From the IMG/VR virus record IMGVR_UViG_3300035092_000013, positions 1-62,252 of that record: DNA of 62,252 nt. One strand, 5' to 3'. Source of the DNA: a virus. Position numbers and translations under genes: made by a program. Positions 1 to 62,252 of this stretch are shown here, one piece after another. The notes beneath the pieces were generated by a model. The model did not search any database and was not told the DNA's origin. It saw only the letters and a program-made list of their open reading frames with translations. Position 1 is the first letter of the stretch; every line of letters begins with the position of its first letter.

Positions 1-127
1 ACCACCATGGGTTCACCATCGATCGGGCCGTCCTGAGGTGTTGCCGGAGTCGTGGTGCCAGAGCCACGTCTTCTCGACGAGATGCGAGATCTTCGCACCG
101 GCGGCGAGGCAACCCAGCGTGAACTGC
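1..127. repeat. Terminal direct repeat, left copy (contig closure overlap)
   Basis: These 127 bases are identical to 62126-62252. An exact 127-base overlap between the two ends is what a de Bruijn assembler leaves when it closes a circle with a k-mer of that size, so this is more likely an assembly signature than a biological terminal repeat. The unique genome is 62,125 bp. The copy includes the end of the glycosyltransferase gene at 13-621 and the start codon (19-17, minus strand) of the membrane-protein gene annotated at 61908-62144. Confidence 0.95.
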
Positions 128-621
128 CAGTCCTCACCCCACCGCTGACCGTCGATCGTGTCCTCACCCTCAGGTGGGATGAATCGCACCTGCTTAGCCA
201 ACTCGGTGCGAACCAGTGTCGTCACAGTCGTCTGCCGCGGGTTGGCATCGTTCCACGGGTTGAGGTAGTGCCCGGGTGGGAAGACGGGATCGTTCTCGAT
301 GATCACGCCATCGGGTCGTACGACCTTGAACCACGAGTACGCGTAGTCACAGCCGGTCTCTTCAGCGTGCTGAATCAACCGTTCAAGGTGAAGTGGAAGG
401 AACTCGTCGTCGTCATCGAGGAACGCGACCCAGGGGGTGGTCACACTGTCGAGCGCGCGCTGCCGTGTCGGTCCGGCACCTTCCTTGTACTTGTCCAGTG
501 CGATCGAGATCCCCATTGGAGGATGTGTCTGGTTGAGGGCAGAGTACACCGCGCGCCGCAGAAGACGAGTGCGCGGTGGGATCGACGGTATGACGACCGT
601 CACGTCAAAAGTGGAGGCCAT
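13..621 (-). CDS. GT-A fold family 2 glycosyltransferase
   Basis: This 202-residue protein has the N-terminal nucleotide-binding strand of GT2 enzymes (VTVVIPSIPPR), an acidic metal-binding cluster FLDDDDEF near residues 68-75 and a late GEDWQF motif that fits the catalytic-base region. It should transfer a sugar from a nucleotide-sugar donor; the acceptor cannot be read from sequence. It is the third gene of a run with a SAM methyltransferase and another glycosyltransferase, directly after the minor tail genes, so glycosylation of virion proteins is a reasonable inference. Its stop codon overlaps the start of the next gene (across the contig join) by 7 bases. A TAGAGT hexamer lies six bases before the ATG, so it may also be read from a leaderless transcript. 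Confidence 0.85.
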   Translation of the reverse strand: MASTFDVTVVIPSIPPRTRLLRRAVYSALNQTHPPMGISIALDKYKEGAGPTRQRALDSVTTPWVAFLDDDDEFLPLHLERLIQHAEETGCDYAYSWFKVVRPDGVIIENDPVFPPGHYLNPWNDANPRQTTVTTLVRTELAKQVRFIPPEGEDTIDGQRWGEDWQFTLGCLAAGAKISHLVEKTWLWHHDSGNTSGRPDRW

Positions 622-627
622 GGCTCC

Positions 628-633
628 ACTCTA
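628..633 (-). promoter_or_regulatory. Extended -10 element of a putative leaderless promoter
   Basis: On the minus strand TGGTAGAGT is followed by six bases and then the ATG at 621-619. The same geometry occurs before six other genes here, which places the transcription start on or beside the A of the start codon. Confidence 0.45.
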
Positions 634-1290
634 CCACGGTGCTACACCCCACTTGGCGACAAATGTCTCACGGTCTCGTCCGGCCTGTGCGGCCAACTCA
701 CCGGTGGTCGTGCTGTCAGGATGAAGATGTACGAACCCCTCCCACGACCCACCGACGTGGGCGACACCGCCGAGGTCGCGGCACCGCCAGTCGAGGTCGT
801 TGTCACCGTACCACCAGACAAATTGTTCATCCGCAAGCAGCCTCAGTGACCCGCGAAGTGCAAACGCAAATCCAACCATACGAGGTTGACTTTTGAGTGT
901 GTTGACGAGAAGAACTCGATGCTCCGGCAGAAGCGTGATAGGGCATATCGCAGCAGCTTTCGTCTGCTCAAGGTTATCGTCTAATGTCTCAACAAAGCGT
1001 GGAGGGACACGCAGATCGTCGTTCAGTACGGCGACGGTGAACTCGTCATCGGACCCGTCCTGCAGGCCGTAGACGTGCCTGAGACCGGTGTTCCACCAGC
1101 GCGAGATGTTGATCGGACCACGATCCTGAAGAACGGTGATCCGTGAGTGATCGATGTCAATCCGGTCGTATCCTGTGTCGACGATGATCACGCGAACGTC
1201 ACTGTAGTGCACGAGGTCGTGTGTGAGGTTCGCGAGACATGCGGCTCGCTGACCCGACGGTATGACGGCGTAGAGGTTCCGTCCGGTCAT
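631..1290 (-). CDS. Glycosyltransferase-like protein, GT2/GT-A type
   Basis: The 219-residue product opens with a Rossmann-like strand (LYAVIPSG), has VAVLNDDLRVP near residues 86-96 in the place of the DxD metal site, and YGDNDLDWR near residue 161 resembling the ED motif of GT2 enzymes. It probably transfers a sugar, acceptor unknown. The start ATG overlaps the TGA of the methyltransferase at 1287 (ATGA), so the two are translationally coupled. Its C-terminal half is less typical of the family than its neighbour at 13-621. Confidence 0.7.
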   Translation of the reverse strand: MTGRNLYAVIPSGQRAACLANLTHDLVHYSDVRVIIVDTGYDRIDIDHSRITVLQDRGPINISRWWNTGLRHVYGLQDGSDDEFTVAVLNDDLRVPPRFVETLDDNLEQTKAAAICPITLLPEHRVLLVNTLKSQPRMVGFAFALRGSLRLLADEQFVWWYGDNDLDWRCRDLGGVAHVGGSWEGFVHLHPDSTTTGELAAQAGRDRETFVAKWGVAPW

Positions 1291-1829
1291 CGCGGTTTCC
1301 TCGCCAGTGCGTAAGCGTCACCCGGCGGGTAAGCGTATTCGACGTGAACATCTTCGAACCGCTGCTCCAGCTGGAAGTTCAGCGCGGACGCCGACACGTT
1401 CTCATACCACTCACCGTCCAGCGGTGAGGATGCACCGGTAGCTCCGTGTGCTGGCCGATGCTCCGACGCACACGTAACGATGAAGATGCCATCGAGATGA
1501 AGAACCTCACGTGCCGTCTCGATGATCAACGGCCAGTCCTTCGTGTGTTCGAACACCTCGGTGCAGAGAATCACGTGGAACTTCGAGCCGTCCTCAGGAC
1601 GCCACGTAGTCGCGTCACCGACCACGTACTTGTCCCAAGCGTGCTGTTCCTTCAGGTCGAACTGTGGCTGCTCGAGATCGAGAACCGTCCAGTCGGCGTT
1701 CGGCAGTTCGGGTCGCGCGGAGCCGTTCCAGAACGCACCCCCGATGTCGAGTGCCGTCCAGCCGTCCTCACGGTTGATGCCGCTTCGCTCGATCATACGG
1801 CGAACGGCCATGTAAGCTTCAGCGTGCAT
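1287..1829 (-). CDS. Class I SAM-dependent methyltransferase
   Basis: This 180-residue protein shows motif I as TALDIGGAFWNGSARPE (near residue 25), an acidic end of strand 2 (TVLDLEQ), and the post-motif VILCTEVFEHT near residue 92, the pattern of small-molecule, glycan or protein methyltransferases. No DNA-methylase catalytic motif (NPPY or PCQ) is present. Because it heads an operon with two glycosyltransferases, it may methylate a sugar on the virion surface; this is inference. There is no Shine-Dalgarno sequence; a TACCGT hexamer sits exactly six bases before the ATG, suggesting a leaderless transcript. Confidence 0.8.
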   Translation of the reverse strand: MHAEAYMAVRRMIERSGINREDGWTALDIGGAFWNGSARPELPNADWTVLDLEQPQFDLKEQHAWDKYVVGDATTWRPEDGSKFHVILCTEVFEHTKDWPLIIETAREVLHLDGIFIVTCASEHRPAHGATGASSPLDGEWYENVSASALNFQLEQRFEDVHVEYAYPPGDAYALARKPR

Positions 1830-1835
1830 GTGTCT

Positions 1836-1841
1836 ACGGTA
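1836..1841 (-). promoter_or_regulatory. -10 element of a putative leaderless promoter (methyltransferase operon)
   Basis: The minus strand reads TGATACCGT, an extended -10, then six bases, then ATG at 1829. The same TACCGT-N6-ATG layout precedes the genes starting at 27129 and 31302. Confidence 0.6.
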
Positions 1842-1848
1842 TCACGTT

Positions 1849-2385
1849 CTACTGGGTCGCCGGGATAGCGTGCCAGTGGACGCTGAGCGTGATGGTAGCG
1901 GCTGCGGCGAGGTTGACGCGCAGGGTGAAGTCGGTGGCACTGACCGCTGTGATCAGGACCGTGGAACCGATCGCGGCACCGCCGGGAGTGACGACCTGCG
2001 CGACCACGGTCGGGGCCACGTCAAACGGTGTGGCGAAGGTGACCGTGGAGAACGCCGACGTCGCCGCGGTGATGGTGACACTCTGAGTTCCCGTCTGCCC
2101 GTCGCGAAATCGCTCACTACTCGAGCCGTAGTAACCCACGACGTAGTTACCCTGAGGTGGCACGACGAGGATCATCACACGGTCACCCGTGATCGGTGCC
2201 GGTTCGAGCAGACTCTGCGCCGGTGACTGCTGGTCCTCATCACCGTCCATCGTCAAGGTGACGACCGATCCACTGGAGTCTATGACCGTCGCGGGTAAGA
2301 GTCGCCACGTCAAGCCGACTCGTTGCGCCGAGTCGAGCGTCGCGGCGGCACCCGCGGTGGCGAGTGCTACGTCGGGTGCCGTCAC
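1849..2385 (-). CDS. Minor tail protein with H-type lectin-like C-terminus
   Basis: From the GTG at 2385 this is a 178-residue protein; the GTG overlaps the TGA of the preceding tail gene (GTGA), as at several other junctions here. The N-terminal half has features of a tail hub or baseplate component (dense beta pattern, GDRVMILVVPPQGNYVVG). The C-terminal 75 residues (STVTFATPFDVAPTVVAQV through SVHWHAI) resemble H-type lectin domains, which bind carbohydrates. It is the last structural gene before the glycosyltransferase operon, a common place for receptor-binding proteins, so a host-binding role is plausible. The lectin call is by motif resemblance only. Confidence 0.6.
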   Translation of the reverse strand: MTAPDVALATAGAAATLDSAQRVGLTWRLLPATVIDSSGSVVTLTMDGDEDQQSPAQSLLEPAPITGDRVMILVVPPQGNYVVGYYGSSSERFRDGQTGTQSVTITAATSAFSTVTFATPFDVAPTVVAQVVTPGGAAIGSTVLITAVSATDFTLRVNLAAAATITLSVHWHAIPATQ

Positions 2386-3482
2386 GAGTACGCCTTTCTC
2401 ATCAGGTGTCCCATGGCCGCACCCTCCTGCAGTGGAAGAGTCCACGCCAGCTCGAGCCACTTGTCACCCTGCCACTTGATGACATCGTATGAGTCGTGTC
2501 GCGGGTCGGGTGCCGTCGCCAGCTCGACCCGCTCATACACCGTCTGGCGAAGTGCCAGGTTTCTCGCGATCGCACCGGCCTGTGTGGCCGTGTTGATCTG
2601 ACGTTCGGTCACCGACGGGATGACGAATCCTCGGTTGGGGATCGAGTGGGGTGCCGTGGTCGGCACGTCGGCTCGACCCACGATCGCACCCGTCGCCAGA
2701 TCGTCATCCGTGGTGCCGTTGGAGATGACGATGAACCGGTTCGGTGCGGTGATGAGGTCGTTGGTGTTCAGGATGCTGTCGCGAATGACACGGTTGCCGA
2801 CGTCGAGATCGAACGTGGGGATCTTATCGATCGGGTCGAACGTCCGAACGAAGTGCATCTCGGTGTCGTTACCGAACCACGGTGAGAACCAGTCACCGTC
2901 CAGCGCGATCTGCTCAACCACCGAGCCGCGGTTCGTTCCAGCGGGCCATGACCCGATCGTCACATACGGGGTCGCGTCCATGGTGAGCGTGACGGCGATG
3001 TTGGTCAGCAGGGTTCTGATCGCCTTCTCACAGTTCATACCGACACCTAGGATGAGTGCCGGTGGTGTCAGCGCGGGAGAGAACGCGTTCTCGAGCTGCT
3101 GGTCGACCATGAACATCTCATCATAGAGTGACGCGTTGGTGATCGTCCCGTTGGTGAACGTCAATGACGCGGTATCGGCGAACATGTACCGGCCGAGGGG
3201 GAAGTCCTGACCACCCAATGTCATATACAGCAGGATCCGTGACGAGATCGGGTTGATGAGCGCCGAGTCGGTCGTGCCGAATGAGAGTCCCTGGATCACC
3301 CGCTTGATCGTACGTGTCGTGTCATGTGACAGCGTCGGAGTGGTGTCGCGAAGCGGGTGAAGTTCGACCGGTGGTGTGGCGAGAACACTGTTCACTAGGA
3401 TGAACTTGAAGGTGGCACTTCGTTGCCCCATCCACACGGGCAGCTCGAGCCGTGTCAGGATGTCCGTCGAGAGCAGGGTCAT
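2382..3482 (-). CDS. Minor tail protein (baseplate/hub-like)
   Basis: This 366-residue protein lies between the large minor tail protein and the lectin-like protein. It contains a beta-rich N-terminal region with R..K.V..GLSF and GRYMFADT, similar in style to the tail hub proteins of actinophages that contact the tape measure tip. The middle is an alternating hydrophobic/Gly pattern with no catalytic motif that I recognise. ATG start overlaps the upstream stop (ATGA at 3479-3482). Assignment rests mainly on gene order. Confidence 0.65.
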   Translation of the reverse strand: MTLLSTDILTRLELPVWMGQRSATFKFILVNSVLATPPVELHPLRDTTPTLSHDTTRTIKRVIQGLSFGTTDSALINPISSRILLYMTLGGQDFPLGRYMFADTASLTFTNGTITNASLYDEMFMVDQQLENAFSPALTPPALILGVGMNCEKAIRTLLTNIAVTLTMDATPYVTIGSWPAGTNRGSVVEQIALDGDWFSPWFGNDTEMHFVRTFDPIDKIPTFDLDVGNRVIRDSILNTNDLITAPNRFIVISNGTTDDDLATGAIVGRADVPTTAPHSIPNRGFVIPSVTERQINTATQAGAIARNLALRQTVYERVELATAPDPRHDSYDVIKWQGDKWLELAWTLPLQEGAAMGHLMRKAYS

Positions 3483-5938
3483 GACGTCACCGGGGCGGGC
3501 GTGTCGGTGACCTCGGTTACGCGAACCTGAGCGAGGTAGATGCGTCGTCCCCGCTGAACCTCACCGGCGGGTACGAGTACGTTGGCGTACCAACGGTTGC
3601 CGAGCTCATCACGCACGCAGACGTATGGCAGGTCGGCCCAAGCAAGATCACGCAAGGTTCGGATGTTGGCGAGACTGGGGAGCGGTACCGCGGCTGCCTG
3701 CACGAGCATGATTCGTTCAAACTGCTCACCTCCTCGTTCCAGTGGCCGGAACGCGATCTGGAAGTCGCGACCGTACATCTTCTGGAGTACCTGACTGTCG
3801 GCCTCGGGGAAGACGAACACCTCGGTCGGCTGGCCGTTCCACACCATCGTATAAGCGAGGTTGCTGAGCGGTGCTCGGTTGGACGTGAAGATCAGTACGC
3901 CGACTCCGTCCCCACTAACGGTCACACCGGGTGTCGGAACGGTGCCGCTTCCCGTTACCCACGGACCGCAGAACGTGAGAGCGTCACAAGTTCGGATGCG
4001 GTATGAGCTGAGTACACCGACGCGTGCCTCATAGTCCTTGAAGTTGAGCGTCGCCGTCGACACGTACGCGACCTGCTGCCAGTCGGTGTCGACGGTGTCC
4101 ATACGCTGGATCTCGAAGTACGACCCGGTCACGCTGACGGCGCTCCACGTCAGGTTCAGGTACTTGATCGCGGACGGGATGCAGTCGTTCACGACGCCAC
4201 ACGCGTCGGTGCCGATACCGGTGACCGCCTGTGATGCGGCGGAGATCGTGAAGTTCGTCACCGTCGGCGGGTCCTGCGCGAAGATCACGGTCGCGTCGGA
4301 CTGCGCGTCGATCGTCGAGACCGTCACGTTCGGCGACTTCCACGTGAGCTCGACCGTGCCACCGTTCGGCGCCCCGTAGGTCGCCACGTTGCTGTTCGGT
4401 GTACTTGTGAACGCGGTCGCGCCGATGACCTGCCACTGGTTACCGGCCGACGTCTCGGCCGTGGAGGACCACACGGCTGTGAACGTCGCACCACCTGTGA
4501 CGGAGACGCTGCTCGACAGGGGAAGAGTGACCTCACGCCAGCCGTCGAAGATCTCGTCAAGCGCGTCGAAGTCCGCGACCGTGATGCTGGCGGTCGCCGA
4601 CCCGACCGTGATCAAGAGTGGAGTCGTCGTGGATCCGAACCGACGTGCGTAGTATCTGACCTGCGCGAGTCGCGTGTTGGCGCTTACGTTCGATCCGGGT
4701 ACGATGTCCTGTGTCGCGGTGATGGTTCCGTAGACGGGCGCCTGCAGTTGGTTCGCGTAGACGTGCGTTCCGGTGACCGCGGCGACCGCGGTGTAGAGGC
4801 TGAGGTCGGTGAGGACATCGACCTCGTCATCGAAGTTGAATTCATCACCGATAACGATGGTGGGCTTGACGGTGTACCCGACGACCGGCGGGGGATCGGT
4901 GTTGAACTGGCGAATTCCAGCGTACGTGGGCGCCAGCTTGGCGGTGAAGAAGTTGCTGACCGCACGGTGTGTTGCCGTGACGATGTAGGTTCCGGGCGCC
5001 AGGACGGTGGTGTTCGCGTATGCGGTGCTGCGGATGGGGACGCGGTTCTCTCCTACCTGGAGTGGAGGAGCCACGATGCCGAGCTGCCGCCGGCCACCGT
5101 AGGCAACGCGTGTCTCCTCACAGTAGAACACCTGCAGTGCCATGTATCCCATGCGTGCCGTGGCGACGTTCGACGTTCCAGCGGTGATGATGATCTGCTG
5201 CCGAACGTTGATCGGTGTCGCGGTGTCGAGGTTGGCGAGTTCATCATAGCGCCACGGGAAGATCGTGTCACCGAAGCTCGTCGAGATGCCAGGACCCCAC
5301 GTCGGGTTCCAGTCACCGAGGTTGAGGTAGCTGTACTCCGTGCTCTGGGTCAGATCACCGCCGATGAACCCGTCGATGCCGACCTGGTATGTGAAGTCCT
5401 CGACGGTCGACGCCGCTCTTGCGATCTTCACATTGAGAGCGCTGAGCGACGCCGCCAGCGCCGCGGCAGCGGTGTAGACGAGCCGAAGAAATACGATGCG
5501 TTTCCCGCTGAGCTCGTTGGCGAAGGCAGTGACACCGAAGTTCAGGCCGAGCTGATCGGGTGGGCTGATGGGCACGAGGAACTGGATGTAGGTGTTGTCC
5601 AGTGGGTTAGCGAGTACCTGTGCGACCGTACCACCACCGCTACTTACGGAGATGGCCGTTCCGGTGATCGTCCCAGACTGAACCGGAATCGTCACCATCC
5701 GAATGGGACCCGTCCGGTCGGCGGTCGAGGCCGGGTAGATGCTGAGACCTTCGGCGATGTTGGCGACGGTCTGAGGTGGCAGTGCGTTGACTCCGATGCC
5801 GCCGGACACCACGGTTGCGCTCGTGTCAATGCGCATCAGGTAGCCGTACTCGTTTGAGCTGTCGGGCACGAAGTCGGCCTGCTGGATGGGAACCCACTCC
5901 ATGCCGACGTTCTGCGGCGCGTGGGGGTTGTAGTCCAC
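3479..5938 (-). CDS. Minor tail protein with fibronectin type III-like region
   Basis: This 819-residue, Thr/Ser/Ala/Val-rich protein is encoded directly after the tape measure, the usual place of the distal tail protein and tail tip components. Residues about 560-690 (LTWSAVSVTGSYFEIQR, then YRIRTCDALTFCGPW) have the Trp, Tyr and strand pattern of a fibronectin type III domain. The last 150 residues look like a separate beta domain (MYGRDFQIAFRPLERGGEQF). The GTG start shares one base with the tape measure stop (TAGTG). It is probably an extended, multi-domain tail-tip protein; which domain touches the host cannot be told. Confidence 0.7.
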   Translation of the reverse strand: MDYNPHAPQNVGMEWVPIQQADFVPDSSNEYGYLMRIDTSATVVSGGIGVNALPPQTVANIAEGLSIYPASTADRTGPIRMVTIPVQSGTITGTAISVSSGGGTVAQVLANPLDNTYIQFLVPISPPDQLGLNFGVTAFANELSGKRIVFLRLVYTAAAALAASLSALNVKIARAASTVEDFTYQVGIDGFIGGDLTQSTEYSYLNLGDWNPTWGPGISTSFGDTIFPWRYDELANLDTATPINVRQQIIITAGTSNVATARMGYMALQVFYCEETRVAYGGRRQLGIVAPPLQVGENRVPIRSTAYANTTVLAPGTYIVTATHRAVSNFFTAKLAPTYAGIRQFNTDPPPVVGYTVKPTIVIGDEFNFDDEVDVLTDLSLYTAVAAVTGTHVYANQLQAPVYGTITATQDIVPGSNVSANTRLAQVRYYARRFGSTTTPLLITVGSATASITVADFDALDEIFDGWREVTLPLSSSVSVTGGATFTAVWSSTAETSAGNQWQVIGATAFTSTPNSNVATYGAPNGGTVELTWKSPNVTVSTIDAQSDATVIFAQDPPTVTNFTISAASQAVTGIGTDACGVVNDCIPSAIKYLNLTWSAVSVTGSYFEIQRMDTVDTDWQQVAYVSTATLNFKDYEARVGVLSSYRIRTCDALTFCGPWVTGSGTVPTPGVTVSGDGVGVLIFTSNRAPLSNLAYTMVWNGQPTEVFVFPEADSQVLQKMYGRDFQIAFRPLERGGEQFERIMLVQAAAVPLPSLANIRTLRDLAWADLPYVCVRDELGNRWYANVLVPAGEVQRGRRIYLAQVRVTEVTDTPAPVTS

Positions 5939-8412
5939 TAGAGTGCCCTCACCGTCGTCCGAAGGTTGCGCTGTGCGAGTATGTCCGAGATGCCGAGGCC
6001 GACGGCGTTACCGACCTGCCGAGCCTGCGCCTCGGTGGTAACGACACCCTCGAACGTCACCGAGATCGAACCCGGACCGAAGGTGATGTTGGTCGAAGCG
6101 GTGTCGGCGATCATCTTCTTCAAGGTGTCCAGCGGGGACACGACCTCGGCCTTGCCACCCTCGGCGATCTGCGCCAGCACACCGCCCGGCCGTGGCTGGA
6201 CGACACCACCCTTAGCGAGTCGAGGAATGCGCGGCAGGTCACCCGGCAGGACGTCATCCACCCGCTTGATGCCGTCATTGATCTTGTCGATGGCGTGGTT
6301 CAGCAGGTTCTTGATGACGTTCGCGATCTGGCCACCGACGTCCTTGACGAACGCCGTGAGACGACTTGGCAGGTTCTTGATGAACCCGATGATCGAGTCG
6401 ATCGCCGACTTGGCGTTGCTCTTACCGGCGCTGAAGACTCGTGAGAAGAACCCACCGATCGCGGAGGCGATGCTCGATGCGAGGGCGACGATGCGGCCGG
6501 GTAGCGACTTCACGAACCCCACGATGAAGTCGATGCCGCTCTTCGTGATGGCCTTGGCTTTGTCCCACAGCCCGACGAAGAAGTTACCGAGGATCCCGGG
6601 CAGCGCCTCGACGGCGTGAAGAATCATCTTCGGCAGCTCGGTCATCGTGAAGATGATGAGACCGATGCCGATGCCGATCTGCTCCAGTACCGAGTCGAAC
6701 AGGAACTTGAAGAACCCGATGATCAGACCCGGCAGCGCCTTCAGTGCGTCCATGATCTTACCCGGGATCGCGGTGAAGAAGTCGATGACCTTCCCAAACC
6801 CTGTCGCCACGGCCTTACCGATCATGACGAAGAACCGGCCGATCGCCTGAGCTGCGATACCGATGCCCTTACCCGCGAGCTTCACTGCGTCGATGAACGT
6901 GTCGACGATGGCAGCCGACGTCTCGAAGACCGCGATGAGAAAACCCATGACCTCGACGATGACCTGGATGTTGTCCAGCAGGTCCTGTAGGACCTTCTGC
7001 CCCTTCGCCGACTTGAAGAACGACGCGAGCTGGTTGGTCATGTCGGTGAGCGTCTTAATGAAGTCTTCACCTTCATCACTCGCGTTACCGAAGATCGCAC
7101 CAAGGAGACGGCCAAGTGACACCGTCAAATCCTTCAGTTCACCCAGCACACGAAGTGCGTTCTCGACGAAGTCGTTGAACTTCCCCGTCTTGATCGACGC
7201 GGCGACGAAGTTGTTGAACCTTGTCAGCAGGTCACCGAACGCGTTGGCGAACCGCTTGACGAACGGCAGTCCGGCGTTGACCAGCTCCAGCATCGTGTTG
7301 ACGAAGTTGACCAGCGGCACGTTGAGGGTGTTGATGATGCTGGCCGTGGTGGTGAACAGCGTGTTCAAGATCTTGAGCGTCTGGTCCTGGTCGACGAACG
7401 CGAGGAAGTTCTCGACGAGTCGTCCCAGTGCGTTCGCCACCTGGTTGATGCTTCGCTGAAGACCGGGCAGCAGGTCACGGATGGTCGAACCCAGGTCACC
7501 GACGATCGGCGCGAAGAACGACTGCTGGATGTTCTTCCGAAACCTGGTGAACACGCTGTTCAACCCGGTGATCTCCTTGACCACCGATCGTGCCGCCGGC
7601 GCGAGGTTCTTCATCGCCTTAGCGATCTTCTCGGGATCACCCTCGTTGACGGCCTTGATCGCCTCGCCGAGCCCTTGGAAGGCGAACACGAGTGGGACGA
7701 TAACGGCGATCAGGGTGCCAAAGATGGCGGGGATCGGACCGACGAGACCGACCAGCTCGGCAAGTGCGGCACCCAGCGCGATCACGGGACCGGTCAGTGC
7801 GATGAGCACGCCGATGATCGCGATGATCTTAAAGATGCCGGCGGGGTTGATCGCCTCGGCACCCATCTCAACGAGTGACGAACCGAGGTTGGTGACGCTG
7901 TCCGTGAGCTTCTGAAAGATGCGTGTAAGCGGGTTACCCATCTTCTTGTCGATGAGTTTCGACGCCAGCTCCGCCTCGATGACGACCTCGGCGAGGTCAC
8001 GGGTCGCGTTACGGCGCATGGCGTGGAACGCTCGTTCGATGCGGTCTCCCGCCTTCTCGAACGAGCTTCCCACGCTGTGAGCCGCGATCTTAGCGGACGC
8101 TGCGATCAGTTCCTCGGCATCGACGATGTCAGCGGCCGCGACGTCGAACGACCGACGAATCTTATCACCCGCGTCATCGAACGAGTCTTCGATGATGCGA
8201 GCGCTGACCTTACCGTCCTTCGCGGCGAACTCAAACGTTCGCTTGATCTCCCGACCGGCCTTGTCGAACGAGCTCGTGATCTTACGCTGGAGTATCTCCG
8301 TCTGCTTCTCGACACCGCTGTACGCCTTCTCCACGTCTCGGTTGAGTTCACGTGAGAAGTCTTTGGTGTCGGGTTCGATCTCGACGAACGCGCGGTCGAT
8401 CGGCTGGGTCAC
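5938..8412 (-). CDS. Tape measure protein
   Basis: This 824-residue protein has the features of a siphovirus tape measure: an N-terminal amphipathic, Lys/Asp/Glu-rich alpha-helical repeat region (repeated SFDKAGR/SFDDAGDK/SFEKAGDR units in residues 45-125), then several long hydrophobic stretches such as IIAIIGVLIALTGPVIALGAALAEL, given here only by position (about 190-260), and more around 490-560 and 590-690. It lies immediately downstream of the tail assembly chaperone pair and upstream of the minor tail proteins. Using the usual 1.5 angstrom per residue, the tail would be near 120 nm. No peptidase or transglycosylase domain is obvious. Confidence 0.9.
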   Translation of the reverse strand: MTQPIDRAFVEIEPDTKDFSRELNRDVEKAYSGVEKQTEILQRKITSSFDKAGREIKRTFEFAAKDGKVSARIIEDSFDDAGDKIRRSFDVAAADIVDAEELIAASAKIAAHSVGSSFEKAGDRIERAFHAMRRNATRDLAEVVIEAELASKLIDKKMGNPLTRIFQKLTDSVTNLGSSLVEMGAEAINPAGIFKIIAIIGVLIALTGPVIALGAALAELVGLVGPIPAIFGTLIAVIVPLVFAFQGLGEAIKAVNEGDPEKIAKAMKNLAPAARSVVKEITGLNSVFTRFRKNIQQSFFAPIVGDLGSTIRDLLPGLQRSINQVANALGRLVENFLAFVDQDQTLKILNTLFTTTASIINTLNVPLVNFVNTMLELVNAGLPFVKRFANAFGDLLTRFNNFVAASIKTGKFNDFVENALRVLGELKDLTVSLGRLLGAIFGNASDEGEDFIKTLTDMTNQLASFFKSAKGQKVLQDLLDNIQVIVEVMGFLIAVFETSAAIVDTFIDAVKLAGKGIGIAAQAIGRFFVMIGKAVATGFGKVIDFFTAIPGKIMDALKALPGLIIGFFKFLFDSVLEQIGIGIGLIIFTMTELPKMILHAVEALPGILGNFFVGLWDKAKAITKSGIDFIVGFVKSLPGRIVALASSIASAIGGFFSRVFSAGKSNAKSAIDSIIGFIKNLPSRLTAFVKDVGGQIANVIKNLLNHAIDKINDGIKRVDDVLPGDLPRIPRLAKGGVVQPRPGGVLAQIAEGGKAEVVSPLDTLKKMIADTASTNITFGPGSISVTFEGVVTTEAQARQVGNAVGLGISDILAQRNLRTTVRAL

Positions 8413-8415
8413 CGG

Positions 8416-8763
8416 TTACCTCCGGAGTGTGCCCTGACGCATCTGCGCAGAGAGCATCATGTTTGCGACGACCGTCGAGTCCTGGTCATCATCCGTCCAC
8501 CAGCTCGGCACGGGAATCCCACGGTCGTCCACCCGTGACGTAAGCCGTCGACTCACGCCTCGAGGAGGTAGCAGAAGACGGTTCAACGCATCTCTCCTGT
8601 CTTCAGGCGCGGTGCTTAAGAGGTAGCGATGGATGAGGTTGCAGAGCCGATCGAGGGCGAGTCCGTCGGGATCGACACCTCGCTCGGCACACCAGCCGTC
8701 GAAGATGTTCCAGTTTCCTCCGTCGCTGAGCCATCCGAAGAGCTCGACGACGGCTTCGTAGGG
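8416..8763 (-). CDS. Tail assembly chaperone, downstream frame reached by -1 frameshift
   Basis: This frame is open for about 115 codons from the likely slip site to a TAA only 4 bases before the tape measure start, and has no good start of its own. It reads PYEAVVELFGWLSDGGNWN and ends ANMMLSAQMRQGTLRR. It overlaps the Ser-rich end of the upstream frame (8616-9098). In siphoviruses the equivalent of lambda gpG/gpGT is made by programmed -1 frameshifting at this gene position. A CCCT sequence at 8763-8760 (minus strand) lets tRNA-Pro re-pair from CCT to CCC, giving the required -1 shift. No canonical XXXYYYZ heptamer is present. Confidence 0.7.
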   Translation of the reverse strand, partial: PYEAVVELFGWLSDGGNWNIFDGWCAERGVDPDGLALDRLCNLIHRYLLSTAPEDRRDALNRLLLPPRGVSRRLTSRVDDRGIPVPSWWTDDDQDSTVVANMMLSAQMRQGTLRR

Positions 8764-9098
8764 CGCTGACCCAGCTCCTCCACGAGCCAGCCGATGATGT
8801 CCATCGCCTGCGCGATGTCGATCGGGTTGGTCTTACTCCGCAGCCGTTCCTTCATCAGCTCGAACGAGTCGTCGAGAAGGGTGGCGTTGAAGAACTCTTC
8901 GACAAAGCGCATCTTCTCGTTCAGCGCCTCAGTGGTGTTGATGTTGACGACGATGTCACCGATCAGCATCGCCGCGACGCCAGGAGTGCAGTAGAAAGTG
9001 TCACCGTCGGCGGTGAACTCACGAGGTGGATTTTTCCGGGAGAAGTCCTTCATGCAACGAACGTAACCGACACCACCGCCGAGATGAAACAGTGTCAC
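8616..9098 (-). CDS. Tail assembly chaperone, upstream frame (gpG-like)
   Basis: This 160-residue frame precedes the tape measure and overlaps a second open frame that ends beside the tape measure start, the classic arrangement of tail assembly chaperones. The N-terminal 110 residues are acidic and helical (LNEKMRFVEEFFNATLL); the last 45 are Ser/Thr/Pro-rich low complexity, typical of sequence that is read only when the ribosome does not shift. GTG at 9098 overlaps the previous stop (GTGA). An internal ATG at 9053 (MKDFSRKN) is an alternative start. Confidence 0.75.
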   Translation of the reverse strand: MTLFHLGGGVGYVRCMKDFSRKNPPREFTADGDTFYCTPGVAAMLIGDIVVNINTTEALNEKMRFVEEFFNATLLDDSFELMKERLRSKTNPIDIAQAMDIIGWLVEELGQRPTKPSSSSSDGSATEETGTSSTAGVPSEVSIPTDSPSIGSATSSIATS

Positions 9099-9547
9099 AC
9101 CGTCTGAGGTCCGATCTGCGCCGCGTGAAGAGCGTTGAGGAGGAACGGGTTCGGTCGCATGCCCTTCACAGACTTCGCGTACACGAACTGCGACGCGTTG
9201 TGTGGCTTGAACCGCAGGTAGCGCTTCGTCTTCGGGGTGATGAGGTGGTGAAGTGGACCGTAGAGCCCCGTGCCGTCGTGAACCCAGATCGCGTACTCGA
9301 CGTTCGTTCCGATGCGAACCGTCAACGTCCGGGACGACTTCTTCTTAAGCTGCACCGAGATCGACGCACGCAGCTTACCGGTGTCGATCCGCTTCGGTCC
9401 GGACGCTCCGCCACCGAGGTTCTTTCTCGCCTGCGCCTGCACACGGTAGCCTCGAACGAGTAGTGCCTTCGCCACGGGACCGGACGGACTGGTGAGAATT
9501 CGCTCGATCTCCACGTGGTTGAGCTTGTGTGTCACATGCCTTCCCAC
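9095..9547 (-). CDS. HK97 gp10-like head-tail / tail completion protein
   Basis: The 150-residue protein fits the HK97 gp10-like family: a helical N-terminus (KALLVRGYRVQAQARKNL), the RIDTGKLRASISVQL motif near residue 55, a VEYAIWVHDGTGLYGP segment near residue 85, and a conserved C-terminal RPNPFLLNAL. Members sit between head and tail and complete the tail or its junction. A strong Shine-Dalgarno (AGGAGAT) precedes the GTG start. Its place between the connector genes and the tail assembly chaperone agrees. Confidence 0.85.
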   Translation of the reverse strand: MGRHVTHKLNHVEIERILTSPSGPVAKALLVRGYRVQAQARKNLGGGASGPKRIDTGKLRASISVQLKKKSSRTLTVRIGTNVEYAIWVHDGTGLYGPLHHLITPKTKRYLRFKPHNASQFVYAKSVKGMRPNPFLLNALHAAQIGPQTV

Positions 9548-9557
9548 GAGTCATCTC

Positions 9558-10097
9558 CTAGAGGATCTGAAGAGCGAACTTCAATGACACCTCACCTACG
9601 TCACCGTTGACCTGGCGGTCACTGGATGAGATCCGGTAGTCATCGATCTGTCCGCTCACCAGCATCGTGGAGAGACAACACTGGACCGCGGTGCGCATGT
9701 AGAACTCCTCCACACACTGGAGAAGTGCGGCGTGCGTCTGCTGTGCCGGTGTAGGCGGCGTCTTACCCTGGTTCGTCGGTGGTGGATGATACTCACAGCG
9801 AACCAGTGATGCCGTCACCTGAACGGCGGTCGCACCGATCTGACACTTGTCGTTGGCGTCCTCGAGCGCCTCGACCGGGAACCGTGTGGACGTGTACGGT
9901 CCGTGGAAGAACACCAGGCCAAGCTGTGAACACGGGTTGCCGGGACTACCGACGTCCCAGGGTACCTCCTGACCAGGTGCGATGAGCACACGATCGGGTC
10001 GGCCGAGGGTTCCGTCGGCAACGTGATCGGCGAGTTCCTGCGCGATGCACTCGGCGACCCCGGTGACCGCGACAAAGTACGAGATCGGAGTCAGCAT
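9558..10097 (-). CDS. Putative head-tail joining or tail terminator protein
   Basis: This 179-residue protein has no motif that I recognise. It is mixed alpha/beta with several cysteines (CIAQEL, NPCSQ, KCQIG, QCCLS), a Pro-rich loop (PPPTNQGKTPPTPAQQ) and begins MLTPISYFVAVTGV. Its ATG shares a base with the stop of the connector gene (TGATG), and it lies between the connector and the gp10-like gene, where siphoviruses encode head closure and tail terminator proteins. Function is inferred from gene order only. Confidence 0.5.
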   Translation of the reverse strand: MLTPISYFVAVTGVAECIAQELADHVADGTLGRPDRVLIAPGQEVPWDVGSPGNPCSQLGLVFFHGPYTSTRFPVEALEDANDKCQIGATAVQVTASLVRCEYHPPPTNQGKTPPTPAQQTHAALLQCVEEFYMRTAVQCCLSTMLVSGQIDDYRISSSDRQVNGDVGEVSLKFALQIL

Positions 10098-11713
10098 CAG
10101 GTGATCACCGTTCCCGTGACCCGGAACTCCGGCCCGTCGACATCGTAGAGCTTCGCACGGGCCTGGAGCTTGTTCGGGTTGAACCGCTGGATGAACTTGT
10201 TCACGTACTTGAGCTCATCGAACCCGGACTCGACCATCGACTGAACATCTTCCAGTGTGAAGGACAGTCCCTGCCTTGTGATGTTGGTCACGTTGTCGGG
10301 TAGTGAGCAGTCCGCACCTAGTGTGTCCTGGATGATCTGGCAGAGCAGCTCACCCATGGCGAACCGGCCGAGGTTAGGAAGTGGTTCACCGTAGATCGCG
10401 GTGACGGACCACGTTCCCGTCTCGGTGATCCCCTTGTTCAGGTCGTTGCAGAGCGGCCACAGCTCGCCACCTAGTCGGACGAGCTTTCGGTAGTCGTCCA
10501 GTCGGTAGTCGGTGACGGGATCGAGTACCGTACCGTCGACCGTCACCTGCACGATCTCACGCACGGGTCCGGGCAGCATCGTCTCACTGACGATCGAGCA
10601 CGAGCAGTTCGTGCCGCAGAAGCCACACGCGATGTTGTACCACAGACCGTTGATCAGCGCGGGCACAGGTCCACCGCCGAACTCCCACCAACCGGCCGAC
10701 AGACGAGGCCAGTCCGCCCCAGAGCACTCCTTGCGGCACGGTCGGATAGTTACCTGGCAGGTGTCGAACCGCTGTCCGGTGGCGTAGTAGAGGATCTCAC
10801 TGGCGGCACCGACCGCGTAACCTGAGATGGCCGCGGCCTCGGTGGGGATGGTGCAGAATGACACGTACTCGTACGGTCGGCACGGTCCCGGTGAGTAGAA
10901 GTCGTCAGCCAAGATGACCGGACCTCCCGTGATCGATGATGCACTAACGGTGAGTGATCCGAGGTTGACGGTAGCCGTTCCGATCCGTGTCACCTTACCG
11001 GTCGCCGACACGCCGAGACTACCCAGACCGACGGATGCCGAGCCGGTGACGGTGACGGCCGACGGGATCGGAAGCAGGATGCCGACCCACGCATTCATCC
11101 GGTTGGAGCCGCCACACACCGGTTGCGGTGAGACGGTCTGTGCCGTCGCGAGTGTCTTCACATCGACGGTGAAGATCCGGTTCGGCGACTCGAGCAGCTC
11201 GGTGAAGCCGGTCGCTTCCGTCCACGCACCGCCACCCCAGTTGGTGGCCATGGCAACCGCGAACCGGTCGTTGCCGCCACTGGTTGCCAACACGAGAGGT
11301 GCCACGGTGTCGTTGGAGCTGCCGGTGGTGTTGCCGTCGGCGGCCTCGAACGGGTTACCGCTGAGGACACAGTCCTTAATAGCAAGTGCACAGCCCTCGA
11401 TGAACGGGGTGGCACCACCTAGACCAGGATTGACGGTGAACTGGTACGGACCGGCACCGACGACGCTACGTCGTCCCCAGTACCCGAAGAGGCTGTGGTC
11501 CGGTGAGCTACCCGTCGGGCTGTTGACCTGACGTAGGTCACCACCGATGGTGAATCCAGCGGGAGCCGCGGAGATGGACGTCCGACCGTCATCCTGAAAC
11601 CACGCGCAGAAAATGACGTCATCGGGTTGCGATCCAGCGGGTTCCGCGAATGTGGGAGTCGCCGATCCGCCTACGGTCATCGCGCCTACCGCGCGAATGG
11701 ACGGCGCGACCAC
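10097..11713 (-). CDS. Head-to-tail connector-like protein with an added N-terminal beta domain
   Basis: The 538-residue protein looks composite. Residues 1-215 form a Gly/Thr/Trp-rich beta domain (SLFGYWGRRSV, NDRFAVAMATNWGGGAW) of the kind seen as carbohydrate-binding or surface domains. Residues 216-260 are a low-complexity linker with two copies of a short unit (TGSASVGLGSLGVSA and IGTATVNLGSLTVSA). Residues 265-538 resemble actinophage head-to-tail connectors, with a Cys-rich knot (GFCGTNCSCSIV) and VTDYRLDDYRKLVRLGG. The fusion would display a domain at or near the connector or capsid surface. The fusion is seen; the functions are inferred. Confidence 0.55.
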   Translation of the reverse strand: MVAPSIRAVGAMTVGGSATPTFAEPAGSQPDDVIFCAWFQDDGRTSISAAPAGFTIGGDLRQVNSPTGSSPDHSLFGYWGRRSVVGAGPYQFTVNPGLGGATPFIEGCALAIKDCVLSGNPFEAADGNTTGSSNDTVAPLVLATSGGNDRFAVAMATNWGGGAWTEATGFTELLESPNRIFTVDVKTLATAQTVSPQPVCGGSNRMNAWVGILLPIPSAVTVTGSASVGLGSLGVSATGKVTRIGTATVNLGSLTVSASSITGGPVILADDFYSPGPCRPYEYVSFCTIPTEAAAISGYAVGAASEILYYATGQRFDTCQVTIRPCRKECSGADWPRLSAGWWEFGGGPVPALINGLWYNIACGFCGTNCSCSIVSETMLPGPVREIVQVTVDGTVLDPVTDYRLDDYRKLVRLGGELWPLCNDLNKGITETGTWSVTAIYGEPLPNLGRFAMGELLCQIIQDTLGADCSLPDNVTNITRQGLSFTLEDVQSMVESGFDELKYVNKFIQRFNPNKLQARAKLYDVDGPEFRVTGTVIT

Positions 11714-11715
11714 GG

Positions 11716-12087
11716 TTAACTCGCGAGGGTGACGGAGGCGACGAGCTGTCCGGACGGGATGCGGAAGTTGTCACCTGCGGTGATGGGGTTGGCGACGACG
11801 GTGCCTGAGAAGCCGAACACACCACCTGCACCGAGGGTCCAGAACGTGCAGTGCGTGTACGTCTCGCTACCTACGACGGTCGTCCAGTCGATGTTCGCGT
11901 TCGACGCCTTGGATCCAGCGGACGCGGCGGCCATCGAACCGGACACGTCGACACGTGTGGTGTTGGCCGCGACGTTGTTCGTGCCGTTGGGGCCCGGTTG
12001 GCCGATGTGCAGCTGCATGAACTTGTACGTGGCGAACGCGTTGTCGAGTGCCGCGTTGCCGGCGGCAGGACCCCATCCGGGTGGCAT
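11716..12087 (-). CDS. Small virion structural protein, decoration or tail-fibre-like beta domain
   Basis: This 123-residue protein has the pattern of a small beta domain found in many actinophage structural operons: an N-terminal YKFMQLHIGQPGPNGTNNV, a central TTVVGSETYTHCTFW and a late NPITAGDNFRIPSGQL. Such domains occur as decoration proteins or as repeated modules in tail fibres. It is preceded by a strong Shine-Dalgarno (GAAGGAGC) and by a terminator hairpin at 12105-12146, so its level may be lower than that of the major structural proteins upstream. Confidence 0.5.
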   Translation of the reverse strand: MPPGWGPAAGNAALDNAFATYKFMQLHIGQPGPNGTNNVAANTTRVDVSGSMAAASAGSKASNANIDWTTVVGSETYTHCTFWTLGAGGVFGFSGTVVANPITAGDNFRIPSGQLVASVTLAS

Positions 12088-12104
12088 GTCAGCTCCTTCT
12101 TACG

Positions 12105-12146
12105 TAAAACGGCCGGGTGGCGGGCCTCCACCAACCACCCGGCCGT
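12105..12146 (-). terminator. Rho-independent terminator or attenuator after the tail-tube-like gene
   Basis: A 12-bp perfect stem (12109-12120 with 12135-12146) is followed on the minus strand by TTTTAC. It lies between the 220-residue structural gene and the 123-residue gene, inside the structural operon, and would reduce downstream expression rather than end the operon. Confidence 0.75.
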
Positions 12147-12197
12147 CCTCTTCCCCCGGATCACCCTCTCTGACGATCGCCGACGTCGTCCGAGAAG

Positions 12198-12860
12198 TTA
12201 CGACAGCGTCACGGCCCCGCAGGACGAGGTCGGTGGCGCCGTGGACGTGATGTTGAAGAGCCAGTGGTCGCCGGACTGCACGTTCTCGTCGATCCACGGT
12301 CCGGCGCTGCCGGGGCCGTTGCCCCACTGGAGCGACGCGTCCTCCGTCTCGGCGACGAACGACATCGTCAGCGGACCGTTCTCGATCGTGTAGTCCTGGA
12401 CCATCGCGTGCCCGACGTTGGGCCACGCCCAGTACACGTAGAGCTGCTGGCCGGCAGCGTTGCAGCGACCGGGTCCGGTGACCTTCTGCCAGGTCTCCAT
12501 GGAGAACCGAGCGGTGACGAGTCCCGTACCGCCGGCGACGCCGGTACCGGTAACACCCGCGGTTCGCAGCAGTCGTTCGCCGGTGATGAGCACGAACGCG
12601 TCCGGGTCGAGTACACACATCTGGACGGTGAGAGAGACCCGCGAGAGCTCGGGTTCACCCTTCTCGTTGATGCAGAACCGGCCACCCGCGTTGCGCTGCT
12701 GGTAGACCTCACCCTCCTCGTACTGCGGGGAAGGTGCGATGCTGATGAAGCCGTCGGTGACGACGACCGCGCTACTCGCGCCGGTGATCGGAATGCCGCA
12801 GGTGTCGACCGCGACGAGCCGCATCACCGTGCCCTTGATCGCAGATGCGCAGAGCTCCAT
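12198..12860 (-). CDS. Putative major tail tube protein
   Basis: The 220-residue protein is almost entirely beta pattern with few helices and a short conserved-looking N-terminus (MELCASAIKGTVMRL). Size, composition and the strong terminator just after it fit a highly expressed tube or decoration protein. It follows the capsid genes, earlier than the usual major tail protein position, so a capsid accessory role is the main alternative. No catalytic motif is visible. Confidence 0.45.
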   Translation of the reverse strand: MELCASAIKGTVMRLVAVDTCGIPITGASSAVVVTDGFISIAPSPQYEEGEVYQQRNAGGRFCINEKGEPELSRVSLTVQMCVLDPDAFVLITGERLLRTAGVTGTGVAGGTGLVTARFSMETWQKVTGPGRCNAAGQQLYVYWAWPNVGHAMVQDYTIENGPLTMSFVAETEDASLQWGNGPGSAGPWIDENVQSGDHWLFNITSTAPPTSSCGAVTLS

Positions 12861-12872
12861 GTGTTTTTCCTC

Positions 12873-13784
12873 TTACGTCGCGGAGTTCGCGGCGCCGGTT
12901 ACGGCGCCGCCGGTCGAGACCCGGACCGCCGCGTGACAGCAGTCCCAGCCGAGCACGTACGTTCGTTCGACGATCAGCAGCAGGGTGTTCGTCGCGCGGT
13001 TCAGCGAGGCGGGCCGGGTCGCCACCTGCTTGGGTGCCGTCCGGTATCCCATGAGCGCCCCCGTCGCGTACATCCAGCTCGTACCCGCCGGCGCCGTGGT
13101 GCCGTCGGGTGCCGTGCCGAGGAACCCGCTACCGGGAATGACCTTGTTTCCCTTGGCGGTGTACCACAGGCCGTTGCGCAGGAACACGAGCAGCTCGTTG
13201 ACGAGCTCATCGAACACCGGGATCGTCACGTAGATGTTGCCCTGCGCGCCGTAGCACGACGCGAGCTGCTGCTCCAGGTAGCCGAGACCCTCGACGACGT
13301 CGTAGGTGCCGGTCACCGAGGTCGCCGCGGTCTGTAGCGTGATCAGCGAGTCACTCGAGTCGAGGACCACCGTGTTGGCAGCCAGGTGCGGCATCGCGAT
13401 GCCGGCGTCACCGTGAACGGTACCGGACCAGAACGATCGCTCCACCTCGAGGTGCTCATACCGGCGAAGTGCCTCATTGACGTTGTTCTCGGCGTCGTCC
13501 CACCAACCGACCGGCGAGCAGTCGATCTCGGTGTACACCGTGAACGGCGTGGCTCCTCGCCAGACTCGGTCGGCCGTATCGGACTTCGTCGGGTTCGAGC
13601 CGGTGACGATCGGTGACTCGACGCAGATGTCATACGTCGTCGAGGCGCCTCCGCATACCGCGGGATATGTGATCCCGTTCTGCCAGTGAGGATCACCGTC
13701 ATCGACCCACTGCACGTAGTCGAGCAGCGTGTATGACTCGGGGGTGACCACCGGTCCCGCCACGGGCTTACGACGTGTCGTCAT
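12873..13784 (-). CDS. Structural protein of the capsid operon, possibly a second coat-like protein
   Basis: This 303-residue protein follows the major capsid gene with a strong Shine-Dalgarno (GGGAGGTGAC). A central segment, ENNVNEALRRYEHLEVERSF at about residues 99-118, looks like the E-loop/spine-helix region of HK97-fold or encapsulin-like shells, and the remainder is beta-rich with paired cysteines (CGGASTTYDIC, DCCHAAV). It could be a minor coat, decoration or head-completion protein. I do not recognise the family with confidence. Confidence 0.45.
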   Translation of the reverse strand: MTTRRKPVAGPVVTPESYTLLDYVQWVDDGDPHWQNGITYPAVCGGASTTYDICVESPIVTGSNPTKSDTADRVWRGATPFTVYTEIDCSPVGWWDDAENNVNEALRRYEHLEVERSFWSGTVHGDAGIAMPHLAANTVVLDSSDSLITLQTAATSVTGTYDVVEGLGYLEQQLASCYGAQGNIYVTIPVFDELVNELLVFLRNGLWYTAKGNKVIPGSGFLGTAPDGTTAPAGTSWMYATGALMGYRTAPKQVATRPASLNRATNTLLLIVERTYVLGWDCCHAAVRVSTGGAVTGAANSAT

Positions 13785-13834
13785 CGGTGGTCACCTCCCT
13801 GAGGTTCGTAGTTCATGCCCTGTCGGTCCGGCCC

Positions 13835-15553
13835 TTAGACGTTGCAGCCGGTAGCCGACGCCGCGCCCGAGATGCCGTTCACACAGTCGTCCACGGTCAC
13901 CAGGCGGGACTCGTGACCGACCTTGGCGACCAGCCAGCACTCTTCCATCCACGCGGCGGTGTGGTCGTTGGTCGCGTTGAGGACCGAGTCGCGGACGACG
14001 CCCAGGTCCAGCGTCATGCCCTGGCCGCGAACGAACGTGCCGGCGGGGTACATGAGGAACTGGGTGTTGGTTCCCCAGTTGGTGGGCGGCGTCGCGGCAC
14101 CCGGCTGACCGGAGGCCCGCACCTGCCAGTCCGTCACCCACTGGGTGCGGATGTTCCGGCAGTCGAACCAGTCGGCGATCATCGAGTCGGTGACGCACTG
14201 CCAGTCGCTCACGCCGGTCCGCATCGACATGTCGGCACGGATCTTGTCCTTGGCGAACCGCGGGTACACGGCCTCCATGACGGCGTCGTCGCACATCGCG
14301 TACTTCTCGATGAGATCCCGGCGCTGGAAGGCGGCCGAGTTCAGCAGACCCCACGAGGACGAGACATCGGAGCCGGTCGTGGTGACCGGGACCGAGTTCG
14401 CCGTCGAGATGAGCGCCGCGATGAGCCGCGTGTTCATGTAGTGGTAGTGGATCGCCTCGACCAGCCGCAGGTGGTTCTGGATCAGCTCCGGGAACGCGTC
14501 CTGGGTCAGGTTGCCGACGGTGACGCACATGCCGTCACACGCGAGGGTGGCGTCGTTGTAGGCGGGACACGGAACCCGGACACACGGCTTGGTGCCGGAC
14601 TGCGCGGTGCCGGTGACGGCGGCGACGTCCTGGGTGTTGGTCCAGGTCCAGGCGACGCCGGCGAGCGCGGCGATGTCACCGTACGACGGCGACGTGGGCC
14701 ACTGGATGCCGCCACGGTTGATGCCGATCGTCGGCAGGTCCAGCGTACCGTCCGAGCAGACGATGTTGTAGAAGTCGTACGAGATCTCGTGCGGTGCGCA
14801 CCAGCCGCCGGCCGCGATCAGCGTCGCCGGGTTGGTGGCGTGCTCCATGATCTCGGACATCTGGTCGAGGTTCATCTTCTCGTCCATGCGGTACGCGAAG
14901 TCCCGTTGGAGCTGCGCGACCGGCACGCGGTTGCCGACGCCGTTGTTCGTGACGCTCATGGTCCGCGACCGTGCGATCATCGCCTTGGTCAGCGCCGCCA
15001 TGTTCGGGATCTGTCCGCCGTGCGTGAAGCCTGGGATGTCGGCCGACGCGACGAGAACGGGCATGCCGCGCTCGGGTGCGTCACCGATCTTCGATAGGCT
15101 CTGCGCCCGGCCGAGGTCCACCTCGGAGGTCGTCAGCGTGCGGGTCTGGCCACGAAGCGACGGGTTGAGGTTGCGCTTCGGTCCGCTAAGGCCGCCGAAG
15201 TCGCGAAGAGCGGTGGTAACGCCACCCTGCTTCACCGCGGGAATGACCTCGCCCTCGAGCGCGGTCGTGTCGGAGGTGGCCGCGGCGGTGCCGCCGCTTA
15301 CACGAGCCTTGATCGCCGCGGCGGACTCGCTGTTCTGTGTCGCCTCGGCGGCACGTCGCGTACGCTCGGTACGGACTCGGTCGATGGAGTCGGCCAGGAA
15401 GGTGCCTCGCTCGACATGCTCGGAGGTGACGTTGTCACCGTTGAACATTGCCTCGACCTCGGACGCTGCCGCGGCCTCGAAGGCGTCAAGGTCCTCACCG
15501 CTGAGGCCGCGAATCTCATCGCCCTCAGGCAGGACCATCTCGTTTTCGTCCAC
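13835..15553 (-). CDS. Major capsid protein (HK97-fold type, with N-terminal delta-like region)
   Basis: This is the large protein directly downstream of the prohead protease, the standard place of the major capsid gene. The first 120 residues are Ala/Glu-rich and helical (LDAFEAAAASEVEAMFNG, TRRAAEATQNSESAAAIKA), like the scaffolding delta domain of HK97-type capsids, and no separate scaffold gene is seen. The rest is a mixed fold with FAYRMDEKMNLDQMSEIMEH and RDLIEKYAMCDDAVMEAV. The chosen GTG at 15553 has GAGGA eight bases upstream; the frame stays open to 15568, and an ATG at 15538 is also possible. The length (572 residues) is long for the family. Confidence 0.8.
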   Translation of the reverse strand: MDENEMVLPEGDEIRGLSGEDLDAFEAAAASEVEAMFNGDNVTSEHVERGTFLADSIDRVRTERTRRAAEATQNSESAAAIKARVSGGTAAATSDTTALEGEVIPAVKQGGVTTALRDFGGLSGPKRNLNPSLRGQTRTLTTSEVDLGRAQSLSKIGDAPERGMPVLVASADIPGFTHGGQIPNMAALTKAMIARSRTMSVTNNGVGNRVPVAQLQRDFAYRMDEKMNLDQMSEIMEHATNPATLIAAGGWCAPHEISYDFYNIVCSDGTLDLPTIGINRGGIQWPTSPSYGDIAALAGVAWTWTNTQDVAAVTGTAQSGTKPCVRVPCPAYNDATLACDGMCVTVGNLTQDAFPELIQNHLRLVEAIHYHYMNTRLIAALISTANSVPVTTTGSDVSSSWGLLNSAAFQRRDLIEKYAMCDDAVMEAVYPRFAKDKIRADMSMRTGVSDWQCVTDSMIADWFDCRNIRTQWVTDWQVRASGQPGAATPPTNWGTNTQFLMYPAGTFVRGQGMTLDLGVVRDSVLNATNDHTAAWMEECWLVAKVGHESRLVTVDDCVNGISGAASATGCNV

Positions 15554-15639
15554 CCTGTAATTCCTCACGGTGAGAAAGTTGAAGATCTGGTCGGATACTA
15601 CAACACGGTTGCACAGTTGAACTACGACCGCCTAGCAGG

Positions 15640-18222
15640 TTACCCGCGACTGGTGGTCCGAGAGTTCGCGATGGCGTTGGCCTGTGAGGCGGCGGCCTGG
15701 GCCTGCGGGTCGCCGTCACCGAAGCCGGTCACCACGACGGGCGGCTGCTGAGCGGACGTTTCGCCGTTACCGCGCCGCTTGGCGGCACAAGGTGCACATC
15801 CCACTTTTCTCTCCTTCGGGGGAAGGACGGTCGCCGCACTCGCGGTTAGCGGTACGGTTCCCGTGGTGATCCGCCGACGGATGTCGGCGAGAGCCTGCCT
15901 GTTGTCGATGCCGAGCCGTGCGCGAATGCGCCCGAGCTCCATCCGGTTGGTGCCCGTGTCGACGGCCTCGACCGTGTCCTCGACGTACGCGGCCTCGGTC
16001 AGCATGATCGGAACGGTGCTCGCGGTGACGACCGAGTTGTCGTCGACGCGGACCGCCGCGACGTTGGTGCTGCGTGCGAACCCGGGTACGGGAACGGCGA
16101 GTGCCGCGACGAACTCCTTCCAGCCGCGACGTTCACGGTGAGGAGGCCAGTCACCCGACAGCTGACACGCGGAGAACCGGAGGAAGTCCTCGCTGGACAT
16201 CGGCATGATCGCACCGGCGACCCACGGCGCCTTGTGCTGCCGCGACTCACCGACGCGGACGACGGCGGCGATGGAGCACGAGTTGTCGTAGTGACTCATC
16301 CGCTCCTCGGCGTCGTCCGATGCGTACGGGCTGAGGTGTCCGCAGTTCATCGTGATCACACCGGTGCGGATCTTGATCAGCTCGCCGTCTTCACCCATGA
16401 CGACGGTAGGCCGGTTCATCCAGCGGGTGTAGTCGACGTTGCCCATCGGGATCGTGATCCGCTTGTTGCGGAACGCGCGGTGCGGTACACCCGACGGTCC
16501 GACGAGACCAAAGATGTGACCGTTCGGCTCGATCCACACGGCACCGATCGGCGGCAGCTCCGTCGGCTCGCGGAAGAACCCGATCGGCGGCACCTCGGGG
16601 ATCTCGATGGTGTAGCCTCGCCGGGTCGGCGTCGCGGCTGCGGTGACGACTCTCACGTCATAATCGGAATCCAGTGCCGCGTCACGCCGTTCGCGACGCC
16701 TACGCTTCTCTTCCGGGGTTTCATCATCGTAGAAACCGCTGTCGTCCTCTTCAGCGTTGTTGGTGTACGTAGGTCGACGTGAACGAGGACGGACCTCAGC
16801 ACCTTCATCACTCTCAGGATCACCGATGATCTCGTAGTCTTCATCGTCGATTCCACCTTGAGCGAGTCCACCGCGATAGATGGACCGAGTGGAGTCCACC
16901 TTCGGAGGGTTGGTGTCACCTCCACCCTCGTGGTTCTTGGCGTTCGGGTCATCGTCGAACCGACCACGGAGGTCACGGATGTACCTGCGTACCTTGCCAC
17001 CGGCGGCGGTGAGTGGCTCTTCATCCAGCATCGACAGGTCTCCCGTCAGTTCCAGTGAAGCCCCGACGAACGCGGGAAGGTTGACTAGCGTCGCGCCACG
17101 AACACGGCCCTTGTGGAAGATGGTCTTCTCGGGTGCGGCTCCGGCCATCATCTCGATGAGCTGCTGCTCCTCCGACATGCTGGGATCCGGCTGGGCGAAG
17201 ACGAGCTCGACGTCCGACTCCTTCACCGAGTCGGCGTCGATGGAGACACCGTTGAGGTACTTGCCCTTCATCTTCCGCGCGGCCTGCATGCCGTACTGGT
17301 CATCGAGATCGATCGTGCCGCGACCCATGATCTTGTTGCCGTCGCGCCAGACCTCGGTGATGTTACCGACGTTGGTCGACTTGTCGGTCGTGCCGCCGTG
17401 ACTGGTCTCGTACTGGTACATCAACGGGAGCGGTGGTGTGGCCCATCCCAGCGAACCGTTGGCGAACTCACGTCCGTCACCGGTCTCCTCACCCTCGATC
17501 GCGAGGACACCTTCCCACGAGATCGAGCGTGGGTTGGTGGTGCCGACCCGCTGGACGGGTGCATCTACTGTCGTCACCTCGAAGCTCTCCGTTCCTGCGC
17601 TGTGACCCTTCCCCGGAGGCGCGCCGACCGCCTCGACGTGGTACTCGTTGCAGAGTCCTTGCGGGTTACGCACGTACTTACCAAGGTGCCGAACACAGCG
17701 ATCAAAGTCACCGGGTGTGCCCCAACGGATCTTTGCCGCACCCTCACCGTGCGTCCAGTACTCACGAAGGTCACGGTCACTCCCATACGCCTCGGCGGAG
17801 ATCTTGATGATTCCCGGATCGTTCACATCGAGTGTTTCGATGTCAACAACCGTTGACTCGGTCTCGGAGGCGTACAGCGCTCGAAGCTGCGCGGCGGCCT
17901 GGGCGTGTGTCTCATGGCATCCGGCGACCGAGTTGTCGGACACCTTGACGACAGCGTAGGGCTTGTCGCCCGAGCATCCCACTCCGTTTCGGATCCGCCA
18001 CGGCACCGTGTTACCTCCTCCGTTGACGTTAGCGTACAACGACTCCGTGTCGCCGGAGGCGGTAAGGGTCTTCACCTCCTCAGGGCTGGTGTTGAGGAAG
18101 TCATTCACCTCACTGTCGGTGAGTCCGGTGCCGGGCTGGTCACCTTCATCGTCATCGACCACGATGAACCGGACGTTGTCATCGTCCGTCAGCGCTGTCA
18201 AGACCTGCTTAGGTTCGGTCAC
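15640..18222 (-). CDS. Prohead protease (S78-like) fused to long N- and C-terminal extensions
   Basis: The 860-residue product contains a protease-like core around residues 230-400: PLPLMYQYETSHGG with His275 and KYLNGVSIDAD with Ser327, the His and Ser positions expected of HK97-type prohead proteases, then RGATLVNLPAFVGASLE. The N-terminal 210 residues include REYWTHGEGAAKIRWGTPGD and YHVEAVGAPPGKGH, a segment that I recall from other actinophage capsid proteins. The C-terminal half has an acidic/Arg-rich linker (residues 440-530) and another domain ending in a Cys-rich CAPCAAKRRG. It should process the capsid protein and scaffold domain. GTG overlaps the MuF stop (GTGA). Confidence 0.7.
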   Translation of the reverse strand: MTEPKQVLTALTDDDNVRFIVVDDDEGDQPGTGLTDSEVNDFLNTSPEEVKTLTASGDTESLYANVNGGGNTVPWRIRNGVGCSGDKPYAVVKVSDNSVAGCHETHAQAAAQLRALYASETESTVVDIETLDVNDPGIIKISAEAYGSDRDLREYWTHGEGAAKIRWGTPGDFDRCVRHLGKYVRNPQGLCNEYHVEAVGAPPGKGHSAGTESFEVTTVDAPVQRVGTTNPRSISWEGVLAIEGEETGDGREFANGSLGWATPPLPLMYQYETSHGGTTDKSTNVGNITEVWRDGNKIMGRGTIDLDDQYGMQAARKMKGKYLNGVSIDADSVKESDVELVFAQPDPSMSEEQQLIEMMAGAAPEKTIFHKGRVRGATLVNLPAFVGASLELTGDLSMLDEEPLTAAGGKVRRYIRDLRGRFDDDPNAKNHEGGGDTNPPKVDSTRSIYRGGLAQGGIDDEDYEIIGDPESDEGAEVRPRSRRPTYTNNAEEDDSGFYDDETPEEKRRRRERRDAALDSDYDVRVVTAAATPTRRGYTIEIPEVPPIGFFREPTELPPIGAVWIEPNGHIFGLVGPSGVPHRAFRNKRITIPMGNVDYTRWMNRPTVVMGEDGELIKIRTGVITMNCGHLSPYASDDAEERMSHYDNSCSIAAVVRVGESRQHKAPWVAGAIMPMSSEDFLRFSACQLSGDWPPHRERRGWKEFVAALAVPVPGFARSTNVAAVRVDDNSVVTASTVPIMLTEAAYVEDTVEAVDTGTNRMELGRIRARLGIDNRQALADIRRRITTGTVPLTASAATVLPPKERKVGCAPCAAKRRGNGETSAQQPPVVVTGFGDGDPQAQAAASQANAIANSRTTSRG

Positions 18223-21200
18223 GGCAGGATCACCTCCATGTGCACCCGCACCGGTCCGTAGCCGGTCGCGGGAGTTACCTTCTTGATCCGGTACTTCAGG
18301 CCTGATGTGAGAAGCAGCTCGTTCTCCGACTTGTAGCTGCTGATCGTCTTAACCCACGCGACCGGTGTTCCCGCTGGAACGTCGATCTCGAACAAGACCG
18401 GCTTACTCGAGAACGCCGGTGTCGAGGAAGAGCTGGTGGACAGGAACCCGGGCTCCTGGACGGCCTTGCCCTCGAGCGCCTGAAGCAGCTTGATCTTCTC
18501 TTCCTTCGTCGTGCTACCGATGTCCTGATCCGACAGTCCCACGGCGCTCCAACCGGCGCCACGGGTTACGCGAACCGGCTTCGGTATCGGCCTCATGCCG
18601 TCCTGCGCGCTCTTGACGAGCTTCTTAGTGTGCTCTGTGCACTTACTTGGGTCACGAAGGCAGCCGTTCATCGACACGTATGTCGAACCCGTGTACGCCT
18701 GAAGCGCCGACTTCTGCGGTGGTGTCCACTGACCGTGATTCTTCATCATCTGCTGATGTAGGGCGTCCATCTCAGCAAGTGATTGAATCTTGTACGATCC
18801 AGCGGGCGTGCCCGACGGAGGATGAGGAACGTCGAGGATCGTCACCGTGGGTGTGGTCTTAATCTTGACCGCTGGTGCGGCTTTGGTCTTAGCCGACGGC
18901 ACACCGTACGGTGTATGCACCGGCTTCGACTTGGCGACCGGCAGACCCAGTGTCTTCGCCATCTGAAGACCGTTCTTGGTCTTCAGGAACTTGGTGACCT
19001 TGTCGGTGAACGGCGTCGGTGACGTCTTCGTCTTCGTCGTGCTGTCCATGTACGACAACACCTGCGCGGACGTGAACTCCGGATGCGCCTTCAGCGTCTC
19101 GGCGAGCGTCTGCAGCATCAGGTCCGAGCTCGTGTGCCACTTGACACCCTGGTCATCGAAGATCTTCTTGAACGACGCCCCGATCTTAGGCGTGACCGTT
19201 GCGGGCGGCTTCGGCGGCGGCTTGAGACCTCCGCTAGGTTCATCTGCCTTGAACCATATGCCGGAACCCTTCGCCATACTGGCGAGGACCTCATCGTCAT
19301 CGCTGTACATCTTGACGAGAGTCCAAGAGCTCGCGTCGTCGGGACGGGTCTGCTTAACGAACGAACCGTTCTTGTAGATCATCCGCACCTGCGGTCCGCC
19401 ACCCGGCTTGCTGTACGTGGCGACGACGTCCCCGTCCTTGTACTGACCCTGCAGGATGGTGTCGTCGAGATTCAGGCCCTTGGTCGGTGACACGGTAGGT
19501 GTAACCGTGGACTGCGGGATCGATGAAGACGGTGCGTTGACCCCGAACTTCGGCTCATCACCCTTGGACCACACACCCGGAGAAGGAGAGGTGATGATGT
19601 CGATGACCGATTGCGAGTCGGTCTTCATGTAGGTGGTCTTCCAGTTGCTACCCGTATGAACCTGGTGCAGGTAGACCTGGTTCTTGTCGTCCCAGCGCCA
19701 GCGACGAGCTGCCTTTCCTCCAGGTGTCGTGTACGTCGCGATGACCTGACCATCAGCGTACTTTCCGTGCATGATGGTCGTGCTGAGGTCATACGTGGCC
19801 GGTGATGTTGTGGACGGTGTCGACGTACCTACGGTCGACGGTGTCACCTCGCCGAGGTACCACGGTCCCTTGTCTTTCAGGTAGTAGTACGTTTCAGCCT
19901 TGCCGAGGTGTGGATCAGGCGTGAACCAGTCACCATAGTCATACTTGACCTGGGTAACTACCTTGCCGTTCTTAAAGATAACTCGAGCGGCCACAACCGG
20001 AGGAACATTGCCGAATGCTGCACCAAGATCAGCATCCGCGTACGTCGCGATAACCTCTCCCTCGACGTACTTTCCATTGAGGATCGCGTTGGTAAGCTTC
20101 GGCACCTTCTTCGGTAGCGTTGTGGGAACGGGTGACGGCGCGATCGATGGTGTCGTTGATGTACCCACGGTCGACGGTGCTATGTCACCGAGGTACCAGC
20201 CGTGTCCTGCGTCGGCACCCTGAAGCTTCTTATACGCCTCGGCCTTGCCGTACCCCTTACCCTTCCAGACCCCGTTCGCGTCCTTGAGCTGAACCTCGAT
20301 CTTGTTGTTCTTGTACACAACACGCAGAAGTCCGTCACCCGACGTGGCGATGACGTCACCGTCCTGGTGCTTCCCGTAGATGATCGCGTTGGTGAGCTTC
20401 GTCACCTTCTTGGGCAGTGCGCCGGAGACGGACGACGGCGTGGTCGCCGACTTGAGCGGACCAGGTGCGGTCGTCGGCTTACCGATGCCCATGTAGCTGA
20501 AGTTGGCGTTGCCGAAGTCGTTCAGCGTGTAGTAGGTCTGCAGCGGATAGAAGTCACCCTTACCGGGTGTTCCCTCGATCTCGTCGGACAGTACCCACTT
20601 ATCACCAACCTTGTACGCGACGAGTCGATGGTACTTCCCCGTCGCCGGGTCGACACCACCCACGGTGGGTTGATGTGTCGGATACTTTCCGTTTCCGACG
20701 TCGTTCCACAGCTTTGCGTGTGGTGCACCGGTCGCGGAGAGTGGACCCGGATGTGCGGCGTCCTGGACGAAACCCGCTGAGGAGGACGGTGGCGGTGCCG
20801 GTGTCGGCGTGGTCTTGGGAACGGTCTGCTTTGTCTTGAGGACGTCGTACTCCTCCAGGGCGGCGTCGTTGAACTCACCCTCGTTGTGCCACGTGCGACC
20901 CTTGTGCCACTGACCGAAGACCTGGTCGTACTCCTCTTCGTGAAGCTGAAGGTACCCCTTCTCATCCTTCCGAACGACGATGCGCAGCGGGTTCTGATGA
21001 ACGTCTAGGGTCGTTCCCTTGAGGACGACGTCGCCTTCCTCCAGGTTCATCTCCAGAAGCGCCTTGTGCCAGATGTACTCCTGCTTGTAGATCGAGAGGT
21101 CGTGCTCAACACCCGACACCGGAAGAGGTGGAGGCTTGGTTCCAACCTTCGTCGCCATGTGCTGCTTGAAGGCGTGAGTCGGAGAGATACCGAGTGATGT

Positions 21201-24200
21201 AAGTGACGTCTTTAGTTCATCAGGTGAAGTCAGTGTCTCGACGTCACCCCAAATTGGAGACCCGTTCGGTAGGAAGTTGCCGTTAGGAACCTGGTGTTTT
21301 ATAACGGTGACACCGTTGTCTGTGTAACCTACGGTGTATCGATGAGTGACCCCACTCGCGTCGGTCGTCTGCAGTAGTGTCTGCACCTGTGAATACTGAC
21401 CCGACTGTGCGGCCGACCAGATGTCCTCGCTCTTAACATCACCATATGTGAACACCGGAGTGTTAAGGTCCTTCACAGACCTAATAGGTGATTCGTTATC
21501 GTCAACGAAGTCACCATCATCGAACCCCTCGTCGACGAAGTATCCCACCTTGACCTTTGACTTCATCGCCTCGAGGTCATCATCCACCGACAGCATGTGA
21601 TCGTCCACGGGGTGGAAGTCGACCTCACCGGTGGATGACGAGAGAAGACCCTCGTTCTCGGCGCGCTTCAGCAGGTCCGCACGACGAGCGATGAGCTTCT
21701 CGGCGAGCTTCTTATCCTTGACGATCTCGCGGATCTTCTCAGGTGTCAACTTCTCGACGTGGTCGATGGACTTGACGAGTTCCTCGTCGGACATGCCCTT
21801 GAACAACTTCGCCGTCTGCGGGTTCTTCTTCACGTCACGAAGTGTGTCCCACTCGGGAACGTCGGTTCCGAACTCCGAGCCCTTCGACCCGCCCTGCGCC
21901 CGGTACTCCAGCGAACCACCGACGTCGATCCGGTGTGGCTTACCGTCCGCATCGAAGATGATGTTGTCGTATGAGAGTCCCGCGACATCCCAGTTGGCGA
22001 GAAGCGCGTCCATCGCGAAGCCCTCACGCGCCGCGAGCATCTTGCCGGTGGTGTCGGACTTACCGGGATGAGACACGACGTAACCCAGTGTGGCGTCACC
22101 CTCTGGAATGATCCGCGTCGCGGTGTGAACACCGCTAGTGAGACCCGGTGCTCCCGTCCCGATGACAACCTCGGGCGAGTCGATACCGGTGGCACGGTAG
22201 AGCGCGGCCGCGTCCTGTTCGTTCTGCGCGTGCTTCAGGCTCTTCTGCTTCTTGACGTACCAGCGTGATCCGTCCGGTGCCTCGAAGATCCCACCCTCGT
22301 TGGATCCCTTCTTACCGGTGACCTTCTTCAGCTTGGAGAAGTCACCGGCCAGGATGTCGTCCACACCGCCGGGTTGTGATCCCGGCACCTCGGGCTTCTT
22401 CTGGTCGGGTGGGAACAGGTCGAGGATGTTCTCCTTCCACTTCCCGTCGGCCAGCGGTCCAAGGAGCTTACCCTGGTCATCGAGCGCCTGGATCTCGTCG
22501 GCGGTGAGCCACTGGGCGTCACCGGTCTCGAGCTTCGCGTTCTCGCCCGACAGGTCGGGCACGAGCTGGTCGGGCACGGTCGCGGCATATGACGTGTACT
22601 TCCAGCCGCCGGTGTCCGGCACCTCCAGCTCGTGAAAGCCGTGAACACGGCCCTTGGCGACATCCTCAGGATTGAACCCGAGCTCCTCGACGATCTCACG
22701 TGCGGCGGCCTGGACGGGTGTCTCCTTCGAGTCGAGTCCGCCACCCGGCAGCTGCCACTTACCCGCTTGGCTGAGTGCCTTACCACGAGCTACCAGCAGG
22801 TAGCGGTCCACACCGTCCTCACCGCGGTGACGAAGCATGACCCCGGCGGCACCGTACCTGCCCCACGGACCCTTCGAGCCGTCGGTCTTCTTGACGTGAC
22901 CGTCACCGGACTTACCGGGATCGGCCGCGAGCACCATCATGCCGGGTTCACCGTCGGGATCGGAGAACTTGACCTTCGTCCCCTTCTTACCCGCGGACGA
23001 CGGTGGCACCGCGTTGAGGTCCAGCTCGGGCTTCTTGTTCTTGTCGGCGAAGTCGAACGGCAGCTCGTCGGTCTTCCCCTTAAGGAAGTCGAGGATCCCC
23101 TCCGCGTTGGCCGTCTTAGCGAACTTCCCGTCGTGATCTCGCGGGTGCTCCGCCTCCTTCCACCCGTGCTTACCGGTCGCCACGACCGGGTCGTCCGCGT
23201 CCTGAACACCTAGTGGATACTCGGTGACCTTACCGCCGAAGAACACCCCGACACGGTCGAAGGTGACCGGTCCGAGCTTATCGGTCGCCTCAGGCAGGAC
23301 GGTGGCGACCTCGTCGGTGTACGCTAGGGTGATGTGCGGGATCCAGGGGCTGTGCTGCTCCGGTACCTCATCATCGAAGATATCCACGACGTCGGTAGTG
23401 ATCGACTTGTGGAGCGCGAGCAGCAGGTCGCTGCCGCGCACGCCGAGCACCACCGCGGTGTCGAACTCGTCGGAGTTCGGATTGAAGACGTTCACCGAGA
23501 AGGTCTCGGTCGTGATCGTCACGTACCTCTCGACGATCTCCGCGACTACGTCGGTCAGTAGTCGCCGGTTCTCATCACCCCACGACGCCGCGTCGCCGAG
23601 GTAGAGCAGGGTGACGTGCAGCTGCTCGGCCGGTTCGGCGAAGGCGTCGGTGAGCTCCATGATCGCCGCGTCCGGAACCGACGGCAGCAGCGCGATCATC
23701 GCGCCGGTCTGAACCTCGGCGGCCGCGGTGATGACAGATTCATCATCCGCAAGGTGAACCTTATCGGTCCACACGACGAGCTGGTTGCCACCCGCTCCAA
23801 AGCCGGTGCCACCGTTCGTAAACCGCTCGACGTTGTCACGCCCAAGGATACCGTCATAGCCTTCACGCATGGCAAGCTGACGAAGTGCTGCTGCCTGTGC
23901 GTCTTCGGTGGAAAGACCCTTCTCCTTCTCATATCGTTCGCTAAGCGCTCGCCACCGCTTAGTTCCACCAGGAAGCATCCTTGCAGCGGCGCTTAGTGTG
24001 CCGTACACTCCTGTGGAGTAGACCGATAGGAACCGAGCGTCATCGTCCACCTTGACTGGAATGGTCTCAGTCTCGTCCGTTTCATAGAGTGAACGAGTGG
24101 TGTCGTCGATCGCGAGGTACGTTCCCGCACCCAAGAGCTTCCCGTGCGCACCGCCTGCTTTGGGATTAAAGCCACTTTCACGGATCTTATCACCACTACG

Positions 24201-25178
24201 TGTTGTGTGGGTGACGTGAAGATCGTGAAGTTGACTTCCCTTAACGACACCGCTTTCCTGGTAGATCGAATCAGTGATCTTACTGATGTCGAGAAGTTTT
24301 TCGGCATCACCGCCACCGTGTTCGATGAACTGACCGTCATGTCCACGCGGGTGCTCGTCCGGTACGAAATCCGCGGCGATCAGGGGCTCATCGTCTAGAG
24401 AGAGATCGAACGCGACGGAACAGCGACACTGGATGATCTCACTTGGCGGTGCGCTGACGTCACCCGGGATCATCAGGTACGAGACGCCGGTGCCGCACTC
24501 GGGGCCACCCAGTGTGAACGGGTGAAGAAGGTCGACGGTCTGTCCACCGGCGGCTTTGTGTGTGCAGCGCGTGCGCTCATCATTGGTGTCCAGCCACTCC
24601 TTGGTGCCGGTGAGACCCGAGACGAGAACCTGCTGGAACGATCCCGCGTTGGCGGCCATGTTGGCCTCGGTACGGGCGATCACGTTGGCCCGCGCCTGGC
24701 TGACCTGAGCGGCCTGCTGGACCCGGTTCGCCAGGGCGGTCGTGGACTCTCCGAGTGAGAATCCTGTCAGCAGCTCCTCGCGGACCTTCAACCAGACGTG
24801 CTGACCGATCCCGACCAGCCGGTTCGTCGCGGAGGCGAGGTATTCCTCCGCGAACGTGTCCGACACCGCGTCCGGTGTGAAGTCGTCGAACGCCTCCTCG
24901 ATCCCCTGCCAGATGACGCCCGCCGACTCGAGGTACACGTCCGACAGCATCGGCATCAGCTCGGCGGAGACGTAGCCCTTCCACATGCCGGTCAGCGCGG
25001 CCATCTCACCGATGTCGACCGGCGGGACGGGCGCTCCAGCGGCGGTCACGACCCGCTGCGACTTGAAGAGCTGCACCGCCTTGTTACCCAGCGTCGTGAT
25101 CTTACGATCGACCGCGGCCGCGAAGGCGTCCTCGCGCTGCCGCATCTCAGTGGGTGACCACCCGAAGATCTTCGTCAC
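18219..25178 (-). CDS. MuF-type polyvalent virion protein with ART, 2H, NUDIX, kinase-like and repeat domains
   Basis: This 2319-residue protein starts with a phage Mu F/SPP1 gp7-like head domain (residues 1-260; HKAAGG...SEIIQCRC). Further domains by motif: an ADP-ribosyltransferase-like fold (about 315-478; HVTHTTR, GAGTYLAID); a 2H phosphoesterase (490-655; HVT at 521 and HIT at 615); a NUDIX hydrolase (770-920) with a full NUDIX box, Gly813, Glu819, Arg827-Glu828, Glu831-Glu832, Gly834; a protein-kinase-like domain (940-1175; YVKKQKS, NWD at 1062, DN at 1071, RIDVGG); four to five beta repeats (about 1590-1982); and a C-terminal ADP-ribosyltransferase (2130-2319) with Arg2206, STS 2247-2249 and ExE 2285-2287. 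MuF proteins are packaged and can be delivered with DNA, so these enzymes probably act on the host early in infection. Targets are unknown. Confidence 0.85.
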   Translation of the reverse strand: MTKIFGWSPTEMRQREDAFAAAVDRKITTLGNKAVQLFKSQRVVTAAGAPVPPVDIGEMAALTGMWKGYVSAELMPMLSDVYLESAGVIWQGIEEAFDDFTPDAVSDTFAEEYLASATNRLVGIGQHVWLKVREELLTGFSLGESTTALANRVQQAAQVSQARANVIARTEANMAANAGSFQQVLVSGLTGTKEWLDTNDERTRCTHKAAGGQTVDLLHPFTLGGPECGTGVSYLMIPGDVSAPPSEIIQCRCSVAFDLSLDDEPLIAADFVPDEHPRGHDGQFIEHGGGDAEKLLDISKITDSIYQESGVVKGSQLHDLHVTHTTRSGDKIRESGFNPKAGGAHGKLLGAGTYLAIDDTTRSLYETDETETIPVKVDDDARFLSVYSTGVYGTLSAAARMLPGGTKRWRALSERYEKEKGLSTEDAQAAALRQLAMREGYDGILGRDNVERFTNGGTGFGAGGNQLVVWTDKVHLADDESVITAAAEVQTGAMIALLPSVPDAAIMELTDAFAEPAEQLHVTLLYLGDAASWGDENRRLLTDVVAEIVERYVTITTETFSVNVFNPNSDEFDTAVVLGVRGSDLLLALHKSITTDVVDIFDDEVPEQHSPWIPHITLAYTDEVATVLPEATDKLGPVTFDRVGVFFGGKVTEYPLGVQDADDPVVATGKHGWKEAEHPRDHDGKFAKTANAEGILDFLKGKTDELPFDFADKNKKPELDLNAVPPSSAGKKGTKVKFSDPDGEPGMMVLAADPGKSGDGHVKKTDGSKGPWGRYGAAGVMLRHRGEDGVDRYLLVARGKALSQAGKWQLPGGGLDSKETPVQAAAREIVEELGFNPEDVAKGRVHGFHELEVPDTGGWKYTSYAATVPDQLVPDLSGENAKLETGDAQWLTADEIQALDDQGKLLGPLADGKWKENILDLFPPDQKKPEVPGSQPGGVDDILAGDFSKLKKVTGKKGSNEGGIFEAPDGSRWYVKKQKSLKHAQNEQDAAALYRATGIDSPEVVIGTGAPGLTSGVHTATRIIPEGDATLGYVVSHPGKSDTTGKMLAAREGFAMDALLANWDVAGLSYDNIIFDADGKPHRIDVGGSLEYRAQGGSKGSEFGTDVPEWDTLRDVKKNPQTAKLFKGMSDEELVKSIDHVEKLTPEKIREIVKDKKLAEKLIARRADLLKRAENEGLLSSSTGEVDFHPVDDHMLSVDDDLEAMKSKVKVGYFVDEGFDDGDFVDDNESPIRSVKDLNTPVFTYGDVKSEDIWSAAQSGQYSQVQTLLQTTDASGVTHRYTVGYTDNGVTVIKHQVPNGNFLPNGSPIWGDVETLTSPDELKTSLTSLGISPTHAFKQHMATKVGTKPPPLPVSGVEHDLSIYKQEYIWHKALLEMNLEEGDVVLKGTTLDVHQNPLRIVVRKDEKGYLQLHEEEYDQVFGQWHKGRTWHNEGEFNDAALEEYDVLKTKQTVPKTTPTPAPPPSSSAGFVQDAAHPGPLSATGAPHAKLWNDVGNGKYPTHQPTVGGVDPATGKYHRLVAYKVGDKWVLSDEIEGTPGKGDFYPLQTYYTLNDFGNANFSYMGIGKPTTAPGPLKSATTPSSVSGALPKKVTKLTNAIIYGKHQDGDVIATSGDGLLRVVYKNNKIEVQLKDANGVWKGKGYGKAEAYKKLQGADAGHGWYLGDIAPSTVGTSTTPSIAPSPVPTTLPKKVPKLTNAILNGKYVEGEVIATYADADLGAAFGNVPPVVAARVIFKNGKVVTQVKYDYGDWFTPDPHLGKAETYYYLKDKGPWYLGEVTPSTVGTSTPSTTSPATYDLSTTIMHGKYADGQVIATYTTPGGKAARRWRWDDKNQVYLHQVHTGSNWKTTYMKTDSQSVIDIITSPSPGVWSKGDEPKFGVNAPSSSIPQSTVTPTVSPTKGLNLDDTILQGQYKDGDVVATYSKPGGGPQVRMIYKNGSFVKQTRPDDASSWTLVKMYSDDDEVLASMAKGSGIWFKADEPSGGLKPPPKPPATVTPKIGASFKKIFDDQGVKWHTSSDLMLQTLAETLKAHPEFTSAQVLSYMDSTTKTKTSPTPFTDKVTKFLKTKNGLQMAKTLGLPVAKSKPVHTPYGVPSAKTKAAPAVKIKTTPTVTILDVPHPPSGTPAGSYKIQSLAEMDALHQQMMKNHGQWTPPQKSALQAYTGSTYVSMNGCLRDPSKCTEHTKKLVKSAQDGMRPIPKPVRVTRGAGWSAVGLSDQDIGSTTKEEKIKLLQALEGKAVQEPGFLSTSSSSTPAFSSKPVLFEIDVPAGTPVAWVKTISSYKSENELLLTSGLKYRIKKVTPATGYGPVRVHMEVILP

Positions 25179-25181
25179 GGG

Positions 25182-26738
25182 TCACCGCCCGGCGTTCGCG
25201 TCGCTGGGTGCCGTGTTGTCGCGGTTCGGCGGCTTCTCCTGCGTAGCCCCCTCCGAACCCGGCTCGATCGCCTGGGTCCCTTGGTCCTCCCCTGGCGGGA
25301 GAGCTTCCTGCCCCTGGGCTTGTATCTCGACGGCCTTTCCGGTGAGCTCCTTGAGGTACTGGGGATCCGCGCCAGGGGACAGCGCCTGCCGCAGGAGAAT
25401 GATGTCGATGAGCTCGGAGTTGGTCGGCATGTCCGAGTCCTCGAACCCGAGGTACCGCATGTAAGCGGTCGGAGAGATCGTGCCGTTGAGGAACGCCTTG
25501 TCGGCGTTCTCGCTGAGGTCCGGCTTCTGGGTGAGCTCACCCGCGTCATACCACGCGATGATCTCGTCACCCTCGGGGGTTCGCAGCTGCTCACCGGCCG
25601 CGACGAGCATGGGCCGCAGGTACGTCTTCGTCAGCGCCTGACACACCAGCTCGACCGGCGGCACGACGTGCTGACTGACCTCGTCATCCTTGATCTCCCA
25701 GGCACCCCAGTGGTTCACCTCGCCAAGACCGGTGATGCGTTCCTTGGAGATGTTCACCGTGGTGGCGAGTCGCTCGATCGCCTGGGCGCGCTGCTGGATG
25801 AGGTACTGGTCCATCGGCGTGAAGAACGTCAGATGCTTGATCTTGTCGAGGAACGCACCGTTGACCCGCATCGGGTACGGAAGTGCGGCCGACGCGGAAC
25901 CCGGGTTCTTGATGTTCCGAGACGCGATCTCCATCCACTCCGCGATGAAGGGATCGGGTGCGTCCTTGAACTGCGGGTTGACCGGGAAGGTCATCTCCTC
26001 GGGGAACAGCAGGACACCGTTCATCGCGATGCGCGAGACCAGCGAGGCGATGATGTGCTTGTCGTAGAGTGAGATCTCACGCAGGATCGGGATCGCTGAC
26101 TTGGACTGTGAGACGGACAGCCAGCCGTAGCGCGGATGCGGGTGCCGGATCTCCGCGACCATGCCCTCGATCGGCTCCCACATGCCGGGCATGACCTGGA
26201 TCTCGAACTGTCCCATCTCCACGGTGCGCGACTGGTTGCCACCACCGAACAGCGACGCGAACCGGCGCGAGGAGCCACCTCGCCGCGGCCGCACCTCATC
26301 ACCCGACTTGACGGACCACTGCATACCGATCAGCGGTTCCTTGCGGCCGACGAGGTAGCACTTCCCAACCAGCGGGATGTGAATCCCGAACGCCTCGTTG
26401 TTCTCGGGGTTGGAGATCTCGGCCATCAGGTCCGCAGCGGCACCGTCCTGCAGGATCTTCGGTTCATTCTCACCCTTCACCCGCACCGCGGCGACGAGAC
26501 GAACCCGCGAGATCGCCTGCGCCAGCCACCAGTGTGCGTAGCCGAACTCACCGACGATGTCGAGATAGTCCCAGATCTCGTCCTGCCAGCGTTCATACTG
26601 AAACAGCACGTTGGCACGCGGGTCGGCGGGGATGATCATACCGGCCGCGGTTAGCGAGTCCGGGTCACCGTGGCCGTTGACGCGAAGTGGGTACGGTGCG
26701 GTGGAGGACAGTAGTGTGGTCCGACGTCGATCCGACAT
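25182..26738 (-). CDS. Portal protein
   Basis: The 518-residue protein lies between the terminase region and the MuF gene and has the composition and layout of siphovirus portals: an N-terminal beta/alpha wing (FQYERWQDEIWDYLDIVGEF), a helical stem region (SAIPILREISLYDKHIIASL), then a crown/clip region (KERITGLGEVNHWGAWEIKD) and a Gln/Glu/Pro-rich tail. It should form the dodecameric DNA channel. Shine-Dalgarno AAGGAGG overlaps the stop of the upstream gene and precedes the ATG by five bases. Confidence 0.85.
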   Translation of the reverse strand: MSDRRRTTLLSSTAPYPLRVNGHGDPDSLTAAGMIIPADPRANVLFQYERWQDEIWDYLDIVGEFGYAHWWLAQAISRVRLVAAVRVKGENEPKILQDGAAADLMAEISNPENNEAFGIHIPLVGKCYLVGRKEPLIGMQWSVKSGDEVRPRRGGSSRRFASLFGGGNQSRTVEMGQFEIQVMPGMWEPIEGMVAEIRHPHPRYGWLSVSQSKSAIPILREISLYDKHIIASLVSRIAMNGVLLFPEEMTFPVNPQFKDAPDPFIAEWMEIASRNIKNPGSASAALPYPMRVNGAFLDKIKHLTFFTPMDQYLIQQRAQAIERLATTVNISKERITGLGEVNHWGAWEIKDDEVSQHVVPPVELVCQALTKTYLRPMLVAAGEQLRTPEGDEIIAWYDAGELTQKPDLSENADKAFLNGTISPTAYMRYLGFEDSDMPTNSELIDIILLRQALSPGADPQYLKELTGKAVEIQAQGQEALPPGEDQGTQAIEPGSEGATQEKPPNRDNTAPSDANAGR

Positions 26739-26748
26739 CGGCGCCTCC

Positions 26749-27129
26749 TTAGTCGGGCTCGTGTGTTGCGATGAGTCCGGTGACCGTGGAGGCGGCCAGC
26801 CAAATCAAGAACGGCATGGGAACGCTGGTGAAGTACGTCAGGCCCGTGATCAGACCACCCGAGACCCAGACGGAGACGCACCAGTCACACTCCCACAGGT
26901 ACGCCAGGCTCTGCCCAATGACACCCCAGTGGGGCTTAGGTGGGTGATCCTCGTTCGGTCGTCCGGCGTGCTTAACACGCCACACGGCGATGTAGTCATC
27001 GGAGGGGTCGAGCCAGTTGGTCACAAGGTAGCGAGGCACGGCGACCAGGGGGAACTTGTCGCGGGTCACGATCCGAGTGAGACGGTGAGTTGCGAGTGCG
27101 ATAAGCAGGTACAGGAGCCACGTCGGCAT
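26749..27129 (-). CDS. DUF1360-like small membrane protein
   Basis: The 126-residue protein has hydrophobic segments at about 3-14 and 88-120 and a central ECDWCVSVW, with conserved HRLTRIVTRDKFP near the N-terminus, which matches the DUF1360 family often encoded next to actinophage terminase and portal genes. Role unknown. It has no Shine-Dalgarno; a TACCGT hexamer lies six bases before ATG, just after the terminator at 27172-27206, so it is likely the first gene of the portal-capsid transcript and translated from a leaderless mRNA. Confidence 0.75.
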   Translation of the reverse strand: MPTWLLYLLIALATHRLTRIVTRDKFPLVAVPRYLVTNWLDPSDDYIAVWRVKHAGRPNEDHPPKPHWGVIGQSLAYLWECDWCVSVWVSGGLITGLTYFTSVPMPFLIWLAASTVTGLIATHEPD

Positions 27130-27135
27130 GATGCT

Positions 27136-27141
27136 ACGGTA
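27136..27141 (-). promoter_or_regulatory. -10 element of a putative leaderless promoter for the portal/capsid operon
   Basis: The minus strand shows TACCGT, six bases, then the ATG at 27129. It lies directly downstream of an intrinsic terminator that ends the preceding small-gene transcript, so a new promoter is needed here. Confidence 0.65.
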
Positions 27142-27171
27142 CTACGAAACCTAGGTGGGTCTTCTAAGACA

Positions 27172-27206
27172 CAAAAACGGCACCTAGGCGTTCACCTAGG
27201 TGCCGG
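27172..27206 (-). terminator. Rho-independent terminator ending the small-gene cluster
   Basis: An 11-bp perfect stem (27178-27188 with 27195-27205) is followed on the minus strand by TTTTTG. It separates the 73-residue gene from the DUF1360 gene. Confidence 0.9.
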
Positions 27207-27222
27207 GTTGAAGTCGAACTTC

Positions 27223-27444
27223 TTAGTCACCGGAGAACCGATAGATGGTTTCGTAGTCGACGATCTCAGGTTCAACGGACTCACGACCGTCGGTGATGCC
27301 GTCCTCGCGTGCCTCGTTGATGTCCTCTTCCCACCGATCGGCGATCTTCTCGATCGAGTCACGCATAGGACCAGACGCAGGCGCAGGAAACGCACCCTTG
27401 TAGATCGCATACTCGACAAACTTGACGATCTCTTCTCGTGTCAT
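27223..27444 (-). CDS. Small acidic protein of unknown function
   Basis: This 73-residue, strongly acidic protein (MTREEIVKFVEYAIYKG, IADRWEEDINEAREDG) is the last gene before the terminator. It has a good Shine-Dalgarno (AGGAGAG) and looks fully helical apart from the tail. I do not recognise it. Confidence 0.6.
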   Translation of the reverse strand: MTREEIVKFVEYAIYKGAFPAPASGPMRDSIEKIADRWEEDINEAREDGITDGRESVEPEIVDYETIYRFSGD

Positions 27445-27453
27445 GTCACTCTC

Positions 27454-27951
27454 CTATCGCCACTGAAGCTCGGGGAACTCGTCGAGTGCGGAGCGCCGGT
27501 CGTGGGACGGGTCGTAGTCCACGTCCTCCCAGCCCTCCCAGATGTTCGTCTGGATCGGCTCACGCGTGAGCTTCTTACCTCTGCGGGGCTTCCGCTTGAG
27601 TGAGATCTTGTTGGTGGCGAGCGCGTTGTAGAGCGCACTCCACACCCGGATGTACGCGTCGTGCAGGTCACGGTCCTTCACCGAGTTCTTAAAGTTCCCG
27701 TAATTGATGTCCTGTGCCATCCGAGCGACGGCCAGTGCCCAGTCGTCGTGGGTGCAGTAGAATCGGAACTCGTAGTCGCGATCCGGCTTACGAACGATCT
27801 CTCCCACCATCGGCATGTACCGGTTCTTCAGCTCGAGCAGGTGCTTCGCTCGCCGAGCACGGACCTGAAGCAGCCGATCATCACCCCGCGGGACGCTCTT
27901 CACGTCTCGCAGGGTCGTGGAGAATGCGCCGAAGTTCGTCAGTGTCCACAT
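27454..27951 (-). CDS. Conserved phage protein of unknown function
   Basis: The 165-residue protein begins MWTLTNFGAFSTTLRDV and contains DDRLLQVRARRAKHLLELK, RFYCTHDDWALAVARMAQDI and DLHDAYIRVWSALYNAL, a pattern that I recall from unassigned proteins in many actinophages. It is basic in the middle (LKRKPRRGKKL) and acidic at the end. Good Shine-Dalgarno (GAGAGGACAGG) before ATG. No function can be given. Confidence 0.7.
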   Translation of the reverse strand: MWTLTNFGAFSTTLRDVKSVPRGDDRLLQVRARRAKHLLELKNRYMPMVGEIVRKPDRDYEFRFYCTHDDWALAVARMAQDINYGNFKNSVKDRDLHDAYIRVWSALYNALATNKISLKRKPRRGKKLTREPIQTNIWEGWEDVDYDPSHDRRSALDEFPELQWR

Positions 27952-27968
27952 ATCCTGTCCTCTCCTGT

Positions 27969-28151
27969 TCAGTTGATGTTGACGGGCGGGATCGCGACGA
28001 TCGCGAACCCTTGCTCGAGCAGCAGGTTCTCAACATGCTCGGCAATGCGATGCGAGGACTCACGGAAGTGCTCAGGCGCTCCACCGTGGATCGCGTTCAC
28101 GAGCGCCTCGTAGGCGACCTGCTCTTCGTCGTTCCGCCGGATCTTCTCCAT
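27969..28151 (-). CDS. Small helical protein of unknown function
   Basis: Sixty residues, MEKIRRNDEEQVAYEALV to IAIPPVNIN region, mostly one or two helices with a Glu-rich face. The ATG shares a base with the stop of the preceding gene (TGATG), so it is translationally coupled. No match that I recognise. Confidence 0.55.
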   Translation of the reverse strand: MEKIRRNDEEQVAYEALVNAIHGGAPEHFRESSHRIAEHVENLLLEQGFAIVAIPPVNIN

Positions 28152-28423
28152 CACTCCACCACCCTTACGACGTTCACGATCCGCGTGATCTGGACGATTC
28201 GCGCCGGTGCCCACGTGTACCGAGCGTTCGAGTCACTTCGCCACGTGTCGATCGCGTCGATCGCGTCATCGACACTGACGTACTCGTTGGCGATGAACGG
28301 TGCGCTCTGAAACCAGACGCCCTTCTGGTGATGCATCGCCTTGGAGCCGTTCGACTCGATCTGCACCTCGTACGCGACCTGCACACCGAGAACGCCGTCA
28401 CTGACCATGCTTGGGTCGATCAT
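28151..28423 (-). CDS. Hypothetical protein, small beta-rich
   Basis: A 90-residue product when started at 28423, where GGAAAGGA lies eight bases upstream (an ATG six bases earlier is too close to it). It has GVLGVQVAYEVQIES, then YVSVDDAIDAIDTWRS and a strand-rich end (ARIVQITRIVNVVRVVE). Function unknown; coupled to the next gene. Confidence 0.55.
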   Translation of the reverse strand: MIDPSMVSDGVLGVQVAYEVQIESNGSKAMHHQKGVWFQSAPFIANEYVSVDDAIDAIDTWRSDSNARYTWAPARIVQITRIVNVVRVVE

Positions 28424-28513
28424 GATCATATCCTTTCCTCGATTCAGTGGCCGGATGGGCGTCGCACCCATACGCTGAGGTGTTCCAGCGTCGCTACCGT
28501 CCGGCCCACGTAC

Positions 28514-28801
28514 CTACATCTTATCCTGCAGCGCCGCGCGAGCCGCGCGGATCGAGCGCCGGACCACCGTCATCGCATCCGCGAGCGGCAGGCCCCACAG
28601 TGACTGTGCGAGCTCGACGAGCATCCACTGACCCATGTCCATCGCGTGCTCGGTCGCCTCGGCGGTGCTGACGAGCTTCATCGCCGCGATCTTGCTAACG
28701 TACGAGGTGACCATCCGGGTGAACGCGGCCTGCGAGTTCTCCGTGTTCAGTGCGAGTGCGATCTGCGCGAACTCGGTGTTGTTGTCCTTGTTCGACATCA
28801 T
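28514..28801 (-). CDS. Hypothetical helical protein
   Basis: This 95-residue protein (AQIALALNTENSQAAFTRMV, MGQWMLVELAQSLWGLPLAD) is predicted by eye to be all helical. It is the first gene after a sigma-70-type promoter at 28826-28854 and has a Shine-Dalgarno GAAGGGACAGG. No family recognised. Confidence 0.6.
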   Translation of the reverse strand: MMSNKDNNTEFAQIALALNTENSQAAFTRMVTSYVSKIAAMKLVSTAEATEHAMDMGQWMLVELAQSLWGLPLADAMTVVRRSIRAARAALQDKM

Positions 28802-28825
28802 CCTGTCCCTTCCTCGGTTGGTTCA

Positions 28826-28854
28826 ATAGTATCACACGTGGTGCGGTGGTGCAA
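28826..28854 (-). promoter_or_regulatory. Sigma-70-type promoter (TTGCAC, 17, TACTAT)
   Basis: On the minus strand TTGCAC (28854-28849) and TACTAT (28831-28826) are 17 bases apart with TGTGA directly before the -10. The same architecture recurs at 29665-29693, 33079-33107, 37202-37230 and on the plus strand at 59354-59382. Confidence 0.85.
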
Positions 28855-28859
28855 TGCGC

Positions 28860-29090
28860 CTAGCCCTGCACCTCGATCGGAACGATCTCATACCAGATCT
28901 CGCCGTCATCGGTCTCGCAGTACCAGCCGTCGGGAGTGACGCCCGGCACGGAGCGAACCTTCCACTCGACGTTCTCGTCCGCCTCGAAGTCACCAACGTA
29001 CCGCTTCGCCCGCTCCGCGGTACGGTAGAGTCCGAGGTCTTCATCCTCATCTGGAATGTTCAGCTGCCAGACGATCAGTCGCTCTTCCAC
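28860..29090 (-). CDS. Hypothetical acidic protein
   Basis: Seventy-six residues, GTG start behind GAAGGAATAGAC. It contains LIVWQLNIPDEDEDLGLYR and WYCETDDGEIWYEIVPIEV, is highly acidic and looks like a small beta domain. Not recognised. Confidence 0.6.
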   Translation of the reverse strand: MEERLIVWQLNIPDEDEDLGLYRTAERAKRYVGDFEADENVEWKVRSVPGVTPDGWYCETDDGEIWYEIVPIEVQG

Positions 29091-29092
29091 GT

Positions 29093-29245
29093 CTATTCCT
29101 TCTCATCAATCACGGCGGCGATCGCGGTAGCCAAGTCTCTCGCCCATTCATCCGACTCGGTGAACTCGACCTCATCCATTCCGTAGTTCGCCCAGTTGAA
29201 GTCCTTCACGGCGTTAAAGATCGCCTTCACCTTGTTGTCCTCCAT
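29093..29245 (-). CDS. Hypothetical 50-residue acidic protein
   Basis: ATG at 29245 follows GAGGATGAGACG. The product starts MEDNKVKAIFNAVKDF, has NYGMDEVEFTESDEWARDL and ends DEKE. It sits tightly between two genes of the same transcript. The function is unknown, but spacing and Shine-Dalgarno support it being real. Confidence 0.5.
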   Translation of the reverse strand: MEDNKVKAIFNAVKDFNWANYGMDEVEFTESDEWARDLATAIAAVIDEKE

Positions 29246-29261
29246 CGTCTCATCCTCTCAC

Positions 29262-29363
29262 TTACTTCAACAGGTCCACTACCTGAATGATCACCAGAGT
29301 CAGTAGGAACAGACCGCCGATGATCATTGCGATCCCCATCGCTTGTCCGATCTTGTTCTGCAT
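29262..29363 (-). CDS. Single-pass membrane peptide, 33 residues
   Basis: MQNKIGQAMGIAMIIGG followed by a hydrophobic run to LLK: one clear transmembrane segment with a short N-terminal cytoplasmic end. GAGAGG is nine bases upstream of the ATG. One of at least nine tiny membrane proteins in the accessory region. Confidence 0.5.
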   Translation of the reverse strand: MQNKIGQAMGIAMIIGGLFLLTLVIIQVVDLLK

Positions 29364-29376
29364 CTGAATCATCCTC

Positions 29377-29541
29377 TCAGTTCTTCCGAGTGACGGTGTA
29401 GCCACGCTTACTGAGCTCGATCTCAATGAATCGTGCGGTATCCGGCGCACTGAGGCTCGTCCCTTCAAGAAGACTCCTCATCGCATCGATAAGCGCGTAA
29501 TGTGCCTTTTGCGCCTCAGGAGTTCGCGTAACCTTCACCAT
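29377..29541 (-). CDS. Hypothetical 54-residue protein
   Basis: MVKVTRTPEAQKAHYALID through IELSKRGYTVTRKN. The ATG lies one base after the TAA of the 28-residue membrane peptide, so it is coupled to it. Basic, helix then strand. Unknown. Confidence 0.5.
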   Translation of the reverse strand: MVKVTRTPEAQKAHYALIDAMRSLLEGTSLSAPDTARFIEIELSKRGYTVTRKN

Positions 29542-29542
29542 C

Positions 29543-29629
29543 TTAACCCCACACCCCAAGTACGATTCCCGTGATGAACATCGCTATGAGAAGCAGTGCT
29601 ACGAGAACATCCTTCGTTCGACTGGTCAT
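29543..29629 (-). CDS. Single-pass membrane peptide, 28 residues
   Basis: MTSRTKDVLVALLLIAMFIT and a Gly-rich end: a basic N-terminus followed by one transmembrane helix. GGAGAGGATGATCGAG precedes the ATG. It is the first gene after the consensus promoter at 29665-29693. Confidence 0.45.
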   Translation of the reverse strand: MTSRTKDVLVALLLIAMFITGIVLGVWG

Positions 29630-29664
29630 CTCGATCATCCTCTCCGTTCTGTTCTTATAGTACC

Positions 29665-29693
29665 ATTATACACCACATCGTGACACCGTGCAA
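29665..29693 (-). promoter_or_regulatory. Near-consensus sigma-70 promoter (TTGCAC, 17, TATAAT)
   Basis: On the minus strand TTGCAC at 29693-29688, a 17-base spacer and a perfect TATAAT at 29670-29665. It lies just downstream of the terminase stop codon and should drive the cluster of small genes down to the terminator at 27172-27206. Confidence 0.9.
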
Positions 29694-29730
29694 CCGTATC
29701 GCGGCACAAAGTGTGCCATTATGATATCAT

Positions 29731-31302
29731 CTAGAACGAACGGCCGTCGCGCTCGTTTCCACCAAAGATGTCGTCGTGGTAGCGGTCCCAGACGTCCTGC
29801 GGTCCGGAGCCGGCGAGCACGTCGGTGGTGATCAGGTCGATGTTCGGCAGGATCGCCTCGTGATGCACCTCGAGGAACGCGAGCAGCAGGGCGTCGGACT
29901 TGTCGGGCGACATGCCCATCCGCTTGATGATCTCATCCTTGCGCTCGATCTTGACCTTGCCCGCGGAGTCCATGATCTCGTAGCGCGACGCGGTCAGCTC
30001 GGCGATCGTGTCGTCATCGACCCGCGTCAGGTCCCAGGTGCGCAGGCGGCAGTTCTCACGGCCGATGATCCAGTGCATGAAGGCGCGCATGTTCAGCACC
30101 TTCGTGTCATACCCCGCCGGAGGCGACTCGGCGAAGTTGACCGCGACGACCTCGGCGTCGTGTGCCCAGTCCCGTTCCGATCCAGCGGGGTTGGACCGGC
30201 TGCTGAGCTCCTTGAGTCGTCCGCAGATCCCCCAGCCGATGCCGGTCGAGTCGACCTTGACCCGCTGGACGTCCTGCTCTCGCAGGATCGTGGCGAGCTT
30301 ACCCACCGTCCGCATCGGGTCTGAGTCGATGAAGATGTACTCCTCCAGTGCGACACGTCCCTGCCGGACCCGCAGGATCGTCCGGTCACCGCCGCCTCCG
30401 ACGTCGATACCCGCCTCCTTCGGCGTGGCCGTGTTCAGCGGCAGCTCGGTGTTCTTGCAGGCGATAGCCCAGGCGTACGGGATCGTCGCGTACGGGTCAC
30501 CGACGGTGGGGAAGACACCCTCGCACTTCGACTGGAAGATCGCCGATTCGCGACCCCAGTGTTTCGCACGGTCCTCGACCCACACCGGGTGGATGAGCAC
30601 GTCGTTGACGTACCGCGGAACGTCCTCGCCGGTGAAGTTCGGTGTGTCCGCGTACCCGATCTTAATGACGTTCCAGTCGCTGTCCTTGGCGCAGACCTTG
30701 CCGAACTCCGTCTGGACGTCGTCCGGGTTGCCGATGACCAGGATCCGTGAGTGCTCGTTCGCGGCGAGCGTCGACGCGGCGTCCCACATCGACTTGACGA
30801 CGCCACAGGCCTCATCGATCACGACGAGCAGCTTCCGCGCGTGCAGACCCTGGAACGCGTGGGTGTTGTAGTCGCTGGGCTTGCGCCCGAACGCGACCAG
30901 CTCACGGCCGATGTACCACTCCGTCAGGTTCGTCCGGCCCGGCAGTCCGGCGTCACGGTGCAGCCGGTTGATCTCGCGCCAGAGGATCGCCTCGACCTGC
31001 GGTGCGGTCGGTGCCGTGGTCACGACGAACGCTTCACCCGGTAGGTGACAGTCGAGCCACCAGCAGACGGTCGTTCCCGCGACGAATGACTTACCCGTCT
31101 CGTGGCAGCTGTGAACGGCCGTCTTCCGGTGGTCACGGACACTCTGGATCGTCTCACGCTGCTTGGACCACAGGAACAGGTTCGCTCGCTCCTTCGTCCA
31201 CAGCACCGGGTCACGCTGGTAGCGCCGCCCGGGTGGATCCGCGAGCTGTAGCATCGCCTGACCCGGCGTTCCGATCCGTGGCAGTGAGCCGAGCTTCACC
31301 AT
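29731..31302 (-). CDS. Terminase large subunit
   Basis: The 523-residue protein has a Walker A variant SCHETGKSF near residue 64, Walker B LLVVIDEACG near residue 154, a coupling-type segment SRILVIGNPDD, and in the C-terminal nuclease domain the acidic residues GIDVGGGGDRT (near 296) and KVDSTGIGWG (near 352), then MSPDKSDALLLAF near the end. It should cut and translocate DNA into the capsid. There is no Shine-Dalgarno: TACCGT lies six bases before ATG inside a perfect dyad. The putative small subunit is far away (37823-38524), separated by accessory genes. Confidence 0.95.
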   Translation of the reverse strand: MVKLGSLPRIGTPGQAMLQLADPPGRRYQRDPVLWTKERANLFLWSKQRETIQSVRDHRKTAVHSCHETGKSFVAGTTVCWWLDCHLPGEAFVVTTAPTAPQVEAILWREINRLHRDAGLPGRTNLTEWYIGRELVAFGRKPSDYNTHAFQGLHARKLLVVIDEACGVVKSMWDAASTLAANEHSRILVIGNPDDVQTEFGKVCAKDSDWNVIKIGYADTPNFTGEDVPRYVNDVLIHPVWVEDRAKHWGRESAIFQSKCEGVFPTVGDPYATIPYAWAIACKNTELPLNTATPKEAGIDVGGGGDRTILRVRQGRVALEEYIFIDSDPMRTVGKLATILREQDVQRVKVDSTGIGWGICGRLKELSSRSNPAGSERDWAHDAEVVAVNFAESPPAGYDTKVLNMRAFMHWIIGRENCRLRTWDLTRVDDDTIAELTASRYEIMDSAGKVKIERKDEIIKRMGMSPDKSDALLLAFLEVHHEAILPNIDLITTDVLAGSGPQDVWDRYHDDIFGGNERDGRSF

Positions 31303-31318
31303 GCTACCACGGTAGCAT
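31301..31318 (-). promoter_or_regulatory. Leaderless promoter -10 inside an 8-bp dyad at the terminase start
   Basis: TACCGT (31314-31309) is six bases before the terminase ATG (31302-31300). The whole stretch is an inverted repeat, ATGCTACC then two bases then GGTAGCAT, which overlaps the -10 and the start codon and could be an operator. Confidence 0.6.
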
Positions 31319-31519
31319 CGTCAGCGTGTCCTCTTCCCACGGTGGGCATGGAATCGGTCGACACATCCTACGCCGCATCACCGAGTTACGTCCACCTCGC
31401 CGACGAACGACACGATCACGGTTGCGATCAACCTCGAACCGGTACAGGTTGAAGTTGATGAAAGATCCATTGGGACGAAACACCCCACGGTGTACCATCC
31501 GCCTCATATGTGAGTTCAC
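31304..31519 (-). CDS. Small Arg-rich protein of unknown function
   Basis: Seventy-one residues from a GTG with an excellent Shine-Dalgarno (AAGGAGATGAC). Very basic (RVVRRRGGRNSVMRRRM) with a Pro/Trp end. Its last codons contain the leaderless promoter for the terminase. It could bind nucleic acid, but nothing specific is recognised. Confidence 0.5.
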   Translation of the reverse strand: MNSHMRRMVHRGVFRPNGSFINFNLYRFEVDRNRDRVVRRRGGRNSVMRRRMCRPIPCPPWEEDTLTMLPW

Positions 31520-31528
31520 GTCATCTCC

Positions 31529-31735
31529 TTACTTCTTCCTCGTCTGGTCGATCTCCCACGCCTGGTGTACGTCGTGCTGAAGCTGCTCCAGCGGGGTCGC
31601 GGAACGGTACGGGGTCGGGTGCTTCGACGCTAGACCGGTCGACGGCAGACGACCGATGAGGGCGAGTACCAGCACCGCGATCCCGACGATAACCACCCGA
31701 CCACACAGGATCAGGATGTCACGTCTGGTCCACAT
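31529..31735 (-). CDS. Small single-pass membrane protein
   Basis: Sixty-eight residues: MWTRRDILILCGRVV then a hydrophobic helix to about residue 30, followed by a soluble helical tail (LEQLQHDVHQAWEIDQTRKK). GAGAGGAGTG upstream. Function unknown. Confidence 0.55.
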   Translation of the reverse strand: MWTRRDILILCGRVVIVGIAVLVLALIGRLPSTGLASKHPTPYRSATPLEQLQHDVHQAWEIDQTRKK

Positions 31736-31766
31736 CTTGTCATCACACTCCTCTCAACCAAAAGGA

Positions 31767-31800
31767 AGAGCGACGAACCTTCCGGCTCGTCGCTCTTTTT
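31767..31800 (-). terminator. Bidirectional-looking terminator hairpin
   Basis: A 10-bp perfect stem (31767-31776 with 31787-31796). On the plus strand it is followed by TTTTTCG and on the minus strand by TTCCTTTT. The surrounding genes are on the minus strand, so it ends the transcript carrying the membrane peptides upstream (31819-32170). Confidence 0.7.
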
Positions 31801-31818
31801 CGTTCGAGAGGTCTAGGT

Positions 31819-31941
31819 CTAAGGTATCAGGTGCGTCATGTTAGCGTAGATGCACGCGATCCCGATGATGAGAACGCCGATGATCGCGAGCACCAGGTCT
31901 ATCTTGCCGTTGTTGTGCGGTGGCAGTGGTGTGGTCGGCAC
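31819..31941 (-). CDS. Single-pass membrane peptide, 40 residues
   Basis: GTG shares a base with the TAG of the preceding gene. The product has a soluble Pro-rich start (PTTPLPPHNNGKID), one hydrophobic helix and the end YANMTHLIP. Third of three overlapping membrane-peptide genes. Confidence 0.5.
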   Translation of the reverse strand: MPTTPLPPHNNGKIDLVLAIIGVLIIGIACIYANMTHLIP

Positions 31942-32051
31942 TATGACACACCGCCAATCACGTTCCAGAGCCAGCAGCCTCCGCAGAGGCAGAGCAGCAT
32001 CCCGATCAGGATGCTGCCCATCAGCGACCATGAGCTGACGCGCTTGCTCAA
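31941..32051 (-). CDS. Cys-rich membrane peptide, 36 residues
   Basis: A TTG start overlaps the previous stop (TTGA). MSKRVSSWSLMGSILIG is followed by a hydrophobic stretch with LCLCGGCW. One transmembrane helix with three clustered cysteines. Function unknown. Confidence 0.45.
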   Translation of the reverse strand: MSKRVSSWSLMGSILIGMLLCLCGGCWLWNVIGGVS

Positions 32052-32170
32052 CTCTCGCCGCCGCCTCCGCGCTTGATCGTCCAGACGATCGCGCTGACGA
32101 ACAGGAACACCATGACACCGCACGCGATCCAGCCGAGCGTGTCCACGTCTCCCCAGGTTGCCTGGTCCAT
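32048..32170 (-). CDS. Single-pass membrane peptide, 40 residues
   Basis: MDQATWGDVDTLGWIACG, then a hydrophobic helix and a basic KRGGGGES tail. ATG follows GGTAGGG. First of a chain of three overlapping small membrane genes (32170 down to 31819). Confidence 0.45.
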   Translation of the reverse strand: MDQATWGDVDTLGWIACGVMVFLFVSAIVWTIKRGGGGES

Positions 32171-32182
32171 CCCTACCTCTTT

Positions 32183-32452
32183 CTACTTCGTCGTGGTGTT
32201 TCCGCACCAAGCGTCCCACTCTGGGACGCGGCCGATCGCGTTGAGGTCGCGCGTGGTCGTGTAGAACGCCACGCCACCGATGCAGAGCCGAACGATGTTC
32301 GGGTGCTGGTCCAGGTTCGCGTAGATCTCGATCTTGTCGGGATCCTTGATCGGGACACCCTCCAGGTCGCGCGTATTCGCGCCGCAGCCGGCGAGCACCA
32401 GACCCGCGGCTACGACCGCGACGATTCCAGCGAACTTCTTACCTCGTGTCAT
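32183..32452 (-). CDS. Small lipoprotein
   Basis: Eighty-nine residues with a signal peptide (MTRGKKFAGIVAVVAAG) and a lipobox LAGC at Cys23, so it should be lipid-modified on the outside of the host membrane. The mature part (about 66 residues) has two cysteines and a beta pattern. Phage lipoproteins of this type sometimes block superinfection; here this is only a possibility. Confidence 0.75.
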   Translation of the reverse strand: MTRGKKFAGIVAVVAAGLVLAGCGANTRDLEGVPIKDPDKIEIYANLDQHPNIVRLCIGGVAFYTTTRDLNAIGRVPEWDAWCGNTTTK

Positions 32453-32479
32453 GTCATACCCTTCGTCGGTCTTACTGAG

Positions 32480-32555
32480 TGGATCACATCGGAATCGAAC
32501 CGACCGCTCTCCGGAACCTCGCTGTCCGGCGGTGGTGCCTCCCCACCTCTGACCC
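32480..32555 (-). other. tRNA-like sequence, probably degenerate
   Basis: The minus strand contains a canonical T-arm (GUCGG UUCGAUU CCGAU) followed by GUGAUCC A, and 76 bases upstream GGGUCAG can pair with that acceptor strand at six of seven positions. A D-arm GUGG...CCAC fits. The anticodon arm does not: the best stem has a nine-base loop and no U33. I read it as a tRNA remnant or a tRNA-like element, not a working tRNA. Confidence 0.3.
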
Positions 32556-32579
32556 TTGAGCCGCCTTGCGGCGGCCTTC

Positions 32580-32795
32580 TTACTCCTCGATCAGCGTGAA
32601 GTGGGGGTCATCACGGTACTGACGGTCGGTCCGCTCGCGCTGCTCATCGGCGATGCGCTGGGCGTTCGCGGTCCGTGCCAGGTACTCGTCGTAGGTCTCA
32701 TCGAGATCCACGTGAGCCTGCTCGACGGTCTCCCGTACGCGCTCCCACTCCCGGTCCTCAGCCTGCTCGATCCGCAGGTCCTCGGGCTCTGCCAT
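32580..32795 (-). CDS. Small charged coiled-coil protein
   Basis: Seventy-one residues starting MAEPEDLRIEQAEDREW, with long Glu/Arg-rich helices (RETVEQAHVDLDETYDEYL). Start chosen at 32795 behind AAGGGAG. A 6-bp hairpin with a GCAA loop (32560-32575) follows the stop but has no T tract. No function known. Confidence 0.55.
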   Translation of the reverse strand: MAEPEDLRIEQAEDREWERVRETVEQAHVDLDETYDEYLARTANAQRIADEQRERTDRQYRDDPHFTLIEE

Positions 32796-32800
32796 GTCTT

Positions 32801-33049
32801 TCACTCCCTTCGTTCTACATCATGTTCCAGTTTTACCCTCGTACCGACGAGCGAGCCGAGTTCATCGCCCTCGCGGCTCCATTCCTTCTGATCCCACCCC
32901 ATGCACCAGGCGCAGATGTCACTCGGGGCGTTCTCGTATGCCTTCTCGATCGCCTCTTCACGTGTCTCGTCCTCGGTCTCTTGGTCATCGACCTCGACAT
33001 CGACGTACACCCACATCAGCTGCGGAATCCCGACCCGGTACCTCGCCAT
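32801..33049 (-). CDS. Hypothetical acidic protein with a Cys pair
   Basis: Eighty-two residues: MARYRVGIPQLMWVYVDVEV, then an acidic helix (TREEAIEKAYENAPSD) and CAWCMGWD. The CxxC might bind metal. It is the first gene after the promoter at 33079-33107. Confidence 0.6.
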   Translation of the reverse strand: MARYRVGIPQLMWVYVDVEVDDQETEDETREEAIEKAYENAPSDICAWCMGWDQKEWSREGDELGSLVGTRVKLEHDVERRE

Positions 33050-33078
33050 GTCCTCATCCTCTCCTCGCCGTTAAGATA

Positions 33079-33107
33079 ATAGTATCACACATCTGCACAA
33101 CGTGCAA
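33079..33107 (-). promoter_or_regulatory. Sigma-70-type promoter (TTGCAC, 17, TACTAT)
   Basis: On the minus strand TTGCAC at 33107-33102 and TACTAT at 33084-33079, spacer 17, with TGTGA before the -10. Confidence 0.85.
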
Positions 33108-33144
33108 CGTGCGACGAAGACGGCGGACGAACGGTGACCTACGA

Positions 33145-33321
33145 TCAGTCGCGCCACGTACCTCGGCGGTGGAACGGCGGAACACCCGCGACCGCCAGCA
33201 GCGTTAGGAAGATCGTGAGGAGAACCGGCCAGAACCACGGCCAGTGAAGCAGCTCGTGAAGATACGTTGAGAGGTCATCCGGCGCCGGGGTGCCGGTGGG
33301 GCTAGGCGTGGGCTTCAGCAC
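33145..33321 (-). CDS. Small single-pass membrane protein, 58 residues
   Basis: GTG at 33321 lies inside the end of the upstream gene (7-base overlap). The product has a Pro/Thr-rich start (LKPTPSPTGTPAPDD), then YLHELLHWPWFWP leading into one transmembrane helix and a basic tail (FHRRGTWRD). The Pro-rich periplasmic-like part is reminiscent of small holin-like or spanin-like proteins, but position outside the lysis block argues against this. Confidence 0.45.
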   Translation of the reverse strand: MLKPTPSPTGTPAPDDLSTYLHELLHWPWFWPVLLTIFLTLLAVAGVPPFHRRGTWRD

Positions 33322-33641
33322 TTCGTCTCCTCGGTTGATCGATCGAGCTGCTCATTACGGTCTCGTCCGTTCAGGCAGATGCCGCGCTCGACGAGCGCCT
33401 GCGGGGGATGCGCACGGCGGTGGTTCAGCCAGCGGTTCCACAAGCGGTAGCAGGTGCCGCACATGCCTCGCGCGTGATACCTGCGGTGGGGGTGGCAGAC
33501 TGCGTAGTGGATGGGTGGCAGCAGGTCCTCGAGGTCGTTGCGCAGGAACCGGCCGATCCGATCATCGTAGATCCAGCGGTTAATGCCCATGTCCACGTCG
33601 ACGAACTGCGGCACCGCGGGGCCAAACGCGCGTCTTCTCAC
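33315..33641 (-). CDS. Putative zinc-finger protein (HNH-like spacing absent)
   Basis: This 108-residue protein has CHPHRRYHARGMCGTCYRLW near residues 49-68, a C..H...C..C cluster of the sort found in small phage zinc proteins and next to HNH nucleases; no HNH catalytic triplet is visible. It probably binds DNA or RNA. It lies directly downstream of the tRNA on the same strand. Confidence 0.55.
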   Translation of the reverse strand: MRRRAFGPAVPQFVDVDMGINRWIYDDRIGRFLRNDLEDLLPPIHYAVCHPHRRYHARGMCGTCYRLWNRWLNHRRAHPPQALVERGICLNGRDRNEQLDRSTEETKC

Positions 33642-33668
33642 GTCTCATCCTCTCCTCGTTCATGTTCG

Positions 33669-33742
33669 TAGCGGGGGCGGGATTTGAACCCGCGACCTTC
33701 AGCTTATGAGGCTGCCGAGCTACCGAGCTGCTCCACCCCGCT
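33669..33742 (-). tRNA. tRNA-Met(CAU), initiator-like body with elongator-like features
   Basis: The 74-nt minus-strand sequence folds as a full cloverleaf: acceptor AGCGGGG/CCCCGCU, D-arm GAGC...GCUC with A11-U24, anticodon loop CUCAUAA (CAU), T-arm GCGGG UUCAAAU CCCGC, discriminator A, no encoded CCA. Its D-arm, loops and the AAGGUC variable region are close to bacterial initiator tRNA. Both strong initiator marks are lost: the 1-72 pair is A-U, not the C-A mismatch, and the three G-C pairs of the anticodon stem are replaced (A29-U41, G30-C40, C31-G39). It may serve as an elongator Met or, if lysidine-modified, Ile tRNA. Confidence 0.85.
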
Positions 33743-34138
33743 AGGCCCGGGAGGTCCTCCACCGGCTCGGGAGTCCCGCGGTCCGTCGCGGAACGACTCC
33801 ACCCTTTCCACGGGTGGCCGTCTACACCGGTGGACCGCGTCGACTCGGTCCCTCCCTAGGTGTTCGTCGACCGAGTCCTTCTCTCACCCCGGTAGATCGG
33901 GTCGCACCACCCCGAATAGCGACGAACACTTGAGAGGTACCGTGGGATCGAACCACGCCGGTAAACATCGTTCTCTACTCACTGTGTGATCAGCTTTCGA
34001 GTCGTTATAGTTACCCATCACCTTGAAGGTGTACCCCGGAGCTCGATCGTCCGGTGCCGTCCCCGTGGATCGGACGATCGAGCAGGTCTATCCTATCATA
34101 CGAGCGTCGTCGAACGTGTCTCGGTCGGGTCGAGCCGG
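33743..34138 (-). ncRNA. Structured non-coding block with tRNA-like cloverleaf
   Basis: No credible gene is present in these 396 bases, but inverted repeats are dense: 33842-33850 with 33869-33877; 33860-33869 with 33920-33929 (these two interlock as a pseudoknot); 33881-33886 with 33931-33936; and a 13-bp perfect stem 34041-34053 with 34071-34083. A tRNA-like element spans 33933-34037: acceptor GGGGUAC/GUACCUC, T-arm CGUGG UUCGAUC CCACG, a short hairpin in the D position and a long second arm closed by GGUAA/UUACC. At 105 nt it is too long for a normal tRNA. It lies directly upstream of the real tRNA and is probably co-transcribed. Confidence 0.5.
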
Positions 34139-34240
34139 TCAGTCTGAACGACCCCAGTACTCGCCGACGACCGCGACGATGACCGCGACACCGATAAAGA
34201 TGACGCACATGTTCTGGTTGAGGAACTGCCAGAAGCTCAT
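34139..34240 (-). CDS. Single-pass membrane peptide, 33 residues
   Basis: MSFWQFLNQNMCVIFIGVAV and a hydrophobic run ending EYWGRSD. ATG overlaps the previous stop (ATGA). One transmembrane helix. Unknown role. Confidence 0.5.
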   Translation of the reverse strand: MSFWQFLNQNMCVIFIGVAVIVAVVGEYWGRSD

Positions 34241-34392
34241 CGCTTGCTCACGTTCACCTTCGGTAGGTGGATCGGGTTGGACGGGTCGATGATCCCCGGC
34301 TGGTCCTTGTTCTTCAGCTCACACTGGGTTCCGATGATCGCCAGGATGAACAGGACACCGGCCAGCGTGATCAGGTTCTTGATCAGCTTCAC
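34237..34392 (-). CDS. Small membrane or exported peptide, 51 residues
   Basis: GTG overlaps the upstream stop (GTGA). VKLIKNLITLAGVLFILAII followed by GTQC could be a transmembrane anchor or a signal peptide with a weak lipobox; the remaining 28 residues are soluble and Pro-rich (GIIDPSNPIHLPKV). Confidence 0.5.
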   Translation of the reverse strand: MKLIKNLITLAGVLFILAIIGTQCELKNKDQPGIIDPSNPIHLPKVNVSKR

Positions 34393-34976
34393 TCGGGGTT
34401 CTCCTCGCCCGGCTCCGACGGTCCGACCAGGTGCGAGCTGGATCGTCCGGTCGGAGCCACGTCGGCACCCCAGCCCTCGGTGTCGTACTTCAGACTCGCC
34501 GGTGCACCCTTCCAGCCGTAGATCGGCGTGCCGGCGATCGAGTCCATCGGCACGGTGACGAGCCGCTGGAAGTCCTCGAAGCCGAGCCGCGACGCGAGCA
34601 GCTCCTCGAACCGCTCGTTCGTCCGGACGTCGTCATCGCCGGTGACGTACCAGAACTGCTCGCCGTTCTCCTGCTGCACCTTCAGCGCGAGGTAGGTGTA
34701 CGACTTCGTTCCGCTGAATCGCTTGACGAACGAGACCTTCGTCCCCGGCGAGATCTCGTCGACGTGCAGGTTCTTGACCCGCTGGACGATCTCGGCTGCG
34801 CGGTCCTTGGACGCGCTGTCGCGCTGTTCCTTGAGCATCTCAAGTGCGTAGTCCACGTTCTTCGTTTCCTTTCCACTCGGTTCGTTGAGCTGGTGCGCGG
34901 ACACGGGCCAGCGTATGCCACCCCGCGGAATCGTGATCCTCGAAAAGAGATGATCGATCATCTCAAAGTCGTCCAT
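34389..34976 (-). CDS. Hypothetical 195-residue protein
   Basis: The protein has a helical centre (VDYALEMLKEQRDSASKDRA), then FVKRFSGTKSYTYLALKVQ and EQFWYVTGDDDVRTNERFEE, and a disordered C-terminal tail (SSSHLVGPSEPGEENPE). No known motif. It lacks a Shine-Dalgarno, and TACTAT lies six bases before its ATG, so it is one of the seven leaderless candidates and heads a short operon of two membrane peptides. Confidence 0.65.
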   Translation of the reverse strand: MDDFEMIDHLFSRITIPRGGIRWPVSAHQLNEPSGKETKNVDYALEMLKEQRDSASKDRAAEIVQRVKNLHVDEISPGTKVSFVKRFSGTKSYTYLALKVQQENGEQFWYVTGDDDVRTNERFEELLASRLGFEDFQRLVTVPMDSIAGTPIYGWKGAPASLKYDTEGWGADVAPTGRSSSHLVGPSEPGEENPE

Positions 34977-35178
34977 GGTTCAATAGTACCAAGTGAGTGC
35001 TAGTGAATATCCCCACCTGTGATGATGAGCCACAGCGCGAGGGCCGCGCCGGCGAACAGCAGGACGATCCACCAGATGTGCGGACGTGGAGATACACCTC
35101 GGTGCCACCAAGTCGCACGCGAAGATAACGACTGACCACCAGCGCCCTGTCGTTACATACATTAATCTTGATTTTCAT
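34963..35178 (-). CDS. Small protein, possibly frameshifted from a membrane-anchored form
   Basis: ATG at 35178 shares a base with the preceding stop (TGATG). The frame gives 71 residues beginning MKIKINVCNDRALVVSRYL and ends in a Ser/Arg/Cys-rich tail that looks like out-of-frame sequence. In the -1 frame from about 35080 the same DNA encodes PHIWWIVLLFAGAALALWL, an obvious transmembrane helix, stopping at 35000-35002. The intact gene may need a frameshift, or the assembly may have an indel. Confidence 0.4.
   Translation of the reverse strand: MKIKINVCNDRALVVSRYLRVRLGGTEVYLHVRTSGGSSCCSPARPSRCGSSSQVGIFTSTHLVLLNHGRL
34983..34988 (-). promoter_or_regulatory. -10 element of a putative leaderless promoter
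   Basis: The minus strand reads TGGTACTAT (extended -10), then six bases, then ATG at 34976. Confidence 0.6.
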
Positions 35179-35387
35179 CAGTCCTGCCGATCTAGGACGT
35201 TGGTAATCGCCTTGAGCAGGCACTTACGTGAACACGCGTACCAGTCGCCACCCAAACCGCCAGCGGTTCTGGTCGTCTCGGTCACGTCACCATAGAGACC
35301 CAAGACCTCGTCCTCATCGGGTCTTACGAAGACGATCTGGCCGCAGGCGTCACAGGTGTACTGATGCACCTGAATGAGTTCCTTCAC
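35178..35387 (-). CDS. Small zinc-finger-like protein
   Basis: Sixty-nine residues with CDAC near residue 12 and CSRKC near residue 52, a four-Cys ar­rangement typical of a zinc ribbon, separated by an acidic loop (VRPDEDEVLGLYGDV). Start overlaps upstream stop (ATGA). Probably a nucleic-acid or protein-binding factor. Confidence 0.55.
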   Translation of the reverse strand: MKELIQVHQYTCDACGQIVFVRPDEDEVLGLYGDVTETTRTAGGLGGDWYACSRKCLLKAITNVLDRQD

Positions 35388-35683
35388 CGAACGACACCGT
35401 CCTCTCCGTCCTCACGCATGTAAAGTCGCACGGGATACGTGAGATCTGTGACCCCGTCCGCGTTCCAGTCCACGCGGAAACGCTGCCACTCCTCATCTTG
35501 CCGCTCGGCAATGATCGTATAAGCGATCTCACCGACCATCTCCTGCGCGGCGGAGTTGACCTGCTCGATGAACTTATCCTTACGATCGTAAGGTCCACCA
35601 CCCTGCAGCTCGGGAATCGTCGTCAAGTCGACGTTGGTGATCCACGCACGGACGGCACGGACGGCGTACTCCTGCGGTGTCAC
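35384..35683 (-). CDS. Hypothetical protein, 99 residues
   Basis: GTG at 35683 overlaps the previous stop (GTGA). MTPQEYAVRAVRAWITNVDL, then a helix (KDKFIEQVNSAAQEMVGEIA) and an acidic strand-rich end. Unknown function; member of a tightly coupled four-gene chain (35949 to 34963). Confidence 0.55.
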   Translation of the reverse strand: MTPQEYAVRAVRAWITNVDLTTIPELQGGGPYDRKDKFIEQVNSAAQEMVGEIAYTIIAERQDEEWQRFRVDWNADGVTDLTYPVRLYMREDGEDGVVR

Positions 35684-35949
35684 AGCGCCTCCAGAAGGTT
35701 CAGTGCGGTGATGATCCGCTGCACGTCCTCCGTCATCAAGGTGACACACTCACCGGTGATCTCCGCGATAACGACCACGCGAGTGCACATGATGTACGGC
35801 TGGTCCTTGACATTGACCCGCCCCGTGACGAGCCGGAACCGACCCTTCGGGTTCGTCCAGCGGACGTCGACGTTGTCGTTCCCCGTGTGTACGACGTAAG
35901 AGTACTTCGGAAGGTATGAGATGAGCTCATCCCACCGTTTCCTGTCCAT
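35680..35949 (-). CDS. Hypothetical protein, 89 residues
   Basis: MDRKRWDELISYLPKYSYVV followed by a small beta domain (DVRWTNPKGRFRLVTGRV, CTRVVVIAEITGECV) and a C-terminal helix. Shine-Dalgarno GAAAGGATAGG. Not recognised. Confidence 0.55.
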   Translation of the reverse strand: MDRKRWDELISYLPKYSYVVHTGNDNVDVRWTNPKGRFRLVTGRVNVKDQPYIMCTRVVVIAEITGECVTLMTEDVQRIITALNLLEAL

Positions 35950-35952
35950 CAT

Positions 35953-36229
35953 CCTATCCTTTCGTCGTTTCTTACGAAGCTCCAGTGGAGGGTCTCGCAC
36001 CCTACCGCTCCGGGATCACCGGTGGCTGCTCCTACGTGCTCACTGGATTGGTGGGCGCTGGCCTTCTAGCTGTTGACGATGACTATGTTCACTTGCACCC
36101 GCGCCCGGGGCTCATCGTCTCACGCCGGTATCGGAGGGTAGGATCCTCACGGCTGTGGCCTCTCCTAGAGTGGTAGTACGACGGGCACCACCAACCCCTT
36201 ACCTACCTGAGGCCTGTGTGTCTATTCTA
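35953..36229 (-). other. Non-coding gap of about 277 bp with inverted repeats
   Basis: No convincing gene on either strand. An 8-bp inverted repeat (36075-36082 with 36112-36119) encloses a GC-rich loop, and AGGGT/ACCCT forms a short hairpin near 36000 just before the next gene. It could be a 5' leader or small RNA for the genes downstream (35949 to 34963). I found no tRNA arm in it. Confidence 0.3.
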
Positions 36230-36562
36230 TCAAGTCTTCTTTCCCTTGATGAAACCGTGCCGTGTGCAAGCATCGCTGATCGACATCTCCGAGGCGTTCA
36301 TCTCAGCCGCGATGTCCAGGATACTCAAACCGCGAGCGCGAAGCTCACCGACCCGCAGGTCCCACTCATGTCGCGCCACTGTACCGAGTGCGGGCGGCGG
36401 ATCCGGTGTCTCGGAACCGGTGTACGCCTCCGGTGGAGCATCATACGGGTTGCGCGTCGCGGATGTGTACGCACGATTGCCTCGTACCTCGCGGGTCACA
36501 GCGTCGACGCGGGAGATCCGCGACGGCCGTGAGGCTCGCTCATGTGCTCGTTTCTCGACCAC
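36230..36562 (-). CDS. Putative helix-turn-helix DNA-binding protein
   Basis: The 110-residue protein has a disordered, basic N-terminus and a C-terminal ELRARGLSILDIAAEMNASE followed by MSISDACTRHG, which fits a helix-turn-helix of the kind in resolvases and small terminase N-termini. GTG start behind GAGGCAGAC. It may regulate transcription or bind phage DNA. Confidence 0.55.
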   Translation of the reverse strand: MVEKRAHERASRPSRISRVDAVTREVRGNRAYTSATRNPYDAPPEAYTGSETPDPPPALGTVARHEWDLRVGELRARGLSILDIAAEMNASEMSISDACTRHGFIKGKKT

Positions 36563-36571
36563 GTCTGCCTC

Positions 36572-36814
36572 TTAACGCTTCATCTGGTTACCGGGCACGT
36601 GTCCGACGTGCCAGTGGGGCTCCTCGAACTGCCGCGTGAACTTGCAGCGGTACGCGCTGATCGCGTTCGGGTCGGCGCCCTGCCTCTCGATGCGCCGCTG
36701 AACGGCGTGTTCCGCCGCATCAGCTGAGGCGTAGCGTATGCCCTTCGCGTCACAGGAGCGTCCCTTCGTCCGGGTGCTGCCCGGCACGGCACGTCCTCGC
36801 TTCCGAACGGGCAT
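36572..36814 (-). CDS. Small basic protein
   Basis: Eighty residues, very basic at the N-terminus (MPVRKRGRAVPGSTRTKGR), with AEHAVQRRIERQGADPNAIS and YRCKF...HWHVGH. This resembles small actinophage proteins of unknown role. ATG coupled to the upstream stop. Confidence 0.5.
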   Translation of the reverse strand: MPVRKRGRAVPGSTRTKGRSCDAKGIRYASADAAEHAVQRRIERQGADPNAISAYRCKFTRQFEEPHWHVGHVPGNQMKR

Positions 36815-37170
36815 CAGAACACCTCCCGAGCTTTCGTCACGAGAGCGTCGATTAGTGCGTTCGCACGCTTGCAGTCCTCTTCGTTCTTCATGTTGAAGAA
36901 CCCACGAACGAGTGGATCGATCCAGTCGGTCTGTTGGTGCTCATAAACACAGACCTCGCACTGGAAGGACTGCTCCTTCTGACCCGATCGCACGGTGCAG
37001 TCGATGTCGGCGTACTTACAGCCGTGTCGCATGCAGCAGTGCTCGGTGTGAACATCCTTGCTGAACATACCCTGGAAGTCACAACAGCCTCGCGTCGCGC
37101 ACTCGCTGTGGCAGCCCGCGCGGTCACCGTGGAACTCACAACCGCAGTGCTCGTACTCCTTCTCCATCAT
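36814..37170 (-). CDS. Cys/His-rich putative zinc-binding protein
   Basis: In the first 85 of 118 residues there are 13 cysteines and 6 histidines (CGCEFHGDRAGCHSEC, CCDFQ, HCCMRHGCKYADIDC, CEVCVYEH), enough for several metal sites. The C-terminal helix is NEEDCKRANALIDALVTKAR. It is the first gene after the promoter at 37202-37230. Function unknown. Confidence 0.6.
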   Translation of the reverse strand: MMEKEYEHCGCEFHGDRAGCHSECATRGCCDFQGMFSKDVHTEHCCMRHGCKYADIDCTVRSGQKEQSFQCEVCVYEHQQTDWIDPLVRGFFNMKNEEDCKRANALIDALVTKAREVF

Positions 37171-37201
37171 CCTATCCTTTCCTAGAGCTCTTCCTCCCTA
37201 A

Positions 37202-37230
37202 ATAGTATCACACGGCGCACCGTCGTGCAA
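37202..37230 (-). promoter_or_regulatory. Sigma-70-type promoter (TTGCAC, 17, TACTAT)
   Basis: On the minus strand TTGCAC at 37230-37225 and TACTAT at 37207-37202 with a 17-base spacer and TGTGA before the -10. Confidence 0.85.
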
Positions 37231-37245
37231 CGTGGGGCTGTGAGG

Positions 37246-37596
37246 CTATCCTCGCTTATAGGTATCGACCTCGTCCGGGGTGCGCGTGTAGCGTGTGTCG
37301 TAGTCCAGCGGCTCGATGTGGCCGAACTTCTCCGTCTGACTGTCCACGGCGTCACCTGCGAAGTTGACGAAGTTCAGCATCTGTGCCGGTGACAGCAGCA
37401 TGCGTGCCCTCACCGTTGACTGTGAGTGCTGCATGATGACACAGAAGATCGGCCGGTTATCACCGGTGGGGTCGTTCCAGCCGATGCGCAGCGTCATATG
37501 CCCGCCGTCGTCTGGGTCCGTCCCGGTGACGTGCTGTGTCTGGAATGTCCGCAGGTAGAGCCGCTCGATCAACCTTCGCCATAGTCTCTTCATCAT
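37246..37596 (-). CDS. Hypothetical protein, 116 residues
   Basis: A basic amphipathic start (MMKRLWRRLIERLYLRTFQ) precedes a beta region (GHMTLRIGWND, PIFCVIMQHSQSTVRARML) and LSPAQMLNFVNFAGDAVD. It is coupled to the gene upstream by ATGA. Unknown. Confidence 0.55.
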   Translation of the reverse strand: MMKRLWRRLIERLYLRTFQTQHVTGTDPDDGGHMTLRIGWNDPTGDNRPIFCVIMQHSQSTVRARMLLSPAQMLNFVNFAGDAVDSQTEKFGHIEPLDYDTRYTRTPDEVDTYKRG

Positions 37597-37826
37597 CTTG
37601 TCCTCTCCCTACGCGTACGTGCGCGGATCCAGTTCTCGAACCACGCCACCGGCTGACCATCCAGTGTGAACGCGGGACTTCCTCCCACGATGAACACACC
37701 CGGCTCCGGCTCATCAACACTTACCCTTCGCTGCGCACTCCAGTTGACGCAGTCCTCACGACGCTCGTGCAGGGTCATACCCTTCGACCCCTCATCGTCA
37801 CAGTACCCGAGCACGACCTCACTCAT
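37593..37826 (-). CDS. Hypothetical protein, 77 residues
   Basis: MSEVVLGYCDDEGSKGMTL, VSVDEPEPGVFIVGGSPAF and a basic tail (RARTRRERTR). Start overlaps the stop of the putative small terminase (ATGA). Unknown. Confidence 0.5.
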   Translation of the reverse strand: MSEVVLGYCDDEGSKGMTLHERREDCVNWSAQRRVSVDEPEPGVFIVGGSPAFTLDGQPVAWFENWIRARTRRERTR

Positions 37827-38524
37827 CCCAGCTCTCCATCCAGTGTCTTAAGCCCCTCGATCGCCGCTCGTTCCTGCTCCTCCTCCAGGCGGACGACCTG
37901 CCTGGCGATGCTGGCAACCAGCTCGAGCTGCTGCTCGGCGTCCAGCGGGAGTTTGAGCTGCTCTACCGCCGTCGCGATCCCGGTTTGAGCTGCTCTATAT
38001 AGCAGCTCCCCCTGCAGCTCGACCTGCGCCACGAGTCGCTCCGCAACACCGCTGTCGATCGCCATCTTCGAGACCCGAGCCAGCAGCTCACCCCGGTCCC
38101 GCCGCATCTCAACCCAGCGGGCCGCCCCCACCCCATCCGCCGTCGACAGCAGCGCGTCGTCACCCGACACACGTGCGACCTCACCGATCTTCTGGTCGAG
38201 GAACGCCACCTGCCCCGCCAGTGACCTCACCTCATCCAGCAGGGCCTGCCACGGCGACACGTTCAGCTTCACGGCGTACGCGTGTGCCATCAGCCACGCA
38301 CCTTCTGCTCGCCCAACACGCTTAGCACCTCCGTGAGCCATACATCTTCCGGCGCCAGGATGAGGTGTGCCTTGGCCCGCTGGACGAGGACACGTCCTAC
38401 CCTCAAAGTAGCCTCTCGTGATGGGGACACCACAGTGATCCCGAAGACGGCCTCCGGACTCGTCCCACACCAGTACGGCGAGTTCATACCCTCTCCTCTG
38501 CCACTCGGCGAGTGTCTCAAGCAT
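37823..38524 (-). CDS. Putative terminase small subunit
   Basis: The 233-residue protein has a Cys/His/Gly-rich N-terminal part (CGVPITRGYFEGRTCPRPAG, HPGAGRCMAHGG) followed by AWLMAHAYAVKLNVSPWQAL and long helices with coiled-coil character to the end (LEEEQERAAIEGLKTL). I recall this HPG-GRC-HGG/SPW-LL pattern from actinophage proteins annotated as small terminase. It would bind the packaging site and regulate the large subunit. AAGG precedes the ATG. The large separation from the large subunit is unusual. Confidence 0.55.
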   Translation of the reverse strand: MLETLAEWQRRGYELAVLVWDESGGRLRDHCGVPITRGYFEGRTCPRPAGQGTPHPGAGRCMAHGGAKRVGRAEGAWLMAHAYAVKLNVSPWQALLDEVRSLAGQVAFLDQKIGEVARVSGDDALLSTADGVGAARWVEMRRDRGELLARVSKMAIDSGVAERLVAQVELQGELLYRAAQTGIATAVEQLKLPLDAEQQLELVASIARQVVRLEEEQERAAIEGLKTLDGELG

Positions 38525-38959
38525 TTCTGCACCTTATGCAATACGCGCGCGCACGCGCGAGTCTAAGACCTAGTGTACCCAACCTTCATCACACGCTCCC
38601 CTTTGCCTCATGATCTTGTGTGCAGAGAAAACCCCAGTTGATCTCGGGTAACAAGAAACTCCGAGTTTAGCTCTAGATACGGATATAGAGATCAATAACA
38701 CGGAAGTGAGTGTATAACAGGCTATTTTACCTCGGATAGCAGGTAATAAGATATTTCTTGTTACTTGTTACCTTCTAGATAGTAGATCTCCGTATCTCGA
38801 CTTCAGACCCGTTGATCATGGGTAACATCAAGGGTAACAAGACCTCCCTCTTCTCGATACCCAACACCCAAGTTCACCCAACTTCTCGTCGTCGGTAACA
38901 ACAGGCCGTACCGGTTGTAGTTACCCAAGATCACGAATATCTTGCACGTGCAAGAACTG
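38525..38959. other. AT-rich intergenic region with GGTAAC repeats; candidate replication origin
   Basis: This 435-bp gene-free stretch is visibly richer in A and T than the rest of the genome. It contains copies of a GGTAACAAG-like element in both orientations (38647-38655, 38742-38750, inverted at 38758-38765 and 38764-38772, 38820-38828, 38833-38841, 38894-38902, inverted at about 38914-38926), a perfect 14-bp palindrome CTTGCACGTGCAAG (38941-38954), and a 12-bp direct repeat (38656-38667 and 38962-38973). It lies beside the helicase and primase genes. Iteron-like repeats in AT-rich DNA next to replication genes suggest an origin; a regulatory region is the alternative. Confidence 0.5.
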
Positions 38960-40420
38960 TTAAACTCCGAGTTGAGCGCCCAGTAACCGGATCCCGAACC
39001 GCACTCGGACCTTCCGCCCACCGACGCTCTTCAGTTCGCCTCGGAACTTTCGCAGGCTCGCCTCACGCCCGAACCAGCGCACCTCCGGGATGTCCGACGC
39101 CGTCACCCCCGCGCGAACCATGTACGACCGGTACGACGCGTATAGGTCGTCCACCGGTGTGAACACCTCACCGTCCTCACCGACGTCCATAACCTGACAG
39201 CACGACTCCATCCACAGTGCGATCGTGTCCTCCTCGGCCCGGTACTCGGCACGCGCGTCCTCGACCGCCTTCGCCTTGCCAAGCCCGTCCTCCAGCAGCT
39301 CCCACAGCCCCTCGAGGCACCAGTTCAAGATCCCGGCGTACTCCGCACGGAGCTGCTCGGTGAAGTTGAGGATCCGCTCCTCATCCGGGATCCGCACCGT
39401 GAACGGCACCGGCTCCAGACGGCGCCAGATCCCGTCGGTCGCGTCGGAGATGTGCGGCTTCGTGTTGCCCAGGATCCAGAGCTTCACCGTGTTCTCGAAC
39501 TCGAAGAAGTCCGCCTTCATCAGCCGCGCCTTGATCCGGTCCGAGCCGGTGAGCATCTTCACCCGAGCGTCATTCATCTTCTCTCGTCCCGTCTCGTCCA
39601 CGACGACCATCCGTGACCCGCGCAGGTCTGCGATGATCGTCGGGTGCTGGCCGATCGAGCCGGTGATCAGACCCGGCGGTGCGACCTGCGCGTACTCTCC
39701 CAGCATGCCGCGAAGCGTGTCGGCAAACACGTTCTTACCGTTCTGTCCTGTGCCGAACGCGAACCAGAACTTCTGCTGGGTGACGTCACCCGTGAGAGCG
39801 TAGCCCGCGGCGCGCTTCAGGTATCGGATGAGCTCCTCATCACCGTCACAGACGCGACGTACGTGGCCCTCCCACAGCGGGCAGATCGCCTCCGTGTCGT
39901 AGCCGGTCGCGGCTTGCTTCGTCACCAGGTCGTCCACCGTCGCCGAGCGAAGCGTACCGGTCCGCAGCTCGAGGATACCGTTCTGCACGCCTAAGATCCA
40001 CGGGTTTGCGTCCAGCTGCCGTGCGACGACCGCGACCGGATGTCGCGACCCGCCGTCGTACATCATCGCTTTCCGTGCCGACACCCCGCTACTTCGTAGC
40101 GCGTGACCTACCCAGCGGTCTCGTTCCGCCGTGTCGTTACTCGCCTGTGCCGCGTCCGCCTGACGGCGCATATCGGTGATCACGTGCTGTGTGAGCGCGA
40201 ACACCCGCCGACCAGGATCCAGCGACAGCCGTTGCCCGTCCCAGACGTACCAGCGGTCCTGGTCCTGGACGTACCGGACGTGACGTCCGAGCACGGTGAC
40301 GAACCGTTCACCGTTGCCCATGTCCGTAGCGGTCTCGGTTAGGTGGAACTGCGCGTGCGCCAGCTGCTCTTCATCGATCGGGAGCAGCGCCTCCAGCGCG
40401 CCCAGCTGCTCCTCGGTCAT
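38960..40420 (-). CDS. SF3/D5-type DNA helicase (primase C-terminal family)
   Basis: The 486-residue protein has the D5-N-like region (residues 60-190) and an SF3 helicase core: Walker A FAFGTGQNGKNVFADTL near residue 213, Walker B RMVVVDETGREKMNDARVK near 265, and motif C KLWILGNTKPH near 312. It should unwind DNA at the replication fork with the primase-polymerase upstream, with which it overlaps (ATGA). In many phages these two are one polypeptide; here they are split. Confidence 0.9.
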   Translation of the reverse strand: MTEEQLGALEALLPIDEEQLAHAQFHLTETATDMGNGERFVTVLGRHVRYVQDQDRWYVWDGQRLSLDPGRRVFALTQHVITDMRRQADAAQASNDTAERDRWVGHALRSSGVSARKAMMYDGGSRHPVAVVARQLDANPWILGVQNGILELRTGTLRSATVDDLVTKQAATGYDTEAICPLWEGHVRRVCDGDEELIRYLKRAAGYALTGDVTQQKFWFAFGTGQNGKNVFADTLRGMLGEYAQVAPPGLITGSIGQHPTIIADLRGSRMVVVDETGREKMNDARVKMLTGSDRIKARLMKADFFEFENTVKLWILGNTKPHISDATDGIWRRLEPVPFTVRIPDEERILNFTEQLRAEYAGILNWCLEGLWELLEDGLGKAKAVEDARAEYRAEEDTIALWMESCCQVMDVGEDGEVFTPVDDLYASYRSYMVRAGVTASDIPEVRWFGREASLRKFRGELKSVGGRKVRVRFGIRLLGAQLGV

Positions 40421-41445
40421 GCGCGTGACCGCCAGTCGCGGACACGCCGAACGATTCCACCGCGTATACCGCTCTCGTCAGGTCCTGACTCCGTCCGCGT
40501 CTCTTCACCCTTAGTCGGTCGCCACGACGGCAGCACCGGCGGTGCGACGGTCTGCCACACACGGTCGAGCTTGTAAGCCACGTGCTCCCACGGCATGTAC
40601 CACTCCGTCGCCGGCGGCTGCTCACAGCGTTCCCAGTGCGCTCGCACCAGCCCGTGCGCCCTCTCGTACGAGTAGTCCGCCTTGCGGTAGCGGAAGATCA
40701 GGTCATTGAAGAACTGGTCACGCGCGCCACCTGGGCAGCCGGTCGTAACGTAACGCGCGAAGTCGTAGCCGTCCACCGAGACGGACGGTCCGGTGCCGCT
40801 ACCACCTCCACTAGATCCCCCGCGAGCCTTCGTCAGCCAGTCGAGCAGCTCGGCCGGAGCCGGTGCCGGTTCTCGTCCGTCGGAGTGGTCCCACCAGCGC
40901 GAATCACGACCCGGTGTCGGAACCGCGACGTAGCCACCCTCGGCCTTCACGTCGGTCTGCGGCAGGATCCGGTTTCGGCTCTTCACCAGGATACCGGGCG
41001 GCAGCCGGTACAGCATGTGCAGTCCGCCCGACTGGGTACGCTGCTCCAGCGTCGCGACGAGGTCGTGTCCCGTCCACGATCGCCACGCGTCACGTGTGTC
41101 GTAACCCGTGTCGCCGTCCACGTTCGGTGCTGCCTCGAAGTCCAGAACGATCAGGTTCGACGCGGCACCGGTGCGAACCGCCAGCCAGCCGTCTGGGTGA
41201 CGGCGGATCATGTCATTCAGCAAGTCAAGGTTCGACGTCGCGGCGTAGAAGCCGTGACACGTTAGGCAGCAGCACTCCTCACGCGCGTGTGTCCAGTCCG
41301 CACCGTGGCACTGTGTGCAGTTCGGCAGTGGCGTCTTATCGTATCCGAGGACGAACACCTTCCACCCAAGCTCCGTGTATTGATGCGCCCACCGAACTTT
41401 GGCACTCACCAGGTCCATCGGGTCTGGTACAGTAGATCCTGTCAC
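40417..41445 (-). CDS. Bifunctional primase-polymerase (Prim-Pol/AEP)
   Basis: The 342-residue protein begins HQYTELGWKVFVLGYDKTP, typical of the AEP Prim-Pol domain, has a Cys-rich insert (NCTQCHGADWTH..CCCLTCHG) that may bind zinc, the metal motif NLIVLDFEA near residue 104, and the TQSGGLHMLYRLP motif near 145. The C-terminal third is a linker plus helical PriCT-like region. It primes DNA synthesis for the SF3 helicase encoded next. The GTG at 41445 is used here; an in-frame ATG at 41418 (MDLVSAKVRW) is possible. Confidence 0.85.
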   Translation of the reverse strand: MTGSTVPDPMDLVSAKVRWAHQYTELGWKVFVLGYDKTPLPNCTQCHGADWTHAREECCCLTCHGFYAATSNLDLLNDMIRRHPDGWLAVRTGAASNLIVLDFEAAPNVDGDTGYDTRDAWRSWTGHDLVATLEQRTQSGGLHMLYRLPPGILVKSRNRILPQTDVKAEGGYVAVPTPGRDSRWWDHSDGREPAPAPAELLDWLTKARGGSSGGGSGTGPSVSVDGYDFARYVTTGCPGGARDQFFNDLIFRYRKADYSYERAHGLVRAHWERCEQPPATEWYMPWEHVAYKLDRVWQTVAPPVLPSWRPTKGEETRTESGPDESGIRGGIVRRVRDWRSRA

Positions 41446-41479
41446 CTTGCTCTACCGCCTTCTTCAGTTGAAGAGCGAA

Positions 41480-41509
41480 CCACCCAGCGGATCAGCACCC
41501 GCTGGGTGG
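41480..41509 (-). terminator. Hairpin, probable terminator of the RHH gene
   Basis: An 11-bp perfect stem (41480-41490 with 41499-41509) lies 10 bases past the stop of the RHH gene. The following minus-strand sequence TTCGCTCTTC is only moderately T-rich. Confidence 0.5.
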
Positions 41510-41518
41510 AGTCGTCTG

Positions 41519-41713
41519 TTAGGCCGCTACACGCTGTTCCTCGTCAAGTTCGACGACGAGACGCTCGAGCAGCTCGTTGATGAGCGCGTTCGTGGAGATA
41601 CCGCGCTCCTGGGCAATGTCATCCACCCGACGCTTGAGACCGCGCTCCGTCCGCTGGACGAACGCCAGCCGGTTCGGGACGGACGTCTGCCGGGTTCCGG
41701 TTCGTGGTGCCAT
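41519..41713 (-). CDS. Ribbon-helix-helix (Arc/CopG-like) regulator
   Basis: Sixty-four residues: a strand (TSVPNRLAFVQ) followed by two helices (RGLKRRVDDIAQERGISTNA and LINELLERLVVELDEE) separated by the GISTN turn, a standard ribbon-helix-helix. It should bind DNA as a dimer. It faces the plus-strand early genes across a short divergent promoter region (41714-41812) and may control that switch. No Shine-Dalgarno; TACTAT is six bases before the ATG. Confidence 0.8.
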   Translation of the reverse strand: MAPRTGTRQTSVPNRLAFVQRTERGLKRRVDDIAQERGISTNALINELLERLVVELDEEQRVAA

Positions 41714-41719
41714 GGATAT

Positions 41720-41725
41720 ATAGTA
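41720..41725 (-). promoter_or_regulatory. -10 element of a putative leaderless promoter for the RHH gene
   Basis: The minus strand reads TGTGATACTAT, six bases, then ATG at 41713. The TGTGATACTAT block is the same as in the sigma-70-type promoters elsewhere in the genome, but the -35 is poor. Confidence 0.7.
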
Positions 41726-41812
41726 TCACAACCGCCGCGTAAGATCTCACCGCCGTGTGATCAACGAATGACGACCTGGTATGTTGAACGAAAGAGCTTA
41801 GGAGAGGATGAG

Positions 41813-42277
41813 ATGACCGACACGAAGCCCAAGAACTCCTGGATGAACATCATCGGACCGCGAGGATCTGTCACGTTCAAGGGACGGCTGCTCGGCGAGA
41901 CCACCAGTCACCAGGACCAGCACATCCACCGTGACGGTGACTTCGCGCGGAAGAACGAGCGCTGCTACGCGTGTCGCTGGTCGTGGTACCAGATCTATGA
42001 ACTCGATGAACTCGACCAGCGAAGCAAGGTCGCGTACGGCACCGCCTACGACGGCCGGTACCTCGTCGCGTCATTCGGTATGACGAACGTCCCCGGTGAG
42101 GAGATCTTCCGACGTCTCGACGCGACCGACTCACCCGCCGAGGTGATCGAGCTGCTGACCACGCGGAAGTACGGTCAGCGACCGCAGCTCACCTCGGCGG
42201 CGGCACGGCTGCTCGCCCGCGTCAGCGACCAGGACCCGGCCATCCAGGACGCGTACGAAAACCGTGCGGTTCTGTGA
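41813..42277 (+). CDS. Hypothetical early protein, 154 residues
   Basis: The first plus-strand gene. ATG at 41813 follows AGGAGAGGATGAG. It contains GPRGSVTFKGRLLGETTSHQ, a possible metal site (HIHRDGDFARKNERCYACRW) and a helical C-terminus (TSAAARLLARVSDQDPAIQD). The CYAC and RW region suggests a nucleic-acid or protein-binding role, but I do not recognise the family. TGGTATGTT at 41777-41785 may be its extended -10. Confidence 0.65.
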   Translation: MTDTKPKNSWMNIIGPRGSVTFKGRLLGETTSHQDQHIHRDGDFARKNERCYACRWSWYQIYELDELDQRSKVAYGTAYDGRYLVASFGMTNVPGEEIFRRLDATDSPAEVIELLTTRKYGQRPQLTSAAARLLARVSDQDPAIQDAYENRAVL

Positions 42278-42295
42278 TGCGGTTCCGTTGGACTC

Positions 42296-42590
42296 GCCTG
42301 GTAGGGTAGGAATCGTTCCTCCCGTGGACGCCTTTGCGTCGCTGCCTACACCCCCCGTTCAAGCAGCCGGACCCCGCCTCGCGGGAGGAACACCTAAGAC
42401 TTAACGAGTTGACCACTCGTCAAGCGGGACCGAGACCGTTAATACTGGCGCGGAGCGATGTCGGCGAAACACGTCGTGGGTCGATCACGGCCCGCTGGTC
42501 AGCGAAAGTGACATGCCTTGTCCTTGTGCTTCATCAACGGACTGCGGGGCGGGTGCTCGGCCGGGTGCCCGCCTCAACACTATGACAGGA
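42296..42590 (+). ncRNA. Multi-hairpin structured RNA region
   Basis: About 300 bases without a gene carry a series of well-formed plus-strand hairpins: a 10-bp stem (42315-42324 with 42382-42391) closing a three-way junction with GACGC/GCGTC (42327-42340) and GCTGC/GCAGC (42341-42367); ACGAGT/ACTCGT (42404-42420), which competes with TTGAC/GTCAA (42409-42423); CGATGT/ACGTCG (42456-42476) with a GGCGAAA loop; a GAAA-loop hairpin (42498-42512); and GGCGGG/CCCGCC (42548-42573). GNRA-type loops on the plus strand indicate a plus-strand transcript. TGGTAGGGT at 42299-42307 may be its -10. Confidence 0.55.
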
Positions 42591-42599
42591 TAGGATGAG

Positions 42600-42890
42600 A
42601 TGATGACTGAAAATCACGCTAACTACCTGCTCGACCGCGCGTGGAGTGAGCTGCTGAAGTCTACCGACAAGTTCCTGCAGGCGGAGATGCTGTTCGAGTG
42701 GCGCACCGATGAGTTCAAGAAGAAGTACGGTCTAGGACCTAATGATGATCTCACCGTCGAGGCGATCATCGACCGTAGGAACGACGAGCAGTGGCAGGTC
42801 GCGGTCGCAGACTGCCGGTATCACGCCCAGCGGATGCAGGCCTTCGCGGCGCTCCACGATGCGGCCGGTCGTGAACTTCGCCGTTCTTAA
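42600..42890 (+). CDS. Hypothetical helical protein, 96 residues
   Basis: Begins MMTENHANYLLDRAWSELL; nearly all helix, with LFEWRTDEFKKKYGLGPNDD and YHAQRMQAFAALHDAAGRE. It follows the structured RNA region and a Shine-Dalgarno (AGGATAGGATGAG). Unknown; possibly controlled by the RNA upstream. Confidence 0.55.
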   Translation: MMTENHANYLLDRAWSELLKSTDKFLQAEMLFEWRTDEFKKKYGLGPNDDLTVEAIIDRRNDEQWQVAVADCRYHAQRMQAFAALHDAAGRELRRS

Positions 42891-42917
42891 CACGGTGACA
42901 CGGTTCGTTGAAGAGTG

Positions 42918-42926
42918 TGGTACTAT
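42918..42926 (+). promoter_or_regulatory. Extended -10 promoter for the structured leader
   Basis: TGGTACTAT at 42918-42926. Transcription from it would begin near 42933, directly at the base of the long hairpin at 42938-43017. Confidence 0.55.
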
Positions 42927-42937
42927 AACCTCTACGG

Positions 42938-43017
42938 CGAACCGGTCGTCGGGCGATACGCAGCTGTTGACGTGGCGGTGACAGTCCGCCGTGGCGGGTG
43001 TAGTGACGACCGGTTCG
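42938..43017 (+). ncRNA. Structured 5' leader RNA (13-bp closing stem, internal hairpins)
   Basis: A perfect 13-bp stem (42938-42950 with 43005-43017) encloses two further hairpins, GCG-AUA-CGC (near 42953-42961) and GGCGG-UGACAGU-CCGCC (42974-42990), plus a CAGCUG palindrome. It would form the first 85 bases of the mRNA for the zinc-finger gene at 43063. The layout, a closed multi-branch domain followed by a Shine-Dalgarno, is that of a riboswitch, ribozyme or protein-binding leader. I cannot match it to a known class. Confidence 0.6.
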
Positions 43018-43062
43018 GCAACACAGCACGACCCACAGGTCATCCATACGAGAGGATAAGAA

Positions 43063-43659
43063 GTGACGAAGAACCCAAGTGTACCGGTCAACCGGTCACT
43101 GATCGGTAACGGTGTCGAGGTCATCTCCACCGAGACCGCACGAGGCGTGATCATGCCCGGTCGTCCCGAGACCGAGGTCTCCACCGTGGAGAAGGTACTC
43201 GACGCCAACGGCGATGAGTGGTTCCGCTGCCGCATGAGTCCTGAGAAGTGCGCCTACTTCAGGGACAACCTGAAGTCCATTCTTGCGCACCAGCGGACGC
43301 ACAGTCCCGCCCTTGCCGCTAAGCGTGCGGAGGCCGAGCTCGCCGCCGCGAGGGCCAAGAAGAACGCCGAGTTCCAGCGGCGCAGCAACGGCATGGTCTC
43401 GGCCAACGAGGCCAAGCGGAAGCGGCATGAGGCCGAGGTAACCTCGGACGACAAGCGCGTCGCCGACGTGCAGCGCAAGCTCTCCGACATGGCCGTCGCC
43501 GTCGAGAAGATCGCCGCTACGATTCCTCCCCTCGCGGAGATCCTCCGTGTGATCAACACCGAGCTCGGTGAGATCACGCTTCAGGTCGCCGAGACGGATC
43601 CTGAGATCTTGCGGAAGGCCCAGAGCTACGACGCCCTGAAGGGAATCCTGAACAACTGA
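43063..43659 (+). CDS. Zinc-finger and coiled-coil protein
   Basis: GTG start behind AGAGGATAAG. The 198-residue protein has a C2H2-like finger FRCRMSPEKCAYFRDNLKS followed by HQRTH (residues about 54-79), then a long Ala/Lys/Glu coiled coil (AAKRAEAELAAARAKKNAEF) and a C-terminal helical domain (VAVEKIAATIPPLAEILRV). Likely a DNA-binding protein. Its mRNA starts with the structured leader at 42938-43017 and ends in a terminator hairpin. Confidence 0.65.
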   Translation: MTKNPSVPVNRSLIGNGVEVISTETARGVIMPGRPETEVSTVEKVLDANGDEWFRCRMSPEKCAYFRDNLKSILAHQRTHSPALAAKRAEAELAAARAKKNAEFQRRSNGMVSANEAKRKRHEAEVTSDDKRVADVQRKLSDMAVAVEKIAATIPPLAEILRVINTELGEITLQVAETDPEILRKAQSYDALKGILNN

Positions 43660-43663
43660 CCTC

Positions 43664-43699
43664 CGGTCGGGTAGGATCGTTTCCGGTCCTACCCGACCG
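43664..43699 (+). terminator. Rho-independent terminator-like hairpin
   Basis: A 13-bp perfect stem (43664-43676 with 43687-43699) with a 10-base loop immediately after the zinc-finger gene, followed by TTCTCGTT. Confidence 0.65.
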
Positions 43700-43728
43700 T
43701 TCTCGTTCGAGTGACAGGAGAAAGCAAC

Positions 43729-44283
43729 GTGCTGGTCATGTTCTCACTTACCTTCACCGGTAGTCTTCTCATTCTCGCTGCGTTCCTTCCCAAGGTGATC
43801 ATCGAGCGTCACGACAAGAGAGCCGTCATCGAAGCCGTGGACGAGTACCGAAGTACCCTTCCGGTCGACGACACCGTCGCCGTCGTGACCGATCCGTCGG
43901 ACGTCGACCTCGACGCGAAGTGGAACACCTACTGGGCCAACTCCCGCGCCGAGGAGAACGCGCTACGCGCAGATCTCAACGACTGGGTCGGCTGGGCCGC
44001 GGAGCTGGAGGAACGGTTCACGCTGGACTGTGACCGTGTCATCAAGCAGTTCGCCATCGACGCTGAGACGCTTCAGGCCGACCTGGGGAGTCGGCTCGGC
44101 GGCTGGGAGAACGACGTCGACCGGCGGTCCGACATCCTCATCCAGCGAACCGGTGGCAGTCTTGCGGTGCTTAAGCACGAGCTTCAGGTCGAGCTCGCCG
44201 AGTGTACCGCAACCCAGTGGACCACGGCGGACGGCGAGGCACTCGCCGCGTACATCGACGAAGAGGAGGGGGTGAAGGTCTAG
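43729..44283 (+). CDS. Membrane-anchored coiled-coil protein
   Basis: GTG at 43729 follows CAGGAGAAAG. The 184-residue product has one N-terminal transmembrane segment (VLVMFSLTFTGSLLILAAFL), then a cytoplasmic region that is acidic and helical (EENALRADLNDWVGWAAELE, FAIDAETLQADLGSRLGGWE). It could tether a complex to the membrane. Its stop is directly before the kinase start, so it is in the nucleotide-metabolism transcript. Function unknown. Confidence 0.6.
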   Translation: MLVMFSLTFTGSLLILAAFLPKVIIERHDKRAVIEAVDEYRSTLPVDDTVAVVTDPSDVDLDAKWNTYWANSRAEENALRADLNDWVGWAAELEERFTLDCDRVIKQFAIDAETLQADLGSRLGGWENDVDRRSDILIQRTGGSLAVLKHELQVELAECTATQWTTADGEALAAYIDEEEGVKV

Positions 44284-45234
44284 ATGCTCATCATCATCGA
44301 GGGCCCGGACGGCGCGGGTAAGTCGACGCTCGCCAGTCAGCTCACCGAGGTCATCCAGCGGGAGCAGCCCGGTGAGAAGATCGAACGTCTTCACAAGGGA
44401 CCACCGAGGTCCCACCCGCTGGATGAGTACGTCACCCCACTGCTGTCGTACCGGCCGACACGCGAACATCACATCATCTGCGACCGGTGGCACGTGGGTG
44501 AGTGGGTCTACCCCGCGGTCCTCGGCCGGAAGACCGATGCTGACAAGGCCATCTGGTACTTCACCGAGATGTTTCTCGCGTCACGCGGTGCGCTGGTCAT
44601 CTACCCAGAGTACACCGTGGACTCGCTCGTCAAGGCGGTCACCGAACTGGGCGACGACCTGATCGAGGTCGGCCAGCTCGGGAAGATCGCCGGAGCGTAC
44701 GCGTTCATGGCGGACAAGCACATCACGGTCTCGACCCACGTTCGTGGCAAGTCACCCGAGGCACTCGTCGCATTAGCTCGTCACCGTGAGAACATGGCCG
44801 AGCGACTGAACCTGCACACGACCTACGTCGGTCCGCCGAAGCCGGAGTGGATGATCGTCGGTGACATCCGCAACGGCACGTACGAGGGTGACCTGCGACC
44901 GGCGTTCATGCCGTACCGCGGCACATCGGGCCACTACCTCATGTCGGCGCTGTCACCCGGCCAGCTGCGAAGCGGTCTCGGGATCATGAACGCCTGTGAC
45001 GTCGACGACCCGCACATCGCGCAGTTCTTCACGTTCGAGGACGTGCCGACCGTGCCACTGGGTAATCACGCACATGCTAAGATGAACGGCGCAGGCGCCG
45101 AGTTCCCCGGAGCTCCTCACCCGCAGTTCATCCGGCGGTTCCACCACAGGCAGAGTGAAGAGTACGCTAGCGCGATCATCCGTGCACGGAAAGGACAGGA
45201 GAACATCACATGGCGTCCAGCTACCCGTACCTGA
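44284..45234 (+). CDS. dNMP (thymidylate-type) kinase fused to a uracil-DNA-glycosylase-like domain
   Basis: Residues 1-175 are a P-loop nucleotide kinase: Walker A GPDGAGKST (7-15) in the IEG-D-GKST context of thymidylate kinases, and IICDRWHVGEWVY (64-76) in place of the DRY motif. Residues about 188-300 resemble a UDG-superfamily domain: VGDIRNG (192-198), FMPYRGTSGHYL (208-219), LGIMNACDVDD (232-242), a VPLGNHAHAKM helix and HPQF (279-282) near the HPS position. The kinase would phosphorylate a (modified) dNMP before polymerisation. The fused domain may recognise or process a base. It overlaps the next gene by 25 bases. Confidence 0.75.
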   Translation: MLIIIEGPDGAGKSTLASQLTEVIQREQPGEKIERLHKGPPRSHPLDEYVTPLLSYRPTREHHIICDRWHVGEWVYPAVLGRKTDADKAIWYFTEMFLASRGALVIYPEYTVDSLVKAVTELGDDLIEVGQLGKIAGAYAFMADKHITVSTHVRGKSPEALVALARHRENMAERLNLHTTYVGPPKPEWMIVGDIRNGTYEGDLRPAFMPYRGTSGHYLMSALSPGQLRSGLGIMNACDVDDPHIAQFFTFEDVPTVPLGNHAHAKMNGAGAEFPGAPHPQFIRRFHHRQSEEYASAIIRARKGQENITWRPATRT

Positions 45235-46061
45235 GGTACGTCGACGGCCGCGAGGCGTATCCGGACCTGCTGGCGTACGTCAGGGACGAAGGCGATGTCC
45301 GAAGTCCTCGCGGTCTGAAGACCTATGACGTCGGCTACACCACCGTCGAGCTGCTCAGTCCGTACAACGCACTTGTGATCGGCATGGGTCGTAAGCTCTC
45401 CAAGCGGATCGCCGCGGCAGAAGCGATCCAGCTGATCGGCGGGTTCACCAACCCACAGCTCCTCCTCTCGGCCTCACCGGCGTTTGCCCGGTATATCGAA
45501 CCGTCCGGGAACTTCTGGGGCGCGTACGGAGGCCGGATAGCCCTTGGTGCCCAGTTGCCGGCGGTCGTCCGCAAGCTGACGGACGATCCCGACACCCGCC
45601 AGGCGATCATCACCCTCTGGAACCCCCATCTCGACAACCAGGTCGGTAAGAATGACTACCCGTGCACCGTCGCACTCGGGTTCTCGATCAAGCAGGGCAA
45701 GCTCGAGCTGGACGTCACCATGCGCTCCAACGACGTGTGGCATGGGTTCCCGTATGACATCTTCCAGTTCACGCAGCTTCAGCAGACCGTCGCCAACGTC
45801 CTCGGACGCGAACCCGGCCGGTACCGCCATCACACCTACTCCCTCCACCTCTACGCCGAGGACGTCGTCGAGGCGGAGAAGGTCTACACCGGTCACATCG
45901 ATAAGAAGCCTGACTTCCTCCCCCTCGGACTGGTCAACGGTGCGTTCCCGTCGATCGCTCAGGTGATGGCACGCGCACGCATGATCGCCAGTAACGATGA
46001 CATCATCAACGAGAGTGCGTCGGAGAGGTGGTACCGCGATGCTCTCCACCCGGCCGAGTGA
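45210..46061 (+). CDS. Thymidylate synthase homologue, predicted dCMP hydroxymethylase
   Basis: The 283-residue protein has the thymidylate synthase fold and active site at exact family spacing: Cys152 (YPCT), Arg172 (MRSND), Asp175, His213 and Tyr215 (SLHLY), and the WNPH motif at 137-140. The position equal to Lactobacillus casei Asn229 (E. coli Asn177) is Asp183 (GFPYDIF). In T4 dCMP hydroxymethylase this is Asp, and in L. casei the N229D change shifts preference to dCMP. I therefore predict a dCMP-specific enzyme that adds a 5-hydroxymethyl (or related) group using a folate. Whether it methylates or hydroxymethylates is not decided by sequence. It overlaps both neighbours (kinase and dCMP deaminase). 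Confidence 0.8.
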   Translation: MASSYPYLRYVDGREAYPDLLAYVRDEGDVRSPRGLKTYDVGYTTVELLSPYNALVIGMGRKLSKRIAAAEAIQLIGGFTNPQLLLSASPAFARYIEPSGNFWGAYGGRIALGAQLPAVVRKLTDDPDTRQAIITLWNPHLDNQVGKNDYPCTVALGFSIKQGKLELDVTMRSNDVWHGFPYDIFQFTQLQQTVANVLGREPGRYRHHTYSLHLYAEDVVEAEKVYTGHIDKKPDFLPLGLVNGAFPSIAQVMARARMIASNDDIINESASERWYRDALHPAE

Positions 46062-46548
46062 CGACGAGCTGTTCATGCGGGTCGCCCATCAGGTAGCGAC
46101 CCGCAGCCTCTGCGACCGCGACCAGGTCGGCGCGGTGATCGTCGACACGCAGCTGCGGATCACCGGCACCGGCCGCAACGGTCCACCCGCAGGGTTCGAG
46201 CATCAGGAACGGACGTGCACTGAGTGGTGCGTTCGCGCTAAGAACCTAGCGCATAACCGTCCGGGATACGTGATCGATCCGTCGTACTCCGACTGCCCGT
46301 CGCTTCACGCCGAGGTCAACGCACTTCTCACCAGTGACCGCAGTCGTCACGAGGGTGGTACGATCTACGTCACCAGCCCGCCGTGCTGGTCGTGCGGTAA
46401 GATGATCGCCAACTCGGGACTGCTGACGGTGGTCGTCGAGTTCGACCCGCTGAAGTTCGCGGAGCGACTAGCGGAGAACACCTACAAGTTCCTCGAGCAG
46501 CTCGGCATCAACGTGGTGATCATCGACACGAAGGGAACCGGACAGTGA
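46039..46548 (+). CDS. dCMP deaminase (ComEB-like)
   Basis: The 169-residue protein has the zinc deaminase motifs SLHAEVNAL (His90, Glu92) and SPPCWSCGK (Cys116, Cys119), plus a Cys-rich insert (CTEWCVRAK, DCPS) like the structural zinc site of phage dCMP deaminases. It converts dCMP to dUMP, which removes unmodified dCMP and feeds dTTP synthesis. ATG at 46039 lies within the end of the synthase gene (23-base overlap). Confidence 0.9.
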   Translation: MLSTRPSDDELFMRVAHQVATRSLCDRDQVGAVIVDTQLRITGTGRNGPPAGFEHQERTCTEWCVRAKNLAHNRPGYVIDPSYSDCPSLHAEVNALLTSDRSRHEGGTIYVTSPPCWSCGKMIANSGLLTVVVEFDPLKFAERLAENTYKFLEQLGINVVIIDTKGTGQ

Positions 46549-46691
46549 CGTTTCACGTACATCAAGACCAAGAGAAGCCGGAGAAGTCAGAGAGGTCGAG
46601 CCACCTCACGTGGCCCGACGTGATGGCGATGGCGATCACCGCCGCTACCCTGCTCGGTGCGATCGCCCTTACCGTCTGGGCGTTCAAGTGA
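46545..46691 (+). CDS. Single-pass membrane peptide, 48 residues
   Basis: GTG overlaps the deaminase stop (GTGA). A charged start (VHQDQEKPEKSERSSHL) precedes one transmembrane helix ending TVWAFK. Unknown role inside the replication operon. Confidence 0.55.
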   Translation: MTFHVHQDQEKPEKSERSSHLTWPDVMAMAITAATLLGAIALTVWAFK

Positions 46692-46795
46692 GACGCGACG
46701 ACACCAACTACATCCTCGTCTGGATAGGCATCCTTCTCGGGCTCCTCGTCTTCTGGGCGGTATGCATCGGGGGTGGCTGGGTTGTCGTTGGATGA
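46688..46795 (+). CDS. Single-pass membrane peptide, 35 residues
   Basis: GTG overlaps the preceding stop (GTGA). MRRDDTNYILVWIGILLGL and a Gly/Val-rich end: one hydrophobic helix with a basic start. Overlaps the polymerase gene. Confidence 0.5.
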   Translation: MRRDDTNYILVWIGILLGLLVFWAVCIGGGWVVVG

Positions 46796-48584
46796 CGTTC
46801 AGCTTCACCTCATCGAATCACTGGATGACGTCGGTGAGTTCACACGGTGGCTCGGTCAGACGCGGAACGGACCCAAGCTGTCGTTCGACACCGAGACGAC
46901 GGGACTGAGCCAAGAGACCAATCACATTCGTCTCTGTCAGATCGGTGACTCGGTTCACGGCTGGGCGTTCTCGTGGGAGCGCTGGTCGGGCATCATGGCC
47001 GACGTGGTGAAGACGTACAACGGTACCCTCGTGGCGCACAACGCGCCGTTCGACTGGGGCTTCATGAAGAAGGCCGGTGTCGAGCTTCCTCGTCATCGGA
47101 TCCGCGACACACGGCCGCAGTGTCACATCCTCGATCCGACATTCTCGACCGCGCTGAAGAACAACGCGGTGCGGTATGTGGACCCGCGTGCGAAGAACTC
47201 GCAGGAGGACTTCGCCGCCACCGGCTGGACGTGGTCCACCGTGCCGATCGAGTATGAACCGTACTGGTCGTACGGTGCCCTCGACCCGGTGTTGACGAAC
47301 CAGCTGGACGACTACACGTGGCCGAGGATTCAAGGAACTCCAGCGGAGAAGGCGTTCGACATCGAGAACTCCGTCCAGTGGGTTACCCACGACATGGAGC
47401 GGTACGGCGTTCACATCGACACCAGGTACGCGCACGAACGATACGAGCAGTTTCGTGCGCACTGCGACAAGATCGAAAAGTGGTGCATCAAGGAGTATGG
47501 TGTCGAGCCGGGTCGCAACGCACAGGTGATCTCGAGGCTGCACGATGACGGTGTCCAGTTCACGAAGGCCACCAAGGGTGGAGCCGTCTCGCTGGACGCC
47601 GAGGTCCTAGCGGCAATCGATCATCCACTTGCTCGGCAGGTGCTCGTTCGCCGTCGGTTGGAGAAACTCTCCTCCACCTACCTCAAGCACTACATCACCG
47701 AGGTGGACTCGAACGACCTTCTCCATCCGTCCATCAACACTCTCGGCGCGCGGACGTCTCGTATGTCGATGTCCAACCCGAACTTCCAGAACCTACCACG
47801 CGCGAGTGAGACGAACCCTGCGGCAACGGTGATCCGGAACTGTGTCGCAGCTCGCGAAGGACACACCCTGCTGTTCTGCGACTTCTCACAGATCGAGATG
47901 CGGATCCTCGCGTGGCTCGCTCAGGACGAGAACATGACCGCCGCGTTTAAGAGCGACGGTGACTTCTTCGTTAACCTGGCGCGGCAGCTGTATGACGACC
48001 CGACGATCGTGAAGGGTCACCCCCTTCGTGACCGCATCAAGAACGTCGGCTACGGGAAGATCTACGGTGCCGGTCTCGCTAAGCTGGCGTGGACGGCAGG
48101 AACCGACATCGAGACGATCCGCGTGACGATGCGGGACTTCGACGCGCGGTTCGCGGGTGTCCGTGCGTACCAGGACAGCACGTACTCACTCGCGATGCAG
48201 CGGAAGTCCAGTGTAGGACTCGCGTACGCCGACTGTCCGCTGTCCGGTCGCCGGCAGCCGTCGGACCCCGGCAAGGAGTACGCACTCGTCAACTACGTGA
48301 TCCAGGGTGCTGCAGCATCTCTCTTCAAGATGAAGGTGCTGGAGCTGGACCAGGCGGGTCTCTCTCCTTGGATGATGCTTCTCGTCCACGACGAGGTGAT
48401 CCTCGACGTGCCGAACGAGCACGTGGAAGAGACGGTGAACGTGCTCGCTACGATCATGAACGACAGCGAGATCATCGCACCGGTGCCGGTCGAGGCTGAG
48501 GTCTCGTTCGGTGCGAGGTGGGGATCGAAGATGAAGTGGGACATCGATCGGTGGGTGAAGGATGATTGGAGGTTGGCTACGTGA
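46773..48584 (+). CDS. Family A (PolA-type) DNA polymerase with 3'-5' exonuclease
   Basis: The 603-residue enzyme lacks the 5' nuclease. Exonuclease motifs: SFDTETTGL (Asp39, Glu41), HNAPFDW (Asp94) and YGALD (Tyr167, Asp171). Polymerase motif A LLFCDFSQIE (Asp370); motif B Arg419, Lys423, Tyr427-Gly428 (RIKNVGYGKIYG); motif C LVHDEV (His539-Asp540-Glu541). The aromatic motif B residue is Tyr, as in T7 DNA polymerase. It replicates the phage genome and would have to accept any modified dCTP. Start GTG at 46773 overlaps the membrane peptide gene; TTG at 46782 or 46788 is possible. Confidence 0.95.
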   Translation: MAGLSLDDVQLHLIESLDDVGEFTRWLGQTRNGPKLSFDTETTGLSQETNHIRLCQIGDSVHGWAFSWERWSGIMADVVKTYNGTLVAHNAPFDWGFMKKAGVELPRHRIRDTRPQCHILDPTFSTALKNNAVRYVDPRAKNSQEDFAATGWTWSTVPIEYEPYWSYGALDPVLTNQLDDYTWPRIQGTPAEKAFDIENSVQWVTHDMERYGVHIDTRYAHERYEQFRAHCDKIEKWCIKEYGVEPGRNAQVISRLHDDGVQFTKATKGGAVSLDAEVLAAIDHPLARQVLVRRRLEKLSSTYLKHYITEVDSNDLLHPSINTLGARTSRMSMSNPNFQNLPRASETNPAATVIRNCVAAREGHTLLFCDFSQIEMRILAWLAQDENMTAAFKSDGDFFVNLARQLYDDPTIVKGHPLRDRIKNVGYGKIYGAGLAKLAWTAGTDIETIRVTMRDFDARFAGVRAYQDSTYSLAMQRKSSVGLAYADCPLSGRRQPSDPGKEYALVNYVIQGAAASLFKMKVLELDQAGLSPWMMLLVHDEVILDVPNEHVEETVNVLATIMNDSEIIAPVPVEAEVSFGARWGSKMKWDIDRWVKDDWRLAT

Positions 48585-49048
48585 GATCGAAACATCTCGT
48601 CATCATCGGGGTGGACCCGGGCAAGGCGACGGGACTCGCTCTGTACTACAATGGACATCTGATCGCCAAGAACTCACTGCCGGCTAACGATTCACCCACC
48701 GAGATCTCCCGCTGGATCATCAACGCTAAGACGAAGTTCCAGGGTAACGCGCAGATCATCATCGCCGTCGAGCGCTACCAGACCGGCGGTAGCACGGTGA
48801 AGAAGACTCGGCAGGCCGACCCGGTCGAGCTCCTCGGCGCGTGTCGTATGATCGCGCGAGGTGATCCAGCGGTGAGTGTGGTCACGTCCAACGCCTCCGA
48901 CGCGAAGAAGGTCGGCAACCCGACGACCCTCAAGCGCATCGGCTGGTGGACACCAGGTCACGATCACATCAACGACGCGGCGTCGCAGGTCCTACGAACT
49001 CTCGCCGCCGTGCGACCTCTGGAGTTCGCTGAAGTGATCGGTGTGTAG
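48581..49048 (+). CDS. RuvC-like Holliday junction resolvase
   Basis: The 155-residue protein has the RNase H-like acidic residues of RuvC: IIGVDPGKATGLALYY near residue 9, IAVERYQTGG near 66 and DHINDAASQVLR near 135. It should cut branched DNA before packaging. GTG overlaps the polymerase stop, with TTGGAGG upstream. Confidence 0.85.
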   Translation: MRSKHLVIIGVDPGKATGLALYYNGHLIAKNSLPANDSPTEISRWIINAKTKFQGNAQIIIAVERYQTGGSTVKKTRQADPVELLGACRMIARGDPAVSVVTSNASDAKKVGNPTTLKRIGWWTPGHDHINDAASQVLRTLAAVRPLEFAEVIGV

Positions 49049-49080
49049 TAGGATAGACACTCAGGACAGGAGGAGACAGG

Positions 49081-50880
49081 ATGGCGTACGCCGAGTTCAA
49101 CCCGACCCGAAACCGGATCGATGTGACGACCCGGTATGAGGAGAAGGAGCTCATCAAGGCGATCCCAGGGTCGAAGTATCACGGTGAAGACAAGATGTGG
49201 TCCATACCCATCACGTTCACCGCATGTCTTCAGCTCCGGGGTCTCTTCAAGTCGGAGCTTCACATCGGTAACCAGCTCAAGAGCTGGGCGGCACTGGAAC
49301 GAGTCGATCGCATCGACCAGGCGATGACTCTTCGTACGAATCTTGAACCTGTGACGAGCTTTCGACTTCCAGGTCTCTACCCATTTCAAAACTCGGGTGT
49401 CGAATTTCTGACGGCCGCACACTCAGCACTTCTTGGTGATGAGATGGGCACGGGTAAGACGATCCAGTTGCTTGCCACACTTCAGCTTGAGCACCTTTCA
49501 GGTCCTCACCACAACGGAGGATCACTTCCGGCACTCGTCATCTGTCCGAACTCGACGAAGCACAACTGGGCTGATGAGGCCATGAAGTGGTTTCCCGAGG
49601 CGAAGCCGTACGTGATCTCGGGTGGTGTGGTCCAGCGGCGTAAGTTCTTCAAGCAGGCCGGTGACGACGCACTCGTGATCATCAACATCGAGGCGGTCCG
49701 CAACCACTCTCGTCTCGCGGGTTACGGGTCGATCCACCTCACGAACGAGGAGAAGGAACCGAAAGAGCTCAATGAGATCCCCTTCCGATCGGTCACGTTC
49801 GACGAGGCGCACCGGATGAAGGACCCGAAGTCGAAGCAGACCCGTGCTGCGTGGGCGGTTGGTCACGGCTCGACGGTGAGGCACCGGTTCGCGCTGACGG
49901 GTACGCCGATCGCCAATGACCCGTCCGACCTGTGGTCCATCCTTCACTTCCTCGCACCGGACGAGTTCCCGACGCGGTCCAAGTTCATCGACCGCTACTG
50001 CCTTCAGGCGTGGAACTCGTACGGCGGGCTGAGCGTGATCGGTGTCCAGCCGGAGACCCGTGAGGAGTTCCGTCAGGTGATCGGTCCGCGGTTCCGCCGG
50101 GTGACGAAGGATGAGGTGCTGAAGCAGCTCCCGCGTAAGCAGCGGCAGCTCATCAAGGTGGAGATGTCACCTAAGCAGGCGAAGGCGTACCGCGACATGG
50201 AGTCACAACTCGCGACCCGTGTCGACGGTGGCGTGATCGTCGCTGCGTCGAACCTCACCGCGCAGATCCGCCTTCTGCAGTTCGCCGGATCGATGTGCGA
50301 CGTCGATGAGGAGGGTCTGGTCACCCCGGTCGATCCGTCACCGAAGATCGACGCGCTGCTGGACATCATCGACGCGGCGCAAGGCAAACCACTCGCCGTG
50401 TGTGGTGTGCAGCGAAAGCTCATCGAGCTCGCATCACGTCGGCTCGACAAGTACAAGATCGGTCACGGTCTCATCACGGGTAAGATCGACGAGTGGACAC
50501 GGAAGCAGAACCTGAAGAGGTTCCAGAACGGTGAGCTTCCCGTCCTGATGTTCACCATCCAGGCCGGAGGCACGGGTCTCAACATGACCGCGGCCGACAC
50601 ACTTGTGTTCATCCAGCGGGACTGGTCGATGGTGAACAACCGGCAGGCTGAAGACCGCGTCCATCGCATCGGATCCGAGGTACACGAGTCGATCAACATC
50701 ATCGACATCGTCACCGAGGAAACGGTGGAAGAAACGGTTCTCGTTCGCTACCTCGAGAAGGTCCACCGATTGGATCAGATCACCGAGGACCGTGCACGCG
50801 CCAAGGCGAACGGCACGGACGTCACCGAGCTGGATGAGCTGGAGACCTTCATCCTCAACGCACACCTGGGGGAACTGTGA
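49081..50880 (+). CDS. SNF2-family (SF2) helicase/ATPase
   Basis: The 599-residue protein has motif I LLGDEMGTGKTIQLL near residue 118, motif II VTFDEAHRMKD near 240 (DEAH), motif III FALTGTPIAND near 275, motif V GGTGLNMTAADTLVF near 497 and motif VI NNRQAEDRVHRIGS near 521. The N-terminal 80 residues resemble the HARP-type domain of annealing helicases. It probably remodels replication forks or recombination intermediates. Shine-Dalgarno GGAGGAGACAGG. Confidence 0.9.
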   Translation: MAYAEFNPTRNRIDVTTRYEEKELIKAIPGSKYHGEDKMWSIPITFTACLQLRGLFKSELHIGNQLKSWAALERVDRIDQAMTLRTNLEPVTSFRLPGLYPFQNSGVEFLTAAHSALLGDEMGTGKTIQLLATLQLEHLSGPHHNGGSLPALVICPNSTKHNWADEAMKWFPEAKPYVISGGVVQRRKFFKQAGDDALVIINIEAVRNHSRLAGYGSIHLTNEEKEPKELNEIPFRSVTFDEAHRMKDPKSKQTRAAWAVGHGSTVRHRFALTGTPIANDPSDLWSILHFLAPDEFPTRSKFIDRYCLQAWNSYGGLSVIGVQPETREEFRQVIGPRFRRVTKDEVLKQLPRKQRQLIKVEMSPKQAKAYRDMESQLATRVDGGVIVAASNLTAQIRLLQFAGSMCDVDEEGLVTPVDPSPKIDALLDIIDAAQGKPLAVCGVQRKLIELASRRLDKYKIGHGLITGKIDEWTRKQNLKRFQNGELPVLMFTIQAGGTGLNMTAADTLVFIQRDWSMVNNRQAEDRVHRIGSEVHESINIIDIVTEETVEETVLVRYLEKVHRLDQITEDRARAKANGTDVTELDELETFILNAHLGEL

Positions 50881-51902
50881 CGATCCGCCGCGTCTCCAAC
50901 TCGGAGATCCAGGTGTTCAAGCAGTGCCGCCGCAAGTGGTGGCTCGCGTGGCACCGTGGTCTTCGTCCGACGGTGGAGTCGCCTCTCGGTGCACTCGCCA
51001 TCGGGCAGAACATTCACACGGCTCTCGCGGGTTGGTACGTGCCGGACGGGCAGCCCCGGACCAATCCCCAGGAAGCGCTCGAAAACCTCCTGAAGGATGC
51101 TGCAGAACGCCTCGGTACGTACTGGGGAAGCCAGGGCAAGGAGGTGCCACCCGCCGAGCTGAAGATTCTTCTGTCGGAGGCCGATCTCCAGCGGATCATG
51201 CTCGAGGGTTACATGCAGTGGATCGAAGAAACGGGTGCGGACCAAGACTTCACGATCATCGAGTCCGAGCGGTACGTGGAGGCGCCGTTCATCAAGCGAA
51301 ACGGCGTGCAGATCTACCTCATTGGTCGTCTCGACGTTCTCGCCGAGGATCACTGGTCGAAGCAGCTCGTCTTTATCGACCACAAGACCACCGGGTCGAT
51401 CCTCGAGTCGCTCAAGGGTATCGCTCTTAACCCGCAGATGCGCATGTACCGACTCATCCTTCAGCTCGCCGAAGACCGTGACGTGTACCTCGCCATCTAC
51501 TCGATGCTTCGCAAGGTGAAGCGGACGGTGAAGGCCAACCCGCCGTTCTTCCACCGTGAGAAGGTCCCACACAACCGTCACGAGATCGAGTCGTTCATCC
51601 AGCAGTTGATGGGCGTCATCTACGACATCATCGAGGTGGAGTATCATCTCAACGACGTCTACACGCGCCCAAACACGGTTCACAACCGTGCTGTCTACCC
51701 GACGTCAGGAGCGCACTGCCGCTACTGTCCGTTCCAGCGGGAGTGCTTGATGCTGGATGACGGCTCCCGTGCCGAGGACTCACTCGCTTCACGGTTCACC
51801 GTCGGTGAGCCGCTCCACTACTACGGAAGGGACGACCTTGCCCGAGTTCAACCCGGATCACGTCCTGTCGACTCTCATCCACGCCGGATCGAAGCAGGGT
51901 AA
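50877..51902 (+). CDS. Cas4/RecB-like PD-(D/E)XK nuclease with Fe-S cluster motif
   Basis: The 341-residue protein starts RRVSNSEIQVFKQCRRKWW, typical of Cas4/AddB-like nucleases, has the catalytic DHKTTG motif (about residue 163) preceded by an acidic LIGRLDVLAED, and ends with three cysteines (HCRYCPFQREC, about 280-290) that with Cys18 would bind an Fe-S cluster. It is a probable 5'-3' exonuclease for recombination. GTG overlaps the helicase stop (GTGA). Confidence 0.9.
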   Translation: MTIRRVSNSEIQVFKQCRRKWWLAWHRGLRPTVESPLGALAIGQNIHTALAGWYVPDGQPRTNPQEALENLLKDAAERLGTYWGSQGKEVPPAELKILLSEADLQRIMLEGYMQWIEETGADQDFTIIESERYVEAPFIKRNGVQIYLIGRLDVLAEDHWSKQLVFIDHKTTGSILESLKGIALNPQMRMYRLILQLAEDRDVYLAIYSMLRKVKRTVKANPPFFHREKVPHNRHEIESFIQQLMGVIYDIIEVEYHLNDVYTRPNTVHNRAVYPTSGAHCRYCPFQRECLMLDDGSRAEDSLASRFTVGEPLHYYGRDDLARVQPGSRPVDSHPRRIEAG

Positions 51903-52602
51903 GACCACCCTCGCATCCACGTCACCAACGCCTCACCTGGCACTCGACGCGGAGGGTGGCTGGAAGTTCATCGATGAGATGGGCTTCAAGACCGGTAAGA
52001 AGCTTCGCCGGATCCGCTGGAACCCGGCCACCGAAGCGATCCCACAACACGACGGAACGTGGGACCTCTGTAGCGTGACCGTGCGCAACTGGGCAACGAT
52101 GACGCTCATCTACCAGCACCTCACCCAGCGGGCTCATCAATTCCGCTCGATCACCTGGGACTCGATCACCGAGGTACAGCGAACCTGTCGTGACGCACTT
52201 CGCGGCACCGAGGCGATGCAGCTTCAGGACTGGGGTGTGCTCTTGGTCCAGATGGACGACATGATCCGTAAGTTCCGGAACCTGACACTGGACCCGGACA
52301 ACTCGGTGCAGGTCGTCAACTTCATCGCCGAGACGAAGATGCGTGACGGTAAGCAGCGTCCTTACATGCAGGGACAGATCACCGACGCTCTGCCGTATAT
52401 GGTGGACATCTGCGGGTACCTCACCACCCAGTGGGGTATGGACGAAGCGGGTCAGCCGACCGTCCGGCAGCCCGTGCTCAACATCGCACCAAGCGACTTT
52501 TGGGAGGCGGGCGAACGTGTTCAGGGTCGCCTCCCCAACTCCATCCTCCTTCCTAACATCACCGACATCCTCAACGCCGTCTATCCCAACGCCGTCAAGT
52601 AA
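51838..52602 (+). CDS. RecA/Sak4-like ATPase
   Basis: TTG at 51838 is chosen because GGAAGGG lies upstream and the preceding in-frame residues look like out-of-frame translation of the nuclease gene, which it overlaps. The 254-residue protein has Walker A HAGSKQGKTTLA near residue 15, LALDAEGGW near 33, and Walker B-like SITWDSITEVQR near 107, matching phage Sak4-type single-strand annealing ATPases. It should work with the SSB-like protein encoded next. Confidence 0.8.
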   Translation: MPEFNPDHVLSTLIHAGSKQGKTTLASTSPTPHLALDAEGGWKFIDEMGFKTGKKLRRIRWNPATEAIPQHDGTWDLCSVTVRNWATMTLIYQHLTQRAHQFRSITWDSITEVQRTCRDALRGTEAMQLQDWGVLLVQMDDMIRKFRNLTLDPDNSVQVVNFIAETKMRDGKQRPYMQGQITDALPYMVDICGYLTTQWGMDEAGQPTVRQPVLNIAPSDFWEAGERVQGRLPNSILLPNITDILNAVYPNAVK

Positions 52603-52641
52603 CGATCAAGAACGAATGCCGACATCAAAGAGGAGACACAC

Positions 52642-53229
52642 GTGGCCGACATGAACTTTGGCAAGATGCGACAGGACGCAATGACCGTCCTGACCGGAGA
52701 CTTCGTCGTTCGCTGCATCGAGGCGAAACCGGTGAAGAACTCGAACGGCGACGACATGATCAAGACCAAGCTGCAGATCATCGCCGGACCGTACACGGGA
52801 CGCAACCTGTCCAACAACTTCAACATCATCCCAAGCAACGTCCCCGCGCTGCAGATGTTCTTCAGCCACATGAGCCACTTCGGTCTCGACGAGGCGTACT
52901 TCGCCAAGCTGCCGAACGGCGAGTCCGGTGTTCACCAGATCGCCCGTGACCTCGTCGGCCGTGTTGTGGAGGTGAAGGTCGGGTCGCGCAAGTTCCAAGG
53001 TGTCGAGCGTGAGAACATCGAGGGCATCATGCCGGCACCCGCCGGTCTCGGTGGTGTCGGTCAGCCACAGTCGACGGCGCAACCGCTGCCGACGGCACTG
53101 CCCGTCGCGTCGGCGCAGACCGTGAACGGCGCGGCGTCGGTCACACTACCGATGACGGTCGGAACACCGTCCGACCCGGACGACGCTGCCACCGACGGCT
53201 CCGCCGAGGAGCCAGCTCTGCCGTTCTAA
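52642..53229 (+). CDS. Single-stranded DNA-binding-like protein
   Basis: The 195-residue protein has an OB-fold-like beta pattern (GDFVVRCIEAKPVKN, IKTKLQIIAGPYTGRNL, GRVVEVKVGSRKFQG) and then a flexible Pro/Ala linker with an acidic C-terminal tail ending EEPALPF, which mirrors the acidic IPF tail of bacterial SSBs that docks partner proteins. Position after the Sak4-like ATPase supports this. Confidence 0.65.
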   Translation: MADMNFGKMRQDAMTVLTGDFVVRCIEAKPVKNSNGDDMIKTKLQIIAGPYTGRNLSNNFNIIPSNVPALQMFFSHMSHFGLDEAYFAKLPNGESGVHQIARDLVGRVVEVKVGSRKFQGVERENIEGIMPAPAGLGGVGQPQSTAQPLPTALPVASAQTVNGAASVTLPMTVGTPSDPDDAATDGSAEEPALPF

Positions 53230-53252
53230 TCGATCACCGAACGTGGTAGAGT

Positions 53253-53279
53253 GGGAGCAGGCCGGTGTGGCCTGCTCCC
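53253..53279 (+). terminator. Intergenic hairpin between the SSB-like and glycosyltransferase genes
   Basis: An 11-bp perfect stem (53253-53263 with 53269-53279) with a five-base loop, followed only by TTAACC. It may be an attenuator. TGGTAGAGT at 53242-53250 just before it could be an extended -10. Confidence 0.5.
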
Positions 53280-53294
53280 TTAACCTGAGAGGAC

Positions 53295-54671
53295 ATGATG
53301 AGACGTAAGATCCTGTACGGCAAGATCGGGCGATCGATGCCGCTCACACTAGAGAAGTGCGGCACCCTCGGTGGTGACATCGAGATGACCGCCGTTCTCA
53401 CCGCACTCGCCAACGCCTACCCCGACGACGAGATCATCCTCATCGGTCGGAACACGGGTGAGAACCCGCAGGACGTCGGTCTGCCCAAGAACATTACGAA
53501 CCCGTGGACGGAGTGGGGTCCTCGTCTACGAAACTACCTCAATGGCACCGGTCTCAACCACCCGAACCTGTCGGTTGAGGAACACCGAATCGCGCTTCGC
53601 TTCATCATGAGTATGACACATGACACGTTTGTTGACGCGGACGCGATGGTCATCTGGGTCGGGCAGCACGGCACGTCGAACTCACCGATCCCGAAGATCG
53701 GTGATCGCTCCGTCCTCACCAAGCCACAGGACGCGTTCACCTACTACTCCGGCTTCCTCCTCCGCGGCATCAACCTGTGGCGTGATGTCGATCCCATCCA
53801 GCGGGAGCCGATTTTCCTTAACGCCGACCCGCGCAACTACCTCAAGATGCGCGACATGAAGTGGCCGTTGCGTTATCCCGTGCTGACGCAGTTCAACTTC
53901 GATCACAACATCAAGCACGAGCGCTACGGTGATCACACTCCCGTGTTGTCCGGGTACTGGGGTTCACGCTCTGACATCACGGCTGAGACCGGTGGCGACG
54001 TCTGGCGGTCCACCGTTCAGAACGTGTACTCGCGACTGGAGCTCAACGCCCTCATGTCCGGCACGCCGTCGGGTGACCTGCTGACGTATGACGGGAACTG
54101 GGAGAACCGCCGGCCGTTCGGTGTCGTGATCAACGAGGCGCGTGTGGTCGGGGTGCCCGAGCGCCTGGGTAGACTGCGCGCCATGCACGACTGGATCATG
54201 CCACTGCGACCCGCATTCGTTCACGGCACGTGGTCCGACAAATCGATGAACTCACTCGCCAACAGGTGGGGATTCAACTTGCAGATCACGCCTCTTCCCT
54301 GGTCGGACTACGCCGCGAAGATGCACACGGTCCGCTGCACCTTCACGACGCCGTCCAGTGGATCGGGCTGGGCAACGACGAAGCCGTGGGAGGCGTTCGG
54401 TCTCGGCGTGGTCTGCTTCTTCCACCCGGACTACGACACCCAAAACAACATCCTGGGTGACGCAAGTCCTCATCTTCACGCCTGGCTTCGTGTGAAAACC
54501 CCAGCGCAGTTGCGTGATCGCGTCATTCACCTCAACACCGTCGCAGGACGCCAAGACTGGGAGCGACTCGTCGATCTGCAGCATCAACACTTCATTAGGA
54601 ACATTAGTGGAAATCACCGCCCAACTTTTATGAAGATGATCGACGACCGCCTGAACGGAGTAGTTAGTTGA
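53295..54671 (+). CDS. GT-B fold glycosyltransferase
   Basis: The 458-residue protein has two Rossmann-like halves. N-terminal half: GTLGGDIEMTAVLTALAN and DDEIILIGRNTGE. C-terminal half: FGVVINEARVVGVPERLGR and the donor-binding SGSGWATTKPWEAFGLGVV (about 366-384), the Gly-rich/Glu pattern of GT-B enzymes. It is coupled to the RGP-like gene (TTGA) and lies in the same block as the dCTPase and C5-methyltransferase. I infer that it may glycosylate modified cytosines in phage DNA; a protein acceptor is possible. Confidence 0.75.
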   Translation: MMRRKILYGKIGRSMPLTLEKCGTLGGDIEMTAVLTALANAYPDDEIILIGRNTGENPQDVGLPKNITNPWTEWGPRLRNYLNGTGLNHPNLSVEEHRIALRFIMSMTHDTFVDADAMVIWVGQHGTSNSPIPKIGDRSVLTKPQDAFTYYSGFLLRGINLWRDVDPIQREPIFLNADPRNYLKMRDMKWPLRYPVLTQFNFDHNIKHERYGDHTPVLSGYWGSRSDITAETGGDVWRSTVQNVYSRLELNALMSGTPSGDLLTYDGNWENRRPFGVVINEARVVGVPERLGRLRAMHDWIMPLRPAFVHGTWSDKSMNSLANRWGFNLQITPLPWSDYAAKMHTVRCTFTTPSSGSGWATTKPWEAFGLGVVCFFHPDYDTQNNILGDASPHLHAWLRVKTPAQLRDRVIHLNTVAGRQDWERLVDLQHQHFIRNISGNHRPTFMKMIDDRLNGVVS

Positions 54672-55738
54672 AAACGACAATCATTCTCCCGTCGATCCGC
54701 GTGCCGCTGAACCTCAAGACGTGGGTGCTTCAGCTCGAACCTGAGACCGATGAGATCATCGTCGCCGGCAACGAGGCGTCTCCGCACGCGGCGATCACCG
54801 AGTTCCTCGGTCAGCTGACCAAGGATCACGGCGTGATGACGACCTACCTCGGTCCGCGTGATCCCCGCGTTACTGAAAAGGCGATCTTTGAGTTCATCCC
54901 GCCGAACCACACGTCACGCCGCAACTTCGCGCTGCTGCAGGCGCTGGAGAACCGGCCGGATGTTCTCGTCACGATCGACGACGACAACTACCCATACAAG
55001 GCCGACTGGCTTCGAGGTGTGAAGACACTTCTCGATCTCGACCAGCGCAACCATCGTACGGTCATAGGATCGGAGACGGGTTGGTGGAACGTCGGCCGTC
55101 TCTGCACACCGCGCGTGATTCACCGCGGCTATCCCATGACACGGTGGACCGAGCCGGACACAGGGCACATCGTCGACACCGACGCGACACCGATCGGCGT
55201 CGTCGCCAGTCTGTGGCTCGACGACCCAGACATCAACGCGGTCGAGCGTATGCTCACCAACCCGCAGGTGCTTCACGTCAGCGGTTCAGCGACCCTGGCA
55301 AAGGGTACGTGGTGCCCGTTCGACTCGCAGTCGACCAGTGTTCACGGCATGCTCGCTGACATGATGTTCATGTGGCCGGACCTCGGCCGGTATGACGACA
55401 TCTGGTCGTCGTACCTGATGCGGGCCGTCATGGACGTCACCGACTGGTACGTCACGTACGGCACACCGGCGGTCACCCAAGACCGCAACGCTCACAACCT
55501 GGTCCGTGACCTTCGTGACGAGCTATTTGGTTACGAGCACACCGAAGAGTTCACCGACTTCCTCCGTGAGCTGGTCAAAAAGAGGCCGGCGGGCATCATG
55601 CGCGCCCCGTACAGTGTCTATGAGCACTTTATGCGTGCGACCGCGGCCAACTACAAGCGCCTGCCGGCACTCACCCGTGACTCATTCTACGCGTGGCTGA
55701 CCGACCTCAACGACGTGCAGAAGCGGACGGGAATGTGA
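54668..55738 (+). CDS. RGP/UDP-arabinopyranose mutase-like (GT75-type) protein
   Basis: The 356-residue protein matches the reversibly glycosylated polypeptide family in order: N-terminal TTIILPSIRVPL, VTIDDDNYP with the DDD metal motif at 104-106, RGYPMTRW near 153-160 at the place of the RGYPF segment with the glycosylated Arg, VVASLWLDDPDINA (179-191), TWCPFDSQS and LGRYDDIWSSY (239-249). The plant enzymes interconvert UDP-arabinopyranose and UDP-arabinofuranose. Here it could supply UDP-arabinofuranose to the adjoining glycosyltransferase or transfer a sugar itself. The family call is by motif; the substrate is inferred. Confidence 0.75.
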   Translation: MKTTIILPSIRVPLNLKTWVLQLEPETDEIIVAGNEASPHAAITEFLGQLTKDHGVMTTYLGPRDPRVTEKAIFEFIPPNHTSRRNFALLQALENRPDVLVTIDDDNYPYKADWLRGVKTLLDLDQRNHRTVIGSETGWWNVGRLCTPRVIHRGYPMTRWTEPDTGHIVDTDATPIGVVASLWLDDPDINAVERMLTNPQVLHVSGSATLAKGTWCPFDSQSTSVHGMLADMMFMWPDLGRYDDIWSSYLMRAVMDVTDWYVTYGTPAVTQDRNAHNLVRDLRDELFGYEHTEEFTDFLRELVKKRPAGIMRAPYSVYEHFMRATAANYKRLPALTRDSFYAWLTDLNDVQKRTGM

Positions 55739-56289
55739 TGGATCGCCTCACCGAGATGTTCACACGTCAATCCGCACTCCAGCGTAACTCGTTGAACATC
55801 AACTTCACAGACATGTCCGTGAATGTTGAGGACCGTGCCGAGTACGTCCGCATGAACGTCCTCGCCGGAATCGTCGAGTTCACCGAAGCACTCAACGAGA
55901 CCGGCTGGAAGCCGTGGGCAACAAACCGTGATTATGACGCGACAAAAGTGATCTCCGAGCTCGTCGACGTGTGGCACTTCATGATGAACATCATGCTGGC
56001 ATCTGGCATCGAACCGGAGACTCTCGCCAGTCTGTTCTTCGAAAAGTATGTGTTGAAGAACCGGCGAAACGCGGAACGGCAAGCTGAGGGTTACGACGGT
56101 GTCTCGACGAAGTGCCCACACTGCCACCGCGCACTGGATGACGTCGGCATCGCGCAGAGCCGGATCCTCGGTGAGCTGGCGTTCGAGTGTGGTGGCTGTC
56201 ACAAGGGACTCGACGGAGCGACGATCATCGGCAAGGAGAACATCGAACGGATCGTGCGGATAGACAAGATCCTCAATCCGTCCACCTAG
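55738..56289 (+). CDS. All-alpha dCTPase/dUTPase (MazG-like) with C-terminal zinc ribbon
   Basis: Residues 1-95 are an all-alpha NTP pyrophosphatase: GIVEFTEALNETGWKPW and SELVDVWHFMMNI give the ExxE...ExxD metal site (Glu47, Glu50, Glu74, Asp77) of dimeric dUTPases, the superfamily that includes T4 dCTPase gp56. Residues 106-140 form a zinc ribbon (CPHC...CGGC). It would hydrolyse dCTP and/or dUTP to the monophosphate, both removing dCTP and supplying dCMP to the synthase homologue. The zinc ribbon is not part of the usual family and may couple it to another protein or DNA. Confidence 0.8.
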   Translation: MDRLTEMFTRQSALQRNSLNINFTDMSVNVEDRAEYVRMNVLAGIVEFTEALNETGWKPWATNRDYDATKVISELVDVWHFMMNIMLASGIEPETLASLFFEKYVLKNRRNAERQAEGYDGVSTKCPHCHRALDDVGIAQSRILGELAFECGGCHKGLDGATIIGKENIERIVRIDKILNPST

Positions 56290-56295
56290 TACGGT
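56290..56295 (+). promoter_or_regulatory. -10 element of a putative leaderless promoter for the C5-methyltransferase
   Basis: TACGGT at 56290-56295, six bases, then ATG at 56302. The gene has no Shine-Dalgarno. It is the only plus-strand member of the leaderless set. Confidence 0.5.
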
Positions 56296-56301
56296 TCAGC
56301 C

Positions 56302-57834
56302 ATGGACGCGATCGACGTGCTGGGGTTCGCCGGCGGCTTCACGCTCGGTATGGTGCAGGCGGGTTTCCGACTCGTCGGTAAGCGGGAGATGAAGGGCGGT
56401 TTTGGCGTCGCGAACTGCGAGGCCAACCGCCACCTCCTGGGTCACAACTGGCGATCCGAGGTCGGTGATCCAGCGGGGTGGACGGTGCCGAACGGCGGCG
56501 CGCAGGTCGCCTTCGGCAACCCGCCCTGCTCCGGCTTCTCGGTGATGAGCTCGAAGGAGTTCCGTGGTGCTGACTCGAAGATCAACCACTGCATGTGGGC
56601 CTTCGCTGAGTATGTGGCGCGCGTTCGTCCTCTGGTCGCTGTATTTGAGAGCGTGCCACAAGCGTTCCGCTCAGCTGACGGCCATGATCTCATGCGGTCG
56701 TTGCGGTCGCTCGTGGAGGAACGAACCGGTCTCACCTATGTACTGCACCACGTGTTGCACAACGCATACTCCGTCGGCGGAGCTGCTCTCCGTCCGCGGT
56801 ACTTCTGGGTGATCTCCCAGGTGCCGTTCGGCATCGAACGGCCGGTCATGTCGACCTACCCACTCCTCAAGGACGTCCTCTGGGACCTGAACATGTCGCC
56901 TTTGACGTGGTCGCAACAGCGGTACAAGCTACCTGTCACGACCGACTGGCTGAACCCGCGAGTCTCACCTACGGGGACGTTTGACGGGCACGTAGCGGTA
57001 GACAACCCGCTGACGAACCGGCTCAAGGACCTGCTGTCCGGCGTCGAGTGGACGGCAGGTCATCACGTCGGTCAGGTGGCGAAGCACTACTACGAGACGC
57101 ACGGCGCACTACCGCTGTCGTGGCGATCCACACAGGAGAAGCTGGTCAAGAACGACTTCTTCATGGGGTTCACGACACCCGTTCGCTGGAAGGGTGACCA
57201 ACCCGCTCGGGTGATCACCGGTGGTGGTCCAGTGATGGTGGTGCATCCGTGGCTGCCACGAACGCTGACCCACCGTGAAATCGCGCGGATCCTCGGGTTC
57301 CCCGACGACTGGCTGATCGAGCCGCTTAAGGGTGTTCCCGGCCTCAGCATGACGTGGGGTAAAGGGATCACCGTCGACTGCGGTCGCTGGATCGGCGGGT
57401 GGATCCAGCGGGCATTGAACGACGACCCGGGCTCATACCGCGGAACGGAGATCGGTGACCGTGAGTGGTTGATCGACGTAACCCACGACTGGAAGCAACA
57501 CGCTTCCTGGTACAGTAGGACGGTCGCACAAAAACTTAAGCCTTCCCCCACTGTCGTACGAAGGAGAACAACCATGACGGAACCCGGTGTGGAGACCACC
57601 GAGACGAAGGTGTCGCGGGCCGAGAAGCTCGGCGAGCGCGACGAGACCGTGTTCAACGTGCTCGCCGAGGGCGCGAAGACCCGCAACGAGGTCGGCGAGG
57701 TGACCGGCTTGACGATCGCCATGGCGTACCTGTCGCTCGATCGTCTGCGCAAGGCCGGCCGCGTCAACTCCGAGCGCCGTGACGGCAAGAGCGTCTGGTT
57801 CCGTCCGGACGTCGCCGGCGTCGCCGCGGAGTAA
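56302..57834 (+). CDS. DNA cytosine-C5 methyltransferase homologue joined to a winged-helix domain
   Basis: Residues 1-390 have C5-methyltransferase motifs: motif I LGFAGGFTLGMVQAGF, motif IV GNPPCSGFS with catalytic Cys76, motif VI as FESV (Glu116; the usual Asn is Ser), motif VIII as LRPRYFWV without the usual Gln, and motifs IX-X PARVITGGG and LTHREIARILGFPDDW. It should methylate cytosine in a DNA target, or act on a modified cytosine. Residues 425-510 form a separate winged-helix with its own internal start. Motif VI and VIII changes make its activity uncertain. The gene lies in the base-modification block. Confidence 0.8.
   Translation: MDAIDVLGFAGGFTLGMVQAGFRLVGKREMKGGFGVANCEANRHLLGHNWRSEVGDPAGWTVPNGGAQVAFGNPPCSGFSVMSSKEFRGADSKINHCMWAFAEYVARVRPLVAVFESVPQAFRSADGHDLMRSLRSLVEERTGLTYVLHHVLHNAYSVGGAALRPRYFWVISQVPFGIERPVMSTYPLLKDVLWDLNMSPLTWSQQRYKLPVTTDWLNPRVSPTGTFDGHVAVDNPLTNRLKDLLSGVEWTAGHHVGQVAKHYYETHGALPLSWRSTQEKLVKNDFFMGFTTPVRWKGDQPARVITGGGPVMVVHPWLPRTLTHREIARILGFPDDWLIEPLKGVPGLSMTWGKGITVDCGRWIGGWIQRALNDDPGSYRGTEIGDREWLIDVTHDWKQHASWYSRTVAQKLKPSPTVVRRRTTMTEPGVETTETKVSRAEKLGERDETVFNVLAEGAKTRNEVGEVTGLTIAMAYLSLDRLRKAGRVNSERRDGKSVWFRPDVAGVAAE
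57574..57834 (+). CDS. Internal in-frame gene: winged-helix protein
   Basis: ATG at 57574 (codon 425 of the methyltransferase frame) has a strong Shine-Dalgarno GAAGGAGAAC and, about 55 bases upstream, an extended -10 TGGTACAGT (57508-57516). The 86-residue product (KLGERDETVFNVLAEGAKTR, EVTGLTIAMAYLSLDRLRKA, NSERRDGKSVWFRPD) is a compact winged helix. No stop separates it from the methyltransferase, so it can be made both as a fusion and alone. Local base composition is more GC-rich than the methyltransferase part. Confidence 0.6.
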   Translation: MTEPGVETTETKVSRAEKLGERDETVFNVLAEGAKTRNEVGEVTGLTIAMAYLSLDRLRKAGRVNSERRDGKSVWFRPDVAGVAAE

Positions 57835-57858
57835 CACCTCGAAGACGAGAACGGTATC

Positions 57859-57905
57859 ATCTCCCGCTACCACCCGATAGGGTTGGTGGCGGGAGATGCT
57901 TTTTT
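57859..57905 (+). terminator. Strong rho-independent terminator just before the lysin gene
   Basis: A 14-bp stem (57859-57872 with 57884-57897, one G-U pair) followed by GC and six T. The lysin start codon is only 10 bases past the T run, so lysin mRNA must come from read-through or anti-termination. Confidence 0.95.
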
Positions 57906-57914
57906 AGGCGGTGG

Positions 57915-58874
57915 ATGATGACGGACCCGAACCCGAACCCAGCCCGCATCAGCGACGAACTGTGGCGGTTCCGCAACGCGTGTCTCGCCCTCGAGTCCGG
58001 GTCGAACGACCGTGACGGTGGGATCTACGCCGACAAGCCGGGCTACCACGCTACCCGTGACCAGAACGATCCTGATGACTACTCGGTCCGTGACGCACCG
58101 GATAAGAAGGGTCCGTCGGACAAGTCAGCGGCGTGGGACTGGATCTTCGGCAACGCGCAAAACGGTGACTACAGCCGGATCTCGGTCTACGGTAAGCGGA
58201 TGCTGGCCGCGTGGAACGCTCACGACCCACGCTGCAACGTACTCCGTGAGTTCCTCGGCCAGACCGACACCGACGACACCCCTGAGGGACTGGACTTCCG
58301 CTACTTCAGTAAGAGGACTCCCGATGACAGTCACTCGTGGCACATTCACTTCAGCTTCGTCCGTGCATACATCATGATCGCGGGTGCGCTGGAGGGCGTG
58401 CTGTCCGTCCTACGAGGTGAGACACTAGAGCAGTACATCGCCGCCGGTGGTGTGCTGTACAAGATCGACGGAACAGGAGAGATGGGCGTGAGCGAGCAAG
58501 AGGTTCTCAACGCACTGAACAAGGACGTCCCGTACCAGTCCAGTGGCGTGGCCGACTGGGCCGTCAAGGAGCACGGCTGGTCGAGCGTGATGGGTCTCCG
58601 CGACATGGTGGAGTACATCTGGAAGGCCACGAACTACAACGCCCCGGACACCCTCGCCAAGGTGATCGAGGTGGAGGCGCGGCTGGCCACGATCGAGACG
58701 ACCCTCGCTCAGATCGTCAACAAGCTCGACGAGATCGCCGCGGGCGGCGGTGGAGGTACGGTTCCACCGGTGGACAACACCGAGGTCATCAACAAGATCG
58801 CCGAGGTCGACAACAAGGTCGCCGCGCTCATCACCGGTGTCCAGGCCAACGCCGCCGCCGTGTCAGGAGCCTAG
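57915..58874 (+). CDS. Endolysin (putative peptidase) with C-terminal coiled coil
   Basis: The 319-residue protein has an N-terminal domain (1-180) with GYHATRDQN, DAPDKKGPSDKSAAWDWIFG and SHSWHIHFS; the WHIHF metal-type motif resembles M15-like or related zinc peptidases, and I recall the NYSVRDA/GPSDKAAA/HLWHIH pattern from Streptomyces phage lysins. Residues about 195-245 may be a wall-binding or linker domain and the end is coiled coil (VEARLATIETTLAQIVNKL) with a Gly-rich hinge. It should cut peptidoglycan. The holin-like gene follows. GGCGGTGG precedes ATG. Confidence 0.65.
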   Translation: MMTDPNPNPARISDELWRFRNACLALESGSNDRDGGIYADKPGYHATRDQNDPDDYSVRDAPDKKGPSDKSAAWDWIFGNAQNGDYSRISVYGKRMLAAWNAHDPRCNVLREFLGQTDTDDTPEGLDFRYFSKRTPDDSHSWHIHFSFVRAYIMIAGALEGVLSVLRGETLEQYIAAGGVLYKIDGTGEMGVSEQEVLNALNKDVPYQSSGVADWAVKEHGWSSVMGLRDMVEYIWKATNYNAPDTLAKVIEVEARLATIETTLAQIVNKLDEIAAGGGGGTVPPVDNTEVINKIAEVDNKVAALITGVQANAAAVSGA

Positions 58875-58875
58875 C

Positions 58876-59295
58876 GTGTCGACCGAACCCGAGTCCGACC
58901 CGAAACGTCTCATCGAGCTGATCGGCTGGCCCGTCGTGTTCCTCGCCACGGTCGGCTGCGCCACCGTGTTCGCTCTCGTCTTCTGGGGTGGGCAGAAGCT
59001 CGATGACATCTCCGGCTTTATCGGCGCCGTCGCCACCATCATCCTGGCCGTCTACGTACGACAGGTGAGCAAGGACACGAACGGCAACCTGTCCAAGCGA
59101 GACGCACAGATCGCCGATCTCACACGTCGACTGGACGAGCTGCACACCGTCCGAGCCGGTGAAGTCGCACAGCTTGCCCAGCAGGTGCCGCCGTCGGCCT
59201 CTCTTCCACCTACGCTCGCTGCGGACTCGCACGCATCCAGCAACGATGCGCTCAACGGTTCGACCGTTCAGGTGCCCACCCTCCAGCGGACGTAG
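58876..59295 (+). CDS. Holin-like membrane protein
   Basis: GTG at 58876 follows AGGAGCC overlapping the lysin stop. The 139-residue protein has two transmembrane segments (LIELIGWPVVFLATVGCATV region and ISGFIGAVATIILAVYV), then a coiled coil (AQIADLTRRLDELHTV) and a disordered Ser-rich tail. Size, topology and position directly after the endolysin fit a holin. Confidence 0.75.
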   Translation: MSTEPESDPKRLIELIGWPVVFLATVGCATVFALVFWGGQKLDDISGFIGAVATIILAVYVRQVSKDTNGNLSKRDAQIADLTRRLDELHTVRAGEVAQLAQQVPPSASLPPTLAADSHASSNDALNGSTVQVPTLQRT

Positions 59296-59321
59296 TTCGA
59301 TCATCTCACGTCGCGTGCGTT

Positions 59322-59355
59322 GACCCGCCCAGGAAAAATCTTGGGCGGGTCGTTT
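59322..59355 (+). terminator. Terminator of the lysis genes
   Basis: A 10-bp perfect stem (59322-59331 with 59342-59351) followed by GTTTG, immediately before the next promoter's -35. Confidence 0.7.
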
Positions 59356-59382
59356 GCATCCCGGTATCGCACGTGATACTAT
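59354..59382 (+). promoter_or_regulatory. Sigma-70-type promoter (TTGCAT, 17, TACTAT)
   Basis: TTGCAT at 59354-59359, 17-base spacer ending GTGA, TACTAT at 59377-59382; drives the DUF932 gene and probably WhiB. This is the plus-strand member of the promoter family seen at 28826, 29665, 33079 and 37202. Confidence 0.85.
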
Positions 59383-59413
59383 AGTTTCATCAGGACGAGG
59401 AGAGGATGAGAAA

Positions 59414-60337
59414 ATGACCATCACGACCGTACCCGAGACGACCATCAACACCCAGTTCAGCACCCGTGAGGTGCCGTGGATGAAGCTGGGCAAGCTCGTC
59501 GACGGTGCCAAGACCGCGGCCGAGGCCGCGAAGCTCGGCGGACTCGACTTCAAGATCACACTCACCGAGGCGCACTACGACTTCGAAGACAAGAAAATCA
59601 CGATGCCGAAGCGCAAGGCCGTTATCCGTGAGGACACGGGTGAGTTCTTCGATCTCGTCTCCGACACCTACCAGCCGCTTCAGTACGGTGAGGCGTTCGA
59701 CTTCATGGACGCCGTCGACTCGCTCTACGTCGCCGCCGGCGCGCTCCGCGGCGGTCGACAGGGCTTCATCGTCGTGAAGGCACCCTTCCAGTTGGACTCG
59801 CTCGCCAACGTCGATCAGCACGACCTCTACGCCGTTCTCCGCACCTCGCACGACCGCTCGCGCGGCATCGAGGTGGCGGTCATGCCGCTCCGCGGCCGGT
59901 GCATGAACCAGATGACGCTCTCGTCCTTCACCAAGGGAGTCCCCCACCGCTGGGCCATCAAGCACTCGTACAAGATGCACGAGAAGCTGGCCGAGGCCAA
60001 GGACTCGCTGTCGCGTATGGCGGCGTACGCCGAGCGCTTCGAGCTGCTCGTCAAGCGACTCATCGACACCTCGGTCGACGAGGCAAAGGCGTTCGGTGTT
60101 CTCAACGCCGTGCTGCCGGCTCGTCCCAAGACCGCCGAGGTCATCCAGAAGATCATCACCCTTCGTGACGCTCAGCAGGTCGGCTTCGCCGGCACCGGCT
60201 GGGGACTCGTCAACGCCGTGTCCGAGTACTTCGACTGGCAGCGGTCGGGTGGCACCGCGGAGTCGCGGTTCCTCGGTGCGCTGGAGGGTCAGACGACCAA
60301 GGCGCTCAACCAGACCGTCGTTCATCTCTTCCGATGA
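59414..60337 (+). CDS. DUF932 phage/plasmid-like protein
   Basis: ATG at 59414 follows GAGGAGAGGATGAG. The 307-residue protein has the DUF932 pattern: PWMKLGKLVDGAKTAAEAAK, RKAVIREDTGEFFDLVSDTY, YQPLQYGEAFDFMDA and PLRGRCMNQMTLS. Members are common in phages and plasmids of actinobacteria and are often highly expressed early; the biochemical role is not established. It has its own promoter and a following hairpin. Confidence 0.85.
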   Translation: MTITTVPETTINTQFSTREVPWMKLGKLVDGAKTAAEAAKLGGLDFKITLTEAHYDFEDKKITMPKRKAVIREDTGEFFDLVSDTYQPLQYGEAFDFMDAVDSLYVAAGALRGGRQGFIVVKAPFQLDSLANVDQHDLYAVLRTSHDRSRGIEVAVMPLRGRCMNQMTLSSFTKGVPHRWAIKHSYKMHEKLAEAKDSLSRMAAYAERFELLVKRLIDTSVDEAKAFGVLNAVLPARPKTAEVIQKIITLRDAQQVGFAGTGWGLVNAVSEYFDWQRSGGTAESRFLGALEGQTTKALNQTVVHLFR

Positions 60338-60357
60338 ACTGACGACCCAGACCTCGT

Positions 60358-60382
60358 CCGAGCCTGTCGTTACCAGGCTCGG
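60358..60382 (+). other. Hairpin between DUF932 and WhiB genes
   Basis: A 9-bp perfect stem (60358-60366 with 60374-60382) and seven-base loop, no T tract. It may protect the DUF932 mRNA end or attenuate WhiB expression. Confidence 0.5.
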
Positions 60383-60405
60383 GCGAGTCATACGTAGGAG
60401 TGGAC

Positions 60406-60738
60406 ATGACCGTTGTGACACTAAGGTTCTTGAAGGACCGCGGTCTCTGTCGTGATGAGAACCCAGATATGTTCTACCCAGTCTTTGATTCACCCTCATC
60501 GACCTTCGCCGCGATCGAGATCTGTAACCGCTGTTCGATCAGACCCGAATGTCTCGAGTGGGCGCTGGAGCATGATGAAAGTGGAGTGTGGGGCGGAACC
60601 AGCGAGGCAACCCGTCGTTCGATCAAGCGAGCACGGTCGAGAACGAAGTGCGTTTCCTGCCAGGGTGAGAACGTCGTCACCGGTGTGGATGAAAAGGGAG
60701 AGCTCTGCGTGGACTGCGGTCTCTCCTGGCGGGTTTGA
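60406..60738 (+). CDS. WhiB-family Fe-S regulator with C-terminal zinc ribbon
   Basis: The 110-residue protein has the WhiB cysteines Cys15, Cys40, Cys43 and Cys49 (CxxC then C five residues later) and the GVWGGTSEATRR turn and basic helix. WhiB proteins occur only in actinobacteria and their phages; they bind a 4Fe-4S cluster and region 4 of the housekeeping sigma factor. An added C-terminal CVSC...CVDC zinc ribbon is unusual. It could redirect host RNA polymerase, for example to the late promoters. ATG at 60406 with TAGGAG upstream. Confidence 0.9.
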   Translation: MTVVTLRFLKDRGLCRDENPDMFYPVFDSPSSTFAAIEICNRCSIRPECLEWALEHDESGVWGGTSEATRRSIKRARSRTKCVSCQGENVVTGVDEKGELCVDCGLSWRV

Positions 60739-60785
60739 CCCGTATTACCCAAACTACCCGGTTTAGTCACCTCCCTAGAACATAG

Positions 60786-60831
60786 AAACGGTCCGCCCTA
60801 GGTAGTTACCCTGGGGTCGGACCGTTTTTTT
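60786..60831 (+). terminator. Rho-independent terminator at the convergent gene junction
   Basis: A 10-bp perfect stem (60786-60795 with 60818-60827) followed by a run of T on the plus strand. It ends the WhiB transcript and, with a weaker T run, may also stop minus-strand transcripts. Confidence 0.9.
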
Positions 60832-60861
60832 CGTTCTCAGGTGTTACGTATCGTTCGCGGG

Positions 60862-61911
60862 TTAAGCTCGCTGGATTCGCAAGGCTTCCGTCCACGCGTC
60901 GTACCATCGGTGCGCGTTGGCCTCGATCGTGAGGTGCTCGGCGACGATCGAGCGCCACTCCACACTGAGTTCACGTCGAAGAACGTCGTTGTTGACCAGT
61001 CGCTTCACCGAACGGTACCAGTCCTTCGGTGAGCGAGCTGTCCAGCCAACGCCGTGTTCCTTCAGGCTCACGTACTCCGGCCGGTCCGACGAGACGGGTA
61101 CGACACCGACAGACGCGTACTCCAGCGCCTTCAGCCACGACTTCGCACGGTTAAAGCGAGTGTCCGCCGTTGGCGCGACGCCGATGCCGAGTCGCTTACC
61201 GATCTCGACGTGCCAGTCGAGGAACGAGATGGCACCCGTCGTCTCGATACGTTCGGCGACCGACTCACCGAGTGCCTGCTTCACGCCGTCGGGTGGACCT
61301 ACGATCATGAACGATGACTCACGTGACAGCCGTGAAATCGCGGGTCCCATCGTCTGAAGGTCGTCTGGATGTGAGTGAACCGATCCACCCCAGCCGACGA
61401 CGATGCTGTCATCGTGTGGTACCTCGGTGAAGTAGCGCGGCACGTAGTTGCGCAGCAGTCTTCCAGGTGCGCGACGCCCATACACATCGAGCAGCGCCGG
61501 TGTCGACACGGTAACCAGCGTCGCGACGTCGCACGCTGGTAGCGTGTTCGACCACGAGTGATCCTCACCCCGTCCTGGGTGAAGAAGCTGCCACGCTGGA
61601 TTCCGCGGGTCGATGCACGTGAGGTCGTCATCCATATCTACGACGACGGCGACGTTCTTCTCACGGATCAGCGGGATGGCCTGCTGGAGAAAGCTGTGTG
61701 TCGGTCGCTGCAGCACGATGACATCGGCACCCGGCGGAAGTTCGACTGAGGTCATCTTACCGTTCAGGATTCTTCCCTGAAGTTGCTGAAGTCCACTCTT
61801 CTTGGTCACGATCTCGACATCGACACCCGACGCCTTGAGTGACATCGCCGGCCAGATGAGACGGTAGTAGCCGCAGCCGGTCTCATCCGCGGGATACACG
61901 TAGATCTTCAC
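60862..61911 (-). CDS. GT4-like glycosyltransferase (GT-B)
   Basis: GTG at 61911 overlaps the TGA of the upstream gene (GTGA) and has AAAGGAGA before it. The 349-residue protein has an N-terminal domain (KIYVYPADETGCGYYRLIWP) that binds the acceptor, a junction with VVDMDDDL, and a C-terminal donor domain (SIVVGWGGSVHSHPDD, FLDWHVEIGKRLGIGVAPT, RAKSWLKALEYASVGVVPV) with the Glu-containing E-x7-E-like motif of GT4 enzymes. It is the last gene of the operon that begins with the tail genes and the methyltransferase, so glycosylation of a virion protein is likely. Confidence 0.8.
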   Translation of the reverse strand: MKIYVYPADETGCGYYRLIWPAMSLKASGVDVEIVTKKSGLQQLQGRILNGKMTSVELPPGADVIVLQRPTHSFLQQAIPLIREKNVAVVVDMDDDLTCIDPRNPAWQLLHPGRGEDHSWSNTLPACDVATLVTVSTPALLDVYGRRAPGRLLRNYVPRYFTEVPHDDSIVVGWGGSVHSHPDDLQTMGPAISRLSRESSFMIVGPPDGVKQALGESVAERIETTGAISFLDWHVEIGKRLGIGVAPTADTRFNRAKSWLKALEYASVGVVPVSSDRPEYVSLKEHGVGWTARSPKDWYRSVKRLVNNDVLRRELSVEWRSIVAEHLTIEANAHRWYDAWTEALRIQRA

Positions 61912-62144
61912 AGCTGCGTCTCCTTTTCCTCTGCGTGCCAACGGAGAAGGTTACGTGCGTATACGATACTGAAGGCCACTCCTGAGAGAACGAATCCCCA
62001 CTGGTTTGTGATAAACCCGTAGGTGATCCAGATGACCTGTGAGATCAGACCGACCACCCACGCGGACTTGAGCTTGTTACCCGCGAGGATCATACTCGTG
62101 ATGCCGAGAAGCGCGAGTGCGATTGACCACCATGGGTTCACCAT
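61908..62144 (-). CDS. Small membrane protein with three transmembrane segments
   Basis: The 78-residue protein starts MVNPWWSIALALLGITSM, has two further hydrophobic helices (VVGLISQVIWITYGFI and FVLSGVAFSIVYARNLL) and a charged end (RWHAEEKETQL). It resembles small three-helix transport-like modules, but the function is unknown. It lies between two glycosyltransferase genes once the contig is circularised: its ATG overlaps the end of the GT2 gene (13-621) by 7 bases. It might move a sugar precursor or anchor the modification enzymes. Confidence 0.7.
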   Translation of the reverse strand: MVNPWWSIALALLGITSMILAGNKLKSAWVVGLISQVIWITYGFITNQWGFVLSGVAFSIVYARNLLRWHAEEKETQL

Positions 62145-62252
62145 CGATCGGGCCGTCCTGAGGTGTTGCCGGAGTCGTGGTGCCAGAGCCACGTCTTCTC
62201 GACGAGATGCGAGATCTTCGCACCGGCGGCGAGGCAACCCAGCGTGAACTGC
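62126..62252. repeat. Terminal direct repeat, right copy (contig closure overlap)
   Basis: Identical to 1-127. It should be removed when the genome is circularised. Confidence 0.95.

Follow-up and report, generated by a model that had tools for sequence, protein, structure and literature searches.

Conserved replication block of a bacteriophage encodes a putative cytosine furanosylation pathway with a GT75 mutase homologue

Results

The stretch of DNA analyzed here (the window, 62,252 nucleotides) is the 62-kb record IMGVR_UViG_3300035092_000013, which represents the genome of a phage, a bacterial virus. A replication block running in one direction encodes, in order, a kinase, a thymidylate synthase (TS) homologue, a dCMP deaminase, a family A DNA polymerase (PolA), and recombination proteins, and then come the sugar genes; the later genes, all on the same strand, code for a GT-B-fold glycosyltransferase (GT), a GT75 mutase homologue, a dCTPase-like enzyme, and a C5-methyltransferase (C5-MTase) homologue. 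The modification genes are located within this block, away from the tail genes. Its gene order is kept in 11 phage contigs, the same context surrounds about 80 relatives of the C5-MTase gene, and syntenic blocks occur in dozens of phage contigs as well as in several isolates. The conservation of the block exceeds chance, and the gene set, which the first-pass annotation had regarded as an assembly new to this phage, proved to be common to many phages. A search of GTDB genomes for the host yielded 21 pattern matches, with no relative among them.

The TS homologue (45210..46061, +) matched Pfam Thymidylat_synt (6.7e-20). As shown by alignment, its D183 falls at position 177 of Escherichia coli TS and the Thr of C152-T153 at position 147, while the catalytic Cys and the general TS residues E58, R166, D169, H207, and Y209 are all present. 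The T147/D177 pair is common to the window synthase, T4 gp42, and the RB69 enzyme and was found in all 12 relative records examined; the controls carry H/N (E. coli ThyA) and N/N (SPO1L1). In MetaGPA, contigs with and without modification were best told apart by positions 147 and 177 (PMC8670742). We thus predict a cytosine-type synthase, either a dCMP hydroxymethylase or a 5-hydroxy-dCMP synthase, and the Asp noted earlier at the base-specificity position is borne out. The protein scored 69.7 bits against the RB69 enzyme and 48.5 bits against T4 gp42, and the AU test on the synthase tree, which did not decide between the two types, gave P values of 0.165 (RB69 grouping) and 0.051 (T4-type grouping). 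The present description of the RB69-type enzyme is that of a 5-hydroxy-dCMP synthase (PMC13390438); together with the higher score against RB69 than against T4, this makes 5-hydroxy-dC a possible acceptor in place of 5-hydroxymethyl-dC. The synthase product could be 5-methyl-dCMP or 5-hydroxy-dCMP.

The kinase gene (44284..45234, +), conserved together with that of the synthase in relatives, encodes a dNMP-type (thymidylate kinase-like) protein of 316 amino acids with a conserved C-terminal extension. Matches to P-loop kinases are confined to its N-terminal half (TIGR00041, 5.8e-7 over residues 1 to 43; phrog_761 thymidylate kinase, 3.6e-10), and the C-terminal domain (about residues 190 to 316), although conserved among relatives, matched no family in Pfam, PHROG, and NCBIfam searches. 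Of the kinase-glycosylase fusion proposed in the first-pass annotation, the N-terminal kinase stands, and the glycosylase-like domain was rejected for want of a family match. Two other early assignments held, those of a dCMP deaminase and of an ExxE/ExxD dCTPase-type enzyme. The deaminase (45997..46548, +) matched PF00383 (2.4e-17) and phrog_174 dCMP deaminase (2.1e-37); its listed ATG overlaps the synthase gene, and the true start likely lies downstream. The dCTPase-like enzyme (55693..56289, +) is an all-alpha NTP pyrophosphatase of the dCTPase/dUTPase-like kind with EFTE and ELVD motifs (dUTPase_2, 7.5e-16; phrog_18650, 8.6e-31), which resembles RB69 gp56 dCTPase across the WKPW and HFxxN stretches (single-comparison E value, 7e-10). 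By its motifs and gp56 similarity the protein fits a gp56-type dCTPase/dUTPase, the substrate being putative. PolA (46773..48584, +), a conserved neighbor annotated as DNA polymerase I in the syntenic phages DSL-LC01 and Kurnik, is presumed to be the polymerase that incorporates modified dCTP.

Housekeeping relatives exist for all of these parts, as would be the case if a divergent TS and pool enzymes served ordinary nucleotide metabolism next to an orphan methylase and unrelated GT genes. We consider this very improbable in view of the Asp177/Thr147 pair, the similarity to dCTPase, and the conservation of the block together with sugar-donor genes.

The GT (53295..54671, +) had no match in Pfam or NCBIfam. 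Its AlphaFold2 model, of moderate confidence (pLDDT, 70; pTM, 0.68), matched GT-B glycosyltransferases in Foldseek (E value, 5.8e-6), with T4 DNA beta-glucosyltransferase (BGT) absent among the top 50 matches. BGT was the best PDB sequence match of the GT profile, a weak one (E value, 0.019; hhalign, 88.6%), and E366 aligns with E272 of BGT. With a deeper profile the similarity dropped to an E value of 0.46 (hhalign, 52%), which makes strong homology to BGT doubtful. Homology to RB69 ORF003c and to the GT of DSL-LC01, neither of which gave a match, was rejected. The fold and the weak BGT match agree with the GT-B assignment made at first pass, and the protein is predicted to be a DNA furanosyltransferase, possibly an arabinofuranosyltransferase.

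Although its Pfam RGP scores are under the cut-off, the neighboring protein (54668..55738, +) matched MtdL over its full length (hmmsearch E value, 2.6e-50). MtdL is a pyranose-to-furanose mutase of solved structure, and the roles of its active-site residues have been reported (PMC9937993). The model of the phage protein (pTM, 0.86) matched 7xps in Foldseek with a TM score of 0.84 and an E value of 3e-24, and rice UAM (8cid) with an E value of 4e-12. It carries DDD at 104 to 106, R153, D188, S220-Q221, R241, D244, R273, and H276. In MtdL numbering, the nucleophile Arg159, Asp110-111, Asp195, Arg257, Asp260, and Arg289 are invariant in 27 phage homologues, one D109N being the sole exception in the DDD motif. 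The Mn-binding His287 is replaced by Gln in 25 of the 27 (Gln271 in the window), and the position of Asp87 is occupied by Thr, Ile, or Val (Thr82 in the window; AtRGP2 has Ser). Since these two MtdL residues are not kept, the mutase activity may differ. Sequence and model together make a strong case for a GT75 NDP-pyranose mutase homologue, a claim that does not extend to an activity identical to that of MtdL, and the initial label of an RGP/UDP-arabinose-mutase-like protein is upheld. The positions of MtdL Thr13 and Asp40, which are Pro and Asn in the window clade and mostly Thr and Asp in loci carrying an SDR, are suggestive only as a guide to base specificity. Unlike the SDR-carrying relatives, the window was found to contain no NDP-pentose-supplying enzyme.

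The sugar-donor genes of relatives were then compared. Among 40 dereplicated loci with a window-type GT, GT75 is present in 24, an RB69/Thanatos-type NTP-transferase module in 12, and both in none, a mutual exclusion for which a minimum of two switches along the GT tree would account. One locus (L071) carries an extra KdsD/GutQ-like isomerase similar to RB69 ORF055c, and another (L055) carries an extra NDP-sugar (UDP-glucose-type) dehydrogenase and an SDR; the best NCBIfam match of the SDR in relatives was Fcl (GDP-fucose synthase), far under the cut-off, so that the SDR may be a GDP-fucose synthase or a UDP-pentose enzyme. Glutamicibacter phage Montesquieu, considered as an arabinosylated actinophage, was rejected because its neighboring genes are those of thymine modification. 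As relatives carry arabinose genes of the RB69 type in this slot, the arabinose suggested as a possible sugar at first pass is likely, but a furanose form describes it better, and the sugar would most likely be arabinofuranose.

The GT75 enzyme might instead convert host UDP-galactopyranose to UDP-galactofuranose, with the GT placing galactofuranose on cytosine. Plant GT75 enzymes also convert UDP-galactopyranose (PMC9937993), UDP-Gal is near universal in hosts while pentose-making enzymes are not encoded in the window, and an FAD-type UDP-galactopyranose mutase occupies the syntenic slot of DSL-LC01 and adjoins a DSL-type GT in Aeromonas phage AS-gz. However, galactose-type mutases partner another GT family, whereas the GT family of the window partners arabinose-type modules in relatives, and Thr or Ile replaces Asp87, the MtdL residue that contacts the hexose O6. 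Galactofuranose is therefore possible but doubtful in our view, and arabinofuranose is preferred.

Neither sugar need be destined for DNA: the GT and the mutase could act on virion proteins or a surface glycan, in which case the synthase, dCTPase, and kinase would only give unglycosylated hydroxymethyl-dC or balance the dNTP pools. The GT75-like genes of cyanophage S-T4 lie among sugar genes without DNA modification genes, and two additional GT genes are found at the window ends. Yet in nearly all relatives the GT and mutase genes are flanked by those of SSB and the dCTPase, and in phage XG4 the neighbors of a member of the same GT family are an RB69-type module and a synthase of the dCMP hydroxymethylase type, so that we regard a protein or glycan target as quite unlikely.

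The C5-MTase homologue (56302..57834, +; PF00145, 2e-16) has intact base-chemistry residues (C76, E116, R164, and R166), a Lys (K354) in motif X, and an HTH-like tail at its C terminus (TrmB-like, 0.013). It was aligned with 83 relatives, and HaeIII, Dcm, and PfAC20 served as controls. The catalytic Cys, Glu, Arg, and Arg are kept in 83/83 relatives; the motif X Asn is changed to Lys and the first Gly of motif I to Phe, Leu, or Tyr, each in 83/83; and, by the listed residues, the motif I Phe is missing in at least 81 of the 83. The controls have the canonical SAM site at these positions (motif I Phe/Gly and motif X Asn), which was not found in the homologue in the 83-relative alignment, and in the DSL clade the erosion of the cofactor site extends even to the positions for the SAM nucleoside. 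With a cofactor pocket rebuilt in this way, an ordinary methyltransferase is improbable, and the protein is probably something else; the C5-MTase assignment made earlier thus survives as homology and base chemistry and not as ordinary methylation.

That this protein always accompanies the block, and that its motif X Lys occupies the position of the CmoX Arg that binds carboxy-SAM (PMC12783734), would fit a scheme in which it acts first, placing a methyl or carboxymethyl handle on cytosine in DNA (as with TET/5mC or CmoX) for later attachment of the sugar. Against such a scheme, which we judge rather unlikely, a CmoA-like gene was not recognized among the window proteins searched, the site in the DSL clade is eroded as described, and a mononucleotide route is already present. 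Tentatively, the C5-MTase-like protein may instead be an undescribed catalyst that combines base flipping with Cys/Glu/Arg attack on DNA cytosine (or its 5-hydroxymethyl or 5-hydroxy form), using a non-SAM donor or none, in a furanosyl-cytosine step conserved across actinobacterial phages.

Discussion

We consider it fairly probable that dC in the phage DNA is replaced by a 5-substituted dC bearing a furanosyl sugar. The initial proposal of synthesis of a 5-substituted dCMP, its incorporation, and its decoration with a sugar is supported by the synthase residues (12/12), the company of the dCTPase-like enzyme, kinase, and deaminase, the mutase match, and the RB69-type arabinose genes in the slot of relatives. 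From the enzyme families, the cytosine-type residues, a mutase active site kept at all but two positions, and the conservation of the block, we infer the reaction directions, the sugar, the acceptor, and DNA as the target. The dCTPase-like enzyme would convert dCTP to dCMP, on whose C5 the synthase would put a hydroxymethyl (or hydroxyl) group, and the deaminase would turn leftover dCMP into dUMP. The phage kinase and host NDP kinase would then give the triphosphate for incorporation by PolA. The GT75 mutase would convert an NDP-pyranose to the NDP-furanose, most likely UDP-arabinofuranose, with a UDP-galactofuranose or fucofuranose donor as alternative products, and the GT-B enzyme would attach this furanose to the hydroxyl at C5 in the DNA, which would thereby be protected against host nucleases.

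Arabinosylated cytosine is already known in phages, as arabinofuranosylated cytosine according to the title of one report (Nat Chem Biol 2026) and reportedly as arabinosyl-hydroxy-cytosine in another (Cell Host Microbe 2025), and the furanosyl-dC pathway would therefore be a variant. It resembles the arabinosyl-cytosine system of RB69/Mosigvirus and the pentosyl-cytosine system of Thanatos in having a cytosine-type TS homologue, a gp56-like dCTPase, a kinase, phage sugar-donor genes, and a GT, and the same NTP-transferase/kinase module type occurs in window relatives, one of which has an arabinose-5-phosphate-isomerase-like protein. In contrast to both, the window has a GT75 mutase in place of the module and a C5-MTase-like protein, and its genome is actinophage-like with PolA; moreover, its GT lacks detectable similarity to RB69 ORF003c. 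The T4 hydroxymethyl/glucosyl-cytosine pathway shares a dCTPase, a dCMP-specific synthase, a deaminase, a kinase, and a GT-B DNA glycosyltransferase, but T4 draws on host UDP-glucose and requires no donor synthesis, and the window synthase is nearer to that of RB69 by score while BGT similarity is marginal. With MtdL, Hyg20, and plant UAM/RGP, the mutase homologue shares full-length homology, the fold, the DDD motif, and the autoglycosylated Arg; it differs in the changes at His287 and, among the phage homologues, Asp87, and its gene adjoins replication genes whereas theirs belong to antibiotic or cell wall synthesis.

For the best-studied phages, the origin of the arabinose donor has been called unclear (PMC13390438), and the mutase route is a concrete candidate. 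If the pathway is correct, phages have at least three unrelated routes to furanose donors, namely, the GT75 mutase, the FAD-type UDP-galactopyranose mutase, and the RB69-type NTP-transferase module; these would swap at one slot of a conserved replication block, so that the donor sugar of phage DNA would be predictable from gene content.

The rebuilt C5-MTase is widespread and conserved, and the "methyltransferase" label in genome annotation is probably wrong. It is akin to CmoX, the DNA cytosine carboxymethyltransferase, and to C5-MTases in fold, in base-chemistry residues, and in having a basic residue where HhaI has Asn304, and departs from CmoX in having Lys instead of Arg, an eroded motif I and ribose-binding Glu, and no recognized CmoA.

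The same block (TS homologue, dCTPase-like enzyme, C5-MTase-like protein, and GTs) is present in Actinomycetia phage DSL-LC01, Gordonia phages GMA2, Forza, and GodonK, and Micrococcus phage Kurnik, for which our literature search found no published DNA modification; their slot is filled by other GT families and other donor genes. As the Gordonia and Micrococcus phages are culturable and share the core block, the question is testable.

Gene content of the replication block

The window is a single IMG/VR virus record, 62,252 bases long. Its tail, head, portal, and terminase genes lie on the minus strand, and the replication block occupies positions 44284-57834 of the plus strand. The first-pass annotation had named a thymidylate-synthase homologue, a dCMP deaminase, a dCTPase-type enzyme (an all-alpha pyrophosphatase), and a C5-methyltransferase homologue there, each of which gave a plain Pfam match. 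It had also proposed a kinase fused to a glycosylase-like domain. The N-terminal half is indeed P-loop thymidylate-kinase-like, but no family match emerged for the conserved C-terminal half, which leaves the glycosylase claim unsupported. The putative GT-B glycosyltransferase (GT; 53295-54671, plus strand) had no match in Pfam or NCBIfam, and its predicted model (pLDDT 70, pTM 0.68) agrees with GT-B glycosyltransferases (E 5.8e-6), in keeping with the earlier assignment.

Two more glycosyltransferase genes are located at the record ends (60862-61941 and 13-621, both minus strand; phrog_7162 and phrog_14775), and many relatives keep the former on the downstream side of the block. These enzymes may attach a further sugar or act on virion proteins. 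Elsewhere, 18219-25178 (minus strand) encodes a 2,319-aa protein with a head-morphogenesis N terminus, a Nudix-like stretch, and an ADP-ribosyltransferase-like C terminus (phrog_2468, phrog_1198, and phrog_3895), a predicted multidomain giant virion protein.

Synthase homologue and dCTPase-like protein

The synthase homologue (45210-46061, plus strand) carries Asp at the base-specificity position, as first noted (E. coli ThyA 177), plus Thr at position 147. This Thr/Asp pair is common to the window, T4 gp42, the RB69 enzyme, DSL-LC01, Kurnik, XG4, and three Gordonia phages, and it was present in all 12 relative virus records searched; the controls, E. coli ThyA and Bacillus phage SPO1L1, have His/Asn and Asn/Asn, respectively. 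In MetaGPA, no positions separated modified from unmodified contigs better than these two (PMC8670742). By these residues, the window synthase is of the cytosine type. It scored 69.7 bits against the RB69 protein and 48.5 bits against T4 gp42, with a tree favoring neither decisively. The Mosigvirus enzyme, a member of the same superfamily, currently carries the description 5-hydroxy-dCMP synthase (PMC13390438); the predicted product in the window is either 5-hydroxymethyl-dCMP or 5-hydroxy-dCMP. The dCTPase-like protein (55693-56289, plus strand) is similar to RB69 gp56.

The annotated deoxyuridylate hydroxymethyltransferase of Pseudoxanthomonas phage PW916 (523-1341 of its locus) has the cytosine-type Thr/Asp pair as well, and its label may be a misannotation.

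Exchange of sugar-donor genes

Synteny holds for the block in 11 phage contigs and around the best 80 relatives of the C5-methyltransferase-like gene, in the conserved order polymerase/recombinase/SSB, GT plus sugar genes, dCTPase-like gene, and C5-methyltransferase-like gene. Of the 40 dereplicated loci that carry the window's GT family, 24 had a GT75 gene and 12 an RB69/Thanatos-type NTP-transferase module; none had both and 4 had neither (Fisher p 3e-7). The GT tree requires as few as two switches between modules; thus, this represents substitution rather than 36 independent events. One NTP-transferase-module locus additionally has a gene for a KdsD/GutQ-like isomerase that resembles RB69 ORF055c, and in Pseudoalteromonas phage XG4 the RB69-type module accompanies a homologue of the window's GT. 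In one of the GT75 loci (L055, 5430-8649), the mutase gene forms a run with genes for a UDP-glucose-type NDP-sugar dehydrogenase and an extended SDR, possibly a complete route from UDP-glucose to UDP-arabinofuranose.

In DSL-LC01, the same position holds an FAD-type UDP-galactopyranose mutase with a different GT family. A UDP-galactopyranose mutase gene also adjoins a homologue of the DSL-LC01-type GT in the T4-like Aeromonas phage AS-gz (8776-12040 of locus L025), which makes AS-gz a candidate galactofuranosyl-hydroxymethylcytosine phage. In the Gordonia phages, the DSL-LC01-type GT family is present and no mutase was detected. The common denominator of these donor genes, as read from their predicted functions, is furanose or arabinose; arabinofuranose is therefore our leading guess for the window's sugar, with galactofuranose second.

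Micrococcus phage Kurnik (14525-17839 of locus L027) shares the block; its synthase is T4-type, and in place of a mutase it has three other putative GT genes. This phage offers a culturable test case. UDP-galactopyranose mutase is encoded by many Rhizobium, Agrobacterium, and Sinorhizobium phages (locus L024 and search matches H50-H78). One of them, Agrobacterium phage Atu_ph04, encodes this mutase together with a GT and a thymidylate synthase; its DNA resisted nine restriction enzymes, and its authors assigned the mutase a role in the cell wall (PMC6630229). Given that resistance, the mutase may serve DNA modification.

GT75 mutase homologue

The protein first described as RGP/UDP-arabinose-mutase-like (54668-55738, plus strand) gave only subthreshold Pfam matches, to STELLO and RGP. 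Its nine-sequence profile matched the full length of MtdL (E 2.6e-50), an actinobacterial NDP-pyranose mutase of solved structure, and its AlphaFold2 model (pTM 0.86) resembled MtdL (TM 0.84) and rice UAM (E 4e-12); profile and model thus both identify a GT75 mutase homologue. In MtdL numbering, with residue roles taken from PMC9937993, the reactive Arg159, Asp110-111, Asp195, Arg257, Asp260, and Arg289 are shared by all 27 phage homologues. A single homologue deviates at each of Asp109, Gln229, and His292, and the Ser228 position is Ser or Thr. Two positions are not kept: the Mn-binding His287 is replaced by Gln (25 of 27) or Ser (2 of 27), and Asp87 by Thr, Ile, or Val, where active plant enzymes have Ser. 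Homology to GT75 mutases is therefore firm, and mutase activity, with altered details, is likely.

C5-methyltransferase homologue

This protein (56302-57834, plus strand) travels with the block: its good relatives in the annotated phage collection were only the Gordonia phages with a cytosine-type synthase, DSL-LC01, and Kurnik. Across 83 family members, the catalytic Cys, Glu, Arg, and Arg never vary. Motif I, by contrast, has lost its Phe in at least 81 and has Phe, Leu, or Tyr in place of its first Gly throughout; 35 members lack the ribose-binding Glu, and every member has Lys instead of the motif X Asn. On the same alignment, HaeIII, Dcm, and an inovirus methylase were canonical, except for Asp/Glu at the ribose/adenine positions of the latter. 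Given invariant catalytic residues and changed motif I and X positions, the homologue probably does not work as an ordinary methyltransferase, and the chemistry of this one component may be new. CmoX has Arg in place of the motif X Asn and uses it to bind the carboxy-SAM carboxylate (PMC12783734); no CmoA was recognized among the window proteins searched.

Comparison with known pathways

In the proposed pathway, dCMP would be altered before replication and the DNA glycosylated afterwards, as in T4 and RB69. Unlike in those phages, a pyranose mutase would supply the sugar donor, and the GT appears to come from another family. Arabinosylated cytosine is already established in phages (PMC6024577, PMC13390438), and the title of a 2026 work cited by PMC13390438 reports arabinofuranosylation in phages; in the open-access literature searched, no paper that we found connects phage DNA with a mutase of the GT75 or UDP-galactopyranose type. 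Hence, the proposed window pathway is a variant on known cytosine glycosylation pathways, not a copy of that of T4 or RB69.

Within the RB69 sugar cluster lies RB69p050 (26492-27661 of locus L022), annotated as a "peptidase." Its sequence looks like that of a U32/TrhP-type protein (tRNA uridine hydroxylation), and a link to 5-hydroxycytosine is possible.
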